NCBI GenBank assembly: GCA_016208105.1
Contig: JACQYS010000003.1
Coordinates: 1 to 64,000, forward strand
Length of the DNA: 64,000 nt
Direction of reading: 5' to 3'
Source: Desulfovibrio sp.
GTDB taxonomy: Bacteria; Desulfobacterota; Desulfovibrionia; Desulfovibrionales; Desulfovibrionaceae
Both the position numbers and the translations under genes were made by a program. The notes under the pieces are model-generated. The model ran no database searches. It was given only the letters and a program-made list of their open reading frames with translations, and was not told where the DNA came from. This document shows, piece after piece, positions 1 to 64,000 of the stretch; the stretch's first letter is position 1; every line of letters begins with the position of its first letter.

Positions 1-132
1 CATCTTCAAAAATACCTCGATGAATTCTGCTACCGATTCAACCGCCGTTTCTGGCCTGGGCAGGGCTTCGACCGCCTCTTGAGGGCCTGCTCCAGTGCCA
101 CCCCTGTCACCTATGCGGAGTTAAGGGGATAG
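1..132 (+). pseudogene. 3' end of IS1595-family (ISXO2-like) transposase, cut by the window edge
   Basis: The first 44 codons read in frame 1 to a TAG stop. They contain the motif LDEFCYRFNRR followed by FDRLLRAC and a short tail ending in AELRG. This matches the conserved C-terminus of IS1595/ISXO2-type DDE transposases. Only the end is visible, so it cannot be said whether the full gene upstream is intact. The element lies directly in front of the lysR-selD pair. No terminal inverted repeat could be defined in the short stretch after the stop because the other end is outside the window. The family call rests on motif recognition alone. Confidence 0.75.
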
Positions 133-185
133 CCACGTTTTTTTATGCTTTACCATAGGTTTGCTTGATAGTATGGATAATCGCT

Positions 186-1097
186 ATGGATATCAGGCGG
201 CTTGAAGCCTTTAAAAAGGTGTATGAACTCGGCAGTTTTTCCAAGGCGGGAGTTGAACTTTTCCTTTCTCAGCCCACCATCAGCGCCCACGTCCTTTCTT
301 TGGAGCAGGAACTTGGCACCCAGCTTTTTGACAGACTGGGGAGGACCATACTACCTACTCAGGCTGGAGAAATTCTCTATCGGCACGCCTTGCAGGTTTT
401 TGCATCCATCGACAGCGCCACAGCGGAGATAGGTCTTCTGCAAAAGCGGGTGGCAGGCGAACTCCTCCTTGGCGGAAGCACAATTCCGGCCACGTATTTG
501 CTTCCCCAGCGACTGGCTGAGTTTACCAAGCTCTATCATGAAGTGCGCGTCCGCCTTACCGTGGGCGACTCCCAGGACATCATCAATGCGGTACAGGATG
601 GCAGGCTTGCCCTGGGCGTGGTAGGCGCCGCGGCAAACGACCCTGACCTTGTGTTTTCCTCGCTGCTCGAGGATGAACTGGTCATAGTGGCGTCCAAGAA
701 GCTGCCCGGCATGCAGGCTTTGATCGAATCCGGCGATCCCGTGATTGCCCCGGATCAGCTTGCGGCCTGGCCATGGGTGTTGCGCGAACAGGGGTCTGGA
801 ACCCGGAAGGCTTTCGAGAACGCTTTGGCCGAAAAAGGGTTGGACATTCGCTTCCTGACCCCCGTCATCGAGGCCAGGAGCCACGAAGCAGTGGTTCAAT
901 GCTCCTTGCATGGGCTTGGCCTGTGCGTCACTTCCAAACTCGCCGTGGGCCCATGTCTGACCAAGGGTGACCTTATTCCGGTGCGAGTGCCTGGCTTGAC
1001 GATCCATCGCAGTTTCTACGTCGTTCGCCACGCCAAGCGGCATATCTTCCCGGCCATGCGCTACTTCATCGATTTCCTCAAAGACACTCAAGGATAA
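186..1097 (+). CDS. LysR-family transcriptional regulator of the selenium-metabolism type
   Basis: A 303-residue LysR regulator. It has an N-terminal winged helix-turn-helix (about residues 1-60, with SQPTISAHVLSLEQELG as the recognition region) and a substrate-binding co-inducer domain (about 85-300). The ATG at 186 gives the standard MDIRRLEAF start; a TTG seven codons upstream is less likely. The stop is six bases before selD, so the two are probably one transcript. A LysR subgroup linked to selenium metabolism is known, and this position fits it. The effector is unknown. It may regulate selD or selenoprotein genes elsewhere. Confidence 0.88.
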   Translation: MDIRRLEAFKKVYELGSFSKAGVELFLSQPTISAHVLSLEQELGTQLFDRLGRTILPTQAGEILYRHALQVFASIDSATAEIGLLQKRVAGELLLGGSTIPATYLLPQRLAEFTKLYHEVRVRLTVGDSQDIINAVQDGRLALGVVGAAANDPDLVFSSLLEDELVIVASKKLPGMQALIESGDPVIAPDQLAAWPWVLREQGSGTRKAFENALAEKGLDIRFLTPVIEARSHEAVVQCSLHGLGLCVTSKLAVGPCLTKGDLIPVRVPGLTIHRSFYVVRHAKRHIFPAMRYFIDFLKDTQG

Positions 1098-1103
1098 CAC
1101 GTC

Positions 1104-2153
1104 ATGCTGAGCAGCCTGCGCCTGGTCGATACCGTCAAATCGGCCGGTTGAGCCGCCAAGCTGGCCCCAGGGGACCTGGCGGCGGTTTTGCGGGAACTCG
1201 ACATCCCCGAGGACCATCGTTTGCTCACCTCCACAGGGGACAACGAGGACGCGGCTGTTTTGTCTTTTCCGCCTGGGAAGGCGCTCATCCAGACGGTCGA
1301 TTTCTTCACTCCGGTGGTCAACGATCCCTTCCGTTTTGGTCAGATCGCCGCTGCCAACTCCCTTTCCGACGTGTACGCCATGGGCGGAGAGCCGTTCGCG
1401 GCCATGAACATCGTCTGCTTTCCGGCTAAGTGCATGCCTCTTGATGTGTTGAAGGAAGTGCTGCGCGGCGGGCTTTCCAAGATCCGCGAAGCAGGCGCCG
1501 CCATCGCTGGCGGACACAGCGTGGAGGATGCGGAAATCAAATACGGACTGGCGGTTTCCGGAACCGTCGATCCGAACAGGTTCGCATCCAACAGGGGGCT
1601 TAAGCCCGGAGACAGGCTCCTGCTGACAAAGCCGTTGGGCACTGGTGTCTTGGCCACAGCGGTGAAAGCCAACGTGCAAAATGCCATTCAACTGGAGGAG
1701 ACCATCTGGCAGGTCGCCTCGCGGCTTAACGCCGCCCCGGGCGAGGCCATACAGAAGTTTGGTCTTGTTGCGGCTACGGATGTCACTGGGTTTGGCCTGG
1801 GCGGGCATGCCCTTGAAATGTCCCAAGCGTCCGGCTGGGCTATCGAGTTGACCGCCGCGACCGTTCCTTTGCTTCCGGACGCTTTGGATCTCGCCAGCAA
1901 GGGATATCTGCCTGGAGGGAGCCACTCAAACCGCCGATTCTTCTCGCCTAAAGCCCAGGTGTCGCCAGAAGCGGTTTCTTTACATGTTGACCTCATCTTT
2001 GATGCCCAGACCTCCGGAGGCCTTCTCCTGGCCGTGCCCGAACCCTTGGCCGATCAGGTCGCAAACTTCCTTGTCAGCGCCGGAGACATGGCGGCCGAAG
2101 TGGGCAGAGTGCTTGCCGAACCTACGTCCACGGGGCTATTGCGCATTCTCTAA
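1104..2153 (+). CDS. selD: Selenide, water dikinase (selenophosphate synthetase) with in-frame UGA selenocysteine
   Basis: SelD makes selenophosphate from selenide and ATP for selenocysteine synthesis. An apparent frame beginning at TTG 1188 lacks the N-terminus. Reading upstream in frame through a TGA at 1149-1151 gives ATG 1104, with aagga about 10 bases before it. The N-terminus becomes MLSSLRLVDTVKSAG-U-AAKLAPGD. The UGA sits where SelD proteins carry the catalytic Cys/Sec, followed by the conserved Lys and Pro. The rest is typical: TGDNEDAAVL (ATP and metal binding) and AGGHSVEDAEIKYG. Predicted length is 349 residues with Sec16. SelD forms with Sec are established. A stem-loop follows the UGA directly. 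Confidence 0.93.
1149..1185 (+). promoter_or_regulatory. Candidate bacterial SECIS stem-loop after the selD UGA
   Basis: Directly after TGA (1149-1151), GCCGCCA (1152-1158) pairs perfectly with TGGCGGC (1177-1183). The enclosed loop contains a C-rich/G-rich pair (1165-1168 with 1170-1173). Bacterial SECIS elements occupy this position and recruit SelB. The size and placement fit, but apical-loop bases were not compared with a SelB consensus. Confidence 0.65.
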
Positions 2154-2261
2154 TCACATCCTGGGTCCTTCTGGTCCTGGACACCACCGCCGAAAAGTGC
2201 GAATAGGTTTCCTGCGGCATTGCCATGTTTTTTGCCGTTCAAATTTCTAGGAGGAGAGTCA

Positions 2262-2675
2262 ATGAAGCCTGAGGAAAAGGTCGTATCCATGGATAATTAC
2301 CGGAATCCCAAGGAGAATGAAGTGCCTTCAATGCAAGATGTCAATGCCAAGACTTCACAAGACATTAGCCGGATGGCTCTGTTGTTGGCTCTTCTGGCTG
2401 TTCTCATGGCGGGCGTATTGTTCTTTAAAGCCAACCAGAATCTCAACGTCCTCTCCCAGGATGTTTCCGGAATAAGCTCGAAGATAGGCACCATGGACGC
2501 CCGCATGGCGGAATTGGAAAACCTGCCCGCCAAGTCCAAGCGTATGGTCATGGGCACCATGATCATGGAAATGGCTCAGAAGGCCTCATACCTGTCCACT
2601 CAGATCGACAACCCCGAGCAGGCCGCCAAGCTCCTTCAGGCCATGGAGTTGCTGCAACAGGCCAAGCCCGAGTAA
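2262..2675 (+). CDS. Small membrane protein with coiled coil, function unknown
   Basis: A 137-residue protein. The ATG at 2262 is preceded by a strong aggaggag Shine-Dalgarno, which excludes a longer upstream TTG frame. Residues 1-40 are polar. One transmembrane helix spans about 45-63 (MALLLALLAVLMAGVLFF). The rest is an amphipathic, Met- and Leu-rich stretch likely to form a coiled coil (about 68-137), ending in a helix rich in QAAKLLQAMELLQQ. It looks like a single-pass protein with a C-terminal helical tail on the far side of the membrane. The gene stands alone between selD and a terminator. I do not recognise the family. Confidence 0.75.
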   Translation: MKPEEKVVSMDNYRNPKENEVPSMQDVNAKTSQDISRMALLLALLAVLMAGVLFFKANQNLNVLSQDVSGISSKIGTMDARMAELENLPAKSKRMVMGTMIMEMAQKASYLSTQIDNPEQAAKLLQAMELLQQAKPE

Positions 2676-2695
2676 TCGTTTTACGTTTCCTATTA

Positions 2696-2733
2696 GCCCA
2701 GCGCTGTTTACGCAGCGCTGGGCCTTTATTTTG
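2696..2733 (+). terminator. Rho-independent terminator
   Basis: A perfect 11-base stem (2696-2706 with 2713-2723, gcccagcgctg) with a six-base loop is followed by cctttatttt. It lies 20 bases after the small membrane protein gene and runs into the ribosome binding site of the next gene. Confidence 0.85.
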
Positions 2734-2742
2734 GAGGATTCC

Positions 2743-4563
2743 TTGTCCCCTCGTCTCCTTGTTCTCCTGTTCTGTCTCGCGCTCGTCCCTACCGCCACCT
2801 CCGCCGCCGAGCCGCTCCAGAATCCCGATCCAGCGTATGCCCAAATGGCTGAATCGCTGAGCAGGTTTTATGAAAAGGACATGGCCAAGCATAAGGTGAA
2901 GGGCTTGTCCGTGGCTGTGGTGGATGGAGGGAAGGTGGTCTGGTCCAAGGGCTTCGGTCTGGCGGACGAGGCCAAGAATATCCCCATGGAGCCAAGCACG
3001 GTTGTCAATTTGGGGTCTGGCGCGAAGCTGTTTACCAGCCTCGGAGCCATGGCTCTGGCAGGCCAAGGCAAACTGGGTCTCGATGCGCCAGTGACGGGCG
3101 TCCTGCCGGGGCTTAAACTGGCCGGTGCCGTAAACGGCGAGGATTCGGGCGTGACGGCAAGAAACATCATGACCCATCACGCGGGTTTTCCAGCCAACTA
3201 CTTGAAGGGGCTTCAGTCCCGTTCACAAAAACCCGCAGCGCTCACCCTGGACAATCTGGCCGACGTGCACATGGCCTTCACTCCCGGAACGGTCTTCTCG
3301 CATTCCAACATGGGCACGGCGGTCCTTGGCATGATGGTGGAAAAAACCGCTGGCGAGCCTTTTGCCCAATGGATGGACAAGTCAGTCTTTGCACCCTTGG
3401 GCATGACGGACACTGCCTATGTTCCGACCCCGAAGATGGAAGGGCGCATGGCTGTAAGCTATGGACACCAGGGGCCATACCCGCCGCTTGGCTCCAACCA
3501 GCCTCAAGCCGTGTCTCTCTTCACCACCGCCCTGGACCAGGCCCGTTTCCTGAACGTGCTTTTCGGGGCCGACCCCTCTGCGCTTCCTGAAGGCATAACG
3601 CCCGCCTCTCTTGAGTCCATGCTCGCCCCACAGAACTCAGGTGTGCCCCTGGATATGGATATGCGTGTCGGGCTTGGCTGGAACCTGAACCGTCCCGCCT
3701 TTGGCCCGCCCGGAACCGTAGCCTGGAATTTTGGGCGAAGCGGTGGGTTCCGTTCATTGGTCATGGCTGTTCCCAGCGCGAAGATCGGCGTTGTGGTTCT
3801 GGCCAACTCCAGCTCCGCGGAAGAGCCGCGCAACTGCATGATCGATCGGGTGGCCGAGGAAACCCTGCGCCAAGCTCTCGCCGTGAAGGGAGTCGCGCCT
3901 GCCAAGCCGGCCGGACCGTCGGTCTGTCGGTTCCTGCCCCTGGAGCAAGTGGCCGGATTATATGCCACGATCATCGGCGTGGTGCGTGTCACGGTGGAGG
4001 GCGGCAAACCCGTGGTGCGTCTGGATGGAAAAAATCTCGATCTGGATCCATGCGCGGAAGGCGTCTATGGTGTGAAATACCAGATGCTTGGCATCACCCT
4101 GTATGACGTGACCAAGAATCAGAGCGGCCTCAAGTTCTCCTTCGATGAGAATCAGGGGCGCACCTTTCTGGTGCTTCATCAGGGCGGGGAGCGCGAGCTG
4201 TTCGGGGTGAAGGTCGATCCTTACGAAATTACACCGGTATGGGAGGCGAGGTTCGGGAAATGGATCCTGGAGAACCAGGGCGACGATCTCCCCATGGTCA
4301 AGGAACTGGCCATACGTCTTGAAGACGGACTCATGCTTTATGAGTCCCGGCTGCCGACGGTTATGGATTTCAAGCAGACCATTCCGATTGTTCCCCTCGG
4401 GGAATCCTCCGGCAAGTTGGCAGGTATGGGCAGCTTCAGTCAGGCCATGGGCGATTACTTTCGCTTCGTGTCTGGACCGGACGGAGAGCGCCTGCACTAT
4501 GCCGGCTACGTGTTCAAGAAGAAGCAGGGAGGAGAATCCGCGCCAGCGAAAGATGCATCCTAG
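2743..4563 (+). CDS. Exported serine hydrolase of the class C beta-lactamase / penicillin-binding family
   Basis: About 606 residues. The TTG at 2743 is preferred over the TTG at 2731 because ggagg (2733-2737) then sits at proper spacing. A signal peptide is clear (LLVLLFCLALVPTATSAA). The N-terminal 350 residues form a beta-lactamase-family serine hydrolase domain. Ser-Gly-Ala-Lys within VNLGSGAKLFTS fits the SxxK nucleophile, HSN replaces the YxN motif, and a GRSGG segment stands where KTG/HxG occurs. About 230 further residues form a C-terminal domain I do not recognise. Such proteins act as periplasmic peptidases or esterases; the substrate cannot be read from the sequence. Confidence 0.82.
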   Translation: MSPRLLVLLFCLALVPTATSAAEPLQNPDPAYAQMAESLSRFYEKDMAKHKVKGLSVAVVDGGKVVWSKGFGLADEAKNIPMEPSTVVNLGSGAKLFTSLGAMALAGQGKLGLDAPVTGVLPGLKLAGAVNGEDSGVTARNIMTHHAGFPANYLKGLQSRSQKPAALTLDNLADVHMAFTPGTVFSHSNMGTAVLGMMVEKTAGEPFAQWMDKSVFAPLGMTDTAYVPTPKMEGRMAVSYGHQGPYPPLGSNQPQAVSLFTTALDQARFLNVLFGADPSALPEGITPASLESMLAPQNSGVPLDMDMRVGLGWNLNRPAFGPPGTVAWNFGRSGGFRSLVMAVPSAKIGVVVLANSSSAEEPRNCMIDRVAEETLRQALAVKGVAPAKPAGPSVCRFLPLEQVAGLYATIIGVVRVTVEGGKPVVRLDGKNLDLDPCAEGVYGVKYQMLGITLYDVTKNQSGLKFSFDENQGRTFLVLHQGGERELFGVKVDPYEITPVWEARFGKWILENQGDDLPMVKELAIRLEDGLMLYESRLPTVMDFKQTIPIVPLGESSGKLAGMGSFSQAMGDYFRFVSGPDGERLHYAGYVFKKKQGGESAPAKDAS

Positions 4564-4724
4564 GACGGACAAATGCGTTCGGACCGGACGCGAATTGTCC
4601 GCAATGCATTCAGCTGCTCTATGTGATGTCGAGAAAAGATAATTGGTCCGAGTAGTTTACAATTCGGAGACATTGGCCTAGAGAAAAAGGACCATAGGGG
4701 GGAATTTTTTCACAAGGGGCAGTC

Positions 4725-6752
4725 ATGCGTATTTCGTTTTCTTTGAAGATCGCGATGCTGCTTGTTGTAAGTATCGCTGTGGTGAGTTTAGGAATTTTCT
4801 TCACAACCTATTATTTCATAACGGATGGCTTTGACAGCCAAGCGGTCCTCGAACTGGATGCGCGCCAAAAGGCCGTCCAGTCGAAGCTTGACGCTCTCAA
4901 AGAGGCGACACTGGCCGAATCCTTCCTTATCGCATCCGACCTCGCCATTGCCCAGGCCATTGAGAGGCGCGACGTCGAATTTCTGAAAAAGCTTGCCAAG
5001 AACATTCTTCAAAAAACCAAGATAGACTTCCTGACCATCACTGACACCGCAGGAAATGTCGTCGCCCGGGGGCATTCCGACAAGGTCGGCGATTCCGCCA
5101 TGGACCAGATAGCCATCCAGAAGGGCCTCAAGGGCGAAGAGAACGTCGGCATAGAAGAGGGCACGGTGGTCAAGCTCTCGGTGCGCGGTGGCGCGCCCGT
5201 CAAGCTCGACGGAAAGATCGTGGGCGCCGTGGCCCTGGGCGAGAACCTCGGGAGCAATGACTTTGTCGACCAGGTGAAGCGCGACATGGGCGTGGAGTGC
5301 ACCATCTTCAACGGCGACACCCGCATGAGCACGTCCATCATGCGCGAAGGCAAACGTGCGGTCGGCACCAAGATGGACAATCCCAAGGTTCTGGAAACAG
5401 TGCTCCAGAAAACCGGTATTTTCAACGCCCGGAACGCAATCCTAGGCCAGCTCTACGACACCGTGTACTGGCCCATCATCACGGCCAACGGCAAGGTGGG
5501 AGGCATGCTCTTCATTGGGAAGGACCGCAAGAGCATCGACTCCGCGCAGCGTGGCATTGTTCTTTCCATAGTCGGCTCCGCCGGTGTGGTGGGCCTTCTC
5601 ATGCTGGGCTTTGGCCTCTTTGTGGCCGGCCGCCTCACCAAGCCGATTTCCACCACCACTGCCTTCGCTCAGGCCGTGGCCTCCGGCAAGCTCGACGAGG
5701 AATTGTCCATCAAACGCAACGACGAAATCGGCGACCTGGCCGACGCTTTGCGGGGGATGGTTACATCCATTAAATCCAAGATCTCGGAAGCCGAAGAGAA
5801 GAGCGAAGAAGCCAAAAAGCAGGCCGCCATGGCCGAGCTGGAAAAATGCAAGGCCGAGGAAGCCACGAACAGGGCCGAGGCCGCCAGGTGCGACGGCATG
5901 CTCCAGGCCGCGATCCAGCTTGAGAGCGTGGTGCAGGGAATAAGCGTGGTGAGCACGCAGCTGGCCAAACAGATCGACATGACCACTGAGGACATGGCGG
6001 TCCAGGAACGCCGCACCGCTGAAGCGGCCACGGCAATGGAGCAGATGAACGCTACCGTGCTGGAGGTGGCCCGCAGCGCGTCCAACGCGGCCCAGCAGGC
6101 TGCCCAGGCAAAAACAAAAGCCCTGGAAGGCCAGGGAGTGGTGAGCAAGTCCGTGAGCGCGATCGGGCAGGTGAACAAAATGACCGCCGAGCTCGAACAG
6201 GACATGTCATCTCTTGGAGAACAGGCACGTTCAATCAGCGGCATAATGGGAGTCATCTCCGACATCGCGGACCAGACCAACCTTCTGGCATTGAACGCGG
6301 CCATTGAAGCGGCTCGCGCGGGCGAAGCCGGACGCGGGTTTGCGGTGGTGGCCGACGAGGTGCGCAAGCTCGCGGAAAAGACCATGACCGCCACCAAGGA
6401 AGTGGGCGATTCCATCCGGGCCATTCAGGACGGAACCACCAGCAACGTGAACCGGGTCAAGTCTGCGGCAGAAGCGACCAAGAATGCGGCTACACTGGCG
6501 GAAAAATCGGGTGAGTCGCTGGTGGAGATCGTCGAACTCGTGGACGAAACCACGGGCCAGGTTCAGTCCATCGCTGCGGCCTCGGAAGAACAGTCCGCCT
6601 CGAGCGAAGAGATCAATCGCATCGTGGAGGAGGTCAGCAGGATTACCGCGTCCACGGCCACCGGCATGCGCGGTTCGTCTCAGGGCGTGACCGAACTGGC
6701 CGAACGCTCAAGGGAGCTGGAAGCTCTCATCAACTCGTTCCGTAGCGGCTAG
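4725..6752 (+). CDS. Methyl-accepting chemotaxis protein with periplasmic Cache domain
   Basis: A 675-residue chemoreceptor. TM1 lies at about residues 7-30. A periplasmic Cache-type ligand domain (about 35-275) includes the [16 protein letters not shown] and [10 protein letters not shown] segments. TM2 (about 280-305) is followed by HAMP (about 305-360) and a coiled-coil signalling domain. The conserved hairpin tip [19 protein letters not shown] is intact. No CheR-binding pentapeptide is seen at the C-terminus. RBS aagggg precedes the ATG. Ligand unknown. The stop codon overlaps the stop of the convergent mobA by four bases. Confidence 0.93.
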
Positions 6753-7339
6753 GAGAGTATTTCGGCAAGCTCCGCCGGGGTATTCACGTTGAAAAAAGGG
6801 CGTGAGTCCCTGACGGAATAGACCACACAATGACGCAAGGCTGCCGGGATCGCTCGCGAGAGCTTCCGGCAGCCTTCCTTATTGGCGCGGCGCAAGATGG
6901 CGGCGGCTTCCGGCTCGTACACTGCCACCAGGGCCTCAATGAAGCCTGTCTCGGCCTGTTCGAACGTGGTGAGCACCGCATTTGCGGGGCGGGTGCGCCA
7001 GGCGGCCAGGAGCTTTGCCAAGGTGGAATCGTCGAGCAGGGGGAGGTCGCAGGAGAGCACAAGGCAAGGTTTTTGGTATCGTTCCAGGGCGGTGATTATT
7101 CCGCCCATGGGGCCGAGCCCGGGTTCGAGATCCAGAAACCAGGTCAAGCCGCTTGCCAGCAGAGAAGGGTCGCGCCCCGAGACTGCCACAACCGGACAGA
7201 AACGCCGGGCGAGCTCCACCATGCGCGCCAGCATGGGAATACCGTCCACCAGCACCGCCGCCTTGTCCTGGCCCAAACGGCGGCTTTTGCCTCCGGCCAG
7301 AATAACCGCGACTTCAGGAACCGTCACCGATGCGTCCAT
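6749..7339 (-). CDS. mobA: Molybdenum cofactor guanylyltransferase
   Basis: MobA links GMP to molybdopterin to make the guanine dinucleotide cofactor (MGD) used by formate dehydrogenases and related enzymes. The N-terminal signature [16 protein letters not shown] (nucleotide binding) is intact. [10 protein letters not shown] carries the metal-binding Asp. The ATG at 7339 gives about 196 residues; an upstream in-frame start at 7387 would only add sequence lying inside fdhD. It overlaps the end of fdhD by 26 bases, so the two are translationally coupled. A divergence from E. coli MobA is expected but all key motifs are visible. Confidence 0.9.
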
Positions 7340-8027
7340 GAGTATCGGTGAAGATGCTGAAACGGTTTTCCCTGGAAAAGCCGACAAGGGTCATCCCGGC
7401 CCGGCGGGCGATGTCCACTCCGGACGTGGTCACTGCGGAGCGGCTGACCATGACCGAATAGCCGGACCGGACGGCCTTGCCCACGAGTGTGGACGTTGCC
7501 CGGGCTGTGACGAAGAGCACTTGCCCGCCCAAAGGACGCCGCTGTGAAAGAGCCCATCCGGCCAGCCGGTCCAGGCAGTTGTGGCGGCCGATGTCTTCCA
7601 CGTGATGAACGAAAGCCTTGCTGGCTGGTTCGTAGAGGGCGGCCCTGTGGAAACACCCGGTCGCGTCCCAGCGGCCGGCCATTTCCATGAACACGGCAGC
7701 GCCGCGCAAAATATCTAGAGGACTGAGCGGTCCGGACCAAGGTACGGGGGGAGGGACGGCTCCGGGAGAGAAACGGACCCGGAATTCCTGCGGTCCGAGT
7801 TCGTCAACCTGTGGGAGCATTCCTTCCTGGCCCAGGTCCAGCAGGGCATGCCCCAGGGCCAGGCCGGCCAGGCCGTCCGGAAAGGCCCAGAGTTTTTTTT
7901 TGCCTCCGGACTCCAGTACAAGGTTTACGGGTATTTCAGGGGCTGCTTCGTCCTGGAAGGATCGCCAGGAGCCGTCCTTGAACTGCCTGCACGGGAGAAG
8001 CGCGAGATCGGTGGTGTTCTCTTTCAT
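7314..8027 (-). CDS. fdhD: FdhD-like formate dehydrogenase accessory sulfurtransferase
   Basis: FdhD passes sulfur from a cysteine desulfurase to the Mo/W cofactor of formate dehydrogenase. This 237-residue protein has the family landmarks TGCFHRAALYE, VEDIGRHNCLDRL and TSTLVGKAVRSG. The Cys-Gly-x-Cys-Gly loop that carries the sulfur in E. coli FdhD is not present. The corresponding region (about residues 85-105) is Pro-rich instead. The only cysteines are C13, C125 and C151, and C125 replaces a Gly usual in TGGxHxAA. It may therefore use a different Cys or work only as a cofactor-binding chaperone. Divergent from tupA. Confidence 0.85.
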   Translation of the reverse strand: MKENTTDLALLPCRQFKDGSWRSFQDEAAPEIPVNLVLESGGKKKLWAFPDGLAGLALGHALLDLGQEGMLPQVDELGPQEFRVRFSPGAVPPPVPWSGPLSPLDILRGAAVFMEMAGRWDATGCFHRAALYEPASKAFVHHVEDIGRHNCLDRLAGWALSQRRPLGGQVLFVTARATSTLVGKAVRSGYSVMVSRSAVTTSGVDIARRAGMTLVGFSRENRFSIFTDTHGRIGDGS

Positions 8028-8098
8028 CTGTCAATCTTGACATAGTAAGGCGTCCGCTGGCAAGTATAGTGAAATTCTTCCCAACAAGGAAAGCAGTG

Positions 8099-8923
8099 AT
8101 GAAAATAGGTTTTGTGCTGGTTTTACTCGCAACGGCCGTGATGAGTTTTACCCCTCTGGCACAGGCTCAGGAGAAAGTGTTGATGATGGCTACGACCACC
8201 AGCACAGAAGATACGGGGCTCCTGCCCGTGCTTGCAGGAGCATTCAAAAAGGCCTCCGGCATCGAATTGCGCTGGGTGGCCGTGGGAACCGGTAAGGCGT
8301 TGGAGATAGGCAAAAGCTGCGATGCCGACCTGCTCATGGTGCACGCTCCCGATGCCGAGAAGAAATTCATGGACGAGGGCGCGGGAAAAGCTCGTACCCA
8401 GGTCATGTACAACGATTTCGTTCTTATCGGGCCCAAGGCCGATCCGGCCAAGGTGAAGGGCAAAAGCTCGGCCGAGGCGCTGAAGGCCATCGCCGGGAAC
8501 AAGGACACGTTCGTGAGCCGGGGGGACAAGTCCGGCACGCATATGGCTGAACTCTCCCTGTGGAAGGGCGCAGGCATTGAAACCCCGGACAAGGAGGCCT
8601 GGTATGTCTCCAGCGGGCAGGGCATGCTCCAGTGCCTGCGCATGGCGGGCGAGAAAGGCGGTTACGTCCTGGCCGACAGGGGAACCTGGATCAAGTTCGA
8701 GGCCACTCCGGAAGCCAAGAACCTGGGCATTCTCGTGGAGGGCGACGCATCCCTGCGCAACCAGTACAGCGTCATCACTCTGAACCCGGAGAAATGCGCC
8801 AAGGCCAAGCATGACGACGCGAATGCCTTCGCCAAATGGGTATCGTCCCCTGAAGGCCAGAAAGCGATCGCGGACTTCAAGCTCATGGACAAGCAGCTCT
8901 TTTTCCCCAACGCCGGGAAGTAA
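8099..8923 (+). CDS. tupA: Tungstate-binding periplasmic protein of an ABC transporter
   Basis: About 274 residues from ATG 8099 (RBS aagga), with a signal peptide ending near AQAQEK. The mature start carries TTTSTEDTGLLP, the oxyanion-binding signature of TupA. It is followed by VGTGKALEIG, DLLMVHAPDAE and SRGDKSGTH, all typical of this subfamily rather than of ModA. It binds tungstate outside the cell for TupB. The gene overlaps tupB by one base and opens a four-gene operon with tupC and the MobB-like gene. Tungsten supply fits a W-dependent formate dehydrogenase, matching the adjacent fdhD and mobA. Confidence 0.93.
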   Translation: MKIGFVLVLLATAVMSFTPLAQAQEKVLMMATTTSTEDTGLLPVLAGAFKKASGIELRWVAVGTGKALEIGKSCDADLLMVHAPDAEKKFMDEGAGKARTQVMYNDFVLIGPKADPAKVKGKSSAEALKAIAGNKDTFVSRGDKSGTHMAELSLWKGAGIETPDKEAWYVSSGQGMLQCLRMAGEKGGYVLADRGTWIKFEATPEAKNLGILVEGDASLRNQYSVITLNPEKCAKAKHDDANAFAKWVSSPEGQKAIADFKLMDKQLFFPNAGK

Positions 8924-9618
8924 TGGGCTACCTTGTAGACGGTCTTTCACGGGCCTTGGATCTATTGGCCAGTGGCGACGCCGAGACTTTTTCGGCCGTG
9001 GCCGCCACGCTTGAGGCCACGGCCCTTTCCATGGCGGCGGCGTTGGCCCTTGGCCTGCCTGCCGGGTTCTGCCTCGGCTATTTCCGTTTCCCAGGAAAAC
9101 GGCTTGTCCGGATGGTCTCCGACGCCTTCATGGCCTTCCCCACGGTGGTCATCGGGCTTCTGGTCTATGCCATGCTCTCCAGACGCGGGCCCTTGGGCGA
9201 ACTGGGACTTCTGTTCACCATAACCGGGATGTCCGCCGGGCTCACGCTGTTGGCCCTGCCCATGGTTGTGAGTCTCACCGCGTCGGCCGTCGAGCAGATG
9301 GATTCACGTCTGCGTCTGACGCTCCTCACACTGGGCGCGGATTCCCGGCAGCTTCTGCTGGGCGTGCTCTGGGAGGCCAGATACGGCGTTCTTGCCGGGG
9401 CAGTGGCGGCTTTCGGACGCGTGGTGTCCGAGGTGGGCATCGCCATGATGGTCGGCGGCAACATCAAATGGCACACCCGGACCATCACCACGGCCATAGC
9501 CCTGGAGACCGGCAAAGGGGAGTTCGCTCAGGGCATTGCCTTGGGCATGGTGCTCCTGCTCATCGCCATGATTCTTAACGCCGCGTTGGCTGTGCTCAGG
9601 CGAAGGGGGGGGCGATGA
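8923..9618 (+). CDS. tupB: Tungstate ABC transporter permease
   Basis: A 231-residue inner-membrane permease with about five to six hydrophobic helices. The EAA-type loop (about residues 150-185, around FGRVVSEVGIAMMVGGNI) is the site that contacts the ATPase. Its ATG overlaps the tupA TAA (TAATG), and its end overlaps the tupC start by four bases, so translation is coupled along the operon. The family call follows from sequence character and from position between tupA and tupC. Confidence 0.92.
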   Translation: MGYLVDGLSRALDLLASGDAETFSAVAATLEATALSMAAALALGLPAGFCLGYFRFPGKRLVRMVSDAFMAFPTVVIGLLVYAMLSRRGPLGELGLLFTITGMSAGLTLLALPMVVSLTASAVEQMDSRLRLTLLTLGADSRQLLLGVLWEARYGVLAGAVAAFGRVVSEVGIAMMVGGNIKWHTRTITTAIALETGKGEFAQGIALGMVLLLIAMILNAALAVLRRRGGR

Positions 9619-10286
9619 ACACCCTGGTGTACGACATCCGGGATGTGGAACACCGCTATGGTGAGCGCCTGGCCCTTCGTTGCAACCGTTTGACAGTCGA
9701 GCCGGGACGGGTTGTGGGAATCCGCGGGCCCAACGGCGCGGGGAAAAGCACCCTGCTCGCGATAATGTCCTTTCTCATGGCGCCTGCCAGCGGAGAAGTG
9801 CTGTTTTGCGGCCAGCCCGGCCGCTGCGGCGATGTCGGCCTGCGCAGGCAGGCGGTACTTCTGCCCCAGGACCCTGCCCTCCTTGGCCGGCGTGTTGAGG
9901 CCAACGTGCTCTACGGGCTGCGGGCCAGGGGCGGAGTGGACAATGGGGCCGCCTCCAGGGCCTTGGAATTGGTGGGGCTTGAGCCAAAGCGCTATTTGCG
10001 GCGGTGGTGGTGGGAACTTTCCGGCGGCGAGGCCCGCCGCGTGGCGTTGGCTGCGCGTCTGGCGTTCAAACCCAAAGTGCTGCTTTTGGATGAACCCACG
10101 GCCAGTTTGGACCCCGAGAGCGCTGAATTGGTGCGCCAGGCAGTGCTGGCGGCGCGGGACCAGGAGGGATTGACCACCGTTGCGGTCAGCCATGACAGTG
10201 ATTGGCTGGACTCGCTGTGCGACGATATGTACCGTCTGGACCCACGCAAAGACATTGAAAAGCTTTCCCAGGAAGGTGCCGCATGA
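9615..10286 (+). CDS. tupC: Tungstate ABC transporter ATP-binding protein
   Basis: A 223-residue ABC ATPase with all motifs: Walker A GPNGAGKST (about residues 37-45), Q-loop LLPQD, signature LSGGE, Walker B VLLLDEPTASLD and switch His in VSHD. It powers uptake through TupB. The start overlaps tupB (ATGA-type) and the end overlaps the MobB-like gene by four bases. The acceptor for the imported metal is probably the W/Mo-bis-MGD cofactor. Confidence 0.92.
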   Translation: MNTLVYDIRDVEHRYGERLALRCNRLTVEPGRVVGIRGPNGAGKSTLLAIMSFLMAPASGEVLFCGQPGRCGDVGLRRQAVLLPQDPALLGRRVEANVLYGLRARGGVDNGAASRALELVGLEPKRYLRRWWWELSGGEARRVALAARLAFKPKVLLLDEPTASLDPESAELVRQAVLAARDQEGLTTVAVSHDSDWLDSLCDDMYRLDPRKDIEKLSQEGAA

Positions 10287-10996
10287 GAGCCGTGAACATC
10301 GTCGGATTCAAGGATACGGGCAAGACAACCCTCTGTGCGGGGATTATTCGCGAGCTGGCGGCCATGGGAATGCAGGCCGGATCGCTCAAATTCACGCACC
10401 AGGCCGGTTTGGATAAGCCAGGCACCGACACCTCGAAGCTTTTGGAAGTCAGTCCGGCCGTGGCGGCCATTGGGGAATCCGAGTCGGCCATATTCTGGAA
10501 ACGGAAGCGAAGCTTCGCCGAAATGCTTCCGCTATTAGGCCATGACCTGCTGGTGGTGGAGGGGGGAAAAGACCTGGGCGTCATGCCGCGAATCGTCATC
10601 GCCCGAGACGCTGCCGAAGCCCGTACGCTCGGTGCCGGGGAGCCAGGCCTCGCCCTGGCCGTATTCGGGCCCGAAGGTGTGGACCAGACCCCGGCCGTGA
10701 ACGACATCCGGAAACTGGCTGAAATGATCATTGAACGGGCTTTTCTGCTGCCCGGACTCGATTGCGGCGGCTGCGGTCGCTCGGATTGTCGCGAATTGGC
10801 CATGGAAATCGTGGGCGGAAAGGCACGGGTGTCTGACTGCACGGCAATGGGTGGAGACATCTCCGTCATGGTGAACGGCGCTCCGTTGGGAGTGAATCCG
10901 TTCGTGTCCCGCATCCTGAGGGCGGGCATAGTGGCCATGCTCGGCGAACTCAAGGGATACGCTCCCGGAGACACTGTAATTACGCTTAAGGGTTAG
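10283..10996 (+). CDS. MobB-like P-loop GTPase fused to a four-cysteine Fe-S domain
   Basis: The N-terminal part (about residues 1-150) is a MobB-type nucleotide-binding protein. It has the P-loop GFKDTGKTT, a hallmark LKFTH segment and LLVVEGGKDLG. The C-terminal part carries CxxCxxxxC followed 17 residues later by another Cys (DCGGCGRSDC ... DC). This fits the small 4Fe-4S domain found in several anaerobe proteins (PF04060-like). MobB helps target GTP or cofactor during MGD synthesis. Being the last gene of the tungstate operon, it may couple metal supply to cofactor assembly or sense redox state. The Fe-S role is inferred from spacing only. Confidence 0.85.
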   Translation: MRAVNIVGFKDTGKTTLCAGIIRELAAMGMQAGSLKFTHQAGLDKPGTDTSKLLEVSPAVAAIGESESAIFWKRKRSFAEMLPLLGHDLLVVEGGKDLGVMPRIVIARDAAEARTLGAGEPGLALAVFGPEGVDQTPAVNDIRKLAEMIIERAFLLPGLDCGGCGRSDCRELAMEIVGGKARVSDCTAMGGDISVMVNGAPLGVNPFVSRILRAGIVAMLGELKGYAPGDTVITLKG

Positions 10997-11079
10997 TTTT
11001 TACACTTCTTCTTGTGTTCGATTTGGCTTGTGTGTACTGATTTGTTATCGCTCTAAAGTGTGCAGGCCAGGAGCCGGAC

Positions 11080-12504
11080 ATGGACTTACCAGGCAGTACC
11101 CATCCCCCGGCTGCGGAGCCGAACCAGCACGAGGTGCATCAGGCTCGTCTGGAGTTGGTTACCAAGCGCATTCAGGACAAACTGGGCAGCTACAAGTCGT
11201 ACAACTTTACGCAGCTGCAAAGTGTCGCCCTGAACATCTTTTTCGATCTTGCCCAGGAATTTCCCAACATGGAGGACGTGTACGCCGTATGCGTCATGAT
11301 CCCAAAATCCTTGTTCAACCTGGAGTGCACGCTCTACCTGATAGACGGCCAGCACGACATCCTAAGCTGCTGCGCTTCGCATTGTCCCCGTCCGGACCCC
11401 GCAGTCCACTTTACTGATGAGATTACCGTCAAGGACGGCCATCTGCTCATCCCCATCAAGGGCAACAAGGAACTCATCTCCCAGCTGCCGTTCACGCCCC
11501 ACGGGGATATAATCGGCATGCTGGAGCTCTTCCCGGGGGACAGCCTCACCGAGCACGATAAGCTTTTCTGGGGCCGTTATGCGAACCGGATAGGATTTCA
11601 GCTGCACAACAGATTCGTGAGTTTAAAGAACAAGGAGCATGTTCAGTTCATACGAAATCTTGTGAAGGATATCGGGCACAATGTCATCGTCCCAAACATG
11701 TACTTCAAACTCTTCTACAAACGCCTTGAGGCGAGAATAGGCCTGATAAAACCCTTCCATGTGAAATTTCGACGCCTCATGGCCGAGTGCTGCAGGGATG
11801 ACAAGACGATCATTGACGAGTTCGAACGCCTCGATCGCGATATCGATTACGTCTACAATTCCATCCAGGAGCAATACAAAGAGATCTTCAGCCACTACCA
11901 GAACACGAGCCTGTTTCTGGAGACCCTCTTGCGCACAAGCCATTTCGAGGAAGGGCGTTACGTTCTGGAAAAGCGCAAATGCAATTTCAAGAGCCAGATC
12001 ATAGACCCCCAGGTGGAGCGTTTCCGTTCCCGATTCTCGGACAGGGGGATCGAAATAGACACCTCCATGGGAGGCGTTCCCGACAGGGAGACTGAGGTCG
12101 TTGTCGATCTGGGGCTTATCTCGCAGGTGTACGCCAATCTATTTTCCAACGTGGTCAAGTACACCAGGGAAGTGGAAGAGGGTGGGCGCAAGCGCAAATT
12201 CATGTCATACGGGTGGGATATTTTGAAGGATCACTTCGGCCCGGGGCTCGACGGCATTAAACTCAATGTCTTCAGCTCGGGCCCGCCCATTGGAACAAAG
12301 CAGAGCGAAAACCTGTTCAGCGAGGGTTTCAGGGCGGACAATTCCCAAGGTGAGTACGGCACGGGGCATGGGCTGTACTTCATCCGCGAAGTGGTGCTGC
12401 TTCATGGCGGGGTGGTCGGCTACGAGCCCACCGCCCTAGGCAATAATTTCTATCTCATTTTGCCCTTCGAACCCCCGGGGCAAGAGGAACAGCCTGAGGT
12501 TTAA
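11080..12504 (+). CDS. Cytoplasmic sensor histidine kinase with GAF-like domain
   Basis: A 474-residue protein without membrane segments; aggag precedes the ATG. Residues about 40-190 look like a GAF domain. A helical dimerisation region follows, with IGHNVIVPNMYFKL in the place of an H-box. The C-terminal 140 residues hold an ATPase fold: SQVYANLFSNVVKYTRE (N box) and YGTGHGLYFIREVVLLHGG (G2 box). The H-box is unusual, so phosphotransfer is not certain. The thioesterase gene starts six bases after it. No response regulator is adjacent. Confidence 0.75.
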   Translation: MDLPGSTHPPAAEPNQHEVHQARLELVTKRIQDKLGSYKSYNFTQLQSVALNIFFDLAQEFPNMEDVYAVCVMIPKSLFNLECTLYLIDGQHDILSCCASHCPRPDPAVHFTDEITVKDGHLLIPIKGNKELISQLPFTPHGDIIGMLELFPGDSLTEHDKLFWGRYANRIGFQLHNRFVSLKNKEHVQFIRNLVKDIGHNVIVPNMYFKLFYKRLEARIGLIKPFHVKFRRLMAECCRDDKTIIDEFERLDRDIDYVYNSIQEQYKEIFSHYQNTSLFLETLLRTSHFEEGRYVLEKRKCNFKSQIIDPQVERFRSRFSDRGIEIDTSMGGVPDRETEVVVDLGLISQVYANLFSNVVKYTREVEEGGRKRKFMSYGWDILKDHFGPGLDGIKLNVFSSGPPIGTKQSENLFSEGFRADNSQGEYGTGHGLYFIREVVLLHGGVVGYEPTALGNNFYLILPFEPPGQEEQPEV

Positions 12505-12510
12505 CCGCAA

Positions 12511-12921
12511 ATGCCTTCGCGATATCTTGACGCGGTCCGCAAGCCCGGACAGACAGTGAACCCCCTCTTCAACTTTCTCGGTATTGATTTCAGGGAAGTA
12601 GGCCCGCAGCGCGTGGTGCTGGCGCTCCCGTTCAGGCCGGAATTCATTCAGGGAGCCGGGGCTGTGGCTGGCGGGATTATGGCTGCCCTGGCCGATGAAG
12701 CCATGGCCCATGTGATTCTGGCCAATCTTGCCGAGGGCCAAAAAACAGCCACCATAGAGATGACCGTGCGCTACCACCGTCCGGTGCTCGAGGGCGGGCT
12801 TACGGCCGTGGCCGAAGTGGTGAACAAGGGGCGTCGCATCATTTCCGCCGAGGCCGTGGTCTCGGATTCCAAGGATCGCAAAGTGGCCAAAGCCGGAGGC
12901 TCTTTCTTCATTTTGGAATAG
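12511..12921 (+). CDS. PaaI-like hotdog-fold thioesterase
   Basis: A 136-residue single hotdog domain with the pattern FNFLGIDFREVGPQRV, then GAGAVAGGIMAALADEAMAHV, then TIEMTVRYHRPV. This resembles the PaaI/YdiI acyl-CoA thioesterase group; the catalytic acidic residue is likely Asp in the ALADEA helix. Function is release of CoA from an acyl or aryl thioester; the substrate is unknown. It follows the histidine kinase by six bases and ends at a terminator. Confidence 0.82.
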   Translation: MPSRYLDAVRKPGQTVNPLFNFLGIDFREVGPQRVVLALPFRPEFIQGAGAVAGGIMAALADEAMAHVILANLAEGQKTATIEMTVRYHRPVLEGGLTAVAEVVNKGRRIISAEAVVSDSKDRKVAKAGGSFFILE

Positions 12922-12960
12922 CCGGGGAACGTGGTCTGGCTCTGAAGGCGCAAAGGGAGA

Positions 12961-12998
12961 GCCCCGGTGAGTGGATCCTCATCGGGGCCTTTTCATTT
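12961..12998 (+). terminator. Rho-independent terminator between convergent genes
   Basis: An 11-pair stem (12961-12971 with 12978-12988, one G-U pair) is followed by cttttcattt. It sits after the thioesterase gene and before the end of the minus-strand uspA gene, and may stop transcription from the plus side. Confidence 0.8.
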
Positions 12999-13018
12999 GG
13001 AAATTGGCGGATACGAAA

Positions 13019-13432
13019 TCAGCGTATAACCAGCACGGAACACTTGGCATGGGCCACCACTTTGCTGGCCACGCTTCCTATGAGGAACCGGTCCAGACCG
13101 GTCTTCGCGCGGCTGCCCATGACGATGAGGTCCACACCTTCCTTTTCCGCAAAGGTCAGAATGGAGTCCGCCGGCGACGAACCGTAGTCCATCACCGTTT
13201 TGGCCTCCACGCCCAGGGATTTGGACATGCGTCCGGCAGACTCCAGGCTCTTTTCAGCCTGCTTTTTAATCTGCTCGGTCAAGGCCAGGGTGATCCCCTC
13301 GCCGAAATCAATGAAGTCTTCAGCCACGGTGAGCAGAATAAGCTCCGCCTTCTGCCATTTGGCCAGTTCCACGGCTTTTTCCACAACGAGCTGGATTTGA
13401 GAGGAGAGGTCGAGACAGGCTAAAATCTTCAT
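13019..13432 (-). CDS. Universal stress protein, UspA family (second copy of the operon)
   Basis: A 137-residue single Usp domain. It starts MKILACLDLS and ends with the nucleotide-binding pattern GSRAKTGLDRFLIGSVASKVVAHAKCSVLVIR-like, i.e. G-2x-G/T-9x-G-S. It is closely similar to the product at 16664-17080 (same ends, same LLTVAEDF core), so the two are likely duplicates. It is the last gene of the seven-gene minus-strand run. Usp proteins bind ATP and respond to energy or redox stress; a specific partner cannot be named. Confidence 0.92.
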   Translation of the reverse strand: MKILACLDLSSQIQLVVEKAVELAKWQKAELILLTVAEDFIDFGEGITLALTEQIKKQAEKSLESAGRMSKSLGVEAKTVMDYGSSPADSILTFAEKEGVDLIVMGSRAKTGLDRFLIGSVASKVVAHAKCSVLVIR

Positions 13433-13464
13433 GGTGCACCTCCCGCCGGTTCAGCGAACCGGGC

Positions 13465-14295
13465 TTATGATTCGGCGTCAGCCCCGGGGAGGGGCGAATC
13501 GCCGGAAGAGAGAATGACCATGTCGCCAATTTTGCAGGAGCCCGAGACAATGCGCGCGGTGGCGTCTTCGGACATGCTCGCGGTCACTTGAGCTTCGCCG
13601 ATCGCCTGGCCGGCCGTGTCGTAAATGCGCACGGTCATTCCCGGAGAAAGGCCCTGTTTTGATCCAAGAGAGAAGGCGATATCAGAACCTTCCTCGGTCT
13701 TTTTCAACATGTAGATTAGCGCCTTTCCTTCAAGAGTCAACATCCTGTCGATACGTCTGCTCAGAAGAAACCCTCCGAACCCTCCGGGCACGGCGAGAAG
13801 AACGCAGAAAACGCACGCCGCGAAGGGATTGTAGCCGAACGTGCGAGTGATGAAAGATTGGGAGGCCAGGCGCAATGAAAGCTCGTCTTCGTGAACGGTG
13901 ACCAAGAACGTTATGGGACCAGAATTTTTGGAAGGCTTTTCAAGAGGAGGTCCTTCGATGACTATGGTTCTCGCCCCGGGCTTAGCAGTGCTGGACACGA
14001 CGAAGGAGCCGCGCCACATGTTGCCCCCGAGCCAAAAACCGGAGAACAGGCTTTCGGGTACCAGGCTGACCGCCTCGTCCGCGCCCCGGATGCGCATCTC
14101 CTCGATGGTGGTGGCCCCGGGTGGGAGATAGGAAGTCACCGGAATGGTGGTCCCGGGGATGGCCTGGAATTCGCGCCCCTCGCCCTTGAAGCCCATGGCC
14201 AATGCATCAGCCAGGCACGCCAGGGCGGCGAAAAGCAGCGCTGCAGTTACCCAGCCGAGTGCTTTTCGGAGTTGCAGCGCTTGATAAATGTTCAT
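13465..14295 (-). CDS. Membrane protein of unknown function with large extracytoplasmic domain
   Basis: A 276-residue protein. TM1 lies at about residues 14-34 and TM2 at about 160-182 (the PFAACVFCVLLAVPGGFGGFLL region). The intervening about 125 residues should face the periplasm and look beta-rich. The C-terminal about 95 residues are cytoplasmic, with a segment like a small beta domain (GLSPGMTVRIYDTAGQAIGEA). The start ATG overlaps the stop of the upstream small gene (ATGA), so translation is coupled. The family is not recognised. Context ties it to the TauE/Usp operon. Confidence 0.75.
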   Translation of the reverse strand: MNIYQALQLRKALGWVTAALLFAALACLADALAMGFKGEGREFQAIPGTTIPVTSYLPPGATTIEEMRIRGADEAVSLVPESLFSGFWLGGNMWRGSFVVSSTAKPGARTIVIEGPPLEKPSKNSGPITFLVTVHEDELSLRLASQSFITRTFGYNPFAACVFCVLLAVPGGFGGFLLSRRIDRMLTLEGKALIYMLKKTEEGSDIAFSLGSKQGLSPGMTVRIYDTAGQAIGEAQVTASMSEDATARIVSGSCKIGDMVILSSGDSPLPGADAES

Positions 14296-14516
14296 GAACC
14301 CGAGGCTGCTTCCGGCGTGGGGCTATTCTTGTCGCGCAGAAGCCTGATCAGGGTAAACCCGGCGATCAGGGTGGGCACGAGGAGCGTGAAGAAGCTTCTG
14401 CAAAAGGCCACAGTAAAGTTGTCGGGATCGAGGGAGGCGGAGTGCATGCCCACGCATAACTCGGCCAGTATGGCTACGTCTACCGCGATTACCGTCAACT
14501 TCTGCCGAGTGTTCAT
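14292..14516 (-). CDS. Small two-helix membrane protein
   Basis: 74 residues from ATG 14516, preceded by aggag. Two hydrophobic helices (about residues 7-25 and 35-60) are separated by a polar stretch with HSASLDPDNF. A longer upstream frame exists but lacks a ribosome site and would be a Pro-rich artefact. It is coupled to the next gene by an ATGA overlap. Function unknown; it could be an accessory subunit of the operon's membrane proteins. Confidence 0.7.
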   Translation of the reverse strand: MNTRQKLTVIAVDVAILAELCVGMHSASLDPDNFTVAFCRSFFTLLVPTLIAGFTLIRLLRDKNSPTPEAASGS

Positions 14517-14563
14517 GTCTTGATCTCCTGTTGGAATCCGGGGCCGGAGGGCCGGTGGAGTTG

Positions 14564-14636
14564 GGGGGGCCGATTGAACCGGCCCCCCGGCCTCGGACGG
14601 TGCGGCAACCCGGGCCCGGTGGGGTGTGGGCCCGGG
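14564..14636 (-). repeat. Two tandem GC-only hairpins inside the operon
   Basis: The 127-base gap between the lipoprotein gene and the small membrane gene holds two perfect nine-pair stems: 14564-14572 with 14580-14588, and 14609-14617 with 14628-14636. Neither is followed by a U-tract on the minus strand. They may be RNA-processing or stability elements, or a leaky terminator that lowers expression of the last three genes. Role is inferred. Confidence 0.6.
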
Positions 14637-14643
14637 AAGCATT

Positions 14644-15246
14644 CTACTTCTTGAAGATGTCGGTTTTGGTGATGTTCATGAACCTGAGGGATTTGCCGTC
14701 TTCCTTGTAGTACACGCGGATTTCGTCGCCGGCGTCCCAGGCGGAATCAGGCAGGGCCATGTATTCGTCGGGCACACTGAAGGTGCACAGCATCTTCTGG
14801 CGGCCGGAATAGATGGTCACGGTCTTCTTGGCCTTGTCGACCTGCGGGAACACCTTGGCCTTGCCGGTATCCTTGTCGAACACCAGGGGGTGGTTCCTGT
14901 CCACGTTCTCCTGGAGGTCGTGGATCTTGAAGGCGATGGTCTTGAAGGCCTGTGCCTGCGGATCATACAGCACGATCTGGCTCTTCTGCGTGTCGAGCTT
15001 CATGCGCAGGCCGGCCTTGGGCTCCGGACCCATTTCCTCGTAGACAGTCGGGATGGAGTAGGTCACCGCGGGCAGGCCCGTATAGTCGGGATTCATGGGT
15101 TCGGCTTTCTTGTCACGGATGATCGTCACTTTTCCGGCCTGCTTGTCGAAGGCCACCACACGGCCTTGGTCCACCTTGCCGTACTCGCCGCATCCGAAGA
15201 GGAATGCCAGCGACAAGGCGGCCACGAGAAGGGATATACGCTTCAT
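14644..15246 (-). CDS. Lipoprotein, DUF4881-like
   Basis: 200 residues. The second of two close ATG codons (15246) is chosen because aaggag then lies eight bases upstream; the ATG at 15252 would be only two bases away. The lipobox is LAFLFGC, so the mature protein starts with Cys-Gly-Glu. The rest is beta-rich and charged (GRVVAFDKQAGKVTIIRDKK, then a repeated motif around KAKVFPQVDKAKKTVTI). It resembles a lipoprotein family typical of Desulfovibrio. Proximity to the TauE-type permease suggests a periplasmic partner for anion export. Function unproven. Confidence 0.82.
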   Translation of the reverse strand: MKRISLLVAALSLAFLFGCGEYGKVDQGRVVAFDKQAGKVTIIRDKKAEPMNPDYTGLPAVTYSIPTVYEEMGPEPKAGLRMKLDTQKSQIVLYDPQAQAFKTIAFKIHDLQENVDRNHPLVFDKDTGKAKVFPQVDKAKKTVTIYSGRQKMLCTFSVPDEYMALPDSAWDAGDEIRVYYKEDGKSLRFMNITKTDIFKK

Positions 15247-15270
15247 GTTCATTGCTCCTTGGCTTGTCGC

Positions 15271-16326
15271 CTATTTCGTGGCCTTCTTGGCGGCCAGTTC
15301 CCTCTTGGCTCCCTGCACCATCTTCACGGCGATGTATAAACTCATGGCGGTGACGAGCCCGAGGACCAGGGTGGTGGAGGCGACGTCCATGGCCTTGTTC
15401 AGGTCCTTGTAGGCGGCTCCCAGGAGCTTCATGGCGATGGAGACGGCGCAGCCGATGACCGCGAGGCCGAAGGCGATGCGGATGCCGTAGCCCTTGATGT
15501 ACTTGGTGGCCACTGCGCCCACCTGGGCCCCGACGGAGGCGCCGCAGAGCATGATGATGGCTGCCACCAGCTCGGTGCGGCCTTTATACGTGTAGGAGCC
15601 GGCGCCATACAGACCGGAGATCATAACCTCGAACAGGTCGGTGCCAACGGCCACGTGGGTCGGGCAGCCCATCAGGTAGATAAGGGCGGGCATGCGGATA
15701 AGGCCGCCGCCGATGCCCAGAATGCCTGCCAGCCAGCCGGTGAAGAAGCTCACCATGATCGGGAGCCAAGCGGAGCAGTAGATGCCCGCGACTTCCAGGT
15801 TCACCATGGGAGGAATCTTAATCTTGTGCAGGGTCTTGTGCCATTCAATGCCGGTGGCCAGAGCGTCCACTTCCTGGCCGGCGGCCTTGGCGGCCTTTTC
15901 TTTCTGGCGGCGCTTGTTGACGTCATGGAACACCATCCAGGCGATGGCGAACAAGAGGCCCAGATAGATGTAGCGCACGACTTTTTCGACACTGCCCAGG
16001 CGTTCAAGCCACATGATCATCTGGGCGCCCACTTCGAAGCCGCCCACTGTGCCCACGATCATGATGACGCCGAGCTTGTAGTCCACGTTGCCGAATTTAC
16101 CGTGGCGCAGGGTGGAGATGAGGGACTTGCCCGCCATGTGGGCGATGTCCGTGCCGATGGCGAAGGCCATGGGGAAGCCCAGGATGTTAAGGCCCGGGGT
16201 GACCATCCAGGCGCCGCCCATGCCGAAGAATCCGCCGATGATGCCGACGCCCACGCCCAGGATCACCAGGCCGGGCCAGAAGATTTTCACGCCCGCGATG
16301 GGCATCAGGATATAGAGCCATTCCAT
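15271..16326 (-). CDS. TauE/SafE-family sulfite/anion exporter
   Basis: A 351-residue membrane protein with two homologous halves. Each half starts with the family glycine-rich motif: GIIGGFFGMGGAWMVTP near residue 30 and GILGIGGGLIRMPAL near 205. Each then has a conserved TD segment (AIGTDIAHM and AVGTDLFEV). About eight to nine helices are separated by a soluble loop (about 135-180). The family moves sulfite, sulfonates or related anions. In a sulfate reducer, sulfite or thiosulfate handling is plausible but inferred. It lies between the small membrane gene and the lipoprotein, each gap under 30 bases. Confidence 0.9.
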   Translation of the reverse strand: MEWLYILMPIAGVKIFWPGLVILGVGVGIIGGFFGMGGAWMVTPGLNILGFPMAFAIGTDIAHMAGKSLISTLRHGKFGNVDYKLGVIMIVGTVGGFEVGAQMIMWLERLGSVEKVVRYIYLGLLFAIAWMVFHDVNKRRQKEKAAKAAGQEVDALATGIEWHKTLHKIKIPPMVNLEVAGIYCSAWLPIMVSFFTGWLAGILGIGGGLIRMPALIYLMGCPTHVAVGTDLFEVMISGLYGAGSYTYKGRTELVAAIIMLCGASVGAQVGAVATKYIKGYGIRIAFGLAVIGCAVSIAMKLLGAAYKDLNKAMDVASTTLVLGLVTAMSLYIAVKMVQGAKRELAAKKATK

Positions 16327-16346
16327 GTCGTATCTCCTTTAGCGGC

Positions 16347-16637
16347 TTAGTGTTCCGCCAAATCGCGGGACTTGAGGTCCAGGCCAATCCAGTTCATCAC
16401 GATGTCCGCCAGCACGCCGAAGAGGATGCCGATGGTGGGGATAAGGATGACTGTAAGAACGGTGAAGTACAGGTGGCTTTCATTGTAGAGATTGGCCCAC
16501 CAAGCCATGATTCCGTCGAGCTTGCGGGTGTCGGCCACGATGACGATGGGGGCTCCGCCTCCGCCTGCCGCCAGGGCCAGGCCCGGCACGGTCAGGGCCA
16601 GTATCAGGGCCCAGAACAGCTGTTTGATTCTTTTCAT
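16347..16637 (-). CDS. Small membrane protein with signal-like N-terminus, operon partner of TauE
   Basis: 96 residues from ATG 16637, eight bases after aaggag. A signal peptide or first helix (about residues 5-23, ending in LALAAGGGG) is followed by a short periplasmic stretch. A strong helix (about 57-80, TVLTVILIPTIGILFGVLAD) and a cytoplasmic tail ending LKSRDLAEH follow. It sits between uspA and the TauE-type permease with gaps under 30 bases. No family recognised; it is probably a small subunit of the same membrane complex. Confidence 0.75.
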   Translation of the reverse strand: MKRIKQLFWALILALTVPGLALAAGGGGAPIVIVADTRKLDGIMAWWANLYNESHLYFTVLTVILIPTIGILFGVLADIVMNWIGLDLKSRDLAEH

Positions 16638-16663
16638 GGTCTTCTCCTTAATATGGTGTTCTG

Positions 16664-17080
16664 TTACCTGATGACCAGGACGGAGCACGGCGCGTGGCTC
16701 ACGACCTTGGACGTCACACTGCCAACCAAAAATCTGTCGATTCCTTTCTTGCCCCTGCTGCCCATGATGATGAGGTCGATGCCCTTGTCGGTAGCGTAGC
16801 GGACGATGATGTCAGCTGGAGAAATTCCCTGTTCCACCTCGGTCTTGGCATCGATGCCCATGCCCTTGGCCGCGGCCTTGGCTTCTTCCGCGGCTTTCTT
16901 GGCTGCGGATAAGAACTTGTCGGTAACGCTGGCCGAGTCCATGAAATCGCCGATGTCCTTGAAGTCCTCGGCCACAGTGAGCAGGATAAGTTCAGCTCCC
17001 TGTTGCTTGGCTGTTGCCACCGCCTTTTCCAGGACTGTCTTGGACGATGCCGAGAGGTCCAGTGCCGCCAGAATTTTCAT
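16664..17080 (-). CDS. Universal stress protein, UspA family (first gene of sigma-54 operon)
   Basis: 138 residues from ATG 17080, directly after ggagg. An apparent longer frame to 17296 runs through the promoter region and is rejected. Single Usp domain: MKILAALDLS start, LLTVAEDF, then GSRGKKGIDRFLVGSVTSKVVSHAPCSVLVIR-like nucleotide-binding end. A near-perfect sigma-54 promoter sits about 53-68 bases upstream of the start codon. It is therefore likely the first gene of the run down to 13019, under control of the divergent AAA+ activator. Confidence 0.93.
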   Translation of the reverse strand: MKILAALDLSASSKTVLEKAVATAKQQGAELILLTVAEDFKDIGDFMDSASVTDKFLSAAKKAAEEAKAAAKGMGIDAKTEVEQGISPADIIVRYATDKGIDLIIMGSRGKKGIDRFLVGSVTSKVVSHAPCSVLVIR

Positions 17081-17132
17081 ACGTCCTCCTCCACTAATTG
17101 TGTGGTTTATGAACACGCTTGCGGCCTTCGAT

Positions 17133-17148
17133 AGCAACCAATGTGCCA
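17133..17148 (-). promoter_or_regulatory. Sigma-54 promoter of the uspA-tauE operon
   Basis: On the minus strand the sequence is TGGCAC-ATTGG-TTGCT. This matches the -24/-12 consensus TGGCAC-N5-TTGCW exactly, including GG and GC ten bases apart. The inferred start of transcription is about 12 bases downstream (near 17121), leaving about 40 bases of leader with a good ribosome site. The gene divergent from it encodes a sigma-54-type activator. Confidence 0.88.
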
Positions 17149-17159
17149 CGAAATAGAAC

Positions 17160-17188
17160 TTGACGGATTCATTGATGAATTCTAGGGT
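17160..17188 (+). promoter_or_regulatory. Possible sigma-70 promoter for the activator gene
   Basis: TTGACG (17160-17165), a 17-base spacer, then TAGGGT (17183-17188). The -35 is 5/6 and the -10 only 3/6, so this is weak. It overlaps the region just upstream of the sigma-54 promoter and the TTGCGC elements, which would allow autoregulation. Confidence 0.3.
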
Positions 17189-17262
17189 CGCGCAAGAATG
17201 CGCCAGGGTGTTGCTGTGTATGGCGCGTGATTGTTGCGCGTCTTGCGCATTTGTCGCGCAAG
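17189..17262. promoter_or_regulatory. Cluster of TTGCGC(A/G) elements: candidate enhancer/operator
   Basis: Four copies of TTGCGCR: forward at 17234 and 17243 and inverted at 17189-17196 and 17255-17262 (CGCGCAAG). They lie between the divergent uspA operon and the activator gene, about 40-115 bases upstream of the sigma-54 promoter, as expected for an activator binding site. Two more copies lie before the gene at 19834. The natural candidate to bind them is the winged-helix-like domain of the activator. Inference from repetition and position. Confidence 0.6.
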
Positions 17263-17275
17263 CAAGGAGAGGGTC

Positions 17276-19783
17276 ATGGGGTTTCTCACGCCGCAACGTC
17301 CCATTCGGGGCAGCATGGTGGACCGCCTGAGCGACATGTCCGGCTGGAGTCTGCGCACAAAGCTTCTGGCCGTCATCCTCCCTTTGATCACGTTAGTGCT
17401 CCTTGGCACTGGTTACGCCACGAAGGTGGTTTCCGGCCGGTATTTGGGCATGGCTTTGGAGAGGACCACCAAAGTCCTGACCATGGGGCAGGCCGATGCC
17501 GTAGCCGATCTTTTCGAGCAGGCCCGGCAGGATATCCTCCTGTTGGCCCGTGGGGGGAGAAGCGCGGAAGCCATCCGTCAGTTCATGGGCGTTCAGTCCC
17601 ACATCAAGCCCGGCGTCTACCGGGAAGTCGCTTATCTTTCAGTGGGAGGTGAAACCCAGGAACTCTTCGTGCATACCGGCCGGGATCTCTGCGCCGTGGC
17701 CAGGGAGCAGGCACACAGGATTATCAACTCAGCCATACTGGCGCCTGCCAAGATGGTTGATCAAAGACCCGGTATCGTGGATTTGCTGGATATTACGGAA
17801 GTCATTTTCCCTCCAGGACTTCTACAGGGGGCAGGCGCCGGCATAACCTTCACAGTGTACCGGCTGGTTACCCCGGTCGCGGACGCGCAGGGAAAAATTG
17901 CCGGATATTGGATACTTTCGATGGATGCCCGGGCTTCGCGGGATGTCCTCTCTCTCTACAATTCACCCCAATCTCCTTTGGCCGCATTTCCGCGCACCTC
18001 GGAAAAACGCTACAGTTTCTTCTTCGACCACAACGGATGGATCCTTTTTCAATCAGGGAATATGGAGGAGCGCGAGCTTCCACTCTCCACGGATTTGGCC
18101 CGGTCCGGCCTCACGGGGGACCACGGCATGCCGGGTTATCCCGGGGCCTTCCGCCCATCTGCCGCCAACGAAGCCTATTGGCGCATGGTTGTGGACATTC
18201 AGGCCGGGCGTACCGGCATTGAAAGCGTGAGCCCGGAACTGGATATCACCATGGGTGGCCCTGGCAGTTATTCCCTCGGTTTCGCGCCGGTGCTTTTCCG
18301 GACCGACCCGGACAGGCCTCCGGAAGTCTTTGGCGGAGTGGCCTTCATGGACAAATCCCGCCTGTTGCTGGCTGCGGATTACCGGATATACGACGTGTTG
18401 CTGGTGATATTCATCATTGCGGTAACGCTCACCGGGGCGATCGTTTTTTTTGTCGGGCGCAGCATCACGCGGCCCTTGTTCAACCTGGCCGCGAGCGTGA
18501 GAAGCATGCCCGGTGAGGGGGGACTCAAGCCCATAGACCTGCCCGTTCGCGACAAGGAGACCACAATCCTGAAGGAGTCCATCAACCATCTTGTGGAAGC
18601 GATTCTGTACCAGCGGGAGGAATTGCGCCTCAAGGACGCGCATCTTCAGGACCAGTTGCGCCGCCAGCCCCTTGACCTGGAGGAGAAGCTTTCCTCATCT
18701 GTCGATATAGAGCCCATGGAGGGAATCATCGGAGCAAGCCCGGCCATGCGCGATTTGAAATGGCTCATCCGAAAAGCCGCCTCCGTCGACCCGGACGTGC
18801 TCATCATCGGGGAAACCGGTACCGGCAAGGAAGTTACCGCCCAGGCCATCCACAAACTTTCCAGCAGATCGGGCGGCCCGTTCATTTCCATCAACTGCGG
18901 GGCTCTGGACGAAAACCTGCTTCTGGACGCCTTGTTCGGCCATGTGAAGGGAGCCTTCTCCGAGGCGAAGGGGGACCGGAAAGGAGCTTTTCTGGCAGCC
19001 CACGGTGGCACGATATTGCTGGATGAAATCGGTAATGCATCGGCCAAAGTACAGCAGGCTTTGCTCAGGGCCTTGGCAGCTCGAACCATCATCCCGCTGG
19101 GCAGCGATACGGAAGTGCCCTTTGACGCCCGCATCATCGCGGCCACCAACGTGGAACTTCTGGATTGCGTGGAAAATGGCACGTTCAGGGAAGATCTGTA
19201 CTATCGGTTGCGGGTATTAACCCTGCATACACCTCCATTGCGCGATCGCATGGAAGACATCCCTTTGCTGGCGGACGCCTTTTTGAAGGAATCGGCCAAG
19301 GTGATGAACAAACCCGTGCTCACCCTTTCGCGAGGAGCTTGGGAGCGCATAGCCACGCACGACTGGCCTGGAAATGTGCGCGAGCTCAAGCACTGCCTCA
19401 TGCGGGCGGTCGCCATGACGGATTCCAACATGATTTTTGTGGAAGACCTGCGTTTTGACGCGCAAACGCCCTCTTTGGAATGGAAAGTATCCTCCTCGGA
19501 ACGTCCCAAGGAGCTGCCCTCGGCAGCCAGCAGCGCTCCCGACAAAAGCGCCCTGGGGCAAGATGACGGGCTGAACGACCGCCAGCGCAAAGGTCTGGTC
19601 TATCTTCGGGAAAACGGCACCATGTCCCGGTCCCAATACCAGGCGATCGTTGGCCAAAATGTTCCGCCTAGAACCGCACAATATGATCTGCGCGATCTTG
19701 TGGAACAGGGATTGCTGCAGGTAAAAGGACGTGGACCAGCTACGCGGTATATTCTGGCCGGAGACCAGTCTGGCGTGAAATGA
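17276..19783 (+). CDS. Membrane-anchored sigma-54-type AAA+ transcription activator with periplasmic sensor and winged helix
   Basis: 835 residues from ATG 17276 (aaggag upstream). TM1 is at about 25-45. A periplasmic Cache-like sensor domain (about 45-365) is followed by TM2 (about 372-395), a HAMP-like linker, and an AAA+ domain (about 480-710). AAA+ motifs: Walker A GETGTGKE (about 512-519), Walker B TILLDEIG, and R-finger region FREDLYYRL. The sigma-54 contact loop reads GAFSEA (559-564) instead of GAFTGA. The C-terminus is not a Fis-type HTH; it looks like a winged helix (LNDRQRKGLVYLRENGTMSR onward). It senses a signal outside the cell without a kinase step. Likely target: the adjacent sigma-54 promoter. 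Confidence 0.88.
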   Translation: MGFLTPQRPIRGSMVDRLSDMSGWSLRTKLLAVILPLITLVLLGTGYATKVVSGRYLGMALERTTKVLTMGQADAVADLFEQARQDILLLARGGRSAEAIRQFMGVQSHIKPGVYREVAYLSVGGETQELFVHTGRDLCAVAREQAHRIINSAILAPAKMVDQRPGIVDLLDITEVIFPPGLLQGAGAGITFTVYRLVTPVADAQGKIAGYWILSMDARASRDVLSLYNSPQSPLAAFPRTSEKRYSFFFDHNGWILFQSGNMEERELPLSTDLARSGLTGDHGMPGYPGAFRPSAANEAYWRMVVDIQAGRTGIESVSPELDITMGGPGSYSLGFAPVLFRTDPDRPPEVFGGVAFMDKSRLLLAADYRIYDVLLVIFIIAVTLTGAIVFFVGRSITRPLFNLAASVRSMPGEGGLKPIDLPVRDKETTILKESINHLVEAILYQREELRLKDAHLQDQLRRQPLDLEEKLSSSVDIEPMEGIIGASPAMRDLKWLIRKAASVDPDVLIIGETGTGKEVTAQAIHKLSSRSGGPFISINCGALDENLLLDALFGHVKGAFSEAKGDRKGAFLAAHGGTILLDEIGNASAKVQQALLRALAARTIIPLGSDTEVPFDARIIAATNVELLDCVENGTFREDLYYRLRVLTLHTPPLRDRMEDIPLLADAFLKESAKVMNKPVLTLSRGAWERIATHDWPGNVRELKHCLMRAVAMTDSNMIFVEDLRFDAQTPSLEWKVSSSERPKELPSAASSAPDKSALGQDDGLNDRQRKGLVYLRENGTMSRSQYQAIVGQNVPPRTAQYDLRDLVEQGLLQVKGRGPATRYILAGDQSGVK

Positions 19784-19800
19784 GAGTCTCTTTTATGGCT

Positions 19801-19821
19801 TTGCGCAGATAATTGCGCAAT
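19801..19821. promoter_or_regulatory. TTGCGCA direct and palindromic elements before the PEP-synthase-like gene
   Basis: TTGCGCA at 19801-19807 and the perfect palindrome ATTGCGCAAT at 19812-19821, twelve bases apart. They sit in the 50-base gap between the activator gene and the next gene, immediately upstream of its ribosome site. They match the elements at 17189-17262, which suggests the same regulator acts at both places. Confidence 0.5.
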
Positions 19822-19833
19822 ACGGGAGGGGGA

Positions 19834-22455
19834 ATGGCCGGAATACAAAGCCCGATCCTAAAAAATCTGAAAAGATTCTTGCGGCCGGTTTTGGGACTGC
19901 CAGCTGAACAGCCAGTTCACGATCAAGCGACATTTAGGTTTAAGTACACTAATTTCCAGGAGCTTTTGGAGTCAAACGCGGAGCTTCTCCGGATAATTAC
20001 CGCTATTGAAGAAAAACGTTCCGGCCGGGAAATTTTCGGCATGGCATTTCTTCATTCCGCTGCCAGCCAGGCTGTTTTTCACTGTCTGCGCATGGTGCGC
20101 GGTTTTGAAAACCTTTCCGGGAGAGAACAGCGCGTTTTGCGCGATCGCATAGAAACCGTGCGCGAGGAACTCAAGAAATCCCTTGCCAGCGAACCCCGGC
20201 CCCTTGGTCCTTGGTTCAAGGATTTTAGTGAGATAGTGGCATCAGATGCCGAGTTGGTTGGCGGCAAATGCGCCAATTTGGGTGAATTGCGCAATCGCGC
20301 AGGACTCCCGGTGCCCGAAGGTTTCGCGATTACCACCTCGGCGTTTCACGCATTTCTCTCCCAATCGGATTTGGCCGCTGAAATCGCCAAAAGAACCATG
20401 TCGCTCGATCCCGCCGATACCGGTTCCATTCAGGAAGCCAGCGAAGACATTCAGCGGCTTCTTCTGCTCGCGCCCTTTGCGGATGGCTTCGAGCAACAGT
20501 TGCTCGGCCATCATGAACGTTTGGCCGAGCGTCTGGGGGGGACGCCCGAAACCATTTCCGTGGCCATGCGCTCCAGCGCTGTTGGAGAAGACAGCGAGTT
20601 GACCTTCGCGGGACAGTATCTCTCGGTTCTCGGAGTCACTCGGGCCAAACTGGCGGAAAGCTACCGCTATGTTGTGGCCAGCCTCTTTACCCCGAGAGCC
20701 ATGGCTTACCGGCTCCTCAAAGGTGTTCCCGATGAAGCCACCGCCATGAGCGTGGCCTGTCTGGCCATGGTGCCTTCAAAGGCGAGCGGAGTCATGTACA
20801 CCCGCCATCCCTTCAATCCCGAGGATCAGAACATACTGATCAATGCCGTGTGGGGGTTGGGACCATACGCTGTGGACGGCGTGGTCACTCCGAACCGGTA
20901 TGTTGTGCGCAAACAATCGCTGGACATAGTCTCGATGGATATCGCCGAGCAGCCCGTGCTTCTTTCTTGCCAGCCTGGGGGGGGAGTCGCCCAGGCGACA
21001 GTGGAGAATGCTTTGGCCAAGCAGGCGTGCTTGACCGAGGACCAAATACGCACCCTGGCCGAGTGGGGCGCTCGTCTCGAAAACCACTACGGCAAACCCC
21101 AGGATGTGGAATGGGCCTTGGACGACAAGGATCAGTTCGTCCTGCTGCAATCGCGTCCGTTGGGAGGACCTCTCCTGGAAGCATCCCACCACCGCGGGCC
21201 TGAGCCTGCAGTTGCGGGGCAAAAGGTGGTGCTTGAGGGGGGAGACGCCGCCTGCCCAGGCAGTGGAAGCGGCGAAGTGTTCCATTACAGCAAGGATGAC
21301 GACTTGGCGGGATTCCCCGACGGCGCCGTCCTGGTCGCTCCTCACTCATCTCCAAAATTCATGGTGGTCATGACAAAGGCGAGCGCCATCGTCACGGATC
21401 ATGGGAGCGTAACCGGCCATATGGCGTCGCTCTCCAGGGAGTTCAATGTCCCCACCATTCTGGGCATTGAAAACGCCACCAAAGTATTGCGATCCGGCAC
21501 CATCGTCACTGTGGACGCCGATAACCGCCGTATCTATTCGGGAAGGGTCGCGGAGTTGCTTGATTCTAAGCCCCAGGCCCCGACCCCCATGATCGGTACG
21601 CAAGTCTACGCAATGCTGGAGAAGGTCTTCGCCCTTCTCGCACCGCTGAACCTCATCGACCCCAAGGCTCAAGAGTTCAGCCCCTCGCATTGCCGGACTT
21701 TGCACGACATCACCCGTTACCTGCACGAGAAATCCTACGCCGAAATGTTCACGCTGGGCGACCAGGCCTCCGGGATGGGCGGAATGGCGGTTCGCCTGGA
21801 AGCCGGTGTTGGTCTCGATCTTCATGTCATCGATCTGGGCGGCGGATTGGCGGAGGGTGTGGCTGAAAAAGAGAGTGCACAGCTTTCAGAGGTTGTTTCC
21901 AGGCCCTTCAAGGCGGTGCTGCAGGGCCTGGCTGATGAAGAATTCGTGGCCAAGGGGCCAAGGCCGGTCCAGCTTCGGGGGTTTCTGTCCGTCATGGGGC
22001 GGCAGATGGTGGACGGGGCGAGCATGTCCGCTGAACGTTTCGGGGACAAGAGTTATGCCATCGTGTCGGATAAATACCTGAACTTCAGCTCGCGGGTCGG
22101 CTACCATTACGGAGTTCTCGACAGCTACTGTGGAAACTCCGTGAGCAAGAACTACATAACCTTTGCCTTCAAAGGGGGGGCGGCCGGTGAGGACCGCCGG
22201 GAACGCAGAGCCAGGGCCATCGCCCTTATTCTGGAAAAGCTGGGGTTTGCCGTGAACGTGAATGCGGACAGGGTTGAGGGAAGATTCCAGAAATACCCGG
22301 CGGATCTTATTGAAAGCCATCTGGTGCAGTTGGGGAGGCTGCTGCAGTTCACGCGGCAGACGGACATGCTCATGACCAGCGAACACGCGGTACAGGCCAT
22401 GGCTGAAAGCTTTTTGCGCGGGGAGAGGGTGTTCGGCCAGAAACGGGAAGAATAG
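19834..22455 (+). CDS. PEP-synthase-like protein: ATP-grasp and phosphohistidine domains without the PEP/pyruvate barrel
   Basis: 873 residues; ATG 19834 follows a ggaggggg ribosome site. The N-terminal 130 residues are of unknown fold. Next comes a PPDK/PpsA-type nucleotide-binding domain (about 135-460; GGKCANLGEL, AMRSSAVGED, GVMYTRHPFNPED, QDVEWALDD..LLQSRP). A swivelling phosphohistidine domain follows (TDHGSVTGHMASLSREFNVP, His kept). The C-terminal about 270 residues do not resemble the PEP/pyruvate TIM barrel and lack its CGQ-type active-site Cys motif. It could phosphorylate a different acceptor, as rifampin phosphotransferase or water dikinases do. A true PEP synthase lies at 57671. 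Confidence 0.83.
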   Translation: MAGIQSPILKNLKRFLRPVLGLPAEQPVHDQATFRFKYTNFQELLESNAELLRIITAIEEKRSGREIFGMAFLHSAASQAVFHCLRMVRGFENLSGREQRVLRDRIETVREELKKSLASEPRPLGPWFKDFSEIVASDAELVGGKCANLGELRNRAGLPVPEGFAITTSAFHAFLSQSDLAAEIAKRTMSLDPADTGSIQEASEDIQRLLLLAPFADGFEQQLLGHHERLAERLGGTPETISVAMRSSAVGEDSELTFAGQYLSVLGVTRAKLAESYRYVVASLFTPRAMAYRLLKGVPDEATAMSVACLAMVPSKASGVMYTRHPFNPEDQNILINAVWGLGPYAVDGVVTPNRYVVRKQSLDIVSMDIAEQPVLLSCQPGGGVAQATVENALAKQACLTEDQIRTLAEWGARLENHYGKPQDVEWALDDKDQFVLLQSRPLGGPLLEASHHRGPEPAVAGQKVVLEGGDAACPGSGSGEVFHYSKDDDLAGFPDGAVLVAPHSSPKFMVVMTKASAIVTDHGSVTGHMASLSREFNVPTILGIENATKVLRSGTIVTVDADNRRIYSGRVAELLDSKPQAPTPMIGTQVYAMLEKVFALLAPLNLIDPKAQEFSPSHCRTLHDITRYLHEKSYAEMFTLGDQASGMGGMAVRLEAGVGLDLHVIDLGGGLAEGVAEKESAQLSEVVSRPFKAVLQGLADEEFVAKGPRPVQLRGFLSVMGRQMVDGASMSAERFGDKSYAIVSDKYLNFSSRVGYHYGVLDSYCGNSVSKNYITFAFKGGAAGEDRRERRARAIALILEKLGFAVNVNADRVEGRFQKYPADLIESHLVQLGRLLQFTRQTDMLMTSEHAVQAMAESFLRGERVFGQKREE

Positions 22456-22462
22456 GCAGGCA

Positions 22463-22481
22463 GCCGGCCTCTTCGGCCGGC
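22463..22481. terminator. Hairpin between convergent genes
   Basis: A seven-pair stem (gccggcc, 22463-22469, with 22475-22481) and five-base loop lies between the end of the PEP-synthase-like gene and the end of the minus-strand response regulator. There is no clear T-run, so termination is only likely. Confidence 0.45.
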
Positions 22482-22512
22482 GCCCGGCCTAATCTCGACG
22501 CGCCTGGGCTTT

Positions 22513-22902
22513 CTACCGCACTGACCGTGCGGCCCTGCGTTCCATGGCCGAAAGGATCTTGGCTTCCACTTCTCCAGTTGGGCAGGGTTTGAGCAGGTAG
22601 TCCGACCCCCCTCTGCCCATTATTTCCGCAGCGATATCCACCGAGGCGTGGCCAGTGAGGATGATCACCTCCAGTTCCGGATCGAGCTTCTTGAGTTCGG
22701 CCAGAAGGTCCACCCCGGAAATTCCCGGCATCTTGACGTCCAGCAGGGCGACGTCGAACTTGCCCGGCTCGAAGAGCTCCAGGGCTTCTTCTCCGCTCTG
22801 GGCCGTTACGACCTGCATGTTCCTCAAGGTCAAGAGCCTTGCCAGGGTGGTTACGAAACGTTCTTCGTCGTCCACGCAGAGAAGCCGTATCGGGGTGGTC
22901 AT
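22513..22902 (-). CDS. Single-domain response regulator
   Basis: 129 residues. The ATG at 22902 starts MTTPIRLLCVDDEERF, a standard receiver start; the longer frame to 23349 runs antisense to the kinase and is rejected. The acidic pair DDE, the phosphoacceptor in ALLDVKMPGISG, the conserved Thr in ILTGHAS and Lys in LLKPC are all present. No output domain. It overlaps the end of the upstream kinase gene by four bases, so the two form a pair. Confidence 0.9.
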   Translation of the reverse strand: MTTPIRLLCVDDEERFVTTLARLLTLRNMQVVTAQSGEEALELFEPGKFDVALLDVKMPGISGVDLLAELKKLDPELEVIILTGHASVDIAAEIMGRGGSDYLLKPCPTGEVEAKILSAMERRAARSVR

Positions 22903-23795
22903 TGTTTGGTCTCCGTTTGCTTGGTGGCCACGGGCAGAGAGATGGTGAAAGCCGCGCCTTTGCCCGGCTGGTTCGCCGCACTGATGAACCCGCCCAGGCG
23001 GTCCACGATTCGCTGGGTTATGGAAAGCCCGAGGCCAGTGCCTTTTCCCGGGGCCTTGGTGGTGAAGAATGGGTCGAAGACGCGGCTTAAGTTTGCGGCT
23101 GGAATGCCGGGGCCATCGTCCATCACCCGCACGAATACATCGCCGTCCGGGGCGCGTCCTGTACGGACGGTGACGTTTCCGTCCTTGCCCACGGCCTGTA
23201 CGGCGTTCACCAGCAGATTGAGCACTGCCTGCCTGAACAGGGGAGGGTCGAGCGGGACCTTGGGAAGGGACGCCTCGAAGTCTCGGATCAGGGCAATGTT
23301 GTTTGGCTTGGCTTCGCGTTCTACAAGGCGGGCCATGTCCTCGACGCAACGGTTCAAGTCCGTGGGCTGCCGGACAGGTTTCCAGGTGCGGGCCAAGTTG
23401 AGCAGGTTATGGGTGATGTCCGCGCAGCGGTTCACCTGCGACTGTACGGACGACAGACTCTGGCGCACATCGTCTAAGGGCGGCGCCTCAAGGGAGAGCA
23501 GATGCGCCATCCATTCAGACTCCTGGGTGATGACGGCCAGCGGGTTGTTTATCTCATGGGCGATACCCGAAGCGATCTCTCCGATGGCGGCCAGTTTTTG
23601 TGATTGGAACAATTGTTCGTCTAGGGCGCATTTCTGCGATTCGGAACGGCTCAGGCATGCCTTGAGCTCCTTAAACGATAGCCAAGCGGACCAGGCCGCC
23701 AGCAATGCCAATGCCAGGGACCACGGCGTGGGAGCAAGGGCGGCCCCCACAGCCAAGATTCCGGTAGCGATGGTAAGCGTGTGCGGATTAATCAT
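22899..23795 (-). CDS. Membrane-associated sensor histidine kinase
   Basis: 298 residues from ATG 23795 (a TTG three codons earlier is an alternative). N-terminal hydrophobic segments (about 5-45) may form two helices with almost no periplasmic loop. A coiled region leads to the H-box AIGEIASGIAHEINNPLAVI and then the N, G1, F and G2 boxes (NLLVNAVQAVG, DDGPGIP, FDPFFTTK, GTGLGLSI). The start overlaps the upstream response regulator by eight bases. With so little input domain, it may sense membrane state or be driven by partners. Confidence 0.88.
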   Translation of the reverse strand: MINPHTLTIATGILAVGAALAPTPWSLALALLAAWSAWLSFKELKACLSRSESQKCALDEQLFQSQKLAAIGEIASGIAHEINNPLAVITQESEWMAHLLSLEAPPLDDVRQSLSSVQSQVNRCADITHNLLNLARTWKPVRQPTDLNRCVEDMARLVEREAKPNNIALIRDFEASLPKVPLDPPLFRQAVLNLLVNAVQAVGKDGNVTVRTGRAPDGDVFVRVMDDGPGIPAANLSRVFDPFFTTKAPGKGTGLGLSITQRIVDRLGGFISAANQPGKGAAFTISLPVATKQTETKQ

Positions 23796-24177
23796 TCCCG
23801 GCAACGATGATTTTGCGTTCGTACGCTTGTGCTATGGCCCCGAGAAGCTCTTCAAAGTCAACTGGTTTGATGAGGTAGGCGTTGGCTCCCATGGACATGC
23901 CCTGGACGCCCGATTCCACGGATGCGTGCCCTGTGAGCAGGATTACCTCCACACCCGGATAACGCCTCTTCACCTCCCTGAGAACCTCGATGCCGTCCAT
24001 GCCGGGCATCATGATGTCCAAAAGGGCCACGTCGAACGCCTGCCGGGACAGGATTTCAAGCGCGGCAGGTCCTGAAAGCGCGGTTTCCGCGTAAAAACCC
24101 CGGCGCGTCAGGCGCTTCACGATGGTTTCGTTGAAGTCCCTCTCATCGTCAACGACTAGAACCCTCGCCTGTACCAT
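23788..24177 (-). CDS. Single-domain response regulator
   Basis: 129 residues: VLVVDDERDFNETI acidic pocket, phosphoacceptor Asp in ALLDIMMPGMDG, LLTGHAS and LIKPVDF. Closely related to the product at 22513-22902 (same LLD-MMPG and TGHAS pattern). It lies 15 bases after the large Cache kinase and overlaps the next kinase gene. The order kinase-regulator-kinase-regulator suggests a phosphorelay. Confidence 0.9.
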   Translation of the reverse strand: MVQARVLVVDDERDFNETIVKRLTRRGFYAETALSGPAALEILSRQAFDVALLDIMMPGMDGIEVLREVKRRYPGVEVILLTGHASVESGVQGMSMGANAYLIKPVDFEELLGAIAQAYERKIIVAGND

Positions 24178-24192
24178 TCTGTCCCCCCCGGT

Positions 24193-25851
24193 TCAGACTG
24201 ATGCTGGAATGATTACTGTGAATGTCGTTCCTTCGCCCACGGTGCTGGTCACGTTGATGCGGCCTCCGAGCTTTTCAATAATGCCGAAGGCGATGGACAG
24301 GCCGAGTCCGGTGCCTTCACCAGGCTTTTTGGTGGTGAAGAATGGGTCGAATATATTGTTCAGTGTCTCAGGAGGGATACCGCATCCAGTATCCGTGAAG
24401 ACAGCGGATATTTCATGGCGGGAACTGTCGTAGCTGGTGGTGAGTGAGAGTTGTCCGTTCTTGCCGATGGCGTCGATGGCGTTGTCGATGAGGTTCAAAA
24501 ACACCTGTTGCAGCTGGGTGGGGTCGGAATTGGTGGTGGGCAGATTATCGGCAAGATTATGGCGGATGTCGATATTTCTGAGCAGTGCCTCGGTCTTTAG
24601 GAATTGAACGGTTTCGGCGAGCAGCTTGCTCACGTCCACGGCCTGCATGACAGGTTCCATGCGCCGGGCGAAGCCCAGCATGCGGTGGGTGACGTTTTTT
24701 GCCCGCTCCACGTGGTGCTCGATGCGGTGAACCGAGTCCGAAATCTCCTTGAATTGCGGGATGGCCTTGACCTCGGGTTCCTCCATGAGGTCTTTGATCC
24801 AGCCCGCCTGCTCGCGGATGATTGCCAGCGGGTTGTTTATCTCATGGGCAACGCCCGCGGCCATCTTGCCCAAAGCGGCCATCTTGCCGGACTGGGTGAG
24901 GTTGGCGTCCAGGTTCGCCTTTTCGCGTTCGGCGTTTTCCAGCCTGCGGACCATTGAGTTGGTGACCAGAACCGTTCCGGCGATGATAAGGGCCACGCCT
25001 CCGGCCAGTACGATCCAGATAAGGTGTTCAGCCTCGAACAGAGGGCGCAGTTCCTCCTCCGGGTCCTCCCGGATGACCAGAAGCCAGTCCTTGTTCTCGA
25101 TCCAGGTCCAGCCGTAGAGGTAGCGGCGGTGGTTCACCACCAGATCCTGCACGCGTGCTCCTGAAAACCGGGTGTCCACCCTGAAAGGCAGTTCCATGTC
25201 CTCCATCACGTTGCCGCCGAAACGGGGCTTGGTCTGGAGCATATGCTTGTCGTTTATGAGGAATGCGTCGCCTTTGCGTCCCATCTGGACTCTTTTGACA
25301 AACGATTCGAAGGCGTCGGAGTCGATGGTGGCCCGCAGAATCCAGGATTTGCCACCTTCGCGGCGCAACACTGCGATGATGATGTGGGGGTATTGCCGAA
25401 ACCCCATGAAAACGTCGGAGATGTACACTCCTTTGGCCACGACCTTGGCAAACCATTCTTCATTCTTATAGTTTATGCCGCCCAGATTGTACGGTCCGGC
25501 GTAAGCCAGATGGTTGCCGTCCAGTCCAATGACACCCAGGTCGATGTAGTACCGTGAAGTGGTCTGCATCTGGGTGAACAGGCGCTCCAGGTTCTCCCGG
25601 TCCGCGGCTTCTTCATAGGTGAGGGCGCTGGCCAGGGTGGAAAGCTGGGCCATGCGTTCCGTCAGGAAAAGGTCGATGGCGTTGCGTTTGCTTTCAACGA
25701 GGGTGCGGAGGCTGCCCTGGAGGGCGTCCTGGTAGGCGCTGGAGAAGCGTTGCTTCACCCCCAGGCCCAAAACCAGAAGAGGCAAGAGCGAGAACCCCAG
25801 GGTGAACAGGATAATGACGAAACGAAGGCGCTTGAAGTCCAGTGTTTTCAT
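24193..25851 (-). CDS. Sensor histidine kinase with periplasmic double-Cache domain
   Basis: 552 residues. TM1 lies at about 11-32. A dCache-type ligand domain (about 40-280) includes the YIDLGVIGLDGNHLAYAGPY and RRYLYGWTWIENKDWLLVIRE segments. TM2 is at about 285-305. A coiled linker leads to HisKA with H-box ALGKMAAGVAHEINNPLAII and a full HATPase domain (NLIDNAIDAIG, DTGCGIP, FDPFFTTKK, GTGLGLSIA). The ligand is likely small and extracellular (carboxylate or amine) but not known. First gene of the four-gene two-component run, divergent from a metallophosphoesterase. Confidence 0.92.
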   Translation of the reverse strand: MKTLDFKRLRFVIILFTLGFSLLPLLVLGLGVKQRFSSAYQDALQGSLRTLVESKRNAIDLFLTERMAQLSTLASALTYEEAADRENLERLFTQMQTTSRYYIDLGVIGLDGNHLAYAGPYNLGGINYKNEEWFAKVVAKGVYISDVFMGFRQYPHIIIAVLRREGGKSWILRATIDSDAFESFVKRVQMGRKGDAFLINDKHMLQTKPRFGGNVMEDMELPFRVDTRFSGARVQDLVVNHRRYLYGWTWIENKDWLLVIREDPEEELRPLFEAEHLIWIVLAGGVALIIAGTVLVTNSMVRRLENAEREKANLDANLTQSGKMAALGKMAAGVAHEINNPLAIIREQAGWIKDLMEEPEVKAIPQFKEISDSVHRIEHHVERAKNVTHRMLGFARRMEPVMQAVDVSKLLAETVQFLKTEALLRNIDIRHNLADNLPTTNSDPTQLQQVFLNLIDNAIDAIGKNGQLSLTTSYDSSRHEISAVFTDTGCGIPPETLNNIFDPFFTTKKPGEGTGLGLSIAFGIIEKLGGRINVTSTVGEGTTFTVIIPASV

Positions 25852-25965
25852 TATGCTACCAGGCTGATGTTAGATCGCGTCTCACCTTCCGTTCACCCTA
25901 TCCTCAATGGACAGGGACGGGCAAGTCTGTCAATGCTGGCGTGACCGGAACTTTGAGGTTTTTGC

Positions 25966-27099
25966 ATGACTCTTTTGGGATTTAAGGGGGTGCACCCCCT
26001 CATGGTACTCTTTTTCCCCCTCGCCGCGGCTGCGGTTCTTGGTGGTTTCTGGCTGCTCAAACGCTGCCACACCAGGATATCCACAAGACTCCGCCATGGC
26101 TATTACTGGATTTTCGGTCTGTTATGCCTGGCTGGAGTAATTGTTTACCCGCTGGTCGCCTCCTACGACTCATATCGCGTGCTGTATTTCGTATGCACCC
26201 TGGCCTGCTTCGGGGCGCTCAATGCCGCACTGGGAGCAGCCCTGCTGTTCGGATACGTTGCCAGGCCTCACCACCATGTCTCATCGAGAAGGCGATTCAT
26301 GGCGGGCGGCATGATGGCCGCGGCCGGGTCCCTGGTGTCCATGGCCGGAGTGGACGCTGCCACCGGAGAAGGGCGGGAAGTGGCAGATCGCCGGATAACA
26401 GTGAAAAGACACCCTGATGCTTCGCGCGGGCGCGAACTGCGGGTGAGCCTGGTGTCCGATCTGCACGCCGGTTTTTTCCTTCCCACAAGCCATCTGCAAG
26501 CAGCCATGAATCATATTGTGGCATTTAAGCCCGACGTTGTCCTTTTCGGTGGCGATCTCGTTGAATACGAGCTCTCCGCTCTGGACGAAACCGAATCATT
26601 TTTCCGCCAGCTCGCCGGTCTGGCCCCTGTGTATGCCGTCATCGGCAATCACGATTGCTACATCGATGCGGACGCCGTGGCAGCTTTCCACAGGGGTAAC
26701 GGCGTCACCCCCCTGCGCGGAGAGGCGGAGGCGCTTCAGGGACCATGGGGGCGTTTCACCCTTCTTGGCCTTCGCGACGTCATGGAGACCGCCGACAACT
26801 GGCAGTGCGCTCTGGAGCATGACCTTGCCTCCACCATCATGCTGGTCCACAACCCCCAGACCGTTCTGGACATGCCGGCGCAATCCGCTCCCTGGCTCTC
26901 GTTGTCGGGCCACACCCACGGCGGGCAGATGCGCCTGCCCCTGACCGGGACTCTCATCAACCAGGCAGACAGGCGGATCGTTGCCGGACTCAATGCAATC
27001 GACGGCCGGCGCATCGCTGTCACCGCTGGACTCGGATATTCCGGTTTGCCGGTCAGGCTTCTGTGCCCGCCGGACGTGACCAATCTTGTGATCTCATGA
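25966..27099 (+). CDS. Membrane-anchored metallophosphoesterase (YkuE/YaeI type)
   Basis: 377 residues. Three hydrophobic helices (about 12-30, 45-63, 73-100) are followed by a twin-arginine-like stretch (SSRRRFMAGG, about residue 105) and a hydrophobic run. The calcineurin-like domain (about 145-377) has all metal motifs: SDLHAG, GGDLVE, GNHDC, VHNP and GHTHGGQ. Related enzymes act on UDP-sugar lipids or other phosphoesters outside the membrane. The stop overlaps the next gene (ATGA), starting a three-gene coupled run. Confidence 0.86.
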   Translation: MTLLGFKGVHPLMVLFFPLAAAAVLGGFWLLKRCHTRISTRLRHGYYWIFGLLCLAGVIVYPLVASYDSYRVLYFVCTLACFGALNAALGAALLFGYVARPHHHVSSRRRFMAGGMMAAAGSLVSMAGVDAATGEGREVADRRITVKRHPDASRGRELRVSLVSDLHAGFFLPTSHLQAAMNHIVAFKPDVVLFGGDLVEYELSALDETESFFRQLAGLAPVYAVIGNHDCYIDADAVAAFHRGNGVTPLRGEAEALQGPWGRFTLLGLRDVMETADNWQCALEHDLASTIMLVHNPQTVLDMPAQSAPWLSLSGHTHGGQMRLPLTGTLINQADRRIVAGLNAIDGRRIAVTAGLGYSGLPVRLLCPPDVTNLVIS

Positions 27100-28043
27100 C
27101 GCGGGAGCCAAGGCCCGTTCAACCTTCTGGAGCGCCAATACCCGGTGTTGCCGAGGGGGGGAGCCCTGCAAGGGAGGTGGCCTGGGACGGCCTGGGGCTT
27201 AGCGTGCCTGCGGACTGGGAACCCGCGCGTCTGGGTTTGGGCTACATGATGCTCGAAAACCCGGCCGGGCCGAAGCTCACCTTGCGTTGGCAGCGTTTGA
27301 AGAAGGCTCTTGGGCCAGAAAAGGTCCTCAAACGTTTGGCCAGGCAAAAGATACTCAAACCATCCGGAAAGCCCCAGGGGGCTGTGGCGGCCATGCTCTC
27401 AGCGCTGCCCGCACAGTGTTCGGCTATTGCCTGTGCGGACGCCACCGGGCGCGGAGCCGACGCGGTGCTTTTCGTCCTTCCAGGTGAGAGTCTTGCAGTA
27501 CTGGCGGCGCCCCATGCTCTCCCGGACGAAAAAGCTTCGCCCTGGACCGCTTCGGTCGCATCGCTTGGCGCCACCAGCCCTGGAGCGTTTCGTCTCTTCG
27601 ACGTCTGCGGCGAAGCTCCGGAAGGGTTCAGGCTGGCTGCCTTCAGTGTCCAACTGGGGCATTTCCATTTCCAGTATGCCTTTCGAGGAGAAAGCTTGGA
27701 TTATTATCGATTTGCCCCCTCCGAGGTAATCCTTCGCGGAAAATCGTTCGACAGCTGGGCCGGCGGTGTCTTTTCCCAAACATTGGTGAAGGCGAGGCGG
27801 TTCGAGCCCGGGTACTTCGAGGGCAATCCCTCGGTGCGCTATGCGGATAGAAACCCGGAAGGGCTCGCAGGCGTGGTTCGAAGCCTGACCGCACGGATCT
27901 TTGCAGGCGCCAGGTTCGCCAGGGCCATGGCCTGGCGTCCTGACGGGTCGAAAATTCTGGCTGCTGTGGCCCGTCACAAGGGGGGACTGTCTCCCGAAAA
28001 TTTCGAAGAGGTCTGCCGCAGGTATGTTGTTCAAGCGTCGTAA
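27096..28043 (+). CDS. Conserved protein of unknown function, coupled to phosphoesterase and PqqD-like genes
   Basis: 315 residues starting at ATG 27096, which overlaps the upstream stop. No signal peptide or membrane segment. The sequence has a compact N-terminal half (VPADWEPARLGLGYMMLENP, a Trp/Leu-rich start reminiscent of beta domains) and a C-terminal half with aromatic clusters (FSVQLGHFHFQYAFRG, then FDSWAGGVFSQT). I do not recognise it. Overlaps on both sides (4 and 20 bases) suggest it works with the PqqD-like protein. Confidence 0.7.
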   Translation: MTREPRPVQPSGAPIPGVAEGGSPAREVAWDGLGLSVPADWEPARLGLGYMMLENPAGPKLTLRWQRLKKALGPEKVLKRLARQKILKPSGKPQGAVAAMLSALPAQCSAIACADATGRGADAVLFVLPGESLAVLAAPHALPDEKASPWTASVASLGATSPGAFRLFDVCGEAPEGFRLAAFSVQLGHFHFQYAFRGESLDYYRFAPSEVILRGKSFDSWAGGVFSQTLVKARRFEPGYFEGNPSVRYADRNPEGLAGVVRSLTARIFAGARFARAMAWRPDGSKILAAVARHKGGLSPENFEEVCRRYVVQAS

Positions 28044-28437
28044 GAGGGTTTCCACATCGAAAGCTCCCACTGCCGAAGGGGGTCGCAGTCGCAAGGAAAG
28101 CCTGGCCATGAGTCCGGCTCGCAGCAAGCTTGTCAAGGAGGAAGTCCTGGAAGGCGGGCTCGTGCGGCTCACATATCTATCGGCCTACAAACCCTGGTTC
28201 GCGGGCATGGCCAAGCGGTTGGGAGTCTGGGACGGCAGGCCGCTTGAAAGGAAGCTGGAGCTGGACGAGCTTGGGACGTTCTGCTGGAATCTGATCGACG
28301 GCGACCGCCAAGTGCGGGAAATGGCCAGGATTCTGGCCGAACGCTACGGCTTGCCGGCCCGAGAGGCGGAGTTGTCCGTGGCCGCGTTTTTGCGTGAACT
28401 TGGGAAGAGGGGGATAATTGGGGTCAGGGAGACTTGA
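28024..28437 (+). CDS. PqqD-like (RiPP-recognition-element fold) protein
   Basis: 137 residues from ATG 28024. A basic, Ser/Lys-rich N-terminal tail (about 1-45) precedes a PqqD-type winged domain: LERKLELDELGTFCWNLIDG, then VREMARILAERYGL and VAAFLRELGKRGII. PqqD folds bind leader peptides in RiPP pathways but also occur elsewhere. No radical SAM gene or obvious precursor peptide is adjacent. The gene overlaps the previous one by 20 bases. Confidence 0.8.
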   Translation: MLFKRRKRVSTSKAPTAEGGRSRKESLAMSPARSKLVKEEVLEGGLVRLTYLSAYKPWFAGMAKRLGVWDGRPLERKLELDELGTFCWNLIDGDRQVREMARILAERYGLPAREAELSVAAFLRELGKRGIIGVRET

Positions 28438-28451
28438 TGGGGGAGGAATAT

Positions 28452-28564
28452 GCCTCCGGCGGCCAAAGGTTGACTCGGGCCGTCCTGGCCCTCGCCCTGC
28501 GGGCGCTGCAAGCAGCGCCTAATTCCGCTGTCCTGCGGAATTGTCAGTGGCCCTTTGGAATCCC
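28452..28564. repeat. Composite palindromic repeat, copy 1
   Basis: Starts GCCTCCGGCGGCCAAAGG and ends CCCTTTGGAATCCC, matching the ends of copies at 35990 and 61245. The middle holds three more perfect palindromes: 28493-28505, 28502-28519 (stem ggcgctgc) and 28521-28542 (stem aattccgc). It fills the gap between the PqqD-like gene and the end of pnp. A 202-codon frame through it is rejected as non-coding. Confidence 0.75.
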
Positions 28565-28620
28565 TTGTAGCTGCCGCGTCGGGGCAGGCAAATCCTGGAT
28601 AACGTGGGGCACCAGGCTGT

Positions 28621-29445
28621 TTACAGAGCCCCGATTATCGTCTCCACCAGAGCGCACAGCTTTCCTCCGGCTTTTTCAGCCACGGCCAGAACCTCCTCAA
28701 TGGTCACCTCGGCCATGCAGTCGGGCAGGTTTTTGTTCACCAGACAGGAAATCCCCAGTATCTCCATGCCCATGTGCTTGGCCGCCAAAACCTCCATCAC
28801 CGTGGACATGCCCACGGCGTCGGCCCCCATCGCGCGCAGCATCCTGGTCTCGGCCGGGGTTTCCAACTGAGGGCCGCGCACCCCGGCGTACACGCCTTGT
28901 ACCAGCCTCATCCCGAGGCGCATGGCCTTTTCCTCGGCAAGTTCCAGAAGTCTTTGAGAATAGACCCGGCTCATGTCCGGAAAACGCGGACCCCAGTGGT
29001 CCACGTTGGGGCCAACCAGCGGACTCTCCCCGGTCAGATTGACATGGTCAGTAATGACCAGTAATTCACCAGGTTTGTGGAGGGGGTTAAGGGCTCCGGC
29101 CGCGTTGGTGACGATGAGCGTCTTGACCCCGAGCAGGGAGGAAACCCGCACCCCCATGCAGACTTCGGCCGGGGTGTAGCCTTCATACAAGTGGAGCCTG
29201 CCCTGCCAGACGAGAACCTCCACGCCGGAGAGGCTTCCGGCGACCAGGCGCCCGGCGTGCCCCGGCACGGTGGAGCGCGGAAATCCGGCGATTTCCGTGT
29301 AGGGCAGGATGGAAGTGTTTTCCATGGTACAGGCCGCCTGCCCAAGACCGGTGCCGAGGATGACGGCGGCCTTGGGGCGAAATCCCTTGGGCAACTTTTC
29401 TTTGACTTGCTCTGCGGCCTGCGTAACCGATTTGATGTCTTGCAT
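28621..29445 (-). CDS. Purine nucleoside phosphorylase
   Basis: 274 residues from ATG 29445; a much longer frame to 29898 is antisense to motA. Family motifs are plain: ILGTGLGQ (phosphate binding), TVPGHAG, GRLHLYEG, TNAAGALN, GVYAGVRGPQLETPAE, GADAVGMSTV (nucleoside binding) and GISCLVN. It splits (deoxy)inosine or guanosine with phosphate into base and ribose-1-phosphate. Divergent from motA with 45 bases between. Trimeric PNP class; methylthioinosine or MTA preference is not excluded. Confidence 0.93.
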   Translation of the reverse strand: MQDIKSVTQAAEQVKEKLPKGFRPKAAVILGTGLGQAACTMENTSILPYTEIAGFPRSTVPGHAGRLVAGSLSGVEVLVWQGRLHLYEGYTPAEVCMGVRVSSLLGVKTLIVTNAAGALNPLHKPGELLVITDHVNLTGESPLVGPNVDHWGPRFPDMSRVYSQRLLELAEEKAMRLGMRLVQGVYAGVRGPQLETPAETRMLRAMGADAVGMSTVMEVLAAKHMGMEILGISCLVNKNLPDCMAEVTIEEVLAVAEKAGGKLCALVETIIGAL

Positions 29446-29490
29446 GTCCTTCGCCTTTCGGAATGTATTGATCGACTGGAGAGGTGATTG

Positions 29491-30246
29491 ATGGATATCG
29501 CAACCCTGCTCGGGTTGACCACGGGCATCGGCATGGTGATCGCGGCCATTCTCATAGATGGCTCGCTTTGGCAGTACCTCGACGCCCCGGGAGCCATGAT
29601 CGTCTTCGGCGGCACATTGGCCGCCATCTGCGTCAGCCATCCGATGGAAGAGGTGATACAGGCCTTCCATGCGGGCTTCAAGATTTTCGCTTCGCGCACG
29701 GTCGCTTCGCAAGAAGTGGTCAACGTCATGGTGCGCATCGCGGAGATTTCCCGCAGAGAGGGCCTGCTGGCGCTTGAGAACATCCGCACGGACAACGTGG
29801 TGCTCAAGAAAGCCTGCAAGCTCATCGCGGACAACGCGGGCCCTCAGCTGATTCAGGACACCCTGCGCATCGAAATCCATTCTCTCAAGCGTCGCCACCA
29901 GATCGGCGAGACGGTGTTCAGATCCCTGGGCACCTTTGCTCCGGCCTTCGGGCTGATCGGCACCCTTATCGGCCTGGTGCAGATGCTCGCGCGTTTGAAC
30001 AATCCCAAGAGCCTGGGCGGGGCCATGGCCATTGCCCTTCTGGCCACCTTCTACGGGGCGCTTTCAGCCAACCTCTTCTTTCTGCCCGTGGCGGGCAAGC
30101 TGCGGGCGCGCACCCAGCAGGAAGTGCTCAACCTGGAGATTATTTTCGAAGGCGCCCGCTGCATCCTGCAGAACAACAACCCCTTGCTGGTGAGGGACAA
30201 ACTGATGTCCTTCGTGCCACCCAAGGAGCGCACGGTTGTCCGCTAA
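29491..30246 (+). CDS. motA: Flagellar motor stator protein MotA
   Basis: 251 residues; the ATG at 29491 is preferred over a TTG one codon upstream. Four helices: about 7-22, 30-48, and a pair at about 150-170 and 178-200. The cytoplasmic loop has conserved charges (RREGLLALE, RLEIHSLK-like region). The GTFAPAFGLIGTLIGLVQML segment and Pro residues of TM3-4 are typical of MotA/PomA. It forms the ion channel with MotB, whose gene overlaps by 11 bases. Confidence 0.94.
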   Translation: MDIATLLGLTTGIGMVIAAILIDGSLWQYLDAPGAMIVFGGTLAAICVSHPMEEVIQAFHAGFKIFASRTVASQEVVNVMVRIAEISRREGLLALENIRTDNVVLKKACKLIADNAGPQLIQDTLRIEIHSLKRRHQIGETVFRSLGTFAPAFGLIGTLIGLVQMLARLNNPKSLGGAMAIALLATFYGALSANLFFLPVAGKLRARTQQEVLNLEIIFEGARCILQNNNPLLVRDKLMSFVPPKERTVVR

Positions 30247-30979
30247 CCCGGATCCGGTCGGCGAAGAACTGGACGATCCGCACGCCGGACCGCCCATTGT
30301 CTGGCTGATCAGCCTGGCAGACATGTCCATGCTGCTCATGAGCTTTTTCATTTTCATGTTTTCGCTCTCCACCACCGACCCGGCCGGAGTCACCGAGACA
30401 CTGGAAAGCGTGCGCGAGCGTCTGCGCTCTGAATCCAAGTCCACGCCCAAAACCCCCGCCGCACAGTCGCTCAAGGAAAAGGTTGTCGAGCAGATGAACA
30501 TGCGCGAGCAACTCATCCTGCGTGAGCGTCAGGTCTATGAAGACCTCACCGCCTTTTTCAGGGGACGCGGCGAAACCAACATGCGCACCAAGCTCGATGG
30601 TCCGCGCCTGACCATCTCGGTGCCCACCGCGGGAATGTTCTCAGAGTCGGATGTGACGCAACTTACCGACCTGGGGAAGCAGCGCATCACCACAATCAAG
30701 GACTTCATGGCCAAACACCCGGACCAGCGCGTTCACATCAAGGGCTTCACTGACGACACTCCTCCTCCCCCCCAGTCCCGGTTCAAAAACAACTGGGAAG
30801 TCTCCTCCTTGCAGGCGGTTGCAGCCTTGCGTTTCCTCATGTCCCAGGGAGTGCCTTCGAACCGGTTGACATCCACCGGGTTAGCTGATTTAGAACCGCT
30901 TCTCCCCAACACGAGTGACGAAAACCGGGCTCGTAACCGAAGGCTGGATTTCGTCTTGGAAGTACAGGTTGAGGGATGA
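30236..30979 (+). CDS. motB: Flagellar motor stator protein MotB
   Basis: 247 residues from TTG 30236; aaggag sits eight bases upstream inside motA. One helix (about 22-44) starts WLISLADMSMLLMSFFIFMF and carries the ion-binding Asp of the AD motif. A linker leads to an OmpA-like peptidoglycan-binding domain (about 125-245; HIKGFTDDTP, NNWEVSSLQAVAALRFL, NRARNRRLDF). Acts with MotA to anchor and power the flagellar motor. Confidence 0.94.
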   Translation: MSANPDPVGEELDDPHAGPPIVWLISLADMSMLLMSFFIFMFSLSTTDPAGVTETLESVRERLRSESKSTPKTPAAQSLKEKVVEQMNMREQLILRERQVYEDLTAFFRGRGETNMRTKLDGPRLTISVPTAGMFSESDVTQLTDLGKQRITTIKDFMAKHPDQRVHIKGFTDDTPPPPQSRFKNNWEVSSLQAVAALRFLMSQGVPSNRLTSTGLADLEPLLPNTSDENRARNRRLDFVLEVQVEG

Positions 30980-31377
30980 AAGAAAAACCACTGTTTACGT
31001 ATGAGCCGGCTTCCGAAGTGCAGCGCCAGGCGTACCGCGCCCGGGTGCCGGGGCTCATGGCAAGGGATGTCGCCAACCAGGCGCGGTTTCACGTCCACGA
31101 CATCAGCGCGCTCGGGTTATCGCTGGAAGATCCGGGGGGCGCACTGAAACCTGGAGACGCCCTGGTGGTAGATATTCAACTCAAGGACCAACCCATCATC
31201 GTGGGGCTTGGGGCCCAAGTGGCCAGACACCATGCTTCGGTGGCGGGTCTTAAGTTCACGGATCTGTCGCAGCGCCAGGAAGAGCGCCTGGACAAGCTGG
31301 TGCTCGAGGTCCAAAAATACCTCATATCCAAGAGCAAAACCTGCGGGAGCCACATTGACGACGAGCACAAGACATAA
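30976..31377 (+). CDS. PilZ-domain protein (likely c-di-GMP binding)
   Basis: 133 residues, start overlapping motB by four bases. PilZ motifs are present: RxxxR (RQAYR, residues 17-21) and D-x-S-x-x-G (DISALG). YcgR-type PilZ proteins brake flagella when c-di-GMP is high, so its place after motAB is meaningful. The C-terminus overlaps the start of the biotin carboxylase gene by 23 bases. Confidence 0.85.
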   Translation: MKEKPLFTYEPASEVQRQAYRARVPGLMARDVANQARFHVHDISALGLSLEDPGGALKPGDALVVDIQLKDQPIIVGLGAQVARHHASVAGLKFTDLSQRQEERLDKLVLEVQKYLISKSKTCGSHIDDEHKT

Positions 31378-32767
31378 AGTATTGGTGGCCAACCGGGGCG
31401 AGATAGCCATGCGCATCATCCAGGCCTGCCGTAAGCTGGGCCTGGATTTTGTTTGCGTCTTCACCAAGGAGGACGAAGCCTCTGGGCATCTTTCCCTGGC
31501 GCGTGAGCTTGGCGGCCAGACCTTTCGCATTAGTTCCTACCACGACGCCAACGAACTCATGGCCGTGGCCGACAATGCCGGGGCCACGGCGGTGCATCCC
31601 GGCTACGGTTATTTCGCCGAGGACTACCGCTTCGCCAGGCGCGTGTGCGAGCGCACCAGGCCCATGGTCTGGATAGGACCCAGTTGGCGGGTGATCCGCA
31701 CCCTGGGGGACAAGATCAACACCAAGCGCCTGGCCCGCAGCATCGGGGTGCCCACGGTGCCCGGTTCTGACCGCCCGGTCTACGACGAACTCGAAGCCGA
31801 AGAGATCGCTGATTCGTTGTTCCGCTTCCAGGCGGAGCAAGGCATCGACCATGCCCGCGTCCTGGTGAAGGCATCCGCTGGCGGCGGCGGCATGGGCATA
31901 GAGGAAGTCCAGAACATCGACCACTTCAAAACGGTGTACCGGCGCATCCGCAACTACGCCAAACGCCAGTTCCATGATGAAGGCGTGCTCATCGAGCAGC
32001 GCATCCTGGACTTCAACCACCTGGAAGTGCAGATCGTGGCCGACCGTCACGGCGTTATCGCCCATTTCGGCACCCGCAACTGCACCATCCAGTCCACCGG
32101 GCGTCAAAAGCGGGTGGAGATCGCCCCGGGCTTCGCACCTGACCAGATCAAGTACGGTTTCGACGCCGCTCAGGTCATCACCGACATCACCAGCCACTCC
32201 CTGGCCATCGCCAAGGAGGTAGGCTACGACAACGTGGGCACCTGGGAATGGATCGTCACGCCGGCGGGCCAGCCTTTCCTGATGGAAGTGAACACCCGCA
32301 TCCAGGTGGAAAACGGGGTGTCGGCCGCCATCGCCCGCATCAAGGGCCAGGACGGGGTGGATATCATCAAGGAGCAGATCCGAACCGGCCTTGGCGAACC
32401 CATGGGTTTCACCCAGGACGACATCACGTTCGAAGGCATAGGCATCGAGTACCGCATCATTGCCGAAGACCCGGACAACCGCTTCACCCCCTGGGTGGGA
32501 CGCATCGACCGCTTCGCCCCCCCGGAAGTCTCATGGGCGTCGCTGCATTCCCAGATTCCACGGGACGTCCCTTACGACATCCCCACGGAGTTCGACCCCA
32601 ACCTGGCCCTGGCCATCATCTGGGGCAAGGATCTGGCGGAAGCCAAGGCCAGGGGCGTGGAGTACCTGGACAAGCTGGTGCTCACCGGGCAGGATCAGGA
32701 CGGCAACGCCATGAAGTCCAACATCGCCTTCCTGCGCGAGAAGACCGCGAACATTCTGGTGTTTTAA
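31355..32767 (+). CDS. accC: Biotin carboxylase subunit of acyl-CoA (probably acetyl-CoA) carboxylase
   Basis: 470 residues. TTG 31355 is the likely start: it begins the conserved HKVLVANRGEIAMRII, and gggag lies five bases upstream. ATP-grasp motifs: KASAGGGGMGI, EQRILDFNHLEVQI, RNCTIQSTGRQKRVEIAPG, and EVNTRIQVENGV (catalytic Arg and Glu region). It carboxylates protein-bound biotin using ATP and bicarbonate. The partner carboxyltransferase and biotin-domain protein follow. It may be cotranscribed with motAB-PilZ. Confidence 0.92.
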   Translation: MTTSTRHKVLVANRGEIAMRIIQACRKLGLDFVCVFTKEDEASGHLSLARELGGQTFRISSYHDANELMAVADNAGATAVHPGYGYFAEDYRFARRVCERTRPMVWIGPSWRVIRTLGDKINTKRLARSIGVPTVPGSDRPVYDELEAEEIADSLFRFQAEQGIDHARVLVKASAGGGGMGIEEVQNIDHFKTVYRRIRNYAKRQFHDEGVLIEQRILDFNHLEVQIVADRHGVIAHFGTRNCTIQSTGRQKRVEIAPGFAPDQIKYGFDAAQVITDITSHSLAIAKEVGYDNVGTWEWIVTPAGQPFLMEVNTRIQVENGVSAAIARIKGQDGVDIIKEQIRTGLGEPMGFTQDDITFEGIGIEYRIIAEDPDNRFTPWVGRIDRFAPPEVSWASLHSQIPRDVPYDIPTEFDPNLALAIIWGKDLAEAKARGVEYLDKLVLTGQDQDGNAMKSNIAFLREKTANILVF

Positions 32768-32865
32768 TGAACGCCCCAAGTCGTTCGCGCATCCGCCTCC
32801 ACGATGGGACGGCGGTAACCACCACAAGGCCGGAGAGAGGAATCCCCTCGTCCGGCGCGGCGTAA
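32767..32865 (+). CDS. Possible 32-residue leader or small protein between carboxylase genes
   Basis: ATG 32767 overlaps the stop of the biotin carboxylase gene (TAATG) and the frame ends at TAA 32865. The product is Arg/Thr/Pro-rich (RIRLHDGTAVTTTRPERG) with no recognised motif. It could provide translational coupling into the 135-base gap before the carboxyltransferase. No independent support for expression. Confidence 0.3.
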   Translation: MNAPSRSRIRLHDGTAVTTTRPERGIPSSGAA

Positions 32866-32902
32866 GCTCTTAGCGCCGTTACACACAAAGCCAAGCCAAC
32901 CT

Positions 32903-35152
32903 ATGGACATAGAAAAAAGCATTCAGGAGCTTGCCGACAGGCTCCAGTACATCCAGGATATCTTCGGCTCCCGTCAGCCTGAGGACGTGGGGTTGCTCAC
33001 GTCCAAGCTGGCGGAATTCCGCGACCGCGAGACAGTCGCCACCATGGCCCAGAAGGTCAAGCTGCTTTCCCAGCTGGAAGACCTGTTCGTCTTCGTGGAA
33101 AAAAAGCTCGACCCCATGCTCACCCCCATGGACAAGGTGCGCATCGTCCGTCACCCGCAGCGGATAACCCTTAAGGACATCCTTGAGTTCTGCTACGACA
33201 ATTACACCGAGATAGGCGGTCTGGACGAATACTCCATCGATCCGTCCATGGTCATCGCCAGGGCCTACGTCACCCGTCGTCAGGGGGACAAGATCCACAA
33301 CCAGCCGGTGATGGTCATCGGGCAGGAAAAGGGGCACGGCCAGGAGTTCCGCAACGGCGGTTCGGTGAAGCCCTGGGGCAACGCCAAGGCCTTGCAGTAC
33401 ATGAAGGTCGCCGAGACCGAGAACATTCCCATACACACCTACGTGTTCACTCCCGGGGCCTTTCCCATCGAGGACTACCCCGGAGCCGCCCAGCAGATAG
33501 CGCGCAATCTCTATGAGATGTCGGCGCTTCGTGTCCCCGTGATCGCCTGTTTCTCCGAGGGCGGTTCGGGCGGAGCCGAGGCCATCGCCCTGGCCGACAC
33601 GCGGCTCATGCTCTCCCACGGCTACTATTCTGTCATCTCTCCCGAAGGGGCCGGCGCCATCGAGTCCGGTATTCGTCAGGGCCAGCGCGCACCGGCTGAG
33701 ATGATCGAAGAATGCGCCGAGCGGCTGAAAATTACCGCCGAAGACAACCTGCGCATGGGGTACATCGACCGGGTGGTGCAGGAACCCCCGCTTGGTGCCA
33801 GGCCGCTCCATTACGACTTCTTCAAGCGCCTGCGCCAGGAAATGATCATGGCCACGGACGAGGCCTTCCTGTCCGTCAAGGGCATGAACCTGATCCGGGC
33901 CATGGCCATCAAGCGCCGCAAAAAGGCTTCTCTGGCCGATGCGGAATCATTCTTCGTTCGTTGGGTATTGGACGAGCGGGCCCAAGAGAGACTGGTGTGG
34001 AAACGCTACAGCAAGTTCCGCAACATGGCCCAACAGGCCTGCGTGGACAAGACGCCGTATTCCAGGCGTCTGGCGGACTCGCTCCAGCAGCTGTCCTGGT
34101 CCACCTATTCGTATTTCCGCTACGAGTTCCTGCGCACCTACGGCGAAAAGCTTCTGCACTTGAAGGAAGAGGCCGAAGCCGAAGTGAGGGTGGTGACTGA
34201 CAGGGTTCTCAAGCCCTTCAGGAACGGCCGGACCAAGAAGGTGGACAACGAGACCATCCAGAAGCTCACTGAACTTTCCTGCGCCGAAGAGGGTATCTGC
34301 CTGACCGGTGACTGGGCCGACGGCTACGTGAGCCCCAAGGCTCGCGAGGACAAGGCCGTCACCTGTCCCAACGCCCGCACGCATGGATGCCTGGATCTCT
34401 GGGCTCCGGACCTTTTTGGAGATTTTGCCGGCGTCTGCCAGTACTGCGGCCACCACTTCCCCATGGAATACCAGTGGTTCCAGCACAACGTGCTGGATAA
34501 GGATTCCATCATGGAGTTCAACCAGGGAGTGGAAGCTGGCAATCCTCTGAGCTATCCCGGCTTCGACCAGAAGCTCGAGGACGCCAAGAAGAAGCTCAAG
34601 CTCAAGAGTTCCTGCGTCACCTACGAGGCCTCCCTTGACAACATCAAGGTGGTTATCGGCATGCTGGTGGCTCCCTTCAGGGGCGGTACGGTCGGTGCGG
34701 CCGAGGGCGAGAAGTTCATCAGGGCCTTGGCCAGGGCGCGCAAGAAACACTATCCTTTCCTTGCCTACGTGCACGGCACGGCCGGCATCCGCATCCAGGA
34801 AGGCACCAACGGCGTCATCCAGATGCCCAGGGTGACCATGGCCGTTCGCCGCTACATCGAGGCGGGCGGGCTTTACCTGGTGCTCTACGACACCAATTCC
34901 TACGCCGGTCCGGTGGCCAGTTTCCTGGGCTGTTCGCCTTACCAGTTCTCGGTGCGCTCGGCCAACATCGGCTTCGCCGGTCCCGGCGTCATCAAGGAGA
35001 CCACGGGAGTGGACATCGCGCCGGACTACCACTTGGCGTACAATGCTCTGGCACGCGGCCATATCCAGGGCATCTGGGACCGTCGCGAGATCAGAAACAA
35101 CTTGGTGCAGGCCTTCCAGATAATCGGCGGCCGCAACCTCTACTACCGCTAA
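32903..35152 (+). CDS. Fused acetyl-CoA carboxylase carboxyltransferase (alpha then beta)
   Basis: 749 residues. The N-terminal half (about 1-330) resembles AccA: QEKGHGQEFRNGGSVKPWG, TPGAFP, EGGSGGAEAIALAD, SPEGAGAIE. The C-terminal half (about 480-749) resembles AccD: a Cys-rich stretch (TCPNARTHGC ... CQYC) and GTVGAAEGEKFIRA, then YDTNSYAGPVASFLG. A helical linker of about 130 residues joins them. This fused form is known in Desulfovibrio and relatives. It transfers CO2 from biotin to acetyl-CoA to make malonyl-CoA. The short fourth Cys spacing is unlike the classic AccD zinc ribbon. Confidence 0.9.
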   Translation: MDIEKSIQELADRLQYIQDIFGSRQPEDVGLLTSKLAEFRDRETVATMAQKVKLLSQLEDLFVFVEKKLDPMLTPMDKVRIVRHPQRITLKDILEFCYDNYTEIGGLDEYSIDPSMVIARAYVTRRQGDKIHNQPVMVIGQEKGHGQEFRNGGSVKPWGNAKALQYMKVAETENIPIHTYVFTPGAFPIEDYPGAAQQIARNLYEMSALRVPVIACFSEGGSGGAEAIALADTRLMLSHGYYSVISPEGAGAIESGIRQGQRAPAEMIEECAERLKITAEDNLRMGYIDRVVQEPPLGARPLHYDFFKRLRQEMIMATDEAFLSVKGMNLIRAMAIKRRKKASLADAESFFVRWVLDERAQERLVWKRYSKFRNMAQQACVDKTPYSRRLADSLQQLSWSTYSYFRYEFLRTYGEKLLHLKEEAEAEVRVVTDRVLKPFRNGRTKKVDNETIQKLTELSCAEEGICLTGDWADGYVSPKAREDKAVTCPNARTHGCLDLWAPDLFGDFAGVCQYCGHHFPMEYQWFQHNVLDKDSIMEFNQGVEAGNPLSYPGFDQKLEDAKKKLKLKSSCVTYEASLDNIKVVIGMLVAPFRGGTVGAAEGEKFIRALARARKKHYPFLAYVHGTAGIRIQEGTNGVIQMPRVTMAVRRYIEAGGLYLVLYDTNSYAGPVASFLGCSPYQFSVRSANIGFAGPGVIKETTGVDIAPDYHLAYNALARGHIQGIWDRREIRNNLVQAFQIIGGRNLYYR

Positions 35153-35162
35153 GGGGTCAGCC

Positions 35163-35813
35163 GTGCAGGATGTGAAAGCCATACTCGAGGAGATAAAGGC
35201 CTCCCCCTACGAGGAGGTCGAGGTTATCGCCCCGCACACCGGGGTGGTCGAGTTCAAGGTTACGGAAGAGGGCACCAAGGTTCAGGCCCCCAGCGGCACC
35301 TGGAAGGAAAAACCAGGCACGCTTCTGGTCACCCTTGGGCGCGAGCGTAACGCCAAGCCCATCCATTGCTCCCGCAAGGGCGAGGTGCAGAAGATCCACG
35401 CCCATTTGAACGGCAAGTTCGTGGAAGCGGGAACGCCACTCATGGTGCTGCGTCACTTCTTCACCAAGGATGAGGTCACCCAGCTCATCCTGAAGAAGGT
35501 GCTCTTTCTCTTCCCCGCGCCCGAGCGCGCCAAGTACTATTTCGTTCCGGAAACGGACAAGAAGGTCAAGGTGACGGGCTGCCAGTCCATCAAGGTCAAG
35601 GACGGCATGGACCTGTTCATCGTTTCGCGCATGAAGCGTGAGAAACCGTTGTCCTATGTCGGCCCGGAAGGCATCATCTATGCCACGTATTTTTCCCACG
35701 ACCAGAACGTGGATGCGGGGCAGCCTCTCATAAGCGTCTGCCCCGAGGCCCAGATGGGCGTCATACGCGACGTGGTGAACCGGGTGCAGTCCGACTGGGA
35801 AGAGCGCGACTAG
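35163..35813 (+). CDS. Biotin/lipoyl-domain protein, likely biotin carrier of the carboxylase
   Basis: 216 residues from GTG 35163 (aagggg upstream), ten bases after the carboxyltransferase. There are two biotinyl-like folds: residues about 20-97 and 125-192. The second contains SRMKREKPL, which aligns with the MKxEK biotinylation site of the pyruvate carboxylase in this window (MKQEKS). K158 is the predicted acceptor. The first fold has no Met-Lys motif. No AccB-type Pro/Ala linker is present. The stop codon lies at the edge of an inverted-repeat element. Confidence 0.83.
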   Translation: MQDVKAILEEIKASPYEEVEVIAPHTGVVEFKVTEEGTKVQAPSGTWKEKPGTLLVTLGRERNAKPIHCSRKGEVQKIHAHLNGKFVEAGTPLMVLRHFFTKDEVTQLILKKVLFLFPAPERAKYYFVPETDKKVKVTGCQSIKVKDGMDLFIVSRMKREKPLSYVGPEGIIYATYFSHDQNVDAGQPLISVCPEAQMGVIRDVVNRVQSDWEERD

Positions 35814-35937
35814 CAGCCTGTTGAAAAATTCCCGCTGGCGGCGTTGCCGTGCAGAAGTCAAACCTTCGCGTATGTCAAATACGCTTCAGCCTTGACTTTT
35901 TTCTGCTCCTTGCCAGCTGGTTTTTTGAACAGGCTGC
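35813..35937. repeat. MITE-like 125-base inverted repeat
   Basis: Left end gcagcctgttgaaaaa (35813-35828) matches the inverse of the right end (35922-35937) in 15 of 16 bases. Inside, further inverted matches (agctggc, gtcaa, gcgta) run to a central palindrome near 35869-35885. The whole element could fold into one long imperfect hairpin. It begins at the last base of the biotin-domain gene. No coding frame. Confidence 0.75.
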
Positions 35938-35989
35938 GAAGATCGTCTTTGACAATGGACTGCTGGCGGTCGAAGCTGGAGGAGAAGAT

Positions 35990-36165
35990 GCCTCCGGCGG
36001 CCAAAGGGACGAAGTCCCTTTGGAAGCCCGTATTGCTTCGCGTTCCGGCTCGAAGCGGCTCACGATTCCCGCGAAGCCGTATGAGGGTCCAGGGAGACGA
36101 ACGTCTCCCTGGCGGGTGCAGGGCAGAGCCCTGCCAGGGTGCGGGGCAGCGCCCCGCCTCCCAAG
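35990..36165. repeat. Composite palindromic repeat, copy 2 (long form)
   Basis: Starts GCCTCCGGCGGCCAAAGGGA, followed by the inverse CCCTTTGG. Further on it contains three perfect hairpins: ccagggagac/gtctccctgg near 36092-36115, gcagggc/gccctgc near 36118-36134 and gcggggc/gccccgc near 36141-36157. It ends just before the ribosome site of the gene at 36176. Together with the element at 35813 it accounts for the 362-base gap 35814-36175, which holds no supported gene. Confidence 0.75.
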
Positions 36166-36175
36166 GAGGTCATCC

Positions 36176-36523
36176 ATGGGAAAGCTTCTGCAAGTGCGCG
36201 TAAGCGTCTCCACCATTGACCCGGGAAAGGTGGAGGATGTGTGGCCTCTCCTCTCGCACCTGGCTTACCCTCCTGGCCACGGCTACGCCCCGGCCCAGCG
36301 CGGCGTTCTGGAACTCGTGGACACGCTCCGGGCCAGGATTACCGCCGGGGAAGTCCCTGCCGCCGTGGCCGAGCGCATCCGGCCGGGTGTCGAGGCGGTG
36401 GAAAAGGTCGTGCAGAGCCTTCGCGAAGCCCTGGCTTCCTGGCAGCCGGAAAAGGCACAGCAGATCACCGAGAAGATCGAGGACAGTCTGGACGACCTTG
36501 AAGGTCTGGCCGGATACCGTTAG
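36176..36523 (+). CDS. Conserved small helical protein of unknown function
   Basis: 115 residues; ATG 36176 follows aaggagg. No membrane segment. A first part (MGKLLQVRVSVSTIDPGKV) leads into a long helical region (VPAAVAERIRPGVEAVEKVV, then EKAQQITEKIEDSLDDLEGL). It looks like a helical bundle or coiled coil. No family recognised. The flanking repeats separate it from the carboxylase genes. Confidence 0.72.
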   Translation: MGKLLQVRVSVSTIDPGKVEDVWPLLSHLAYPPGHGYAPAQRGVLELVDTLRARITAGEVPAAVAERIRPGVEAVEKVVQSLREALASWQPEKAQQITEKIEDSLDDLEGLAGYR

Positions 36524-36637
36524 AATTTTTGAAAAGACGCTTGTTAGTCCTGTGGCGGCATCGCTACGGAGAATTCGATTCAATGACGCTCGCATTCCAG
36601 CTTGGGACCGCGCGTCAAACATACCAGGAGGCGCCCC

Positions 36638-37138
36638 ATGGCCGGTAGCGTGAACAAGGTGATTCTCGTTGGCAGGCTGGGCCAGGACCCCAAGTTGACC
36701 TATCTGCCCTCCGGCCAGCCGGCGGCGGAATTTACGCTGGCCACGGACGAGTCCTTCAAGAACCGCGAGGGCCAGAAGGAAGAGCGCACCGAGTGGCACC
36801 GCATCAAGGTGTACGGCAAGCAGGCCGAAGTCTGCGCCAACTACCTGGGCAAGGGCCGGCTGGTGTACATCGAGGGTGGGCTGCGCACCCGCAGCTGGGA
36901 GGACCAGCAGGGCCAGAAGCGCTACACCACGGAGATCGTGGTGTCCGCTCCCGGTCATACTGTGCAGTTCATGGATTCCAAGGGTGGCGGAGTGGAAGCG
37001 GCACCCGGGGAAGGCGCAGCAGAGCGCCGTTCGGCTCCGCCTCAACAGCGCCAGCAGAACAACCGTCAGCAACGCGAGGACGACCACGGCCCGGCTTTTC
37101 CTTCTGAGGCCTCGGGCATGGACGACGTGCCGTTCTAG
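36638..37138 (+). CDS. ssb: Single-stranded DNA-binding protein
   Basis: 166 residues from ATG 36638 (aggagg nearby). An OB-fold domain (about 1-110) starts [18 protein letters not shown] and includes [20 protein letters not shown] and [13 protein letters not shown]. The tail is Gln/Arg-rich and disordered, ending in the acidic tip MDDVPF that recruits repair and replication proteins. Followed by a strong terminator. Confidence 0.96.
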
Positions 37139-37165
37139 AGGGCATTCGAATCATCGATGTGGATT

Positions 37166-37205
37166 AAAGCCCAGCATGACATGCGCATGCTGGGCTTTTT
37201 CTGTT
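37166..37205 (+). terminator. Rho-independent terminator of ssb
   Basis: A perfect 12-pair stem (aagcccagcatg, 37167-37178, with 37186-37197) with a seven-base loop and following T-run lies about 28 bases after ssb. Confidence 0.9.
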
Positions 37206-37433
37206 TTTCCCGTGACCGCCGTATGGTGTACACTTGCCTCATAGAAGAGGGCGGATGTGAACGGCTCTTCTTGGTTCAGCAGGTTCATGGCATGGATGGG
37301 CTGGAAAGAGTAACGTGAACAAGTCTTGGAGCGACAAGGACTCAGGGCTGAACTGAACAGTGCCGAAAACCCTAGGGTCAGGTCCTGACGGACATTCCGG
37401 CTCCTCGACGAACGGAATTCATGGAGGCAAATC

Positions 37434-37676
37434 ATGAAGCGCCTTCTGGTCTGTGTCTGCTCTCTGATGCTCTGCTCCTGCGCGGTCTATAAGGACAAGG
37501 ACGGGCAAACCCATTACGAGTTTCTCCCTCCGCCTCCGGCGGTCTACTACGCTCCGCCCCCGGTGGTGTATTATCCGCCTGCCCCGCCGCCCCCGGTGTA
37601 CTATGCTCCCGCGCCTCCGCCATACTATGGCGGCTACTATTATTACCCGAGGTATTACTACAGGCAGAGGTGGTAG
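37434..37676 (+). CDS. Small Tyr/Pro-rich lipoprotein
   Basis: 80 residues; ATG 37434 follows ggagg. The signal peptide ends in LMLCSC, a lipobox with two close Cys. The mature part is built from repeats of PPP-x-YY (e.g. VYYAPPPVVYYPPAPPPP), ending YYRQRW. It is a low-complexity surface or periplasmic lipoprotein. It lies after a 230-base gap (37206-37433) in which I see no gene or clear motif. Confidence 0.75.
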   Translation: MKRLLVCVCSLMLCSCAVYKDKDGQTHYEFLPPPPAVYYAPPPVVYYPPAPPPPVYYAPAPPPYYGGYYYYPRYYYRQRW

Positions 37677-37714
37677 CGCCAAACCCAGCATCATGGGATG
37701 ACTCGGTCCATGAA

Positions 37715-37752
37715 ACAACAAGGCCGGCTCTGGGAAGAACCGGCCTTGTTGT
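37715..37752. terminator. Bidirectional hairpin between convergent genes
   Basis: A 13-pair perfect stem (acaacaaggccgg, 37715-37727, with 37740-37752) between the small lipoprotein gene and the end of the glycosyltransferase gene. Flanking T/A runs are short. Confidence 0.75.
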
Positions 37753-37782
37753 CTGTATGCTCAGCTTATGAAAAGCCATGGG

Positions 37783-38544
37783 CTAATCGCTGTCAGGCTT
37801 TTCTTCTCCGGCCTGGAAGTGCTTGAGGAACACCGGGTAGTCACCGGCATAGTCGCAATTGCCCGAATGGATGAATCTGCTCAGCACGTCGGCGTGGATT
37901 TCGCCGCCTAAGGCGGTCCACCGCTTGCAGAAGGCGTAATCCTCGGGAAGGTAATCCCGATTCACAGGATCAATGGCCGTGTCGAAGAACGCGGTGTACT
38001 CCATGCCTTCCTCACCGGTGTTGACGTAGGCGTTGCGGTAGCGCAGTTCGGGGTAGGCTTCGGCGATTTTCTCCAGTACGTGCCGTTTGATCATCATGAA
38101 ACCCGTGGAGCCGTATTCCACGGGCACCAGCCCGAATTTGTCCACCACGCATCCGGACTTGAGCTTCACCGTGTAACTGAGAGACGCGGCTACGGCGTCC
38201 AAAGTCGACAGTTCGTCAGGCATGCGGCGCAATTTGTCCACGTCCAGATGCTTCACCGGGTAGATGCCGCAGACCACGTCCTTGTCCGAGCGCAGGTAGC
38301 GCAGGGCTGCTTCAGCGGGAAAGCCGATGTCCGCGTCGATGAAGAGAAGATGCGTGAACTCTTTCTGGCGCAGGAATTCGTTGGCGATGTAGTTTCTGGC
38401 TCGGGTGATGAGGCTCTCGTAAGCCAGGGGCTGGAAACCCGTATGGATTCCGGCCGAATTCAGGATGTCTTGCATCTCGAGCACCGAGCGCATGTAGTTG
38501 AGGGTGACGGAACCGTTGTAGCTGGGGGTGCCGATCAGGATCAT
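37783..38544 (-). CDS. Glycosyltransferase family 2-like (GT-A fold)
   Basis: 253 residues from ATG 38544 with aaggag eight bases upstream (the longer frame is rejected). Motifs: LIGTPSYNGSVTLNYMRSVL at the nucleotide-sugar site and LLFIDADIGFPA containing the metal-binding DxD. Further conserved residues lie around EYGSTGFMMIKRHVLEKI and NRDYLPEDYAFCKRW. No membrane segment. It sits just downstream of the flagellar operon, so flagellin or surface glycosylation is possible but not shown. Confidence 0.8.
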   Translation of the reverse strand: MILIGTPSYNGSVTLNYMRSVLEMQDILNSAGIHTGFQPLAYESLITRARNYIANEFLRQKEFTHLLFIDADIGFPAEAALRYLRSDKDVVCGIYPVKHLDVDKLRRMPDELSTLDAVAASLSYTVKLKSGCVVDKFGLVPVEYGSTGFMMIKRHVLEKIAEAYPELRYRNAYVNTGEEGMEYTAFFDTAIDPVNRDYLPEDYAFCKRWTALGGEIHADVLSRFIHSGNCDYAGDYPVFLKHFQAGEEKPDSD

Positions 38545-38620
38545 CGTGTTTTGCTCCTTGGTCGCGCCGCGCACGAAATGAAAGCGCTTTGTAATCTTGA
38601 GTGCGGCGGGAGCGTCCGGG

Positions 38621-38920
38621 TCACACCAGGACGTTCAAGCCGGAATGTTTTCCGGTGATTTCCTTGAGAACAATGTCCGGGGAGAGACTCACCACGAGGA
38701 ACGCGCGTTCAAGTCCGAGATTCGAATCCTGGGATACCTGCGCCAGCAGGCGGTGCCCGTCGATCTGCACCCAGGCCAGGCCGGATTCATCCCACTGCTG
38801 GATGGTTCCCGAGACTTTTTGCCCAACGCGGTGGGCTTTACGGAAGCGTTCCGAGCGTTCGGACTCCCGGTGTTGGCCCCCTGATCCGAAGGAGGATGAA
38901 CCTCGGCCGCGTATGCGCAT
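38621..38920 (-). CDS. Small conserved protein at the end of the flagellar operon
   Basis: About 99 residues if the ATG at 38920 is used; no ribosome site is evident there, so the start is uncertain. The C-terminal 70 residues look structured (VGQKVSGTIQQWDESGLAWV, then LLAQVSQDSNLGLERAFLVV) and could be a small beta-barrel. It follows the DUF2802-like gene by 26 bases. No function known. Confidence 0.55.
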   Translation of the reverse strand: MRIRGRGSSSFGSGGQHRESERSERFRKAHRVGQKVSGTIQQWDESGLAWVQIDGHRLLAQVSQDSNLGLERAFLVVSLSPDIVLKEITGKHSGLNVLV

Positions 38921-38946
38921 GGGGTGTGTTTACGAAGCCCGAGAGG

Positions 38947-39366
38947 TCAGGCTTTGGCTTGCGATATGATAAGCGCGACTTCGTCCTGGGAGAGCCCCGT
39001 GGCCTTGGCCAGATCCCTGGCGGACTGCCCCTTCTTGATTCCCGCAATGACAACCTGGCGCAGAAAATCCGGCGAGCGGCTGATTTCTTCGGCCTGCTTT
39101 AAAAGCGTGGACAGTTCCTTTTCCCGGATGGCGAGCTTGTCCTCGAGGCGAATCAGCGCCCGCTGGCGGTCTTCGAAGGATTCGAGGAGCTCTTGTTCCA
39201 ACTGGGCGCTTTTCTGAAGCTTGCCCATGAGCTCCGCCTGGTTGTTCTGCAAAGACGACAGCATGTCTTCCGAACGTCGAAGCCTCGCGAAGAATCCGAC
39301 GACAAGGATCAAAAGCACCAGCTCACTGCCGGTGAGGAGTATGAGAAGCCATTCTTGGAGGGACAC
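38947..39366 (-). CDS. DUF2802-like membrane-anchored protein
   Basis: 139 residues. One N-terminal helix (about 5-26), a coiled coil (about 30-95, rich in Leu/Gln/Glu), and a C-terminal small HTH-like module (IKKGQSARDLAKATGLSQDE) typical of DUF2802. Proteins of this type often sit in flagellar/chemotaxis clusters. It starts two bases before the end of the upstream gene region, within the operon. Confidence 0.75.
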   Translation of the reverse strand: MSLQEWLLILLTGSELVLLILVVGFFARLRRSEDMLSSLQNNQAELMGKLQKSAQLEQELLESFEDRQRALIRLEDKLAIREKELSTLLKQAEEISRSPDFLRQVVIAGIKKGQSARDLAKATGLSQDEVALIISQAKA

Positions 39367-39368
39367 GG

Positions 39369-39698
39369 CTAGACCTTTTTGTTGATGAGATGACCGAGCC
39401 AGGGCGAAGCGGACGGCGGGGCAGAGTCACCGTCCTCTGGAGCGTCCTTTTTGGCCTGGCGATTGCGCTGGTGCATATGTTGTTCGCCGCCTCGCCCTTC
39501 CTTCTCGTCCTTGACGGCTTCGCTGCCTTCCTGCTTATCCACCTTCTGCACCTGGTGCATCTGCTCTTTCAGGCTCTCTTGGGCAAGCTGGGCGGCGAAT
39601 ACCTGCTGCGCCTCCGGATGGGCAAGCTGGGCTCCGGCCACTCCCTGGAGGTTGGGCAGCTGGGCGATGGTGGTCGTGATGTTTATGTCGGACATCAT
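39369..39698 (-). CDS. Small flagellar-operon protein of unknown function
   Basis: 109 residues; the start ATGATG overlaps the stop of the FliL-like gene. The N-terminal half has a Gln/Ala/Leu-rich helix (EAQQVFAAQLAQESLKEQMH). The rest is very polar and charged (KVDKQEGSEAVKDEKEGRGG), likely disordered. Possible secretion or hook-length related protein, but this is a guess. The family is unknown. Confidence 0.65.
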   Translation of the reverse strand: MMSDINITTTIAQLPNLQGVAGAQLAHPEAQQVFAAQLAQESLKEQMHQVQKVDKQEGSEAVKDEKEGRGGEQHMHQRNRQAKKDAPEDGDSAPPSASPWLGHLINKKV

Positions 39699-40426
39699 TT
39701 CACCAGAAGTTCCTCGAAAAGGATCTGATCCACCTGTCCGGTGTTCAGATAGTTGTTCACAACGCCTCGAAGTTCCTCTCGCAGAAGCTCCACTCCGTCC
39801 TTATCGGTCAGATTCGCAAAAGATTTATTCCTTAGATTATAATACAGGCCATCGCGTAGCGCAAAGTTCTTTGACTGGATTTCCCTGGTCAGGCGCTGGT
39901 CGTCTTTATAGACGAGCTTTATCTTGAGCGAGAGAATCCTGGTCGCCCCTTTGGCGTCGGTCTTTTCCACAAGAAACGCATCCATGGGGACGAAGGCTTC
40001 CGGCGGAGCGGGCGGAGCCGCGGGTTTTTCCGGCTCGGTAACCGGAGGTGGTGGAGGAGGTTCCTCTTTGGGCACCTTGACTCCACGGAAAAAGAACCAC
40101 CAGACGATCAAGATTATGAGCAGCAGAAGAGCAGCTCCCCCGCCCAGGACCACCTTCTTGTTCTTCCAGAAAGGAAGCTTGATCTGTTCTTCGAATTCCT
40201 GCGGCGCTGGAGCGGGAATGTCCTCGTCTGCCGGTGGGGGGGCCTCGTCGTCCTCAAGGAACGGAGCGTCGTCGAGATCCAGCTCCACCTTCTGCATGGC
40301 GCGGGGGGAACCGACGTTGAGTTCGGTGTCGTCTAGCTTGGCTTTGTTGTCTTGTTCGTCAGAAGACGCGGGCGTCTGCAGGGGATCACCCGGAGAGCCG
40401 GAGCCGTCAGACGGGGGAGGGAGCAT
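39695..40426 (-). CDS. fliL: FliL-like flagellar basal-body protein with long cytoplasmic tail
   Basis: 243 residues. An acidic, Pro-rich N-terminal tail (about 1-85) precedes one helix (about 90-112, VVLGGGAALLLLIILIVWWF) and a Pro-rich stretch. A C-terminal FliL-like domain follows (about 140-243; LSLKIKLVYKDDQRLTREIQ, LREELRGVVNNYLNTG). FliL sits around the stator and aids motor output. The extended N-terminal region is larger than in enteric FliL. Confidence 0.82.
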   Translation of the reverse strand: MLPPPSDGSGSPGDPLQTPASSDEQDNKAKLDDTELNVGSPRAMQKVELDLDDAPFLEDDEAPPPADEDIPAPAPQEFEEQIKLPFWKNKKVVLGGGAALLLLIILIVWWFFFRGVKVPKEEPPPPPPVTEPEKPAAPPAPPEAFVPMDAFLVEKTDAKGATRILSLKIKLVYKDDQRLTREIQSKNFALRDGLYYNLRNKSFANLTDKDGVELLREELRGVVNNYLNTGQVDQILFEELLVK

Positions 40427-40461
40427 GAGTGGTTAGGGCGGGGGGCTGCCCCCGCCCGGGG

Positions 40462-40845
40462 CTATTTGTCGAAGATCTTTTCGATCTTCTGGCCGAGCGT
40501 TTCCGCTGTGAACGGCTTGACGATGTAGTTGGAGACCTTGGCCTGAACGGCTTCGATGATGTTCTCCTGTTGAGCCTCGGCCGTGACCATCAGAAAGGGC
40601 ATGTTGGCGAATTCCTCGCTGGAACGCACCTTCCTGAGAAGCTCGATGCCGGGCATCTTGGGCATGTTCCAGTCGGAGATGACGAATTCGATCCTGTCCT
40701 TGTTGAGGATTTCCCAGGCCGTGGTGCCATCGTCGGCTTCAACGATGTCGGTGAAACCCAGCTGGCGAAGAATGTTCTTGATGATGCGGCGCATGGTGGA
40801 GAAGTCGTCCACGACAAGCACACGCATGCTTTTGTTCACGGCCAT
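40462..40845 (-). CDS. cheY: Chemotaxis response regulator CheY
   Basis: 127 residues, single receiver domain. Conserved VVDDFSTMRRIIKNIL (Asp12-13 pair region), phosphoacceptor in VISDWNMPKMPG, Thr in MVTAEA and Lys in IVKPF. The DF-STMRRI and EADDG-TAW pattern is specific to CheY. When phosphorylated it binds the flagellar switch. It sits between fliA and the FliL-like gene. Confidence 0.94.
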   Translation of the reverse strand: MAVNKSMRVLVVDDFSTMRRIIKNILRQLGFTDIVEADDGTTAWEILNKDRIEFVISDWNMPKMPGIELLRKVRSSEEFANMPFLMVTAEAQQENIIEAVQAKVSNYIVKPFTAETLGQKIEKIFDK

Positions 40846-40898
40846 ATGATGGTCTCCTTTTACAGTGCCCGCTACGGGCGGGTTTCAACGCCTCTTAT

Positions 40899-41693
40899 TT
40901 AGGCGTCCACAATGCCGTATCGAGCATGGAACTTGCTTCGCAGCTTGGCCAGGGCTTGGGAATGCAGCTGTGAAACCCGGCCCTCGGTGATACCCATGAC
41001 CTCGCTGGTCTCGCGCATGTTCAACTCTTCCACGTAATACAAGGACAGTACAAGCTGTTCCCTTGGCGTCAGTTCATCAATAAGCAGAGCCAGTTTGTCA
41101 ACGATTTCTTTGAGTGCGGTGGATTTGTACGGCTCATTGTCAATCTGCTGTTGCTTAAAAGACGTCAAGTTCTCCGTAATGGCATCGAGGCTCAGGCACA
41201 GCTGGCTTTGCATGCACTCCAGGGCCTGCGAAACCTCTTTGTGGGTCAGGCCGGTGGTCTCGGAGAGCTTCTCGACACTTGGAACCTCGTCGGAGACCGC
41301 CTCCAGCTTGCGCACCGCGTCGTCGATAACGCGAACCCGGTGGCGCTGCCCCCGGCTGAACCAGTCGAGCTTGCGCAGTTCGTCGAGCATGGATCCTTTG
41401 ATGCGTGATTCGGCGAAGGTCTCGAACTTGATGCCCAGCTCGGGCTTGAAGCGCCCCAATGCCTCCAAAAGGCCCAAGGCGCCGGCGCTCATGAGCTCGC
41501 CAAGCTCCACGCTGGGCGGGAGCTTGGCTTTCATGCGCAGGGCCAGAAGTTTGATCTTGGGGGAATAATGCCGGACGATCTCCTGACGGTCAGGGTGCGC
41601 AAAGTCCTCCCAGGACTTGGCTCCGGCTTCGAAGCTAAGCCACGGACTGCTCTTGGAAGAGGAGCTTTTTCCAGAAGAACTTGATATTTCCAT
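40899..41693 (-). CDS. fliA: Flagellar sigma factor (sigma-28)
   Basis: 264 residues. Regions 2 to 4 are visible: LMSAGALGLLEALGRFKPEL and FETFAESRIKGSMLDELRKL (region 2, -10 recognition), VEKLSETTGLTHKEV (region 3) and LSLYYVEELNMRETSEVMGI with HTH (region 4). It directs transcription of late flagellar genes. The start used overlaps flhG by 59 bases; a shorter start inside the Ser-rich N-terminus is possible. Confidence 0.93.
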   Translation of the reverse strand: MEISSSSGKSSSSKSSPWLSFEAGAKSWEDFAHPDRQEIVRHYSPKIKLLALRMKAKLPPSVELGELMSAGALGLLEALGRFKPELGIKFETFAESRIKGSMLDELRKLDWFSRGQRHRVRVIDDAVRKLEAVSDEVPSVEKLSETTGLTHKEVSQALECMQSQLCLSLDAITENLTSFKQQQIDNEPYKSTALKEIVDKLALLIDELTPREQLVLSLYYVEELNMRETSEVMGITEGRVSQLHSQALAKLRSKFHARYGIVDA

Positions 41694-42462
41694 CGAGGTG
41701 CGCGCCCGAGTCCCAGCTGGTGATTTTTCGCGCCATGCTCACAACTTGCAGGCTCGCTGGCGCGTCCGGTGCCAAATGGCAGAATGGAACCTGCTTGATC
41801 ACCGCCTGTCTAACTGTTGTATCATGCGGGATAAAGTCCACAAAATCCAGCGAAATTCCGTCGAGGAAGTGGTCGCAAGCCGCGTAGAGCTTGCTGAAGA
41901 CCTGCCTGGCCGCCTTTTCGTTGGGGGCCATGTTCACAACCACACGGAACCTGTTCACCGCATGGTTCAAATGCATAACCTTCACGAGGGCATAGGCGTC
42001 GGTAAGCGATGTCGGTTCGGTCGTCAACACCAGCAGGCGTTCGCGGGCCGCCAGGTTGAAATAGACCACATTGTCGCCGATGCCGGCGCCGGTGTCCACG
42101 ATCAGGTAGTCGATCTTGTCCTCGAGGTAGTCCATGGCCTCCAGAAGCTCGAGCTTCTGCCCTGTGGACAACGAGAGCATCTCGGACACTCCCGAAGAGG
42201 CCGGAAGGATGTGGAAGCCGAAGGGGGTCTTGAAGAGCACCTTCTTTAAGTTCACACCCTTGTGGAAAAGATGGAACAGATTGAGCTCAGGGGCCATGCC
42301 CAGAAGAACGTCCACATTGGCCAGACCCAGGTCCGCGTCCAATAAAACGACGCGTTTGCCCATCTTGGCCAGGCTTACGGCCAGGTTCACGGAGATGTTG
42401 GTCTTGCCCACGCCACCTTTTCCGGAGGTGACGGAAAACACCAGGGGAAGATTGCCTTGCAT
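41635..42462 (-). CDS. flhG: MinD-like ATPase FlhG (flagellar number regulator)
   Basis: 275 residues. Deviant Walker A SGKGGVGKTNISVNLA, DADLGLANVDVLLG, and LIVDTGAGIGDNV (Walker B type). It partners with FlhF to set flagellar number and place. Located directly after flhF and before fliA, the usual order. The C-terminus is basic and hydrophobic (KFFWKKLLF), a possible membrane-targeting end. Confidence 0.92.
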   Translation of the reverse strand: MQGNLPLVFSVTSGKGGVGKTNISVNLAVSLAKMGKRVVLLDADLGLANVDVLLGMAPELNLFHLFHKGVNLKKVLFKTPFGFHILPASSGVSEMLSLSTGQKLELLEAMDYLEDKIDYLIVDTGAGIGDNVVYFNLAARERLLVLTTEPTSLTDAYALVKVMHLNHAVNRFRVVVNMAPNEKAARQVFSKLYAACDHFLDGISLDFVDFIPHDTTVRQAVIKQVPFCHLAPDAPASLQVVSMARKITSWDSGAHLDGNIKFFWKKLLFQEQSVA

Positions 42463-42476
42463 GGTTGGTTGTCCGT

Positions 42477-43565
42477 TTACGCGGCCTTTTCCACGTTAGG
42501 GTTGGACGAGTTCGCTGCCCCAGGCATCTGATGGGAGAACACGAGCCTCCACAATGTCTGGGATTCGGCGGCAGCCATGGCCCCCACCACTCCGGGACCG
42601 AAGGACAGAGCCGACGCGGGCAGTCCGGTCATTTGCGCCACGTTGATCAGATTTCCAAAACTACAGGCTTCGTCCAATTTCGTCCAGATGATGCTTTTGA
42701 CCAGGTCCGAACGGTACCTTTCCCATATGGTACGGTAGTGCGGCGTTGAGAAATAGGGGGTGAGCGTCAAGTGTATGGCCACGTCGTCGCGCAGGGCCAG
42801 GCTTCTTTCCCCTGTCCATTGGCCCAGGCTCTCGCCCTGGAGCATGGCCGGGAGGTCCACGAAGATCACGTCAAAGTTTCGGCAAGCAAGAAGCACTTTG
42901 ACGAAATCCTCGGATTCCGGGGCTTCGGCATAGGTCAGGCCGGAAAGCTCGGCGTAGCGTTTCAGGATTGCCTTGCCACCCGCACCACGGCCATCACAGT
43001 TGAGGATGCCTATGCGCTTGTCCGGGGAGGCCTTCTTGGCGGCAACGGCCATGCGAAGCAGTGCCGTGGTCTTGCCGGAACCTGAGGGTCCGGCCACCAT
43101 CTGGAATTTCTCCGTGAACTGGCCATAGGGCTTTATCCGGGCAACCTTGCCAAGTTCAGTCAGCAAGGACGCCCCGCGGGCGTTTTGGAGCTGGCGGAAG
43201 AGGCCGAGCATGATGGGTTCCTCGACGCCTTCGCGTTCGAGGTATTCCATGGCCATTTTTTGACGGGGAGGGAGGCTGTCCAGGTTCATGTGGGGTTTGA
43301 GCAGGGCCGAAAGGTGCCCCTTCATCTCGCACCACTCCCGTTCCCACCCGGAGTGCGAGACCAGCTGGGCCGCGCCGGGAGCTCCGTCCGCAGAAGGCTC
43401 CGGAAACCCCTGGTCGGGTTCCACCGCGGCCATAATCTCGCAGATGGTTGAGCCGTCTTCCCGGCGTGTCTGGTTGGAGAGGATCACGGCCTCGGGGCCG
43501 AGTTCCCTCTTGATCTGGGCCATCACCTGGGTGGTGCTGGAACCTCTGAATGTCTTAACCCGCAT
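42477..43565 (-). CDS. flhF: FlhF-type SRP GTPase, divergent G motifs
   Basis: 362 residues. N-terminal domain begins MRVKTFRGSSTTQVMAQIKR, the FlhF signature. The NG domain has P-loop GPSGSGKTT (about 160-168) and a kept TKLDEA motif for guanine. The G2 element, usually DTYR, reads as CDGRGAG, and the G3 DTAGR motif is replaced by VDLPAML. GTP may bind but hydrolysis is doubtful. FlhF fixes the flagellar pole site. The start overlaps flhA by 11 bases. Confidence 0.88.
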   Translation of the reverse strand: MRVKTFRGSSTTQVMAQIKRELGPEAVILSNQTRREDGSTICEIMAAVEPDQGFPEPSADGAPGAAQLVSHSGWEREWCEMKGHLSALLKPHMNLDSLPPRQKMAMEYLEREGVEEPIMLGLFRQLQNARGASLLTELGKVARIKPYGQFTEKFQMVAGPSGSGKTTALLRMAVAAKKASPDKRIGILNCDGRGAGGKAILKRYAELSGLTYAEAPESEDFVKVLLACRNFDVIFVDLPAMLQGESLGQWTGERSLALRDDVAIHLTLTPYFSTPHYRTIWERYRSDLVKSIIWTKLDEACSFGNLINVAQMTGLPASALSFGPGVVGAMAAAESQTLWRLVFSHQMPGAANSSNPNVEKAA

Positions 43566-45651
43566 GGCTCAGTCCTATGGTTGCTAGGGATTGCAGCCTG
43601 ATTTCCGCCGGTATTTCCGCCTGTGAGATCACCGGGAGCGTCGGGAGGAACCTATTCAAGAGCTGGGCCAAGTGCGGCCTGGTTGCGGGAGCAACCAGCA
43701 GAACGGGCTGGCCTTCGCTGACCAGGGCCTTTTCCATTTGCTGGTTGATGCTGGAGATAAGGTTCTGTGCGGAGCCAGGGTCCATGGCCAGGAACGCGCC
43801 GTGGTCGGTCTGGCGGATCGATTCCTGAACCATGCCCTCCACGGATGGAGCCAGGGTGAAGATGGGCAGGGTGGAATCGCTTGTGAGAAACGGCTTCACG
43901 ATGGACCTGCCCATGCGCGAGCGCACGTACTCGGTGAGCTGGTCTGCATCCTTTGTGGACAGGCCGTAGTCCCCCAACGTTTCGACTATGGTCAGCATGT
44001 CGCGGATGCACACGCCTTCGCGCACCAGATTCTGCAGCACCTTTTGCAGCACTCCGAGCGAGAGCACGCCGGGAACGAGTTCCTCCACGGCCTTGGGGGC
44101 GCGCTTGTGGAGGTTGTCCAGCAGCGCCTGCACTTCCTGGCGTCCGAGGAATTCGTGGAGGTTGCGTTTGAACACCTCTGTCAGGTGCGTGGATATCACG
44201 GTCGACGGGTCCACCACGGTGTAGCCTGCCAGCATGGCCTCTTCCTTGGAAACCTCGGGAATCCACAGCGCGGGCAGGTTGAAGGCAGGCTCGCGTGTTT
44301 CCACTCCCTGGATGCGCAGCTTCGCGTCGCCTGGGTCCATGGCCAGGTAGTGGTCGATGAGAATCTCCGCGGAAGCCACTTCGTTGCCTTTGATCAACAC
44401 GGCGTACTGGCCGGGCTTGAGCTGCAGATTGTCGCGCAGATGCAGCGACGGAATAATCACACCCATGTCCAGGGCGAACTGACGCCTGATTGAGCGGATG
44501 CGGGCCAAGAGGTTGCCGTTCTGCTCTTCGTCCACCAGCGGGATGAGGCCGTAGCCCACCTCCAGTTCCAAGGCGTCCAGAGGCAGGAGTTGTTGCACTT
44601 CCTCGGGAGTTTCGAGTTCCTGGGGGGCGCTTTTTTCGGCCTGTTGGCCGTCGGCGAGGATGTCTTGCTGCTTCTGGCTCACCCGGGAGAGCCCGAAGAG
44701 CAGGACGGCAAGGATAGAGAAAGGAATAAGGGGCATGCCCGGAACAAGCCCGAAGACGAAAAGCATGCCGCTGACCAGTTGCAGCGCCTTGGGATGTCCG
44801 GTGAGCTGGGCGATGAATTCCTCGCCCATCTTAGCCTCGGCCGCGGCCCGGGACACGATGAGGCCTGCGGAAACGGAGATGATGATCGAAGGGATGATGG
44901 AAACCAGACCGTCGCCGATGGTCAGGATGGTGTAGGTGGATGCGGCGAGCTTCCAGTCCATGCCCTTTTGCAGCACGCCAATAAGGAAACCGCCCACGAT
45001 GTTGATGACCGTTATGAGCATTGTGGCTTTCACGTCACCGGAGACGAACTTGCTCGCACCGTCCATGGCGCCGTAGAAGTCGGCTTCCTTGCGTATCAGC
45101 TCGCGGCGCCTGTTGGCTTCCTGTTCGTTGAGCAAGCCGGCGTTCAAGTCCGCCTCGATGGCCATCTGCTTGCCTGGCATGGCGTCCAGGGTGAAGCGTG
45201 CGGCCACTTCAGCGATGCGCGTGGTACCGGCAACGATGACGGTCTTGTTGAGCGAGAAGAGGATCAGGAACACAACTATGCCGATGACGTAGTTGCCTCC
45301 CACCACGAATTCTCCGAAGGATTTGATGACCTGGCCGGCAGCCCCGGTGCCTTCGTCTCCATGCAGGAGAACAAGGCGGGTGGAGGCCACGTTCAGGGCC
45401 AGGCGCAGCATGGTGGTGACCAGAAGAAGCGATGGATAGATGGAGAATTCCAAGGGCGAAGTCATGAACATGGAAGTAACCAGAACCACCAGGCTCACCG
45501 ATATGGACAGGGTGAGCATAAGGTCGATGATAATGGTCGGCACTGGCACAAGCATGACGAACAGGATGATCACCACGCCGAAGGCCAGCATGAAGTCGCC
45601 CTGCTTTGTGAACTTGGCGTAGTCGAAATTCACTGCCAGTGATTTTGCCAT
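43555..45651 (-). CDS. flhA: Flagellar type III export protein FlhA
   Basis: 698 residues, about eight helices in the first 330 residues. FHIPEP-type loop present (the DAMPGKQMAIEADLNAGLL segment after SLNKTVIVAGTTRIAEVAARF). A cytoplasmic domain of about 350 residues at the C-terminus docks substrates and chaperones. It is in the usual fliR-flhB-flhA-flhF order. Confidence 0.95.
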   Translation of the reverse strand: MAKSLAVNFDYAKFTKQGDFMLAFGVVIILFVMLVPVPTIIIDLMLTLSISVSLVVLVTSMFMTSPLEFSIYPSLLLVTTMLRLALNVASTRLVLLHGDEGTGAAGQVIKSFGEFVVGGNYVIGIVVFLILFSLNKTVIVAGTTRIAEVAARFTLDAMPGKQMAIEADLNAGLLNEQEANRRRELIRKEADFYGAMDGASKFVSGDVKATMLITVINIVGGFLIGVLQKGMDWKLAASTYTILTIGDGLVSIIPSIIISVSAGLIVSRAAAEAKMGEEFIAQLTGHPKALQLVSGMLFVFGLVPGMPLIPFSILAVLLFGLSRVSQKQQDILADGQQAEKSAPQELETPEEVQQLLPLDALELEVGYGLIPLVDEEQNGNLLARIRSIRRQFALDMGVIIPSLHLRDNLQLKPGQYAVLIKGNEVASAEILIDHYLAMDPGDAKLRIQGVETREPAFNLPALWIPEVSKEEAMLAGYTVVDPSTVISTHLTEVFKRNLHEFLGRQEVQALLDNLHKRAPKAVEELVPGVLSLGVLQKVLQNLVREGVCIRDMLTIVETLGDYGLSTKDADQLTEYVRSRMGRSIVKPFLTSDSTLPIFTLAPSVEGMVQESIRQTDHGAFLAMDPGSAQNLISSINQQMEKALVSEGQPVLLVAPATRPHLAQLLNRFLPTLPVISQAEIPAEIRLQSLATIGLSHAG

Positions 45652-45671
45652 ATCTTTGACACCTTTTCGGT

Positions 45672-46745
45672 TTAGCGTTGTCCACGCTTACGGAACTTAT
45701 CAAGCTGGGCCAGCACCGCGGCCACCGCCTGGAACAGCGCCTCGGGAATCATCTCGCCGATCTCGGCATCTTTATACAATGCCCGTGCCAGGGGCTTGTT
45801 CTCGCGGATGGGAATGCCGTGTTCGCGGGCGACTTCCTTGATTCTTTCAGCCATGTGGTCCGCGCCCTTGGCCAGCAGGATGGGCGCGGGCGCCAAGAGC
45901 GCGTTGTATTGAAGAGCAACGGCGATATGCGTGGGGTTGGTGATTATGACGTCGGCTTTGGGAACATTCTTGAGCATGCGCTTGCCCATGACCGCGAACA
46001 TCTTCTGGCGCTGCTTGCTTTTAATCTCCGGGTCGCCCTCGGCGTTTCTGGCTTCATCCTTGACCTCGCTCTTGGTCATCTTGAGGTTTTCCTCATAATC
46101 CCAGCGGGTGTACCAGGTGTCGGCCACCGCTATGAGGATCATGGGCACCATGGAATACCAGAGCATGGTCATGGTGTTGGTCAGGATGTAGGCGGCCAGA
46201 CCCTGGGCGTTGGCGTAGAAAAGCGGCATGAAGTTGCCGAACTCGTTCTTGAGCACCAGATACGGCGCCACGCCGATGGCCAAAGCCTGACCCACCTGCT
46301 TGGCCAGCCGGACCAGGGTCTTGGGGTCGAGCATGAGCTTCTTTATGCCGGCCATGGGATTGAAGAGCTTTTCGAAGCTGAAATTCTCCCAGGGCAGCAC
46401 CCACAGATTGCCCACCTGCAGGCGCAGGACGAGATAGGCGGTGGCAGTGAGGATGATGAGGGTGGGCAACAGCATCTTGGCCATGCGCCAACTCAAATCC
46501 TGCAAGAGAATGTTGACGGTGGTGGTGGTGATGGTGAGCTTCATCCCGTCGGTCAGGAACCATCGGAATATCTCGCTCATCTCGCGTTCGTATATGCCTA
46601 GCGTATATTTCGTGGCCAGCATGCCAAGCAGAAGCGCGGCCACTTTGGGCAGCTCGGCGCTTTTGGGTACCGATCCCTTTTTACGTGCGTCTCCCCGGCG
46701 TTTCGGGGTCGCTTTTTCTGTTCTTCCCGGTTCTCTTTCGGCCAT
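45672..46745 (-). CDS. flhB: Flagellar export substrate-specificity switch protein FlhB
   Basis: 357 residues. Four transmembrane helices in the first about 210 residues and a cytoplasmic domain with the self-cleaving NPTH site (VIITNPTHIAVAL, about residue 270). The N-terminus is typical (EKATPKRRGDARKKG). FlhB switches export from hook to filament subunits. Confidence 0.95.
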   Translation of the reverse strand: MAEREPGRTEKATPKRRGDARKKGSVPKSAELPKVAALLLGMLATKYTLGIYEREMSEIFRWFLTDGMKLTITTTTVNILLQDLSWRMAKMLLPTLIILTATAYLVLRLQVGNLWVLPWENFSFEKLFNPMAGIKKLMLDPKTLVRLAKQVGQALAIGVAPYLVLKNEFGNFMPLFYANAQGLAAYILTNTMTMLWYSMVPMILIAVADTWYTRWDYEENLKMTKSEVKDEARNAEGDPEIKSKQRQKMFAVMGKRMLKNVPKADVIITNPTHIAVALQYNALLAPAPILLAKGADHMAERIKEVAREHGIPIRENKPLARALYKDAEIGEMIPEALFQAVAAVLAQLDKFRKRGQR

Positions 46746-46752
46746 TGGCGTC

Positions 46753-47538
46753 TTAGTGGAGAATGGGCCTGTTCATCACCGCCGTGAACATCGGGCCCAA
46801 ATCCGACAGGTAGTCCCCCACGAAGTGGGAGAGGGCGGTGAGGGTGAGGGTCATGAACAGAAAACCGACGCTTATCTTCACGGGAAAGCCGATCTGAATG
46901 ACGTTCATCTGCGGCGCGGCCCGGGAAACCAGGGCAAGGGCCAAGTCCACAAGGAAAAGCGATGCAAGCACTGGTGCGCTTATTTTTAGGGCCAGGACGA
47001 AGATTTCTGCGGAGAACTTGAGTACCGAATCAGCCAGTGCCGGGGTGATGAAAAGCCCGCCCGGAGGCACCAGTGCGAAGCTTTCGGCAAGGCCGGAGAG
47101 CAGGAAGAGGTGCCCGTTCATGGATAAAAACATCAGGATGGTGCACTGGTAGAGGAGCTGGGCAGTGACGGATTCGGACGTGCCGGTCATGGGGTCTAAG
47201 ACGTTCATCATGGCAAACCCCATGGAAAAGCCCACAAGGTGGCCGCCGGTCATTACCGCGGCGAAGAGAAAACGGATGATTATGTCTATGACCAGCCCAA
47301 GCACCAGCTCACCCATCATCATGAGAATGAGTCCAAGGGCGTCCAAAGGCAGAAGACTTCCGGGGAAGGAGAGCCTGGGCCAGATGGAGACGCTCAAAAC
47401 GAGGCAGAAGGCGCCTTTGACGGCGTTGGGGATCGAGCCTGCACCAAAAAAAGGCAGCATGAACACAACGATGCTCACGCGCATGATCGTCAAAAAAAAG
47501 CTGTAGAATTGTGAGGCGTTGAGATTGAAAAGCTCCAT
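46753..47538 (-). CDS. fliR: Flagellar export protein FliR
   Basis: 261 residues, about six helices, starting MELFNLNASQFYSFFLTIMR. Conserved loops GFSMGFAMMNVLDP and LRISAPVL-like segment (ALKISAPVLASLFL) match FliR. First flagellar gene of the run. No good ribosome site is seen before the ATG, so the start could be wrong or leaderless. The 218-base gap upstream (47539-47756) has no other gene I can support. Confidence 0.92.
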   Translation of the reverse strand: MELFNLNASQFYSFFLTIMRVSIVVFMLPFFGAGSIPNAVKGAFCLVLSVSIWPRLSFPGSLLPLDALGLILMMMGELVLGLVIDIIIRFLFAAVMTGGHLVGFSMGFAMMNVLDPMTGTSESVTAQLLYQCTILMFLSMNGHLFLLSGLAESFALVPPGGLFITPALADSVLKFSAEIFVLALKISAPVLASLFLVDLALALVSRAAPQMNVIQIGFPVKISVGFLFMTLTLTALSHFVGDYLSDLGPMFTAVMNRPILH

Positions 47539-47756
47539 GCGACGCTGACTAGCAATTCCCAGGCCAGCCTGGGCGTCGGGTGGAGCTAAGGTGACAGTCT
47601 GTTCCTGGTTGGTTCCCTGACATCTGCTTCCATTGTCCTGGAAGCACCGGGTTCGCCGGTCCGGACGGATGACGGCGCTGTGGCGGAGAGCTGGTCTGGC
47701 GGAAGATATGTGATCGAGGCTGAGTGATGCTCTCCGGGGGGCCAGGAGTCATTCAG

Positions 47757-48641
47757 CTAGGGGAGATATTTTTTCGGATCGACCGGGATGCCGTGCAGGT
47801 GAACCTCATAGTGCAGATGCGGGCCGGTGGAGCGTCCTTCCTGCCCCACGGAGCCAATGTCCTGGCCACGTTCAACACGTTCGCCGGCTTTCACTTCAAG
47901 GCGCTGCATATGGGAAAACGTGGTCACGTAGCCTCCGCCATGCTCCAGCACGACGGCCTGGGTCCCCTCGGCGTCCTCGCCCGCAAAGGAGACCATCCCC
48001 GGGGCCGGGGCCCGCACGGGCGATCCCGCCGGAGTCATGATGTCCACGCCTTTGTGGAACTCTTCCTGACCGGCGAAGGGCGAGAGCCGGACTCCGAATT
48101 CGGAGGAGATGATTCCTTGCGCGGGCCAGGCATCCGGCGCGGTGCCCATGGGGGAGGGGTTTCTTGCGAGAATATTTAAGATGGGCTCCGAATCGACGAC
48201 CTTCATTTTCACCGGACGATTCAAGGCGCGGATATAGGCCGCCTGGATCTCCATTCGGTTGAGCAAGGCTATCTGGTCGAGGCGCTGTTCGCCGCCGTCG
48301 CCAACGCCCTGAGCCACGTGTCTGGCTCCTTTGTCCAGCTTGATCATTTCCCGCAGGCTTGAGTCGCCCGCGCGAAGCCGCTCCACCCCGTCTTCGGCCT
48401 CCTTGGTCTTGGCCGCGACGCGTTCCAGGGCCTGGGCGCGAAGGGTTGTGGATTTGACGAAATCCTCCAGTTCCTCTTCGTAATATGGCTTCATCAGGGT
48501 TGCGGAGAGCCACCAGATGTTGCCTGCCAGCACCAGGGCCAAAAGAACCGTGGAGGCCCAAATAAGGCGTGTTCTGGGGGCGATGCGGGTATAGAGGTTG
48601 CCTTCGTCGCGGAAGATCTCAAACTTTGATGAATCGGGCAT
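47757..48641 (-). CDS. M23-family peptidase, membrane anchored
   Basis: 294 residues from ATG 48641. One N-terminal helix (about 27-48), a periplasmic coiled coil (about 50-125), then a LytM domain (about 180-294) with HKGVDIMTPAGSPV, TFSHMQRLEV and GPHLHYEVHLHG. The His and Asp ligands of the zinc site (HxxxD and HxH) are present, so it is likely an active endopeptidase. It may open the cell wall, for example for flagellum or cell division. Downstream of the ttcA-like gene. Confidence 0.88.
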   Translation of the reverse strand: MPDSSKFEIFRDEGNLYTRIAPRTRLIWASTVLLALVLAGNIWWLSATLMKPYYEEELEDFVKSTTLRAQALERVAAKTKEAEDGVERLRAGDSSLREMIKLDKGARHVAQGVGDGGEQRLDQIALLNRMEIQAAYIRALNRPVKMKVVDSEPILNILARNPSPMGTAPDAWPAQGIISSEFGVRLSPFAGQEEFHKGVDIMTPAGSPVRAPAPGMVSFAGEDAEGTQAVVLEHGGGYVTTFSHMQRLEVKAGERVERGQDIGSVGQEGRSTGPHLHYEVHLHGIPVDPKKYLP

Positions 48642-48684
48642 GGTGTTCGTTCTTTTGTGCTGAATACAACGCGGAACAAACAGG

Positions 48685-49446
48685 CTAGGTCGGGGGCTGG
48701 GCCGTGTCAAGCTGCCAGCGGGTGAGCGCGCCGAAGGAGTTGGCCCTGAACCGCTTATCCTTGGCGAACATGTCCTTCAGCCATATTTCGAAGTCGGCGC
48801 GGCGGGTGTTCCCGGCCGAAGGGCAGGGGTTGGCCCAGATGGGCAGGTCCCACTGGCGGGCGGCCCGCTTGATGTGGTCCTTCTCCACGGTGAGCAGGGG
48901 ACGTATCATCCGAAGCTTGCCCTGGAAGAACGGCTCTGAGGCGGAGAGCCCTTGGACCTTGCCGGTCTGGAAAAGGTTCATGAAAAAGGTGACCACCAGA
49001 TCGTCGGCATTGTGTCCCATGGCCAGGTGCGTGAGCTTGTAGTGCTCGCACAGCTGGAAAAGCCGGGTGCGCCTGAGCATGGCGCAGAAGAAGCAGGCCG
49101 ATGCCTTGCGGTTTTCAGGGGAGTGCGCCCGTGGTCCGTGGTCCGTGCTTTCGGCGTGCAGGGCAACTCCGTGTGAAGCGCACCAGTCTATGAGAGGGGC
49201 ATGGGAAGCATTGTCGAAACCGGGATTCACATGCAGGGCCAGAACATCGAACTTGAAGGGCACGATGCGCTGGCGCAGGCGCAAGACGTTCAACAAAACG
49301 AAGCTGTCCACGCCTCCGGATACGGCCACGCCCACCCTGGAACCGGGCTCGAGCATGGAGAGCTGGCGCATGAGCTTGCCGGCCTGGCCCACGCACATCT
49401 TCTGGGCATAGGTGGATTTTTCTTTCTTGACGCGTTTGAAGGACAT
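48685..49446 (-). CDS. TtcA-family tRNA sulfurtransferase (tRNA 2-thiocytidine type)
   Basis: 253 residues. PP-loop SGGVDSFVLLNVL (ATP-adenylating), a CxxC (CFFC, about residue 121) and a further Cys in NPCPSAG that together may bind a Fe-S cluster, as in TtcA. GHNADDLVVTFFMNLFQTG is typical. TtcA adds sulfur at cytidine 32 of tRNA. The M23 gene follows downstream by 43 bases. Confidence 0.85.
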   Translation of the reverse strand: MSFKRVKKEKSTYAQKMCVGQAGKLMRQLSMLEPGSRVGVAVSGGVDSFVLLNVLRLRQRIVPFKFDVLALHVNPGFDNASHAPLIDWCASHGVALHAESTDHGPRAHSPENRKASACFFCAMLRRTRLFQLCEHYKLTHLAMGHNADDLVVTFFMNLFQTGKVQGLSASEPFFQGKLRMIRPLLTVEKDHIKRAARQWDLPIWANPCPSAGNTRRADFEIWLKDMFAKDKRFRANSFGALTRWQLDTAQPPT

Positions 49447-49505
49447 GTTGACCTCGCTTGAAACGGCAGCGGGGTGTATCCGGGCCCGGCCCGGAAGGCA
49501 AGCGG

Positions 49506-49985
49506 TTACGAACAGACGCCGGTTCTTAATTTGCGCCGGGCTTCGGCCTCGGCGTTGCGGCGGCGGTCATCGTCGGTTTCGAGGATGAGGGCCGGGGCCG
49601 GTGTGGGTGCGCCGCTGGTGTCCAGAGCCACAAAGGTGAGATAGGCCGAGGCGGTGTGGCGGATATCGCCGGAAAAGAGGTTCTCGGACTCCACCCGGAC
49701 ACCGATCTCCATGGAGGTGCGCCCCACATGGTTCACCTGGGCCCGAAACGTCACCAGCTCTCCCACCCGGGAGGGAGCCAGGAAACACACCTGATCGATG
49801 GCCACGGTGACCGCGTTGCCCCGGCAGTGGCGCATGGCGGCCATGGCAGCGGCGGCGTCGATGTGTTTCAAGATCACGCCGCCGTGGATGGATCCGTAGG
49901 GATTGGCGTCCTGGGGAAGCATGGCCACGGAGAGTTCGGTCCGGCTTAATGAAGCGGGCTTGCCAAGTGTCACGGGCTCGTCCAT
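49506..49985 (-). CDS. Acyl-CoA thioesterase, YciA/BACH hotdog type
   Basis: 159 residues. Motifs: LPQDANPYGSIHGGVILKHIDAA (catalytic Asp/His helix), VTVAIDQVCFLAPSRVGELV and GVRVESENLFSGDIRHTASA. It hydrolyses acyl-CoA thioesters, often medium or long chain. The C-terminal tail is polar and basic. Divergent from the ACT-metallohydrolase gene. Confidence 0.88.
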   Translation of the reverse strand: MDEPVTLGKPASLSRTELSVAMLPQDANPYGSIHGGVILKHIDAAAAMAAMRHCRGNAVTVAIDQVCFLAPSRVGELVTFRAQVNHVGRTSMEIGVRVESENLFSGDIRHTASAYLTFVALDTSGAPTPAPALILETDDDRRRNAEAEARRKLRTGVCS

Positions 49986-50146
49986 ATGGGGGGCTCCGGT
50001 TACTCCGTCCTGAGCGAGGTGTCGCTCCGGAGTTGAGTCGTATTGTTATTGACCGCACCCTGAAATGAAGGGGCGCACTGGTACGTATACCTACTAGCCC
50101 AGGCCGGGGGCTCGCGCAATCCCGGCCATTTTTCGGAGGACGATAC

Positions 50147-51742
50147 ATGGAACCCGTGAATTCCGGCGCCCCGTGCGCCTTGTCCAGGCACGGCGGTTCC
50201 TGGAACGCGTCCCTGGCCGTCGATCTCGCCGACAGGCCCGGCGCCTTGTCCGATCTCGCTTCCCTGGCCGGGAGGTTCGGGGTGAACATCGAGCGCCTGC
50301 TGTACGACAGGGGCACCCATCCCAATCGCGTGGAACTGGAACTCTCCTGCGAGAGTGCCGTTCTGGCCGCAAAGGTGCTGGACTCCCTGGCCACGCGCGG
50401 GCTCCTGGATCCCTTGCCCGGAAAGAGCGGAGAACCTGAACTGATCACGGATGTGGCTGGTGTGCTCAGCTTCAAGGTGGCCCTGGAGAACAGGCCCGGG
50501 GCCCTTGCGGCCTTGGCTGGTCATTTCAAGACGCTTGAAGCCAACGTCATCCACATGTCCTACGACATCTCCAAGGACCGCGAGATGGCCGAGGTCTCGG
50601 TGGCCACCAGCGGCGCCCGCCAGGTGTCGTCCTTGCTGGGGGAATTGACCAGGGCCGGCTACCACTACCATGTGCTCTGGCGCGGCGGGGACGATTCCGA
50701 CGTGGACGAGGCCCTGGGGCTTTCGGGAGTGGAGGCGTTCCTGTTCAAGCTCAGGCACGTGCTGCCTTCGGAGCGCATGAACACGCTGGAGGAGCTCTTC
50801 AGCACGTCCCAGGCGATCCGCCAGGCCCTGGCCGATTTTCGAAGCGCATCAGGAGTTTCCGGGGAGGCCCTGGCCGCATCCGAGGTTTTTTCCAATATCC
50901 TGCGGCTGGCGGCCATGGCCGTGGGAACCACCGGCGAGCGTTTCACCCTGCGCCTGACAGGGCCGGTGCGCGTGACCCTGGGGGTGAGCCTGTACATGAT
51001 CGCCTGTCCGGAGGGGGCCAACAGCTACCTTCTGTGCCACAAAGACGGGCTGGCCATGCTCGACACCAACTTCGGCGTCTATTTCGAGGACGTCATGGCC
51101 TGGCTGGCCTCCCATGGGTTCGATCCCGCGCGCATCGACACGGTGCTGGCCACGCACCCGGACGCGGACCACGCCGGCTGGACCGGACGTCTCCAAACCC
51201 GGTACGGGGCCAGGGTGCTCATGCACCCGGAGAGCGCAAGGGTCTTTGCCGAAGAGGACAGAACATTGGGCAGGGGCCCTCTCAAAGAGATCAACGGGCC
51301 GTTTACCCGCCTCGTGGTGCGGCTCTCCGATCTCGTTCCTCCCCAAAGGGTTGACGCTTTCGAACCCGCGGGAGGCAATTACGGGGGGTTCCCGGTGATC
51401 GGAAAGGTGCGTGTGGCTGATCTTGAGCTGTTGGTCTTGGAAAGCCTCGGAGGGCATTCGGCCGGACAGGTGTTCTACTTCAACCCCTATCTTGGCATCC
51501 TGTTCTCCGGCGATTACTTGCTGGACGCGGCCAGCCTGTCGCCACGGGAACGCGAAGCGCTGTCCGTGCACAAATCGCTTCTCACCAGCACCAATGCGGA
51601 TTCGACCATTTTCAGCAAGGAGATGGGGATGCTGCAGGCGCTCATGAAGAAGACCGACGCTGATCTGTCCGCCAAGGGCAAGCGGGCCATGGTCTTTCCG
51701 GGGCACGGCGATTTCTACGGGGTGGAGCAGGCCGGATGGTAG
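50147..51742 (+). CDS. Fusion of two ACT domains with a metallo-beta-lactamase-fold domain
   Basis: 531 residues; cggagg precedes the ATG. Two ACT domains (about 20-90 and 105-175; DLADRPGALSDLASLAGRFG and VALENRPGALAALAGHFKTL) are joined to a metallohydrolase domain (about 285-530). Its metal motif reads THPDADHAG, i.e. the usual HxHxDH with Asp in place of the second His. GGHSAGQVFY, GDYLL and a C-terminal GHGDFYG complete the set. ACT domains bind amino acids, which may control the hydrolase. Domain linkage is unusual; no substrate is apparent. Confidence 0.8.
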   Translation: MEPVNSGAPCALSRHGGSWNASLAVDLADRPGALSDLASLAGRFGVNIERLLYDRGTHPNRVELELSCESAVLAAKVLDSLATRGLLDPLPGKSGEPELITDVAGVLSFKVALENRPGALAALAGHFKTLEANVIHMSYDISKDREMAEVSVATSGARQVSSLLGELTRAGYHYHVLWRGGDDSDVDEALGLSGVEAFLFKLRHVLPSERMNTLEELFSTSQAIRQALADFRSASGVSGEALAASEVFSNILRLAAMAVGTTGERFTLRLTGPVRVTLGVSLYMIACPEGANSYLLCHKDGLAMLDTNFGVYFEDVMAWLASHGFDPARIDTVLATHPDADHAGWTGRLQTRYGARVLMHPESARVFAEEDRTLGRGPLKEINGPFTRLVVRLSDLVPPQRVDAFEPAGGNYGGFPVIGKVRVADLELLVLESLGGHSAGQVFYFNPYLGILFSGDYLLDAASLSPREREALSVHKSLLTSTNADSTIFSKEMGMLQALMKKTDADLSAKGKRAMVFPGHGDFYGVEQAGW

Positions 51743-51745
51743 GGG

Positions 51746-52870
51746 TCATGCATCGGGGTCACGGGCCGCGATCGCTTCGCACCTGAGCTGGCGGAGCAGT
51801 TCTCCGGATTTCTCACCCAGATCGCGTTTGTCGTCAGGCAGCTTCACCTTGCGGATGGCCCGCAGATCCCGCTTGGCCCGGCGCAGAAGGGCAAGGTCCT
51901 GGTTCTGGCTGTCCGCGGCCGCAAGCTTGAACATCCTTGTGGTGAGCCTCTTGGCTTCCATCCTCAAAAGCAGGTCCACCTTGGTGCCCGTGCGCAATCT
52001 CTCGTAATCACTCACCAGCATGTGCTCACCGGCGGCCATCATGCCAGCGTCGATGAACGATCTGGGCAAACGCAGCCGCAAACCAAGCGTTTGCGCCAAT
52101 CCCACGCCTGCCTTCTCGTGGCCGTGGTGGCTGGGCCAGACTTCACGTGGGGTGAGAGTCTTGCCCAGGTCATGGGCCAGGGCCATCCAGACGGCGAGCG
52201 GGTCCCCTGCCAGGCGGTCCATAATTTCGCAGGTGTGGCCGAACACGTCCTTGTCGTGGTGTTCAGGCGGTCCCGCAGGGACATCAATGCAGGCGAGCAA
52301 TTCTCCGAACCAGGGTGCGAGGCAGTTCGTGCGTTCCAAAAGCTCGAAGAACCGCGACGGGCATGGCGCGGCCAGGGCTTTGGACACTTCTCGGCCCACC
52401 CGCTCGGCGGCGTGATCATGGAGCAGGCCTTCCGCAGCCGCAACGCGCATCTGGGCCAGAAGTTCCGGACTGGGCGAGAAGTTCGGGAATTGGGCCGCGA
52501 ACCGGGCCGCGCGAAACACTCGCACCGGGTCGTCCTTAAGCGAAGATGGAGAGCAGGGCCTCAATACTCCGGCCTGGAGATCGGTGATGGCCGTGGGGTG
52601 CGCGTGCAGCATGCCGCCTTCGCCCAGGGCAATGGCATTGATGGTGAGATCGCGCAGAAGGAGGTCCGCCTCGAGCGAGCCGCCTCGTGGCCAAGCATAT
52701 TCGCTGCCGTCGAGGATGAACACCGGAAAGGACTTGCCCACCAGGCGGGCCGTGGGATACCGCCCTGTGAAGGCGGCTTGGTCAGCGTGGTCCACGAGGT
52801 AGTCGCGGTCGGTGACGGCCCTTCCGAGAAGGATGTCCCGCACCGCGCCGCCAACCAGATATATTTCCAT
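51746..52870 (-). CDS. cca: CCA tRNA nucleotidyltransferase with HD domain
   Basis: 374 residues from ATG 52870; a much longer frame to 53848 is antisense to birA. Motifs: IYLVGGAVRDILLG (nucleotidyltransferase), DRDYLVDH (metal-binding Asp pair), RDLTINAIAL, RVFRAARFAAQFPNF, and an HD motif in MALAHDLGKTLTPREVWPSH (phosphohydrolase). This is the E. coli-type bifunctional form that adds or repairs the 3' CCA of tRNA. The end is four bases from the end of the ACT-hydrolase gene; the start lies 15 bases from birA. Confidence 0.92.
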   Translation of the reverse strand: MEIYLVGGAVRDILLGRAVTDRDYLVDHADQAAFTGRYPTARLVGKSFPVFILDGSEYAWPRGGSLEADLLLRDLTINAIALGEGGMLHAHPTAITDLQAGVLRPCSPSSLKDDPVRVFRAARFAAQFPNFSPSPELLAQMRVAAAEGLLHDHAAERVGREVSKALAAPCPSRFFELLERTNCLAPWFGELLACIDVPAGPPEHHDKDVFGHTCEIMDRLAGDPLAVWMALAHDLGKTLTPREVWPSHHGHEKAGVGLAQTLGLRLRLPRSFIDAGMMAAGEHMLVSDYERLRTGTKVDLLLRMEAKRLTTRMFKLAAADSQNQDLALLRRAKRDLRAIRKVKLPDDKRDLGEKSGELLRQLRCEAIAARDPDA

Positions 52871-52885
52871 GGAGGTTTCCAATCC

Positions 52886-53830
52886 GTGACGCAGCTTCAA
52901 GGTCCCCGGGTGCCGGGACCAGGCGTGCTCCTTTGGGCGAAGGGGCGTGAGGAGCTGGCTGATCCTTTGACTCCCGAAATGTTGGCCGGATGTCATCCTG
53001 GCTGGAGCGAAGATGCGCGTAGACTCGGACCTTGGCAAGAGGTTTCGGTCCCGTGGTGCTCCGCCTGCGAGCAGGAGACGTGGTGGATTTCGGGCGGGAA
53101 GGCCAGAGGCAGAACCGTTGTTTGCGGACCGTGCTCGTCGAGTTTGGACGTGGCCCGTCCGTTGGCCGAAAATGGCATGATCGAACCCTGGGATTCGGTG
53201 CTTGCGGTATCCCAGTGGTCCGGGCGCGGGCAGCTGCGCCGCCAGTGGCATTCTCCCCCCGGAAATCTCTATGCGACGCTTGTTCTGCCTCCGGTGGAGC
53301 CGGACTTCGACAGCCTGTTGCCTTTGATTGTCGGATACTGCCTGGCGGGTTTTTTCCTGGGAAAGAAGGCGGAGGTCCGCATCAAATGGCCCAACGACAT
53401 CCTGGTGAGCGGGGTCAAGGTGGGCGGCGTTCTGGTGGAGGAGCGGCGCGGCGTGCTCCTGGCCGGTATCGGGATCAACCTGGCGGTTGCTCCCGCCCCA
53501 GCACTTCTGCGCGAAGAACACGCCGTGCCTGCTGGGGATTTGCGGTCCTTGGGCCTTGCGTCCACACCTTTGGGATTGTGGCTCGAACTTGTGGATTTTA
53601 TGCGAATATGTTATCAAACGAGTCTTACCCAGGGCCCACCCCGTAGCGTGACGTCTTTGATCGAGCCGCATCTGTGCTGGCTCGGCCAGGAGGTCTTGGT
53701 CCGGGAGGGTGGTGAGACCCCCTGGCCCGCGCGTGTTCTCGGGCTTGCCCCGGACGGGGCGCTCCGGGTCAGGCCAGCAGGTAAATCGGACGAGCGGCTT
53801 CTCACCTCCGGCAGCATCTGGCGGGCTTAA
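52886..53830 (+). CDS. birA: Biotin-protein ligase with a Cys-rich N-terminal region
   Basis: 314 residues from GTG 52886 (ggagg upstream). The catalytic domain has SSSLDVARPLAENG, QWSGRGQLRRQWHSPPGNLY (the biotin/ATP-binding GRGxxRR loop), IKWPNDILVSGVKVGGVLVE and AGIGINL. The N-terminal about 85 residues lack a clear BirA-type repressor HTH. They carry CxxC (WCSACE) and, 21 residues on, another CxxC (VCGPC), a possible zinc ribbon. It should biotinylate the Pyc and carboxylase carrier proteins encoded nearby. Pyc follows 37 bases on. Confidence 0.9.
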   Translation: MTQLQGPRVPGPGVLLWAKGREELADPLTPEMLAGCHPGWSEDARRLGPWQEVSVPWCSACEQETWWISGGKARGRTVVCGPCSSSLDVARPLAENGMIEPWDSVLAVSQWSGRGQLRRQWHSPPGNLYATLVLPPVEPDFDSLLPLIVGYCLAGFFLGKKAEVRIKWPNDILVSGVKVGGVLVEERRGVLLAGIGINLAVAPAPALLREEHAVPAGDLRSLGLASTPLGLWLELVDFMRICYQTSLTQGPPRSVTSLIEPHLCWLGQEVLVREGGETPWPARVLGLAPDGALRVRPAGKSDERLLTSGSIWRA

Positions 53831-53867
53831 AACCCCCCGTAAAAGCATTCAGGTTAGGTATACCCTC

Positions 53868-56800
53868 ATGGCCGTTAAGACCTTTCAGGACGTTCTCAAA
53901 GAAATTCAGGGCAAAAAGATACTCGTCGCAAACCGGGGCATAACCGCCCGGCGAGTGCTTCGTTCCATTCGTGAACGCTTCCAGGCCGTACCTGTGCTCA
54001 CCGCCACCAAGGTGGACATGACCTCCCCGTCCGTGGCCGGGGCGCACGAACTCATCCTTCTGGGCGAGGACCCCAGAGCCTATCTGGATCTGGACCTCAT
54101 CATCCGCGAGGCCAAGGCCCAGCGCATCTCCGCCATTCACCCGGGCTGGGGGTTCGCCTCCGAGGATCACGCTTTCCCCAAAAAATGCGCCGAAGCCGGG
54201 ATAGTGTTCGTCGGCCCCACCTCCGAGGCCATGAACCTTTTGGGCAACAAGGTCGCTGTTCGCAACGTGGCCAAGGAACTCGGAATCCCCGTGGTGCCCG
54301 GGTCCGAAGGCGCGGTAAGCGTTCCCGAGGCGCGCGAGATCGCAAGCCACATCACTTTCCCCATCATGCTCAAGGCCGAAGGCGGCGGTGGCGGGCGCGG
54401 CATCTACGTGGTGCACGAGCCCAAACAGCTGGAGGAGGCTTTCTCCAAGGCCTCGGCCCTGGCCCTGGCCAGCTTCGGCAATCCCCGTCTCTACGTTGAG
54501 AAGTACCTGCGCAGCGTGCGCCATATTGAGATTCAGGTCATCGCCGACAAGCACGGCAACGTGCTGGCCCTGGACGAGCGCGACTGCACCGTGCAGCGAA
54601 ACCACCAGAAGCTCGTGGAGATCACCCCGTCGCCTTGGAAAGGGATGACCACTGAGCTTCGCGAAAAGCTCAAGGACTGGTCCGAAAAGCTCATCAAGAG
54701 CGTGGGCTACTACTCGCTGGCCACGGTCGAGTTCCTGGTGGAGCCCGACGGCACTCCCTACCTGATCGAGGTGAACACCCGGCTCCAGGTGGAACACGGG
54801 ATCACCGAATGCCGCTACGGCATCGACCTGGTGGAGGAGCAGATCGCCGTGGCCTTCGGGGCCAAGCTCCGCTACACCAAGAACAACACCAAGCCCTACA
54901 ACTGGGCCTTGCAGGTGCGCATCAACTGCGAGGACCCGCGCGCCGGGTTCACCCCCAACGCCGGGCTCATCACCCGCTACATCTCTCCCGGCGGTCCCGG
55001 CGTCCGCCTGGACTCGTGCATCTCCGCGGGCTACGAATTCCCCTCCCAGTATGATTCAGCGGGCGCGCTGCTCATGACCTACGGCCGCTCCTGGGAGAAG
55101 GTGCTCGGCACCATGGACCGGGCTCTGCGCGAATACATCGTGGGCGGGGTGAAAACCACCATTCCCTTCCATCTGCAGGTGGTGAAAAACGCCCGTTTCC
55201 GTTCCGGCGACTACGACACCAACTTCATCGCCACCGCTCCCGACCTGCTCGAATACCGCGACGTGGAGCCAGAGGCCTTCCGCCTTGCCCGGCTCACGGC
55301 CGAAATTTCGGCCAAGGGCTACAACCCCCACGTGCAGCTGGGCGAATACCGCGGCCGCCAGGACAAGCGCGTCGGCCGCTTCAACCCGGCCATGCCCATC
55401 CTGGACCACAAATCCTGGAACGCCCCGTACCCGCGCGGAGACCGCCAGGCCCTTCTGGACCAGATCCGCGATTCGGGAATCGTGCACTTCGTGGACACCA
55501 CCACCCGCGACATCACCCAGTCCAACTCCGGCAACCGCTTCCGCCTGGCCGAGGACGCCCTCATAGGGCCCTACCTGGACAACTGCGGGTTCCTTTCCCT
55601 GGAGAACGGCGGCGGGGCGCACTTCCACGTGGCCATGATGGCCAACATGACCTACCCGTTCACCGAGGCCGAACAGTGGAACTGCTTCGCGCCCAAAACC
55701 TGCAAGCAACTGCTCATCCGCTCCACCAACGTGCTTGGATACAAGCCGCAGCCCAAGAACCTCATGCGCCTGACCGGCGAGATGATCTGCGAACACTACG
55801 ACATCATCCGCTGCTTCGACTTCTTGAACCACATAGAGAACATGCTCCCCTTCGCGGAGGTGGCGCTCAACTCCAAGGGCAACATCTTCCAGCCCTCCAT
55901 CTCGCTCTCGTGGGCCAAGGGCTTCGACGTGCCGCATTACATGGGCGTGCTTGAGGACATCCTGGAGATGTGCGCCAAGGTGGCCGGGGTTTCCAAGAAG
56001 AAGGTCTCCAAGATCATCATCCTCTGCCTGAAGGACATGGCGGGCATGTGTCCGCCGCGTTTCGTCTCCGCGGTGGTGAGCGCCATCCGCGCCAAGTATC
56101 CCGATCTGGTGATCGACTATCACCGCCACTACACCGACGGCCTGTTCGTTCCCGCTGTGGGCGCGGCGGCCAAGGCCGGGGCGCACATCGTGGATGTGGC
56201 CATCGGCGCGGCAGTTCGCTGGTACGGCCAGGGCGAGGTGCTCTCCCAGGCCGCCTACATCGAGGACGAACTGGGGCTCAAAACCCACCTGAACAAGGAG
56301 ATGATCCGCACCTGCGGCTTCGCGCTCAAGCAGATCATGCCCTACTACGACCGCTATACCGCTCCTTACTTCCAAGGCATCGACTACGACGTGGTGGAGC
56401 ACGGCATGCCCGGCGGGGCCACCAGCTCGAGCCAGGAAGGAGCCCTCAAACAGGGGTACATCCACCTGTTGCCCTACATGCTCAAGTTCCTGGCGGGCAC
56501 CCGGCGCATCGTGCGCTACCACGACGTGACCCCGGGCTCGCAGATAACCTGGAATACCGCGTTTCTGGCCGTTACCGGCGCATACAAGCGCGGCGGCGAA
56601 CGCGCGGTGCGCGACATGCTGGAAGTGCTCGACGCAACCAGCCAGCACCAGGACGAGTGCATCACCCAGGCCTGCAAGGCGGACCGGCTCATGCTCTATG
56701 CGGACGCCAACGACGCCTTCCGCCAGCTGCTTCTGGGCAAGTACGGCAAGCTGCCCTTGGGGTGGCCGCCGGACTGGGTCTACGAGTCCGCTTTCGGAGC

Positions 56801-57569
56801 GGAGTGGAAGACCGCCATTGAGCAGCGCACCACGGAATCTCCCCTGGCTTCGCTCAAGGACATGGACCTCTCGGCCGAGTTCGAATCCCTGGCCAAGCGT
56901 TTGCAGCGCGAACCAACAGGCGAGGAATTCGTGATGTATCTGAACCATCCTGGCGATGCGCTCAAGACCATCGAGTTCAAGACCAAGTACGGCGACCCCA
57001 ACCGCCTGCCCTTGGACGTGTGGTTCGAGGGCCTGGAGCCTGGCCAGGAAGTGTTCTTCGAGGACTCGCGCGGCAAGCCGCACACCTTCACCCTGCTCGA
57101 CATCTCCGCCCCGGACCACCAGGGCATGAGCGTGGTGCGCTACGTGTTGGACTCGGAAATCCTGTCGCATCAGGTCAAGGTGGCCGAAGCCGTGGGCGGC
57201 CAGACCGGCCAGGAAGTGGCCATGGCCGATCCCTCGAACCCCTATCACATATCGGCCCCGTGCAACGGCGACCTCTGGGTCATGCACGTGAGCCCAGGCG
57301 ACTTCTTGAAGCCCGGACAAGAGGTGTTCAACATCTCGGTGATGAAGCAGGAGAAGTCCGTTCTGTCCCAGGTGGAAGGCGTGGTGAAGCGTGTGCTGAA
57401 AAACGCCGACTACTTTGAGGACAAGAAGATGGTCCCGGTGAAAGAGGGCGAACTGCTTGTGGAACTCATGCCCGTGAGCAAGGTGTGCCCCGGTTGCAAA
57501 GAGCCCCTGGCCACCGAGGACTTCCACTATTGCCCCTGGTGCGGGCATGGAATGGAGTACACGGATTAA
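53868..57569 (+). CDS. pyc: Pyruvate carboxylase with C-terminal zinc-ribbon tail
   Basis: 1233 residues from ATG 53868. Biotin carboxylase domain (about 10-470): KILVANRGITARR, KAEGGGGGRGI, RDCTVQRNHQKLVEI, EVNTRLQVEHGI. Carboxyltransferase barrel (about 540-820): VDTTTRDITQSNSGNRFR, then IILCLKDMAGM, with the metal-binding pair in YHRHYTDG where HxHDTSG is usual. Biotinyl domain about 1120-1200 with MKQEKS (Lys near 1160). Four Cys after it (about 1207, 1210, 1222, 1225) form a CxxC-x11-CxxC ribbon. Makes oxaloacetate from pyruvate. The extra tail is not in the standard enzyme. Confidence 0.93.
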   Translation: MAVKTFQDVLKEIQGKKILVANRGITARRVLRSIRERFQAVPVLTATKVDMTSPSVAGAHELILLGEDPRAYLDLDLIIREAKAQRISAIHPGWGFASEDHAFPKKCAEAGIVFVGPTSEAMNLLGNKVAVRNVAKELGIPVVPGSEGAVSVPEAREIASHITFPIMLKAEGGGGGRGIYVVHEPKQLEEAFSKASALALASFGNPRLYVEKYLRSVRHIEIQVIADKHGNVLALDERDCTVQRNHQKLVEITPSPWKGMTTELREKLKDWSEKLIKSVGYYSLATVEFLVEPDGTPYLIEVNTRLQVEHGITECRYGIDLVEEQIAVAFGAKLRYTKNNTKPYNWALQVRINCEDPRAGFTPNAGLITRYISPGGPGVRLDSCISAGYEFPSQYDSAGALLMTYGRSWEKVLGTMDRALREYIVGGVKTTIPFHLQVVKNARFRSGDYDTNFIATAPDLLEYRDVEPEAFRLARLTAEISAKGYNPHVQLGEYRGRQDKRVGRFNPAMPILDHKSWNAPYPRGDRQALLDQIRDSGIVHFVDTTTRDITQSNSGNRFRLAEDALIGPYLDNCGFLSLENGGGAHFHVAMMANMTYPFTEAEQWNCFAPKTCKQLLIRSTNVLGYKPQPKNLMRLTGEMICEHYDIIRCFDFLNHIENMLPFAEVALNSKGNIFQPSISLSWAKGFDVPHYMGVLEDILEMCAKVAGVSKKKVSKIIILCLKDMAGMCPPRFVSAVVSAIRAKYPDLVIDYHRHYTDGLFVPAVGAAAKAGAHIVDVAIGAAVRWYGQGEVLSQAAYIEDELGLKTHLNKEMIRTCGFALKQIMPYYDRYTAPYFQGIDYDVVEHGMPGGATSSSQEGALKQGYIHLLPYMLKFLAGTRRIVRYHDVTPGSQITWNTAFLAVTGAYKRGGERAVRDMLEVLDATSQHQDECITQACKADRLMLYADANDAFRQLLLGKYGKLPLGWPPDWVYESAFGAEWKTAIEQRTTESPLASLKDMDLSAEFESLAKRLQREPTGEEFVMYLNHPGDALKTIEFKTKYGDPNRLPLDVWFEGLEPGQEVFFEDSRGKPHTFTLLDISAPDHQGMSVVRYVLDSEILSHQVKVAEAVGGQTGQEVAMADPSNPYHISAPCNGDLWVMHVSPGDFLKPGQEVFNISVMKQEKSVLSQVEGVVKRVLKNADYFEDKKMVPVKEGELLVELMPVSKVCPGCKEPLATEDFHYCPWCGHGMEYTD

Positions 57570-57670
57570 CCGGGTTTAACTTGCTCGCCGGTTCCCGCGT
57601 CTGATAGCTCGTAGATCATGAGGTTGGCGTCGCGTACGACGCTGTTTGGACATTCCTAAGGAGGACTCGA

Positions 57671-60600
57671 ATGGCTAAAGCCGCTCCTAAAGCTCCCACC
57701 AAGGAGAAAAAAGACTTGACCAAGAAGCTCATCCTCACCGGAGCCGATATCTCCGTTATCGGCGAGGAGTCCGAGCTTCTGGTGGGGGGCAAGAACTATA
57801 ACACCGCCATCATAAGCCAGGTTCCTGGCATCCGCGCTCCTCAGTTCAGGGCGGTTTCCTCCATCGCTTTCCATAAGCTTCTCGATGAGACCAAGGTCAA
57901 TGCGGCTCTCATCCGCCAGACCGTGGACCACGAATATAACCGCGTCGACTGGACCAGCGAAGAGGTCAACAAAGACCCGGAATTCCTCAAGCACTTCGTT
58001 CGCACCCTGGCGCAGGAGGTGAAAGCCACCGCTGCCGAAAAGGCCACGCTCATAAAGCTTCGGACCTTCGTGAACAACGTGGTCGAGGGTTTCGCCACCT
58101 CCCCGGAAGGCATCGACCAGCTTCGCAAGCGTAGCGTTTTGGTGCAAGTGGCCATCCTCTGCGTCGAATTGCCCGAAGAAGTAGCCGAGGCAGTTCGCAG
58201 CGCCTATCAGGACATCTGCCGCGACGCCGGACTCGAAGACGTGCCCGTGGCTGTGCGCTCCTCCGCGGCTGGAGAAGATTCCCGCAAGAAGGCCTTTGCC
58301 GGACTTCAGGACACCTACTTGAACATCGTGGGCGACGACCGCGTGGTGGAAGCCTACCAGTGGGACTGCTCCTCGGCCTACAACCTGCGTTCCATGACCT
58401 ATCGCCGCGAGGCCATCCTGGACGCGGTCTCCCTGGCCGAACGCACCGGCGACGACACGATAGCCGAACAGGCCAAGCAGGAATGGGCCATCGAGAACAC
58501 CTCGCTCTCGGTGTGCATCATGCGCATGATCAACCCCGTGATCTCGGGGACGGCCTTTTCCGCGGACACCGCCACCGGCTGCCGGGGAACCGACCGCAGG
58601 GATCTGGTCTCCATCGACTGTTCCTACGGCCTGGGCGAAGCCGTTGTGGGTGGCATGGTCACCCCGGACAAGCTCTTCGTGTTCCAGAGCGAGGACTCCC
58701 GCGAGGTGGTCATCCGCTTCATGGGCTTCAAGGACAACAAGATCATTTACGACGAGCGTGGCGGCACCAAGATCGTGCCCGTGGACGAGCTCGAGGCCTA
58801 CCGCTGGGCTTTGTCCCTGGCCCAGGCCGAGGAAGTGGCCAGGGGCGTGCGCGCCATCTCCAAGGCGTACGGCGGCATGATCATGGACACCGAGTTCTGC
58901 ATCGACCAGTCCGAACGGCTCTGGTTCGTGCAGGCCAGGCCCGAGACCCGCTGGAACGAGGAGTTCGAGCAGCACCCGGACACCATCTTCATGCGCCGCA
59001 TGGAAGTGGACAAGAATGCACTGTCCCGGGCCGAGGTGATCCTTGAAGGCAACGGCGCCTCCCGAGGCGCCGGGCAGGGCACCGTGCGCTTCCTGCGCTC
59101 GGCCTTGGAGCTCAACAAGATCAACAAGGGCGACATTCTGGCCGCTGACCGCACCGATCCGGACATGGTGCCTGGCATGCGCGTGGCCTCGGCCATTTTG
59201 GCCGACGTAGGCGGAGACACTTCGCACGCGGCCATCACCTCGCGCGAACTCGGCATCCCGGCGGTCATCGGCATCCAGCGCGCTGAACTGCTGCGCTCCC
59301 TGGACGGCCAGGAAGTCACCGTGGACGGCTCGCGCGGCGTGGCCTACCGGGGGCTGTTGCCCCTGGTCGCCGTGGGCGGCGAGATGGACCTCTCGAAACT
59401 CCCCGCCACCAAGACCAAGATCGGCCTCATCCTGGCCGACGTGGGCCAGGCCCTGTTCCTGTCCCGCCTGCGCTCGGTGCAGGACTTCGAAGTTGGCCTT
59501 CTGCGCGCCGAGTTCATGCTGGGCAACATCGGCGTGCACCCCATGGCGCTTGAAGCCTATGACCAGGGCACATTGAATCAGCTTGTCGACAAAAAGCTCC
59601 AGGAATACGACCGCCGCCTGACCAAGGTCATCAAGGAGCAGATGGCCGCGGGCTATATCACCCTGGACTTGAAGCTCAGACAATACGTCGGGCTGGTCAC
59701 CGGTCTGGCCAAGGAACTTGAAAACCTTACAGAACGCGAGGGCGCGCGCGGCACCGACGAAGTGCTGGCCATCCACCGCCGCCTGCGCGAGCTGGACAAG
59801 AAGCTCGACGAATACCTGGGCAACGCCACCAGGCGCCTGGACGTGCTCAAAACGTCCACCAGCCTGGAAGACCACGTGGCCGTCATCATGGGCTACTGGG
59901 AAGAATTAAGCGACACCGCGACCCATGCCGACGCCGTGAAGCGCCGCATGGAGGTCAAGGCCCACGTGGGCGAGCGAGCCCAGGCCGTGGCCAAGGAACC
60001 CTTCATCATCGAGACGCTGGAGAAGATCAGCCAGATGCGCGCCGAGATCGCCCGCCAGGTGGGCATCCAGCGCGACATGGAAGAGGTCCGCACCCTGCCC
60101 GGCCGCATCTCCAAGCAGCTGCGTTCGCGCGGCTACCGCACCGGCAAGGAACTCTACGTCCAGACCCTGGCCCAGAACCTGGCGCTTTTCGCCATGGCTT
60201 TCTACGGCAGGCCCATCATCTACCGCACCACTGACTTCAAATCCAACGAGTACCGCAACCTTGTCGGCGGCATGCTCTTCGAATCCTTCGAGGACAACCC
60301 GATGCTGGGTTACCGCGGCGTTTCCCGCAACATCCACGACTGGGAGATCGAGTCCTTCAAGCTCGCCCGGGGAGTGTTCGGCGGCAAGAACCTCCAGATG
60401 ATGCTGCCCTTCGTGCGCACCCTGGAGGAAGCCCGCAGCACGCGCCGCTACCTGTCTCGCGTGCACAAGATGCGCTCCGGCGAGGACGGCCTGAAGATCC
60501 ACCTCATGAGCGAAATCCCCTCCAACGCCATTCTGGCCAAGGAGTTCATCGCGGAGTTCGACGGCTTCTCCATCGGCTCCAACGACATGACCCAGATGGT

Positions 60601-61219
60601 GCTGGCCACCGACCGCGACAACCCGAGCCTGAAGCACATCTACGACGAAGAGGACCCGGCCGTGGTCTGGGCCATCCTGGTGACCATCTTCACCGGACAG
60701 AAGATGGGCAAGAAAGTGGGCTTCTGCGGCCAGGGCGTGTCCAACAGCCTCATCCTGCGCGGCCTGGTGTCCATCGCGGGCATCGTGAGCGCCTCGGTGG
60801 TGCCCGACACCTACTACCAGACCAAGTTCGACGTGGCCGCCGTGGAGGCCTTGAACATCCCTGTGTCCAGGCTTGGCGGCTGGCTCTCCGAGCAGCACCT
60901 GAACAGGCTGCACGAGCTCTTGAAGGCTCACAAGTACGAGCACATCCTGAAGAAGTACAAGTCGTCCAAGGATCTCGACGAATGGTACGAGGGCGAACTG
61001 ACCAGGCTGTGCACCCAGCTGCGCGACCACCTGGACACCCCCAAGGAGGGCTTCTACCGTCAGGAGCTGGAGAAGTTCCGCGCGGCTTTCCATAAGCCCG
61101 TTATCTATGCCGCCTGGGACTGGGAGAAGACCGTGGGCGACGCCCTCTACCACGCCGGCTTCAGCGACTGGGAAGAGCAGGCCACGGCCATGGAAGCGCA
61201 GAGGAAGAAGACCTGGTAG
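57671..61219 (+). CDS. ppsA: Phosphoenolpyruvate synthase, enlarged form
   Basis: 1182 residues, about 390 more than E. coli PpsA. RBS aaggagg before the ATG. N-terminal nucleotide domain (GGKNYNTAII, VAVRSSAAGEDS, SGTAFSADTATG, GLGEAVVGGMVTP). Phosphohistidine domain (GGDTSHAAITSRELGIPAVIG). A long helical insert (about 580-800, e.g. ELDKKLDEYLGNATRRLDVL) precedes the PEP/pyruvate barrel with SIGSNDMTQMVL and GFCGQGVSNS (catalytic Cys). Makes PEP, AMP and Pi from pyruvate and ATP. Pyc and Pps adjacent give a complete pyruvate entry point for gluconeogenesis and anaplerosis. Confidence 0.92.
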   Translation: MAKAAPKAPTKEKKDLTKKLILTGADISVIGEESELLVGGKNYNTAIISQVPGIRAPQFRAVSSIAFHKLLDETKVNAALIRQTVDHEYNRVDWTSEEVNKDPEFLKHFVRTLAQEVKATAAEKATLIKLRTFVNNVVEGFATSPEGIDQLRKRSVLVQVAILCVELPEEVAEAVRSAYQDICRDAGLEDVPVAVRSSAAGEDSRKKAFAGLQDTYLNIVGDDRVVEAYQWDCSSAYNLRSMTYRREAILDAVSLAERTGDDTIAEQAKQEWAIENTSLSVCIMRMINPVISGTAFSADTATGCRGTDRRDLVSIDCSYGLGEAVVGGMVTPDKLFVFQSEDSREVVIRFMGFKDNKIIYDERGGTKIVPVDELEAYRWALSLAQAEEVARGVRAISKAYGGMIMDTEFCIDQSERLWFVQARPETRWNEEFEQHPDTIFMRRMEVDKNALSRAEVILEGNGASRGAGQGTVRFLRSALELNKINKGDILAADRTDPDMVPGMRVASAILADVGGDTSHAAITSRELGIPAVIGIQRAELLRSLDGQEVTVDGSRGVAYRGLLPLVAVGGEMDLSKLPATKTKIGLILADVGQALFLSRLRSVQDFEVGLLRAEFMLGNIGVHPMALEAYDQGTLNQLVDKKLQEYDRRLTKVIKEQMAAGYITLDLKLRQYVGLVTGLAKELENLTEREGARGTDEVLAIHRRLRELDKKLDEYLGNATRRLDVLKTSTSLEDHVAVIMGYWEELSDTATHADAVKRRMEVKAHVGERAQAVAKEPFIIETLEKISQMRAEIARQVGIQRDMEEVRTLPGRISKQLRSRGYRTGKELYVQTLAQNLALFAMAFYGRPIIYRTTDFKSNEYRNLVGGMLFESFEDNPMLGYRGVSRNIHDWEIESFKLARGVFGGKNLQMMLPFVRTLEEARSTRRYLSRVHKMRSGEDGLKIHLMSEIPSNAILAKEFIAEFDGFSIGSNDMTQMVLATDRDNPSLKHIYDEEDPAVVWAILVTIFTGQKMGKKVGFCGQGVSNSLILRGLVSIAGIVSASVVPDTYYQTKFDVAAVEALNIPVSRLGGWLSEQHLNRLHELLKAHKYEHILKKYKSSKDLDEWYEGELTRLCTQLRDHLDTPKEGFYRQELEKFRAAFHKPVIYAAWDWEKTVGDALYHAGFSDWEEQATAMEAQRKKTW

Positions 61220-61244
61220 AAGTAAAGATTAGCTGGAGGGGAAA

Positions 61245-61284
61245 GCCTCCGGCGGCCAAAGGGGCAGCGCCCCTTTGGAATCCC
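61245..61284. repeat. Composite palindromic repeat, copy 3 (short form)
   Basis: GCCTCCGGCGGCCAAAGGGG (61245-61264) followed closely by its partner CCCCTTTGGAATCCC (61270-61284). Matches the ends of the copies at 28452 and 35990. Located between pps and its terminator. Confidence 0.75.
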
Positions 61285-61292
61285 AATAGAGC

Positions 61293-61320
61293 AAAAAGGC
61301 GGCCCGAAGGCCGCCTTTTT
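61293..61320. terminator. Strong rho-independent terminator
   Basis: A perfect 12-pair stem (aaaaaggcggcc, 61293-61304, with 61309-61320) with loop cgaa, T-run included in the stem. It can work in both directions and closes the birA-pyc-pps region. Confidence 0.9.
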
Positions 61321-61376
61321 GCGTGGGTCTGAATGCGCCACTGGACGGAACCCCTTCCAGTGGCCATACTCTGCCG

Positions 61377-63374
61377 ATGCCCCGCACGCCCATAAGCCAG
61401 CCCGATTTTCTCCCAATGAGCCGTTCCGAGATGGAGCGGCTGGGTTGGGACGAGCTCGACGTCCTGCTCGTCACTGGCGACGCCTACGTGGATCATCCGT
61501 CCTTCGGCGCGCCGCTTCTTGGGCGCTGGCTGGTTTGCCACGGCTACAAAACCGGCATCGTGGCCCAGCCGCGCTGGGACGAAGTGGACGACGTGACCGC
61601 CATGGGCCGCCCCCGCCTGTTCGCCGGGGTGACTGCGGGATCGCTTGATTCCATGTTGTCCCATTACACGGCGTTTCGCAAAAAACGCTCCGACGACGCC
61701 TACACACCCGGCGGCCTGTCCGGAAAACGGCCGAACCGGGCCGCGATAGCCTACACCAACCTGGCGCGCCGGGCCTTTCCCGGCTTGCCGGTCGTCCTGG
61801 GCGGCATCGAGGCGTCCCTTCGGCGCATCTCCCACTATGATTTCTGGTCCGACTCGCTCAGGCGCTCCATTCTGCTGGATGCCAAAGCCACGCTTGTGCT
61901 CTACGGCATGGCCGAGCACTCGGTCCTTGCCCTGGCCGAAGCGCTTGACCGGCTGGCCGAAGAGGGTGGTGAGGTAAAAAGCGTGTTTTCCAGCATACCG
62001 GGCGCGGTATATGCCGGGAGAGCCGGGGACGCCCCCGGGGGGGCGGAACTCATGGAGCTGCCCTCCCACGAAGCCATTCTGGCTGACCCGAAGCTGCTCG
62101 TTGAAGCGACGCTTCTGCTCGAACGCCATGTTCACCAGAACCGTCAGGTCGCGGTGCAGCAGTCAGGCGACCGCCACGTGTTCATCACCTCCCCAGGGGA
62201 GGGGCTTGACGGGGCTGAACTGGACGAGCTCTATGCCTTGCCGTTCTCCAGGAAGGCTCATCCGTCCTATTCCCAGCCCATACCGGCCACGGAGATGATC
62301 AAGGGCAGCCTGAACATCCACCGGGGCTGCGCTGGCGGGTGCTCCTTCTGCACCCTGGCCCTGCACCAGGGGAGAAAAATCCGCTCCCGCAGCCGCGAGT
62401 CGGTTCTGGAGGAGGCCGGACGCCTGGCCGGGATGAAGGGATTTTCCGGAAGCATTAGCGACGTGGGCGGGCCCAGCGCCAATATGTGGGGCGGATACTG
62501 CGCGGGGGAGATGGCCGAATGCAAGCGCCCCAGCTGTCTGACTCCAAGGATATGCAAGCATTTCCGGGTGGATCAGAAGGATTTCGTCAACCTGCTTGAG
62601 GATGTGGGCGCAGTACCCGGGGTCAAGCATGTGCGCGTGGCCAGCGGCTGGCGCATGGATCTGGGCCTGGCGGACAAGGCGGCGCTTGGCAGGATGATCC
62701 GGGAGTTCACCGGAGGCCAGGCCAAGGTGGCACCCGAGCACATGGGCGGGCGAATTCTGCGGCTCATGCGCAAACCCTCCTTTGCGGTGTTTGAGCAGTT
62801 CACGGAGCTCTTCGAGCGTGAATCCGCAAGGGCTGGCAAGGAGCAGTACATCGTCCCCTACCTCATGAGCGCCTTTCCCGGCTGCACGCAGGAGGACATG
62901 CGTGAATTGGCCGGGTGGCTTAAGTCCAAAGGCTGGAAGCCGAGCCAGGTGCAGTGCTTCATCCCTCTTCCGGGAACGGCTGCAGCGGCCATGTACTTCG
63001 CGGGAACCGACCTGGAGGGCAATCCGCTCCATGTGGCAACCACCGATGCCGAGCGCCTGAGCCAGCACGCCATCTTATCCCCGGAAAGGGACAATCGTCC
63101 GGGCCGGCCCGCGCCAGCCAGATCGAGCCGGCCTGCGCCAGCGCACCCCCGTGAAGGACGCAGGCCGGACCGGGTCGGAAAACACACGTCGAATCAGGAC
63201 TCGAAGCACGCGTCTGGCCAGGATGGGCGACGCCCGTCCAGTAAGGACTCGAAACGATCGTCTCATCCTGGCAAGACCCATGAACCCGGCCAGGACGAGA
63301 AGCGCAGGGCCGACCAGGACGCAAAGAGGATCGCGGGACGCGGCGGGAAGCGTCGCGGTCCCAAGGGAAGATAG
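61377..63374 (+). CDS. YgiQ-family radical SAM protein (UPF0313)
   Basis: About 665 residues from ATG 61377. Radical SAM cluster motif CAGGCSFC (CxxxCxxC, about residue 327). N-terminal region has the YgiQ hallmark (LDVLLVTGDAYVDHPSFG, GRWLVCHGYKTGIVAQP, VLGGIEASLRRISHYDFWSD). A Cys-rich stretch follows (GGYCAGEMAECKRPSCLTPR). The last about 80 residues are Arg/Lys/Ser/Asp-rich with near-repeats (DGRRPSSKDSKRSS), which is not typical of the family core and is likely disordered. Reaction unknown. No strong ribosome site is seen, so the exact start is uncertain. Confidence 0.88.
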   Translation: MPRTPISQPDFLPMSRSEMERLGWDELDVLLVTGDAYVDHPSFGAPLLGRWLVCHGYKTGIVAQPRWDEVDDVTAMGRPRLFAGVTAGSLDSMLSHYTAFRKKRSDDAYTPGGLSGKRPNRAAIAYTNLARRAFPGLPVVLGGIEASLRRISHYDFWSDSLRRSILLDAKATLVLYGMAEHSVLALAEALDRLAEEGGEVKSVFSSIPGAVYAGRAGDAPGGAELMELPSHEAILADPKLLVEATLLLERHVHQNRQVAVQQSGDRHVFITSPGEGLDGAELDELYALPFSRKAHPSYSQPIPATEMIKGSLNIHRGCAGGCSFCTLALHQGRKIRSRSRESVLEEAGRLAGMKGFSGSISDVGGPSANMWGGYCAGEMAECKRPSCLTPRICKHFRVDQKDFVNLLEDVGAVPGVKHVRVASGWRMDLGLADKAALGRMIREFTGGQAKVAPEHMGGRILRLMRKPSFAVFEQFTELFERESARAGKEQYIVPYLMSAFPGCTQEDMRELAGWLKSKGWKPSQVQCFIPLPGTAAAAMYFAGTDLEGNPLHVATTDAERLSQHAILSPERDNRPGRPAPARSSRPAPAHPREGRRPDRVGKHTSNQDSKHASGQDGRRPSSKDSKRSSHPGKTHEPGQDEKRRADQDAKRIAGRGGKRRGPKGR

Positions 63375-63538
63375 CCCCGCATCTCTTGTTTCTTGCTGCT
63401 GTTTTGTTCTCGCCAAAGAAAAACGAAATCCTCACGTAACCGACTCATTTTGCGTTGCCTTTCCTGAAAAGAGTGGTATGCGGGCGATAAGACTCCGAAG
63501 TTCGTTTGTCATCCAACCGCTCAACAAGGAGGCACGGC

Positions 63539-63790
63539 ATGCTCGGACTGTTCACTCTTCCCGTTCTGGATGGCGAGACAGGCGAAATAATCGGCATGAC
63601 CCCCCCGAATATGGGCATGATTACAAATTTCGGCGCGATCTTGCGATACGAGGGGTGTGGATTCACCTTCCTGGATGATAATGGGATCGTTTCCGTGCAT
63701 GACGCGGCCAGGCCCTGGGTGGAGGAGGAAGAAGCCAAAAGATGGGGGTTCGCCCCGGCTACCCGCTTGACTACCGCCATCGCGGTCTAA
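63539..63790 (+). CDS. Small conserved protein of unknown function
   Basis: 83 residues from ATG 63539, with a strong aaggagg; the longer frame from 63506 is rejected. No signal peptide. It has a compact beta-like look (LPVLDGETGEIIGMTPPNMG, NFGAILRYEGCGFTFLDDNG) and an acidic middle (WVEEEEAKRWG). Family not recognised. The 164-base gap upstream shows no clear element. Confidence 0.65.
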   Translation: MLGLFTLPVLDGETGEIIGMTPPNMGMITNFGAILRYEGCGFTFLDDNGIVSVHDAARPWVEEEEAKRWGFAPATRLTTAIAV

Positions 63791-63832
63791 TCTTAAGGCT
63801 TTACAACCCAGTAACCAAGACGGTGGTAACGG

Positions 63833-64000
63833 ATGTTCATGCGCGCGACAGGCTGGTTTTTGACCCTCATCGCGGCCGGATGTGTCTGGCCGCTTGGAGA
63901 TGGAGCCATGGCGGTGACTGCGGAAGAATTAAGTCCCAAGCCCGGCGAGGCCGTGGCCACATTCGCCGGGGGCTGCTTCTGGTGTACCGAGTCCGACTTC
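63833..64000 (+). CDS. msrA: Peptide methionine sulfoxide reductase MsrA, 5' part, exported form
   Basis: Open at the window end. 56 codons from ATG 63833 give a hydrophobic signal sequence (TGWFLTLIAAGC) and then VATFAGGCFWCTESDF, the MsrA active-site motif GCFWC. The AAGC at the end of the signal could be a lipobox, so the enzyme may be a periplasmic lipoprotein, unlike cytoplasmic MsrA. Whether it is fused to MsrB lies outside the window. Confidence 0.85.
   Translation, partial: MFMRATGWFLTLIAAGCVWPLGDGAMAVTAEELSPKPGEAVATFAGGCFWCTESDF

Follow-up and report, generated by a model that had tools for sequence, protein, structure and literature searches.

The 64,000-nt stretch of Desulfovibrio sp. 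DNA analysed here (the window) carries a seven-gene run, a predicted sigma-54 promoter and a divergent membrane-bound activator that may together form a module for the regulated transport of a sulfur oxyanion in bacteria with dsr genes. We assign this reading roughly even confidence. Gene content, promoter conservation, a repeat element, a loop variant and an association with dsrA, all obtained by sequence comparison, underlie this proposal. The first-pass annotation had described a run including two uspA genes, a TauE/SafE permease, a lipoprotein and membrane proteins, and the Pfam and NCBIfam matches and short gaps bear this out: all genes lie on the minus strand in the order usp, DVU0150, TauE/TSUP, DUF4881 lipoprotein, two membrane proteins and usp, counted from the promoter.

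17276..19783, plus strand: membrane-bound one-component enhancer-binding protein (the activator), arranged as TM, predicted dCache, TM, weak HAMP, sigma-54 AAA+ with GAFSEA, and a non-Fis C-terminus
17190..17261, unstranded: predicted activator-binding element with four TTGCGC/GCGCAA copies, ~40 to 115 nt upstream of the promoter
17133..17148, minus strand: predicted sigma-54 promoter, TGGCAC-N5-TTGCT, exact consensus match, sequence TGGCACATTGGTTGCT
16664..17080, minus strand: universal stress protein 1 (Usp, usp1), Pfam PF00582, E 1.7e-34
16347..16637, minus strand: DVU0150-family small membrane protein, NCBIfam NF040783, 145.9 bits against a cut-off of 70 (scored on the longer ORF 16347-16688)
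15271..16326, minus strand: TauE/SafE (TSUP) permease, 351 aa, Pfam PF01925, 141 bits against a cut-off of 32.6
14644..15252, minus strand: DUF4881 lipoprotein, Pfam PF16222, 276 bits, lipobox LFGC read in the sequence
14292..14516, minus strand: small membrane protein, ~74 aa, no Pfam family, start moved from 14642 in this analysis
13465..14295, minus strand: membrane protein, 276 aa, no Pfam family
13019..13432, minus strand: universal stress protein 2 (usp2), Pfam PF00582

The gene-neighbourhood comparison that had been proposed was made over 80 loci selected by their TauE, with permeases 72-91% identical to that of the window, and DVU0150, TauE and DUF4881 formed a near-invariant core. The 276-aa membrane protein followed immediately downstream in 66 of the 80 loci, and homologues of the ~74-aa protein were found in 47 at E<=1e-5. 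Usp, for which a stress or energy-state role had first been suggested, was immediately upstream of the core in only 35 loci, and a downstream usp copy was present in L009 and L010 only. An Rfam scan of 12900-26000 gave no convincing match.

Of 56 genomes in the sample that encode this TauE, 55 carry dsrA, as against 146 of 296 overall (raw counts that ignore kinship). In 91 of the 296 genomes dsrA was over the cut-off and this TauE was lacking, so sulfate reduction in itself does not require it. DUF4881 was spread over 13 families of the phylum sample; its set of 41 leaves out the weak matches in G103 and G268, the former being over the cut-off by the tool's count when taken together with its in-frame neighbours. 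The core was also found in an Azonexus MAG (L080, genome G298) with neither dsrA over the cut-off nor an aprA match, where its neighbours ApbE and GshA are not sulfate genes, and G303 had no dsrA over the cut-off and only pieces of aprA. In one locus alone, L047, cys genes of sulfate assimilation surround the core; the locus comes from a dsr-bearing betaproteobacterial MAG. Clusters of neighbours recurring in at least 15 of the 80 loci comprised the module genes, NtrC-type activators and two unlabelled groups, read as antisense ORFs; no sulfate-reduction gene was found to recur near the module in the 80 loci, clusters of at most five loci being left unannotated.

The dsrA co-occurrence and the cys context of L047 support the link to a sulfur anion made in the first-pass annotation, and the substrate of the permease is probably a sulfur oxyanion. 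Its direction of transport can be argued both ways. Export of sulfite (or of an organosulfonate), the direction suggested in the first-pass annotation, would protect the cell when sulfite accumulates and would agree with the name of the Pfam family, Sulfite exporter TauE/SafE, and since sulfite is an intermediate of both the reductive and the oxidative dsr pathways, the dsr link fits export equally well. A family name is, however, no tested function, the C. glutamicum CysZ placed in the same TSUP tree is described as a sulfate transporter (PMC5840216), and uptake is the simpler reading of a core set among sulfate-assimilation genes in L047. We thus regard export as somewhat unlikely and uptake as the likelier of the two, and assign the inward direction only tentatively, at a little under even confidence.

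Expression of the run would depend on the site at 17133-17148, already singled out as a near-perfect sigma-54 promoter. TGGCACATTGGTTGCT is the sole exact TGGCAC-N5-TTGCW in the window, shuffled versions of which held a mean of 0.09 such matches (at least one in 8 of 100 shuffles); the matches listed genome-wide (4.18 Mb) include eight exact sites, of which it is one. With up to one mismatch the pattern was not enriched genome-wide (101 against 106 for the reversed control). It is conservation across loci, rather than the pattern match in a single genome, that is the real evidence for this predicted site: a promoter with at most one mismatch was found in 38 of 43 related loci having this divergent activator (the exceptions being L011, L044, L045, L052 and L088) and in none of the 43 on the reverse strand.

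A near-consensus promoter was also kept in 18 of 37 loci without an adjacent activator, so other activators can serve the promoter, and NtrC-type AAA+ matches lie nearby in some loci. Control in the window by another enhancer-binding protein, perhaps fed by one of the kinase pairs, is nonetheless highly improbable, given that both window response regulators lack an output domain and that TTGCGC repeats accompany the divergent activator. Among 39 activator regions, namely the 38 promoter-bearing activator loci and the window (the five exceptions above being left out), 33 had at least two TTGCGC copies, two had one and four had none, whereas the repeats were absent from 16 of the 18 promoter loci with no visible activator, the other two being cut by a contig end. 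The repeated TTGCGC is likely the binding element of the activator.

The product of the divergent gene conforms to the one-component, membrane-spanning AAA+ activator with a periplasmic sensor that had been proposed for it. The AAA+ domain matched Pfam PF00158 with 197 bits and the HAMP match fell under the cut-off. The sensor, flanked by predicted TMs, is predicted to fold as a dCache; the likeness is one of predicted fold, as the sensor had no Pfam Cache match, and hhalign did not fit it to the dCache profile of the nearby kinase HK2 (probability 3.7). The dCache relatives among the PDB matches listed have amino acids, putrescine, histamine or lactate as ligands. At the GAFTGA position, 39 activators read GAFSEA (22, and likewise the window), GAFSDA (7), GAFTEA (7) or GAHSEA (2), one being unparsed, which points to a common GAF[ST][ED]A-type loop, described here for the first time; PMC4641369 counts GAFSEA among the GAFTGA variants that would keep activity. 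Pfam found no Fis-type domain in the whole activator, nor in its last 100 residues at E<=10; these residues gave a weak HTH_20 match (E 0.019), and a C-terminal winged helix is given for DVU0151 orthologues in PMC4641369.

Beyond the activator lie a gene in the same direction and, convergent with it on the opposite strand, two kinase/regulator pairs:

19801..19820, unstranded: additional TTGCGC-N8-GCGCAA element between the activator and dikinase-like genes
19834..22455, plus strand: PEP-synthase-like (dikinase-like) protein with a helical N-terminal domain, ATP-grasp, a phospho-His domain and a ~280-aa unannotated C-terminal region encoded at 21583-22455
22513..22902, minus strand: response regulator RR1, single receiver domain, Pfam PF00072
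22899..23804, minus strand: histidine kinase HK1, Pfam HisKA and HATPase_c
23788..24177, minus strand: response regulator RR2, single receiver domain, Pfam PF00072
24193..25851, minus strand: histidine kinase HK2, periplasmic dCache_1 domain, Pfam PF02743, E 4.6e-15

The description as PEP-synthase-like holds in part. The ATP-binding and phospho-His domains were matched (PF01326, PF00391) and His529 was invariant in 41 aligned sequences, but no pyruvate-binding domain was matched by Pfam in the whole protein or its C-terminal part, and the score against the curated PEP_synth family (315 bits) fell below the cut-off of 739.75. For the ~280-aa C-terminal region Pfam gave nothing over a cut-off, and a sequence search of the PDB gave nothing at E<=10; the matches in fold searches with the whole model were taken up by the ATP-grasp and His domains. 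The region is encoded in 110 of the 296 genomes of the sample. The element at 19801-19820 is a possible further binding site predicted from its motif; any TTGCGC-type copy occurred upstream of dikinase-like orthologues in only 12 of 40 regions. A sigma-54 promoter candidate for this gene at 19701-19716 was dropped because it falls within the coding part of the activator gene and because no more than 7 of the 40 regions upstream of orthologues contained a match with one mismatch or none.

Both kinase/regulator pairs of the first-pass annotation (HK1/RR1, HK2/RR2) are present by Pfam, which detected no output domain in either regulator. The order HK2–RR2–HK1–RR1 was returned for 3 of 80 loci by a strict script and was seen by eye in at least ten (L013, L015, L041, L051, L054, L055, L059, L062, L071 and L085); the cassette is therefore recurrent, yet outside the constant core.

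The kinase pairs, the Usp proteins and the dikinase-like protein hint at a connection with the state of the cell's energy or envelope, and would suit a module for another anion (e.g. an organic acid) or for energy limitation in general, the dsr link then reflecting host ecology only. The ligands of the dCache relatives point the same way, as does the co-regulation of two D. vulgaris PSE-family transporters with lactate metabolism, reported in PMC4641369. Against this stand the cys context of L047, the near-complete dsrA count and the constant partner DUF4881, which spans the 13 families, and we consider such a module unlikely.

Under the preferred reading of regulated sulfur-oxyanion transport, the dCache domain of the membrane-bound activator would read a periplasmic signal, its C-terminal domain would bind the repeated TTGCGC elements, and the activator would use its GAFSEA loop to open RNA polymerase with sigma-54 at the promoter. 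The TSUP permease and its constant partners, the DVU0150-type small membrane protein and the DUF4881 lipoprotein, would then be expressed along with the other membrane proteins and the Usp proteins, and sulfate or sulfite would most likely be carried into the cell in some state of sulfur-oxyanion supply. What the signal may be, and whether the dikinase-like protein or either kinase pair takes part, is conjectural. A more far-reaching reading is quite unlikely: a system of dissimilatory sulfate reducers dedicated to regulated sulfate uptake, with a class of membrane-bound dCache enhancer-binding proteins sensing sulfur-oxyanion supply directly and the PEP-synthase relative acting as a new kind of ATP-to-histidine phosphotransfer protein that adjusts transport or its regulators.

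The module could bear on sulfate uptake by dissimilatory sulfate reducers, the proteins for which were unidentified as of 2018 according to PMC5840216. The earlier view that its function is unsettled fits these findings, and the literature searched yielded no functional study of DVU0143-DVU0151, of three Dde loci, of GAFSEA-type variants or of DUF4881; the regulon itself had nonetheless been predicted in 2015, as DVU0151 acting on DVU0150-DVU0146 in Desulfovibrio vulgaris Hildenborough (PMC4641369). With this predicted counterpart, its compactness and its strong tie to dsrA, the role of the module is directly testable. New here are the predicted sensor fold, the loop comparison, the near-invariant core, the repeated TTGCGC element and the ties to dsrA and cys genes, although that element may already be among the binding motifs of 19 regulators reconstructed in PMC4641369. 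The module also draws attention to dikinase-like proteins that form a family without a name, and to enhancer-binding proteins of a type that combines a periplasmic sensor with a shifted GAFTGA loop and a predicted DNA element.

Like the DVU0151 regulon, the window combines a DVU0150-family gene, a sigma-54 promoter and a divergent one-component activator with GAFSEA and without a Fis-type domain, and differs from it by two extra usp genes. Its permease shares PF01925 and a sulfur-anion context with TSUP/TauE/SafE permeases, including CysZ of C. glutamicum, and its clade is set apart from other TSUP proteins by the constant DVU0150 and DUF4881 partners; a sequence search at E<=1 returned no solved structure for it. 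The activator sensor has the same predicted fold as dCache chemoreceptor and kinase sensors but, unlike them, is joined to an enhancer-binding protein and has no Pfam Cache match. The dikinase-like protein differs from PEP synthase and rifampin phosphotransferase in having a conserved ~280-aa region in place of the pyruvate domain.

The observation behind the first-pass annotation is sound and the system is real and conserved: family scans recovered the seven-gene run, the activator, the PEP-synthase-like gene and both kinase/regulator pairs that it had proposed.

Features of the window (genes from family scans)
13019-17080, minus strand: seven-gene run
17190-17261: four TTGCGC/GCGCAA copies
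17276-19783, divergent from the seven-gene run: activator gene
19801-19820: additional TTGCGC/GCGCAA pair
19834-22455: PEP-synthase-like gene
22513-25851, minus strand, convergent: two kinase/receiver pairs

Intergenic gaps in the run measured 18-32 nt with two exceptions, a four-base overlap and a gap of about 127 nt ahead of the small membrane protein, the latter depending on the start placed here at 14516. The response regulators of both kinase pairs are bare receiver domains. A search with the TauE permease returned 190 relatives, of which the best 80 were retained as loci; among these, adjacency was found for DVU0150 in 80/80, TauE in 80/80 and DUF4881 in 79/80, the sole miss being L073, a locus whose contig ends about 200 nt past TauE. 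Usp was encoded upstream in 35/80 and the 276-aa membrane protein downstream in 66/80.

The near-perfect sigma-54 promoter proposed ahead of the run proved to be the only exact match in the window (TGGCACATTGGTTGCT; shuffle mean 0.09) and one of eight exact matches among the genome matches listed. Allowing up to one mismatch, no genome-wide excess was detected (101 matches vs 106 for the reversed pattern), and the motif by itself is therefore little proof. Conservation across loci, not the motif alone, does provide evidence for the predicted promoter: in the 350-nt stretch ahead of the operon, 38 of the 43 loci (among the best 80 of 190) with the divergent activator carry a site that departs from the pattern at no more than one position, 11 of them exact, vs 0/43 on the reverse strand. 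Such a site was retained in 18 of the 37 loci lacking an adjacent activator. Seven loci (L012, L015, L041, L054, L057, L062 and L071) had NtrC-type AAA+ and receiver matches plus a kinase upstream of the operon, with the one-component activator missing, as if it had been exchanged for another; five of the seven retain the site with at most one mismatch.

At least two copies of TTGCGC/GCGCAA were present in 33/39 activator-promoter regions, and at least one in 35/39; in 200 rounds of order-1 resampling, 3.8 regions on average reached at least two copies, as did 5% of 250-nt background pieces from the same loci (n = 2478). The element was absent from 16 of 18 promoter loci without a visible activator, and in the two exceptions the sequence starts only 541 and 412 nt ahead of the operon, too short a stretch to show an activator gene. 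We infer that the activator would bind these repeats. Its predicted dCache domain would receive a signal, ATP-driven remodelling of the sigma-54 holoenzyme from the upstream TTGCGC sites would follow, and the TSUP permease and its partners would then be expressed.

In the related locus L003 (729-2262; genome G000, contig C5, ~3970-5500), three tandem units recur at intervals of ~616-660 nt. Each combines an inverted repeat resembling GTAAAAGTTTTTTTAC with an exact sigma-54 promoter, a short leader that contains TTCCTCCTTTTG, and a strong hairpin of terminator type (MFE -28.5, -28.1 and -21.5; z -5.9, -5.1 and -3.6). Rfam returned nothing in L003 at E<=1. The units resemble a set of three small RNA genes under sigma-54 control.

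In the PEP-synthase-like protein, ATP-grasp and phospho-His domains were matched, including an invariant histidine (H529), and no pyruvate domain. The last 280 residues (window 21583-22455) are well conserved and had neither a Pfam match over a cut-off nor a PDB sequence match. This C-terminal region (E<=1e-15) was found in 110/296 Desulfobacterota genomes, often in multiple copies (up to at least eight), and within 13 kb of TauE in at least 33/40 genomes of the 70-100% identity clade and at least 13/18 of the 60-67% copies.

TauE itself (E<=1e-100) was present in 56 of these 296 genomes, a sample of the phylum to which the window belongs. The 70-100% clade spans 40 genomes, all with DUF4881 (40/40), and the 18 lower-identity copies (60-67%) include two that are second copies in a genome. 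G262 (contig C110, 34230-34751) was the only one of 41 DUF4881 genomes without TauE at that threshold. DsrA exceeded its cut-off in 55/56 TauE genomes vs 146/296 overall (Fisher 8e-19, kinship ignored); the remaining genome, G264, has aprA. In the phylum of the L070 genome (labelled Nitrospirae), DUF4881 was found in 4/148 genomes. All four matched dsrA; three scored above the cut-off, and the fourth, G299, gave two pieces that each fell below it. Overall, 72/148 reached the threshold (Fisher 0.054 for the DUF4881 genomes). Across the 12 genomes behind selected loci, dsrA was over the cut-off in nine, and a tenth, G299, has the gene divided between two contigs; the Azonexus MAG showed no aprA match and no dsrA above the cut-off, and G303, likewise without dsrA at that level, had only pieces of aprA.

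This dsr link fits sulfite export by the module as well as uptake, but the context of L047, a locus in a betaproteobacterial MAG, weighs toward uptake. There the DVU0150-TauE-DUF4881 core lies within a cys sulfate-assimilation neighbourhood (4901-17194) encoding two CysB-family regulators, cysteine synthase, (P)APS reductase, O-acetylhomoserine sulfhydrylase, a sulfate-type CysA and a nitrite/sulfite-reductase-type hemoprotein scoring below curated cut-offs. Where the sigma-54 activator would stand, directly upstream, there are a LuxR-type regulator and a dCache kinase; the closest match to the sigma-54 promoter differs at two positions. Among 300 genomes sampled from its order, this MAG alone had TauE at E<=1e-130. 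It carries dsrA, with DsrE and DsrH family genes downstream; the genes after dsrA are read from their sequence as putative dsrB and DsrC, flanking the DsrE/DsrH genes, an order that we take to be the oxidative arrangement. By gene context, this one locus links sulfur oxyanions with the predicted permease in another type of host, and because of it we favour inward transport of sulfate or sulfite over sulfite export.

No functional study of the module was found in the literature examined. The system is now easier to test, and its regulon had already been predicted in 2015 (PMC4641369).
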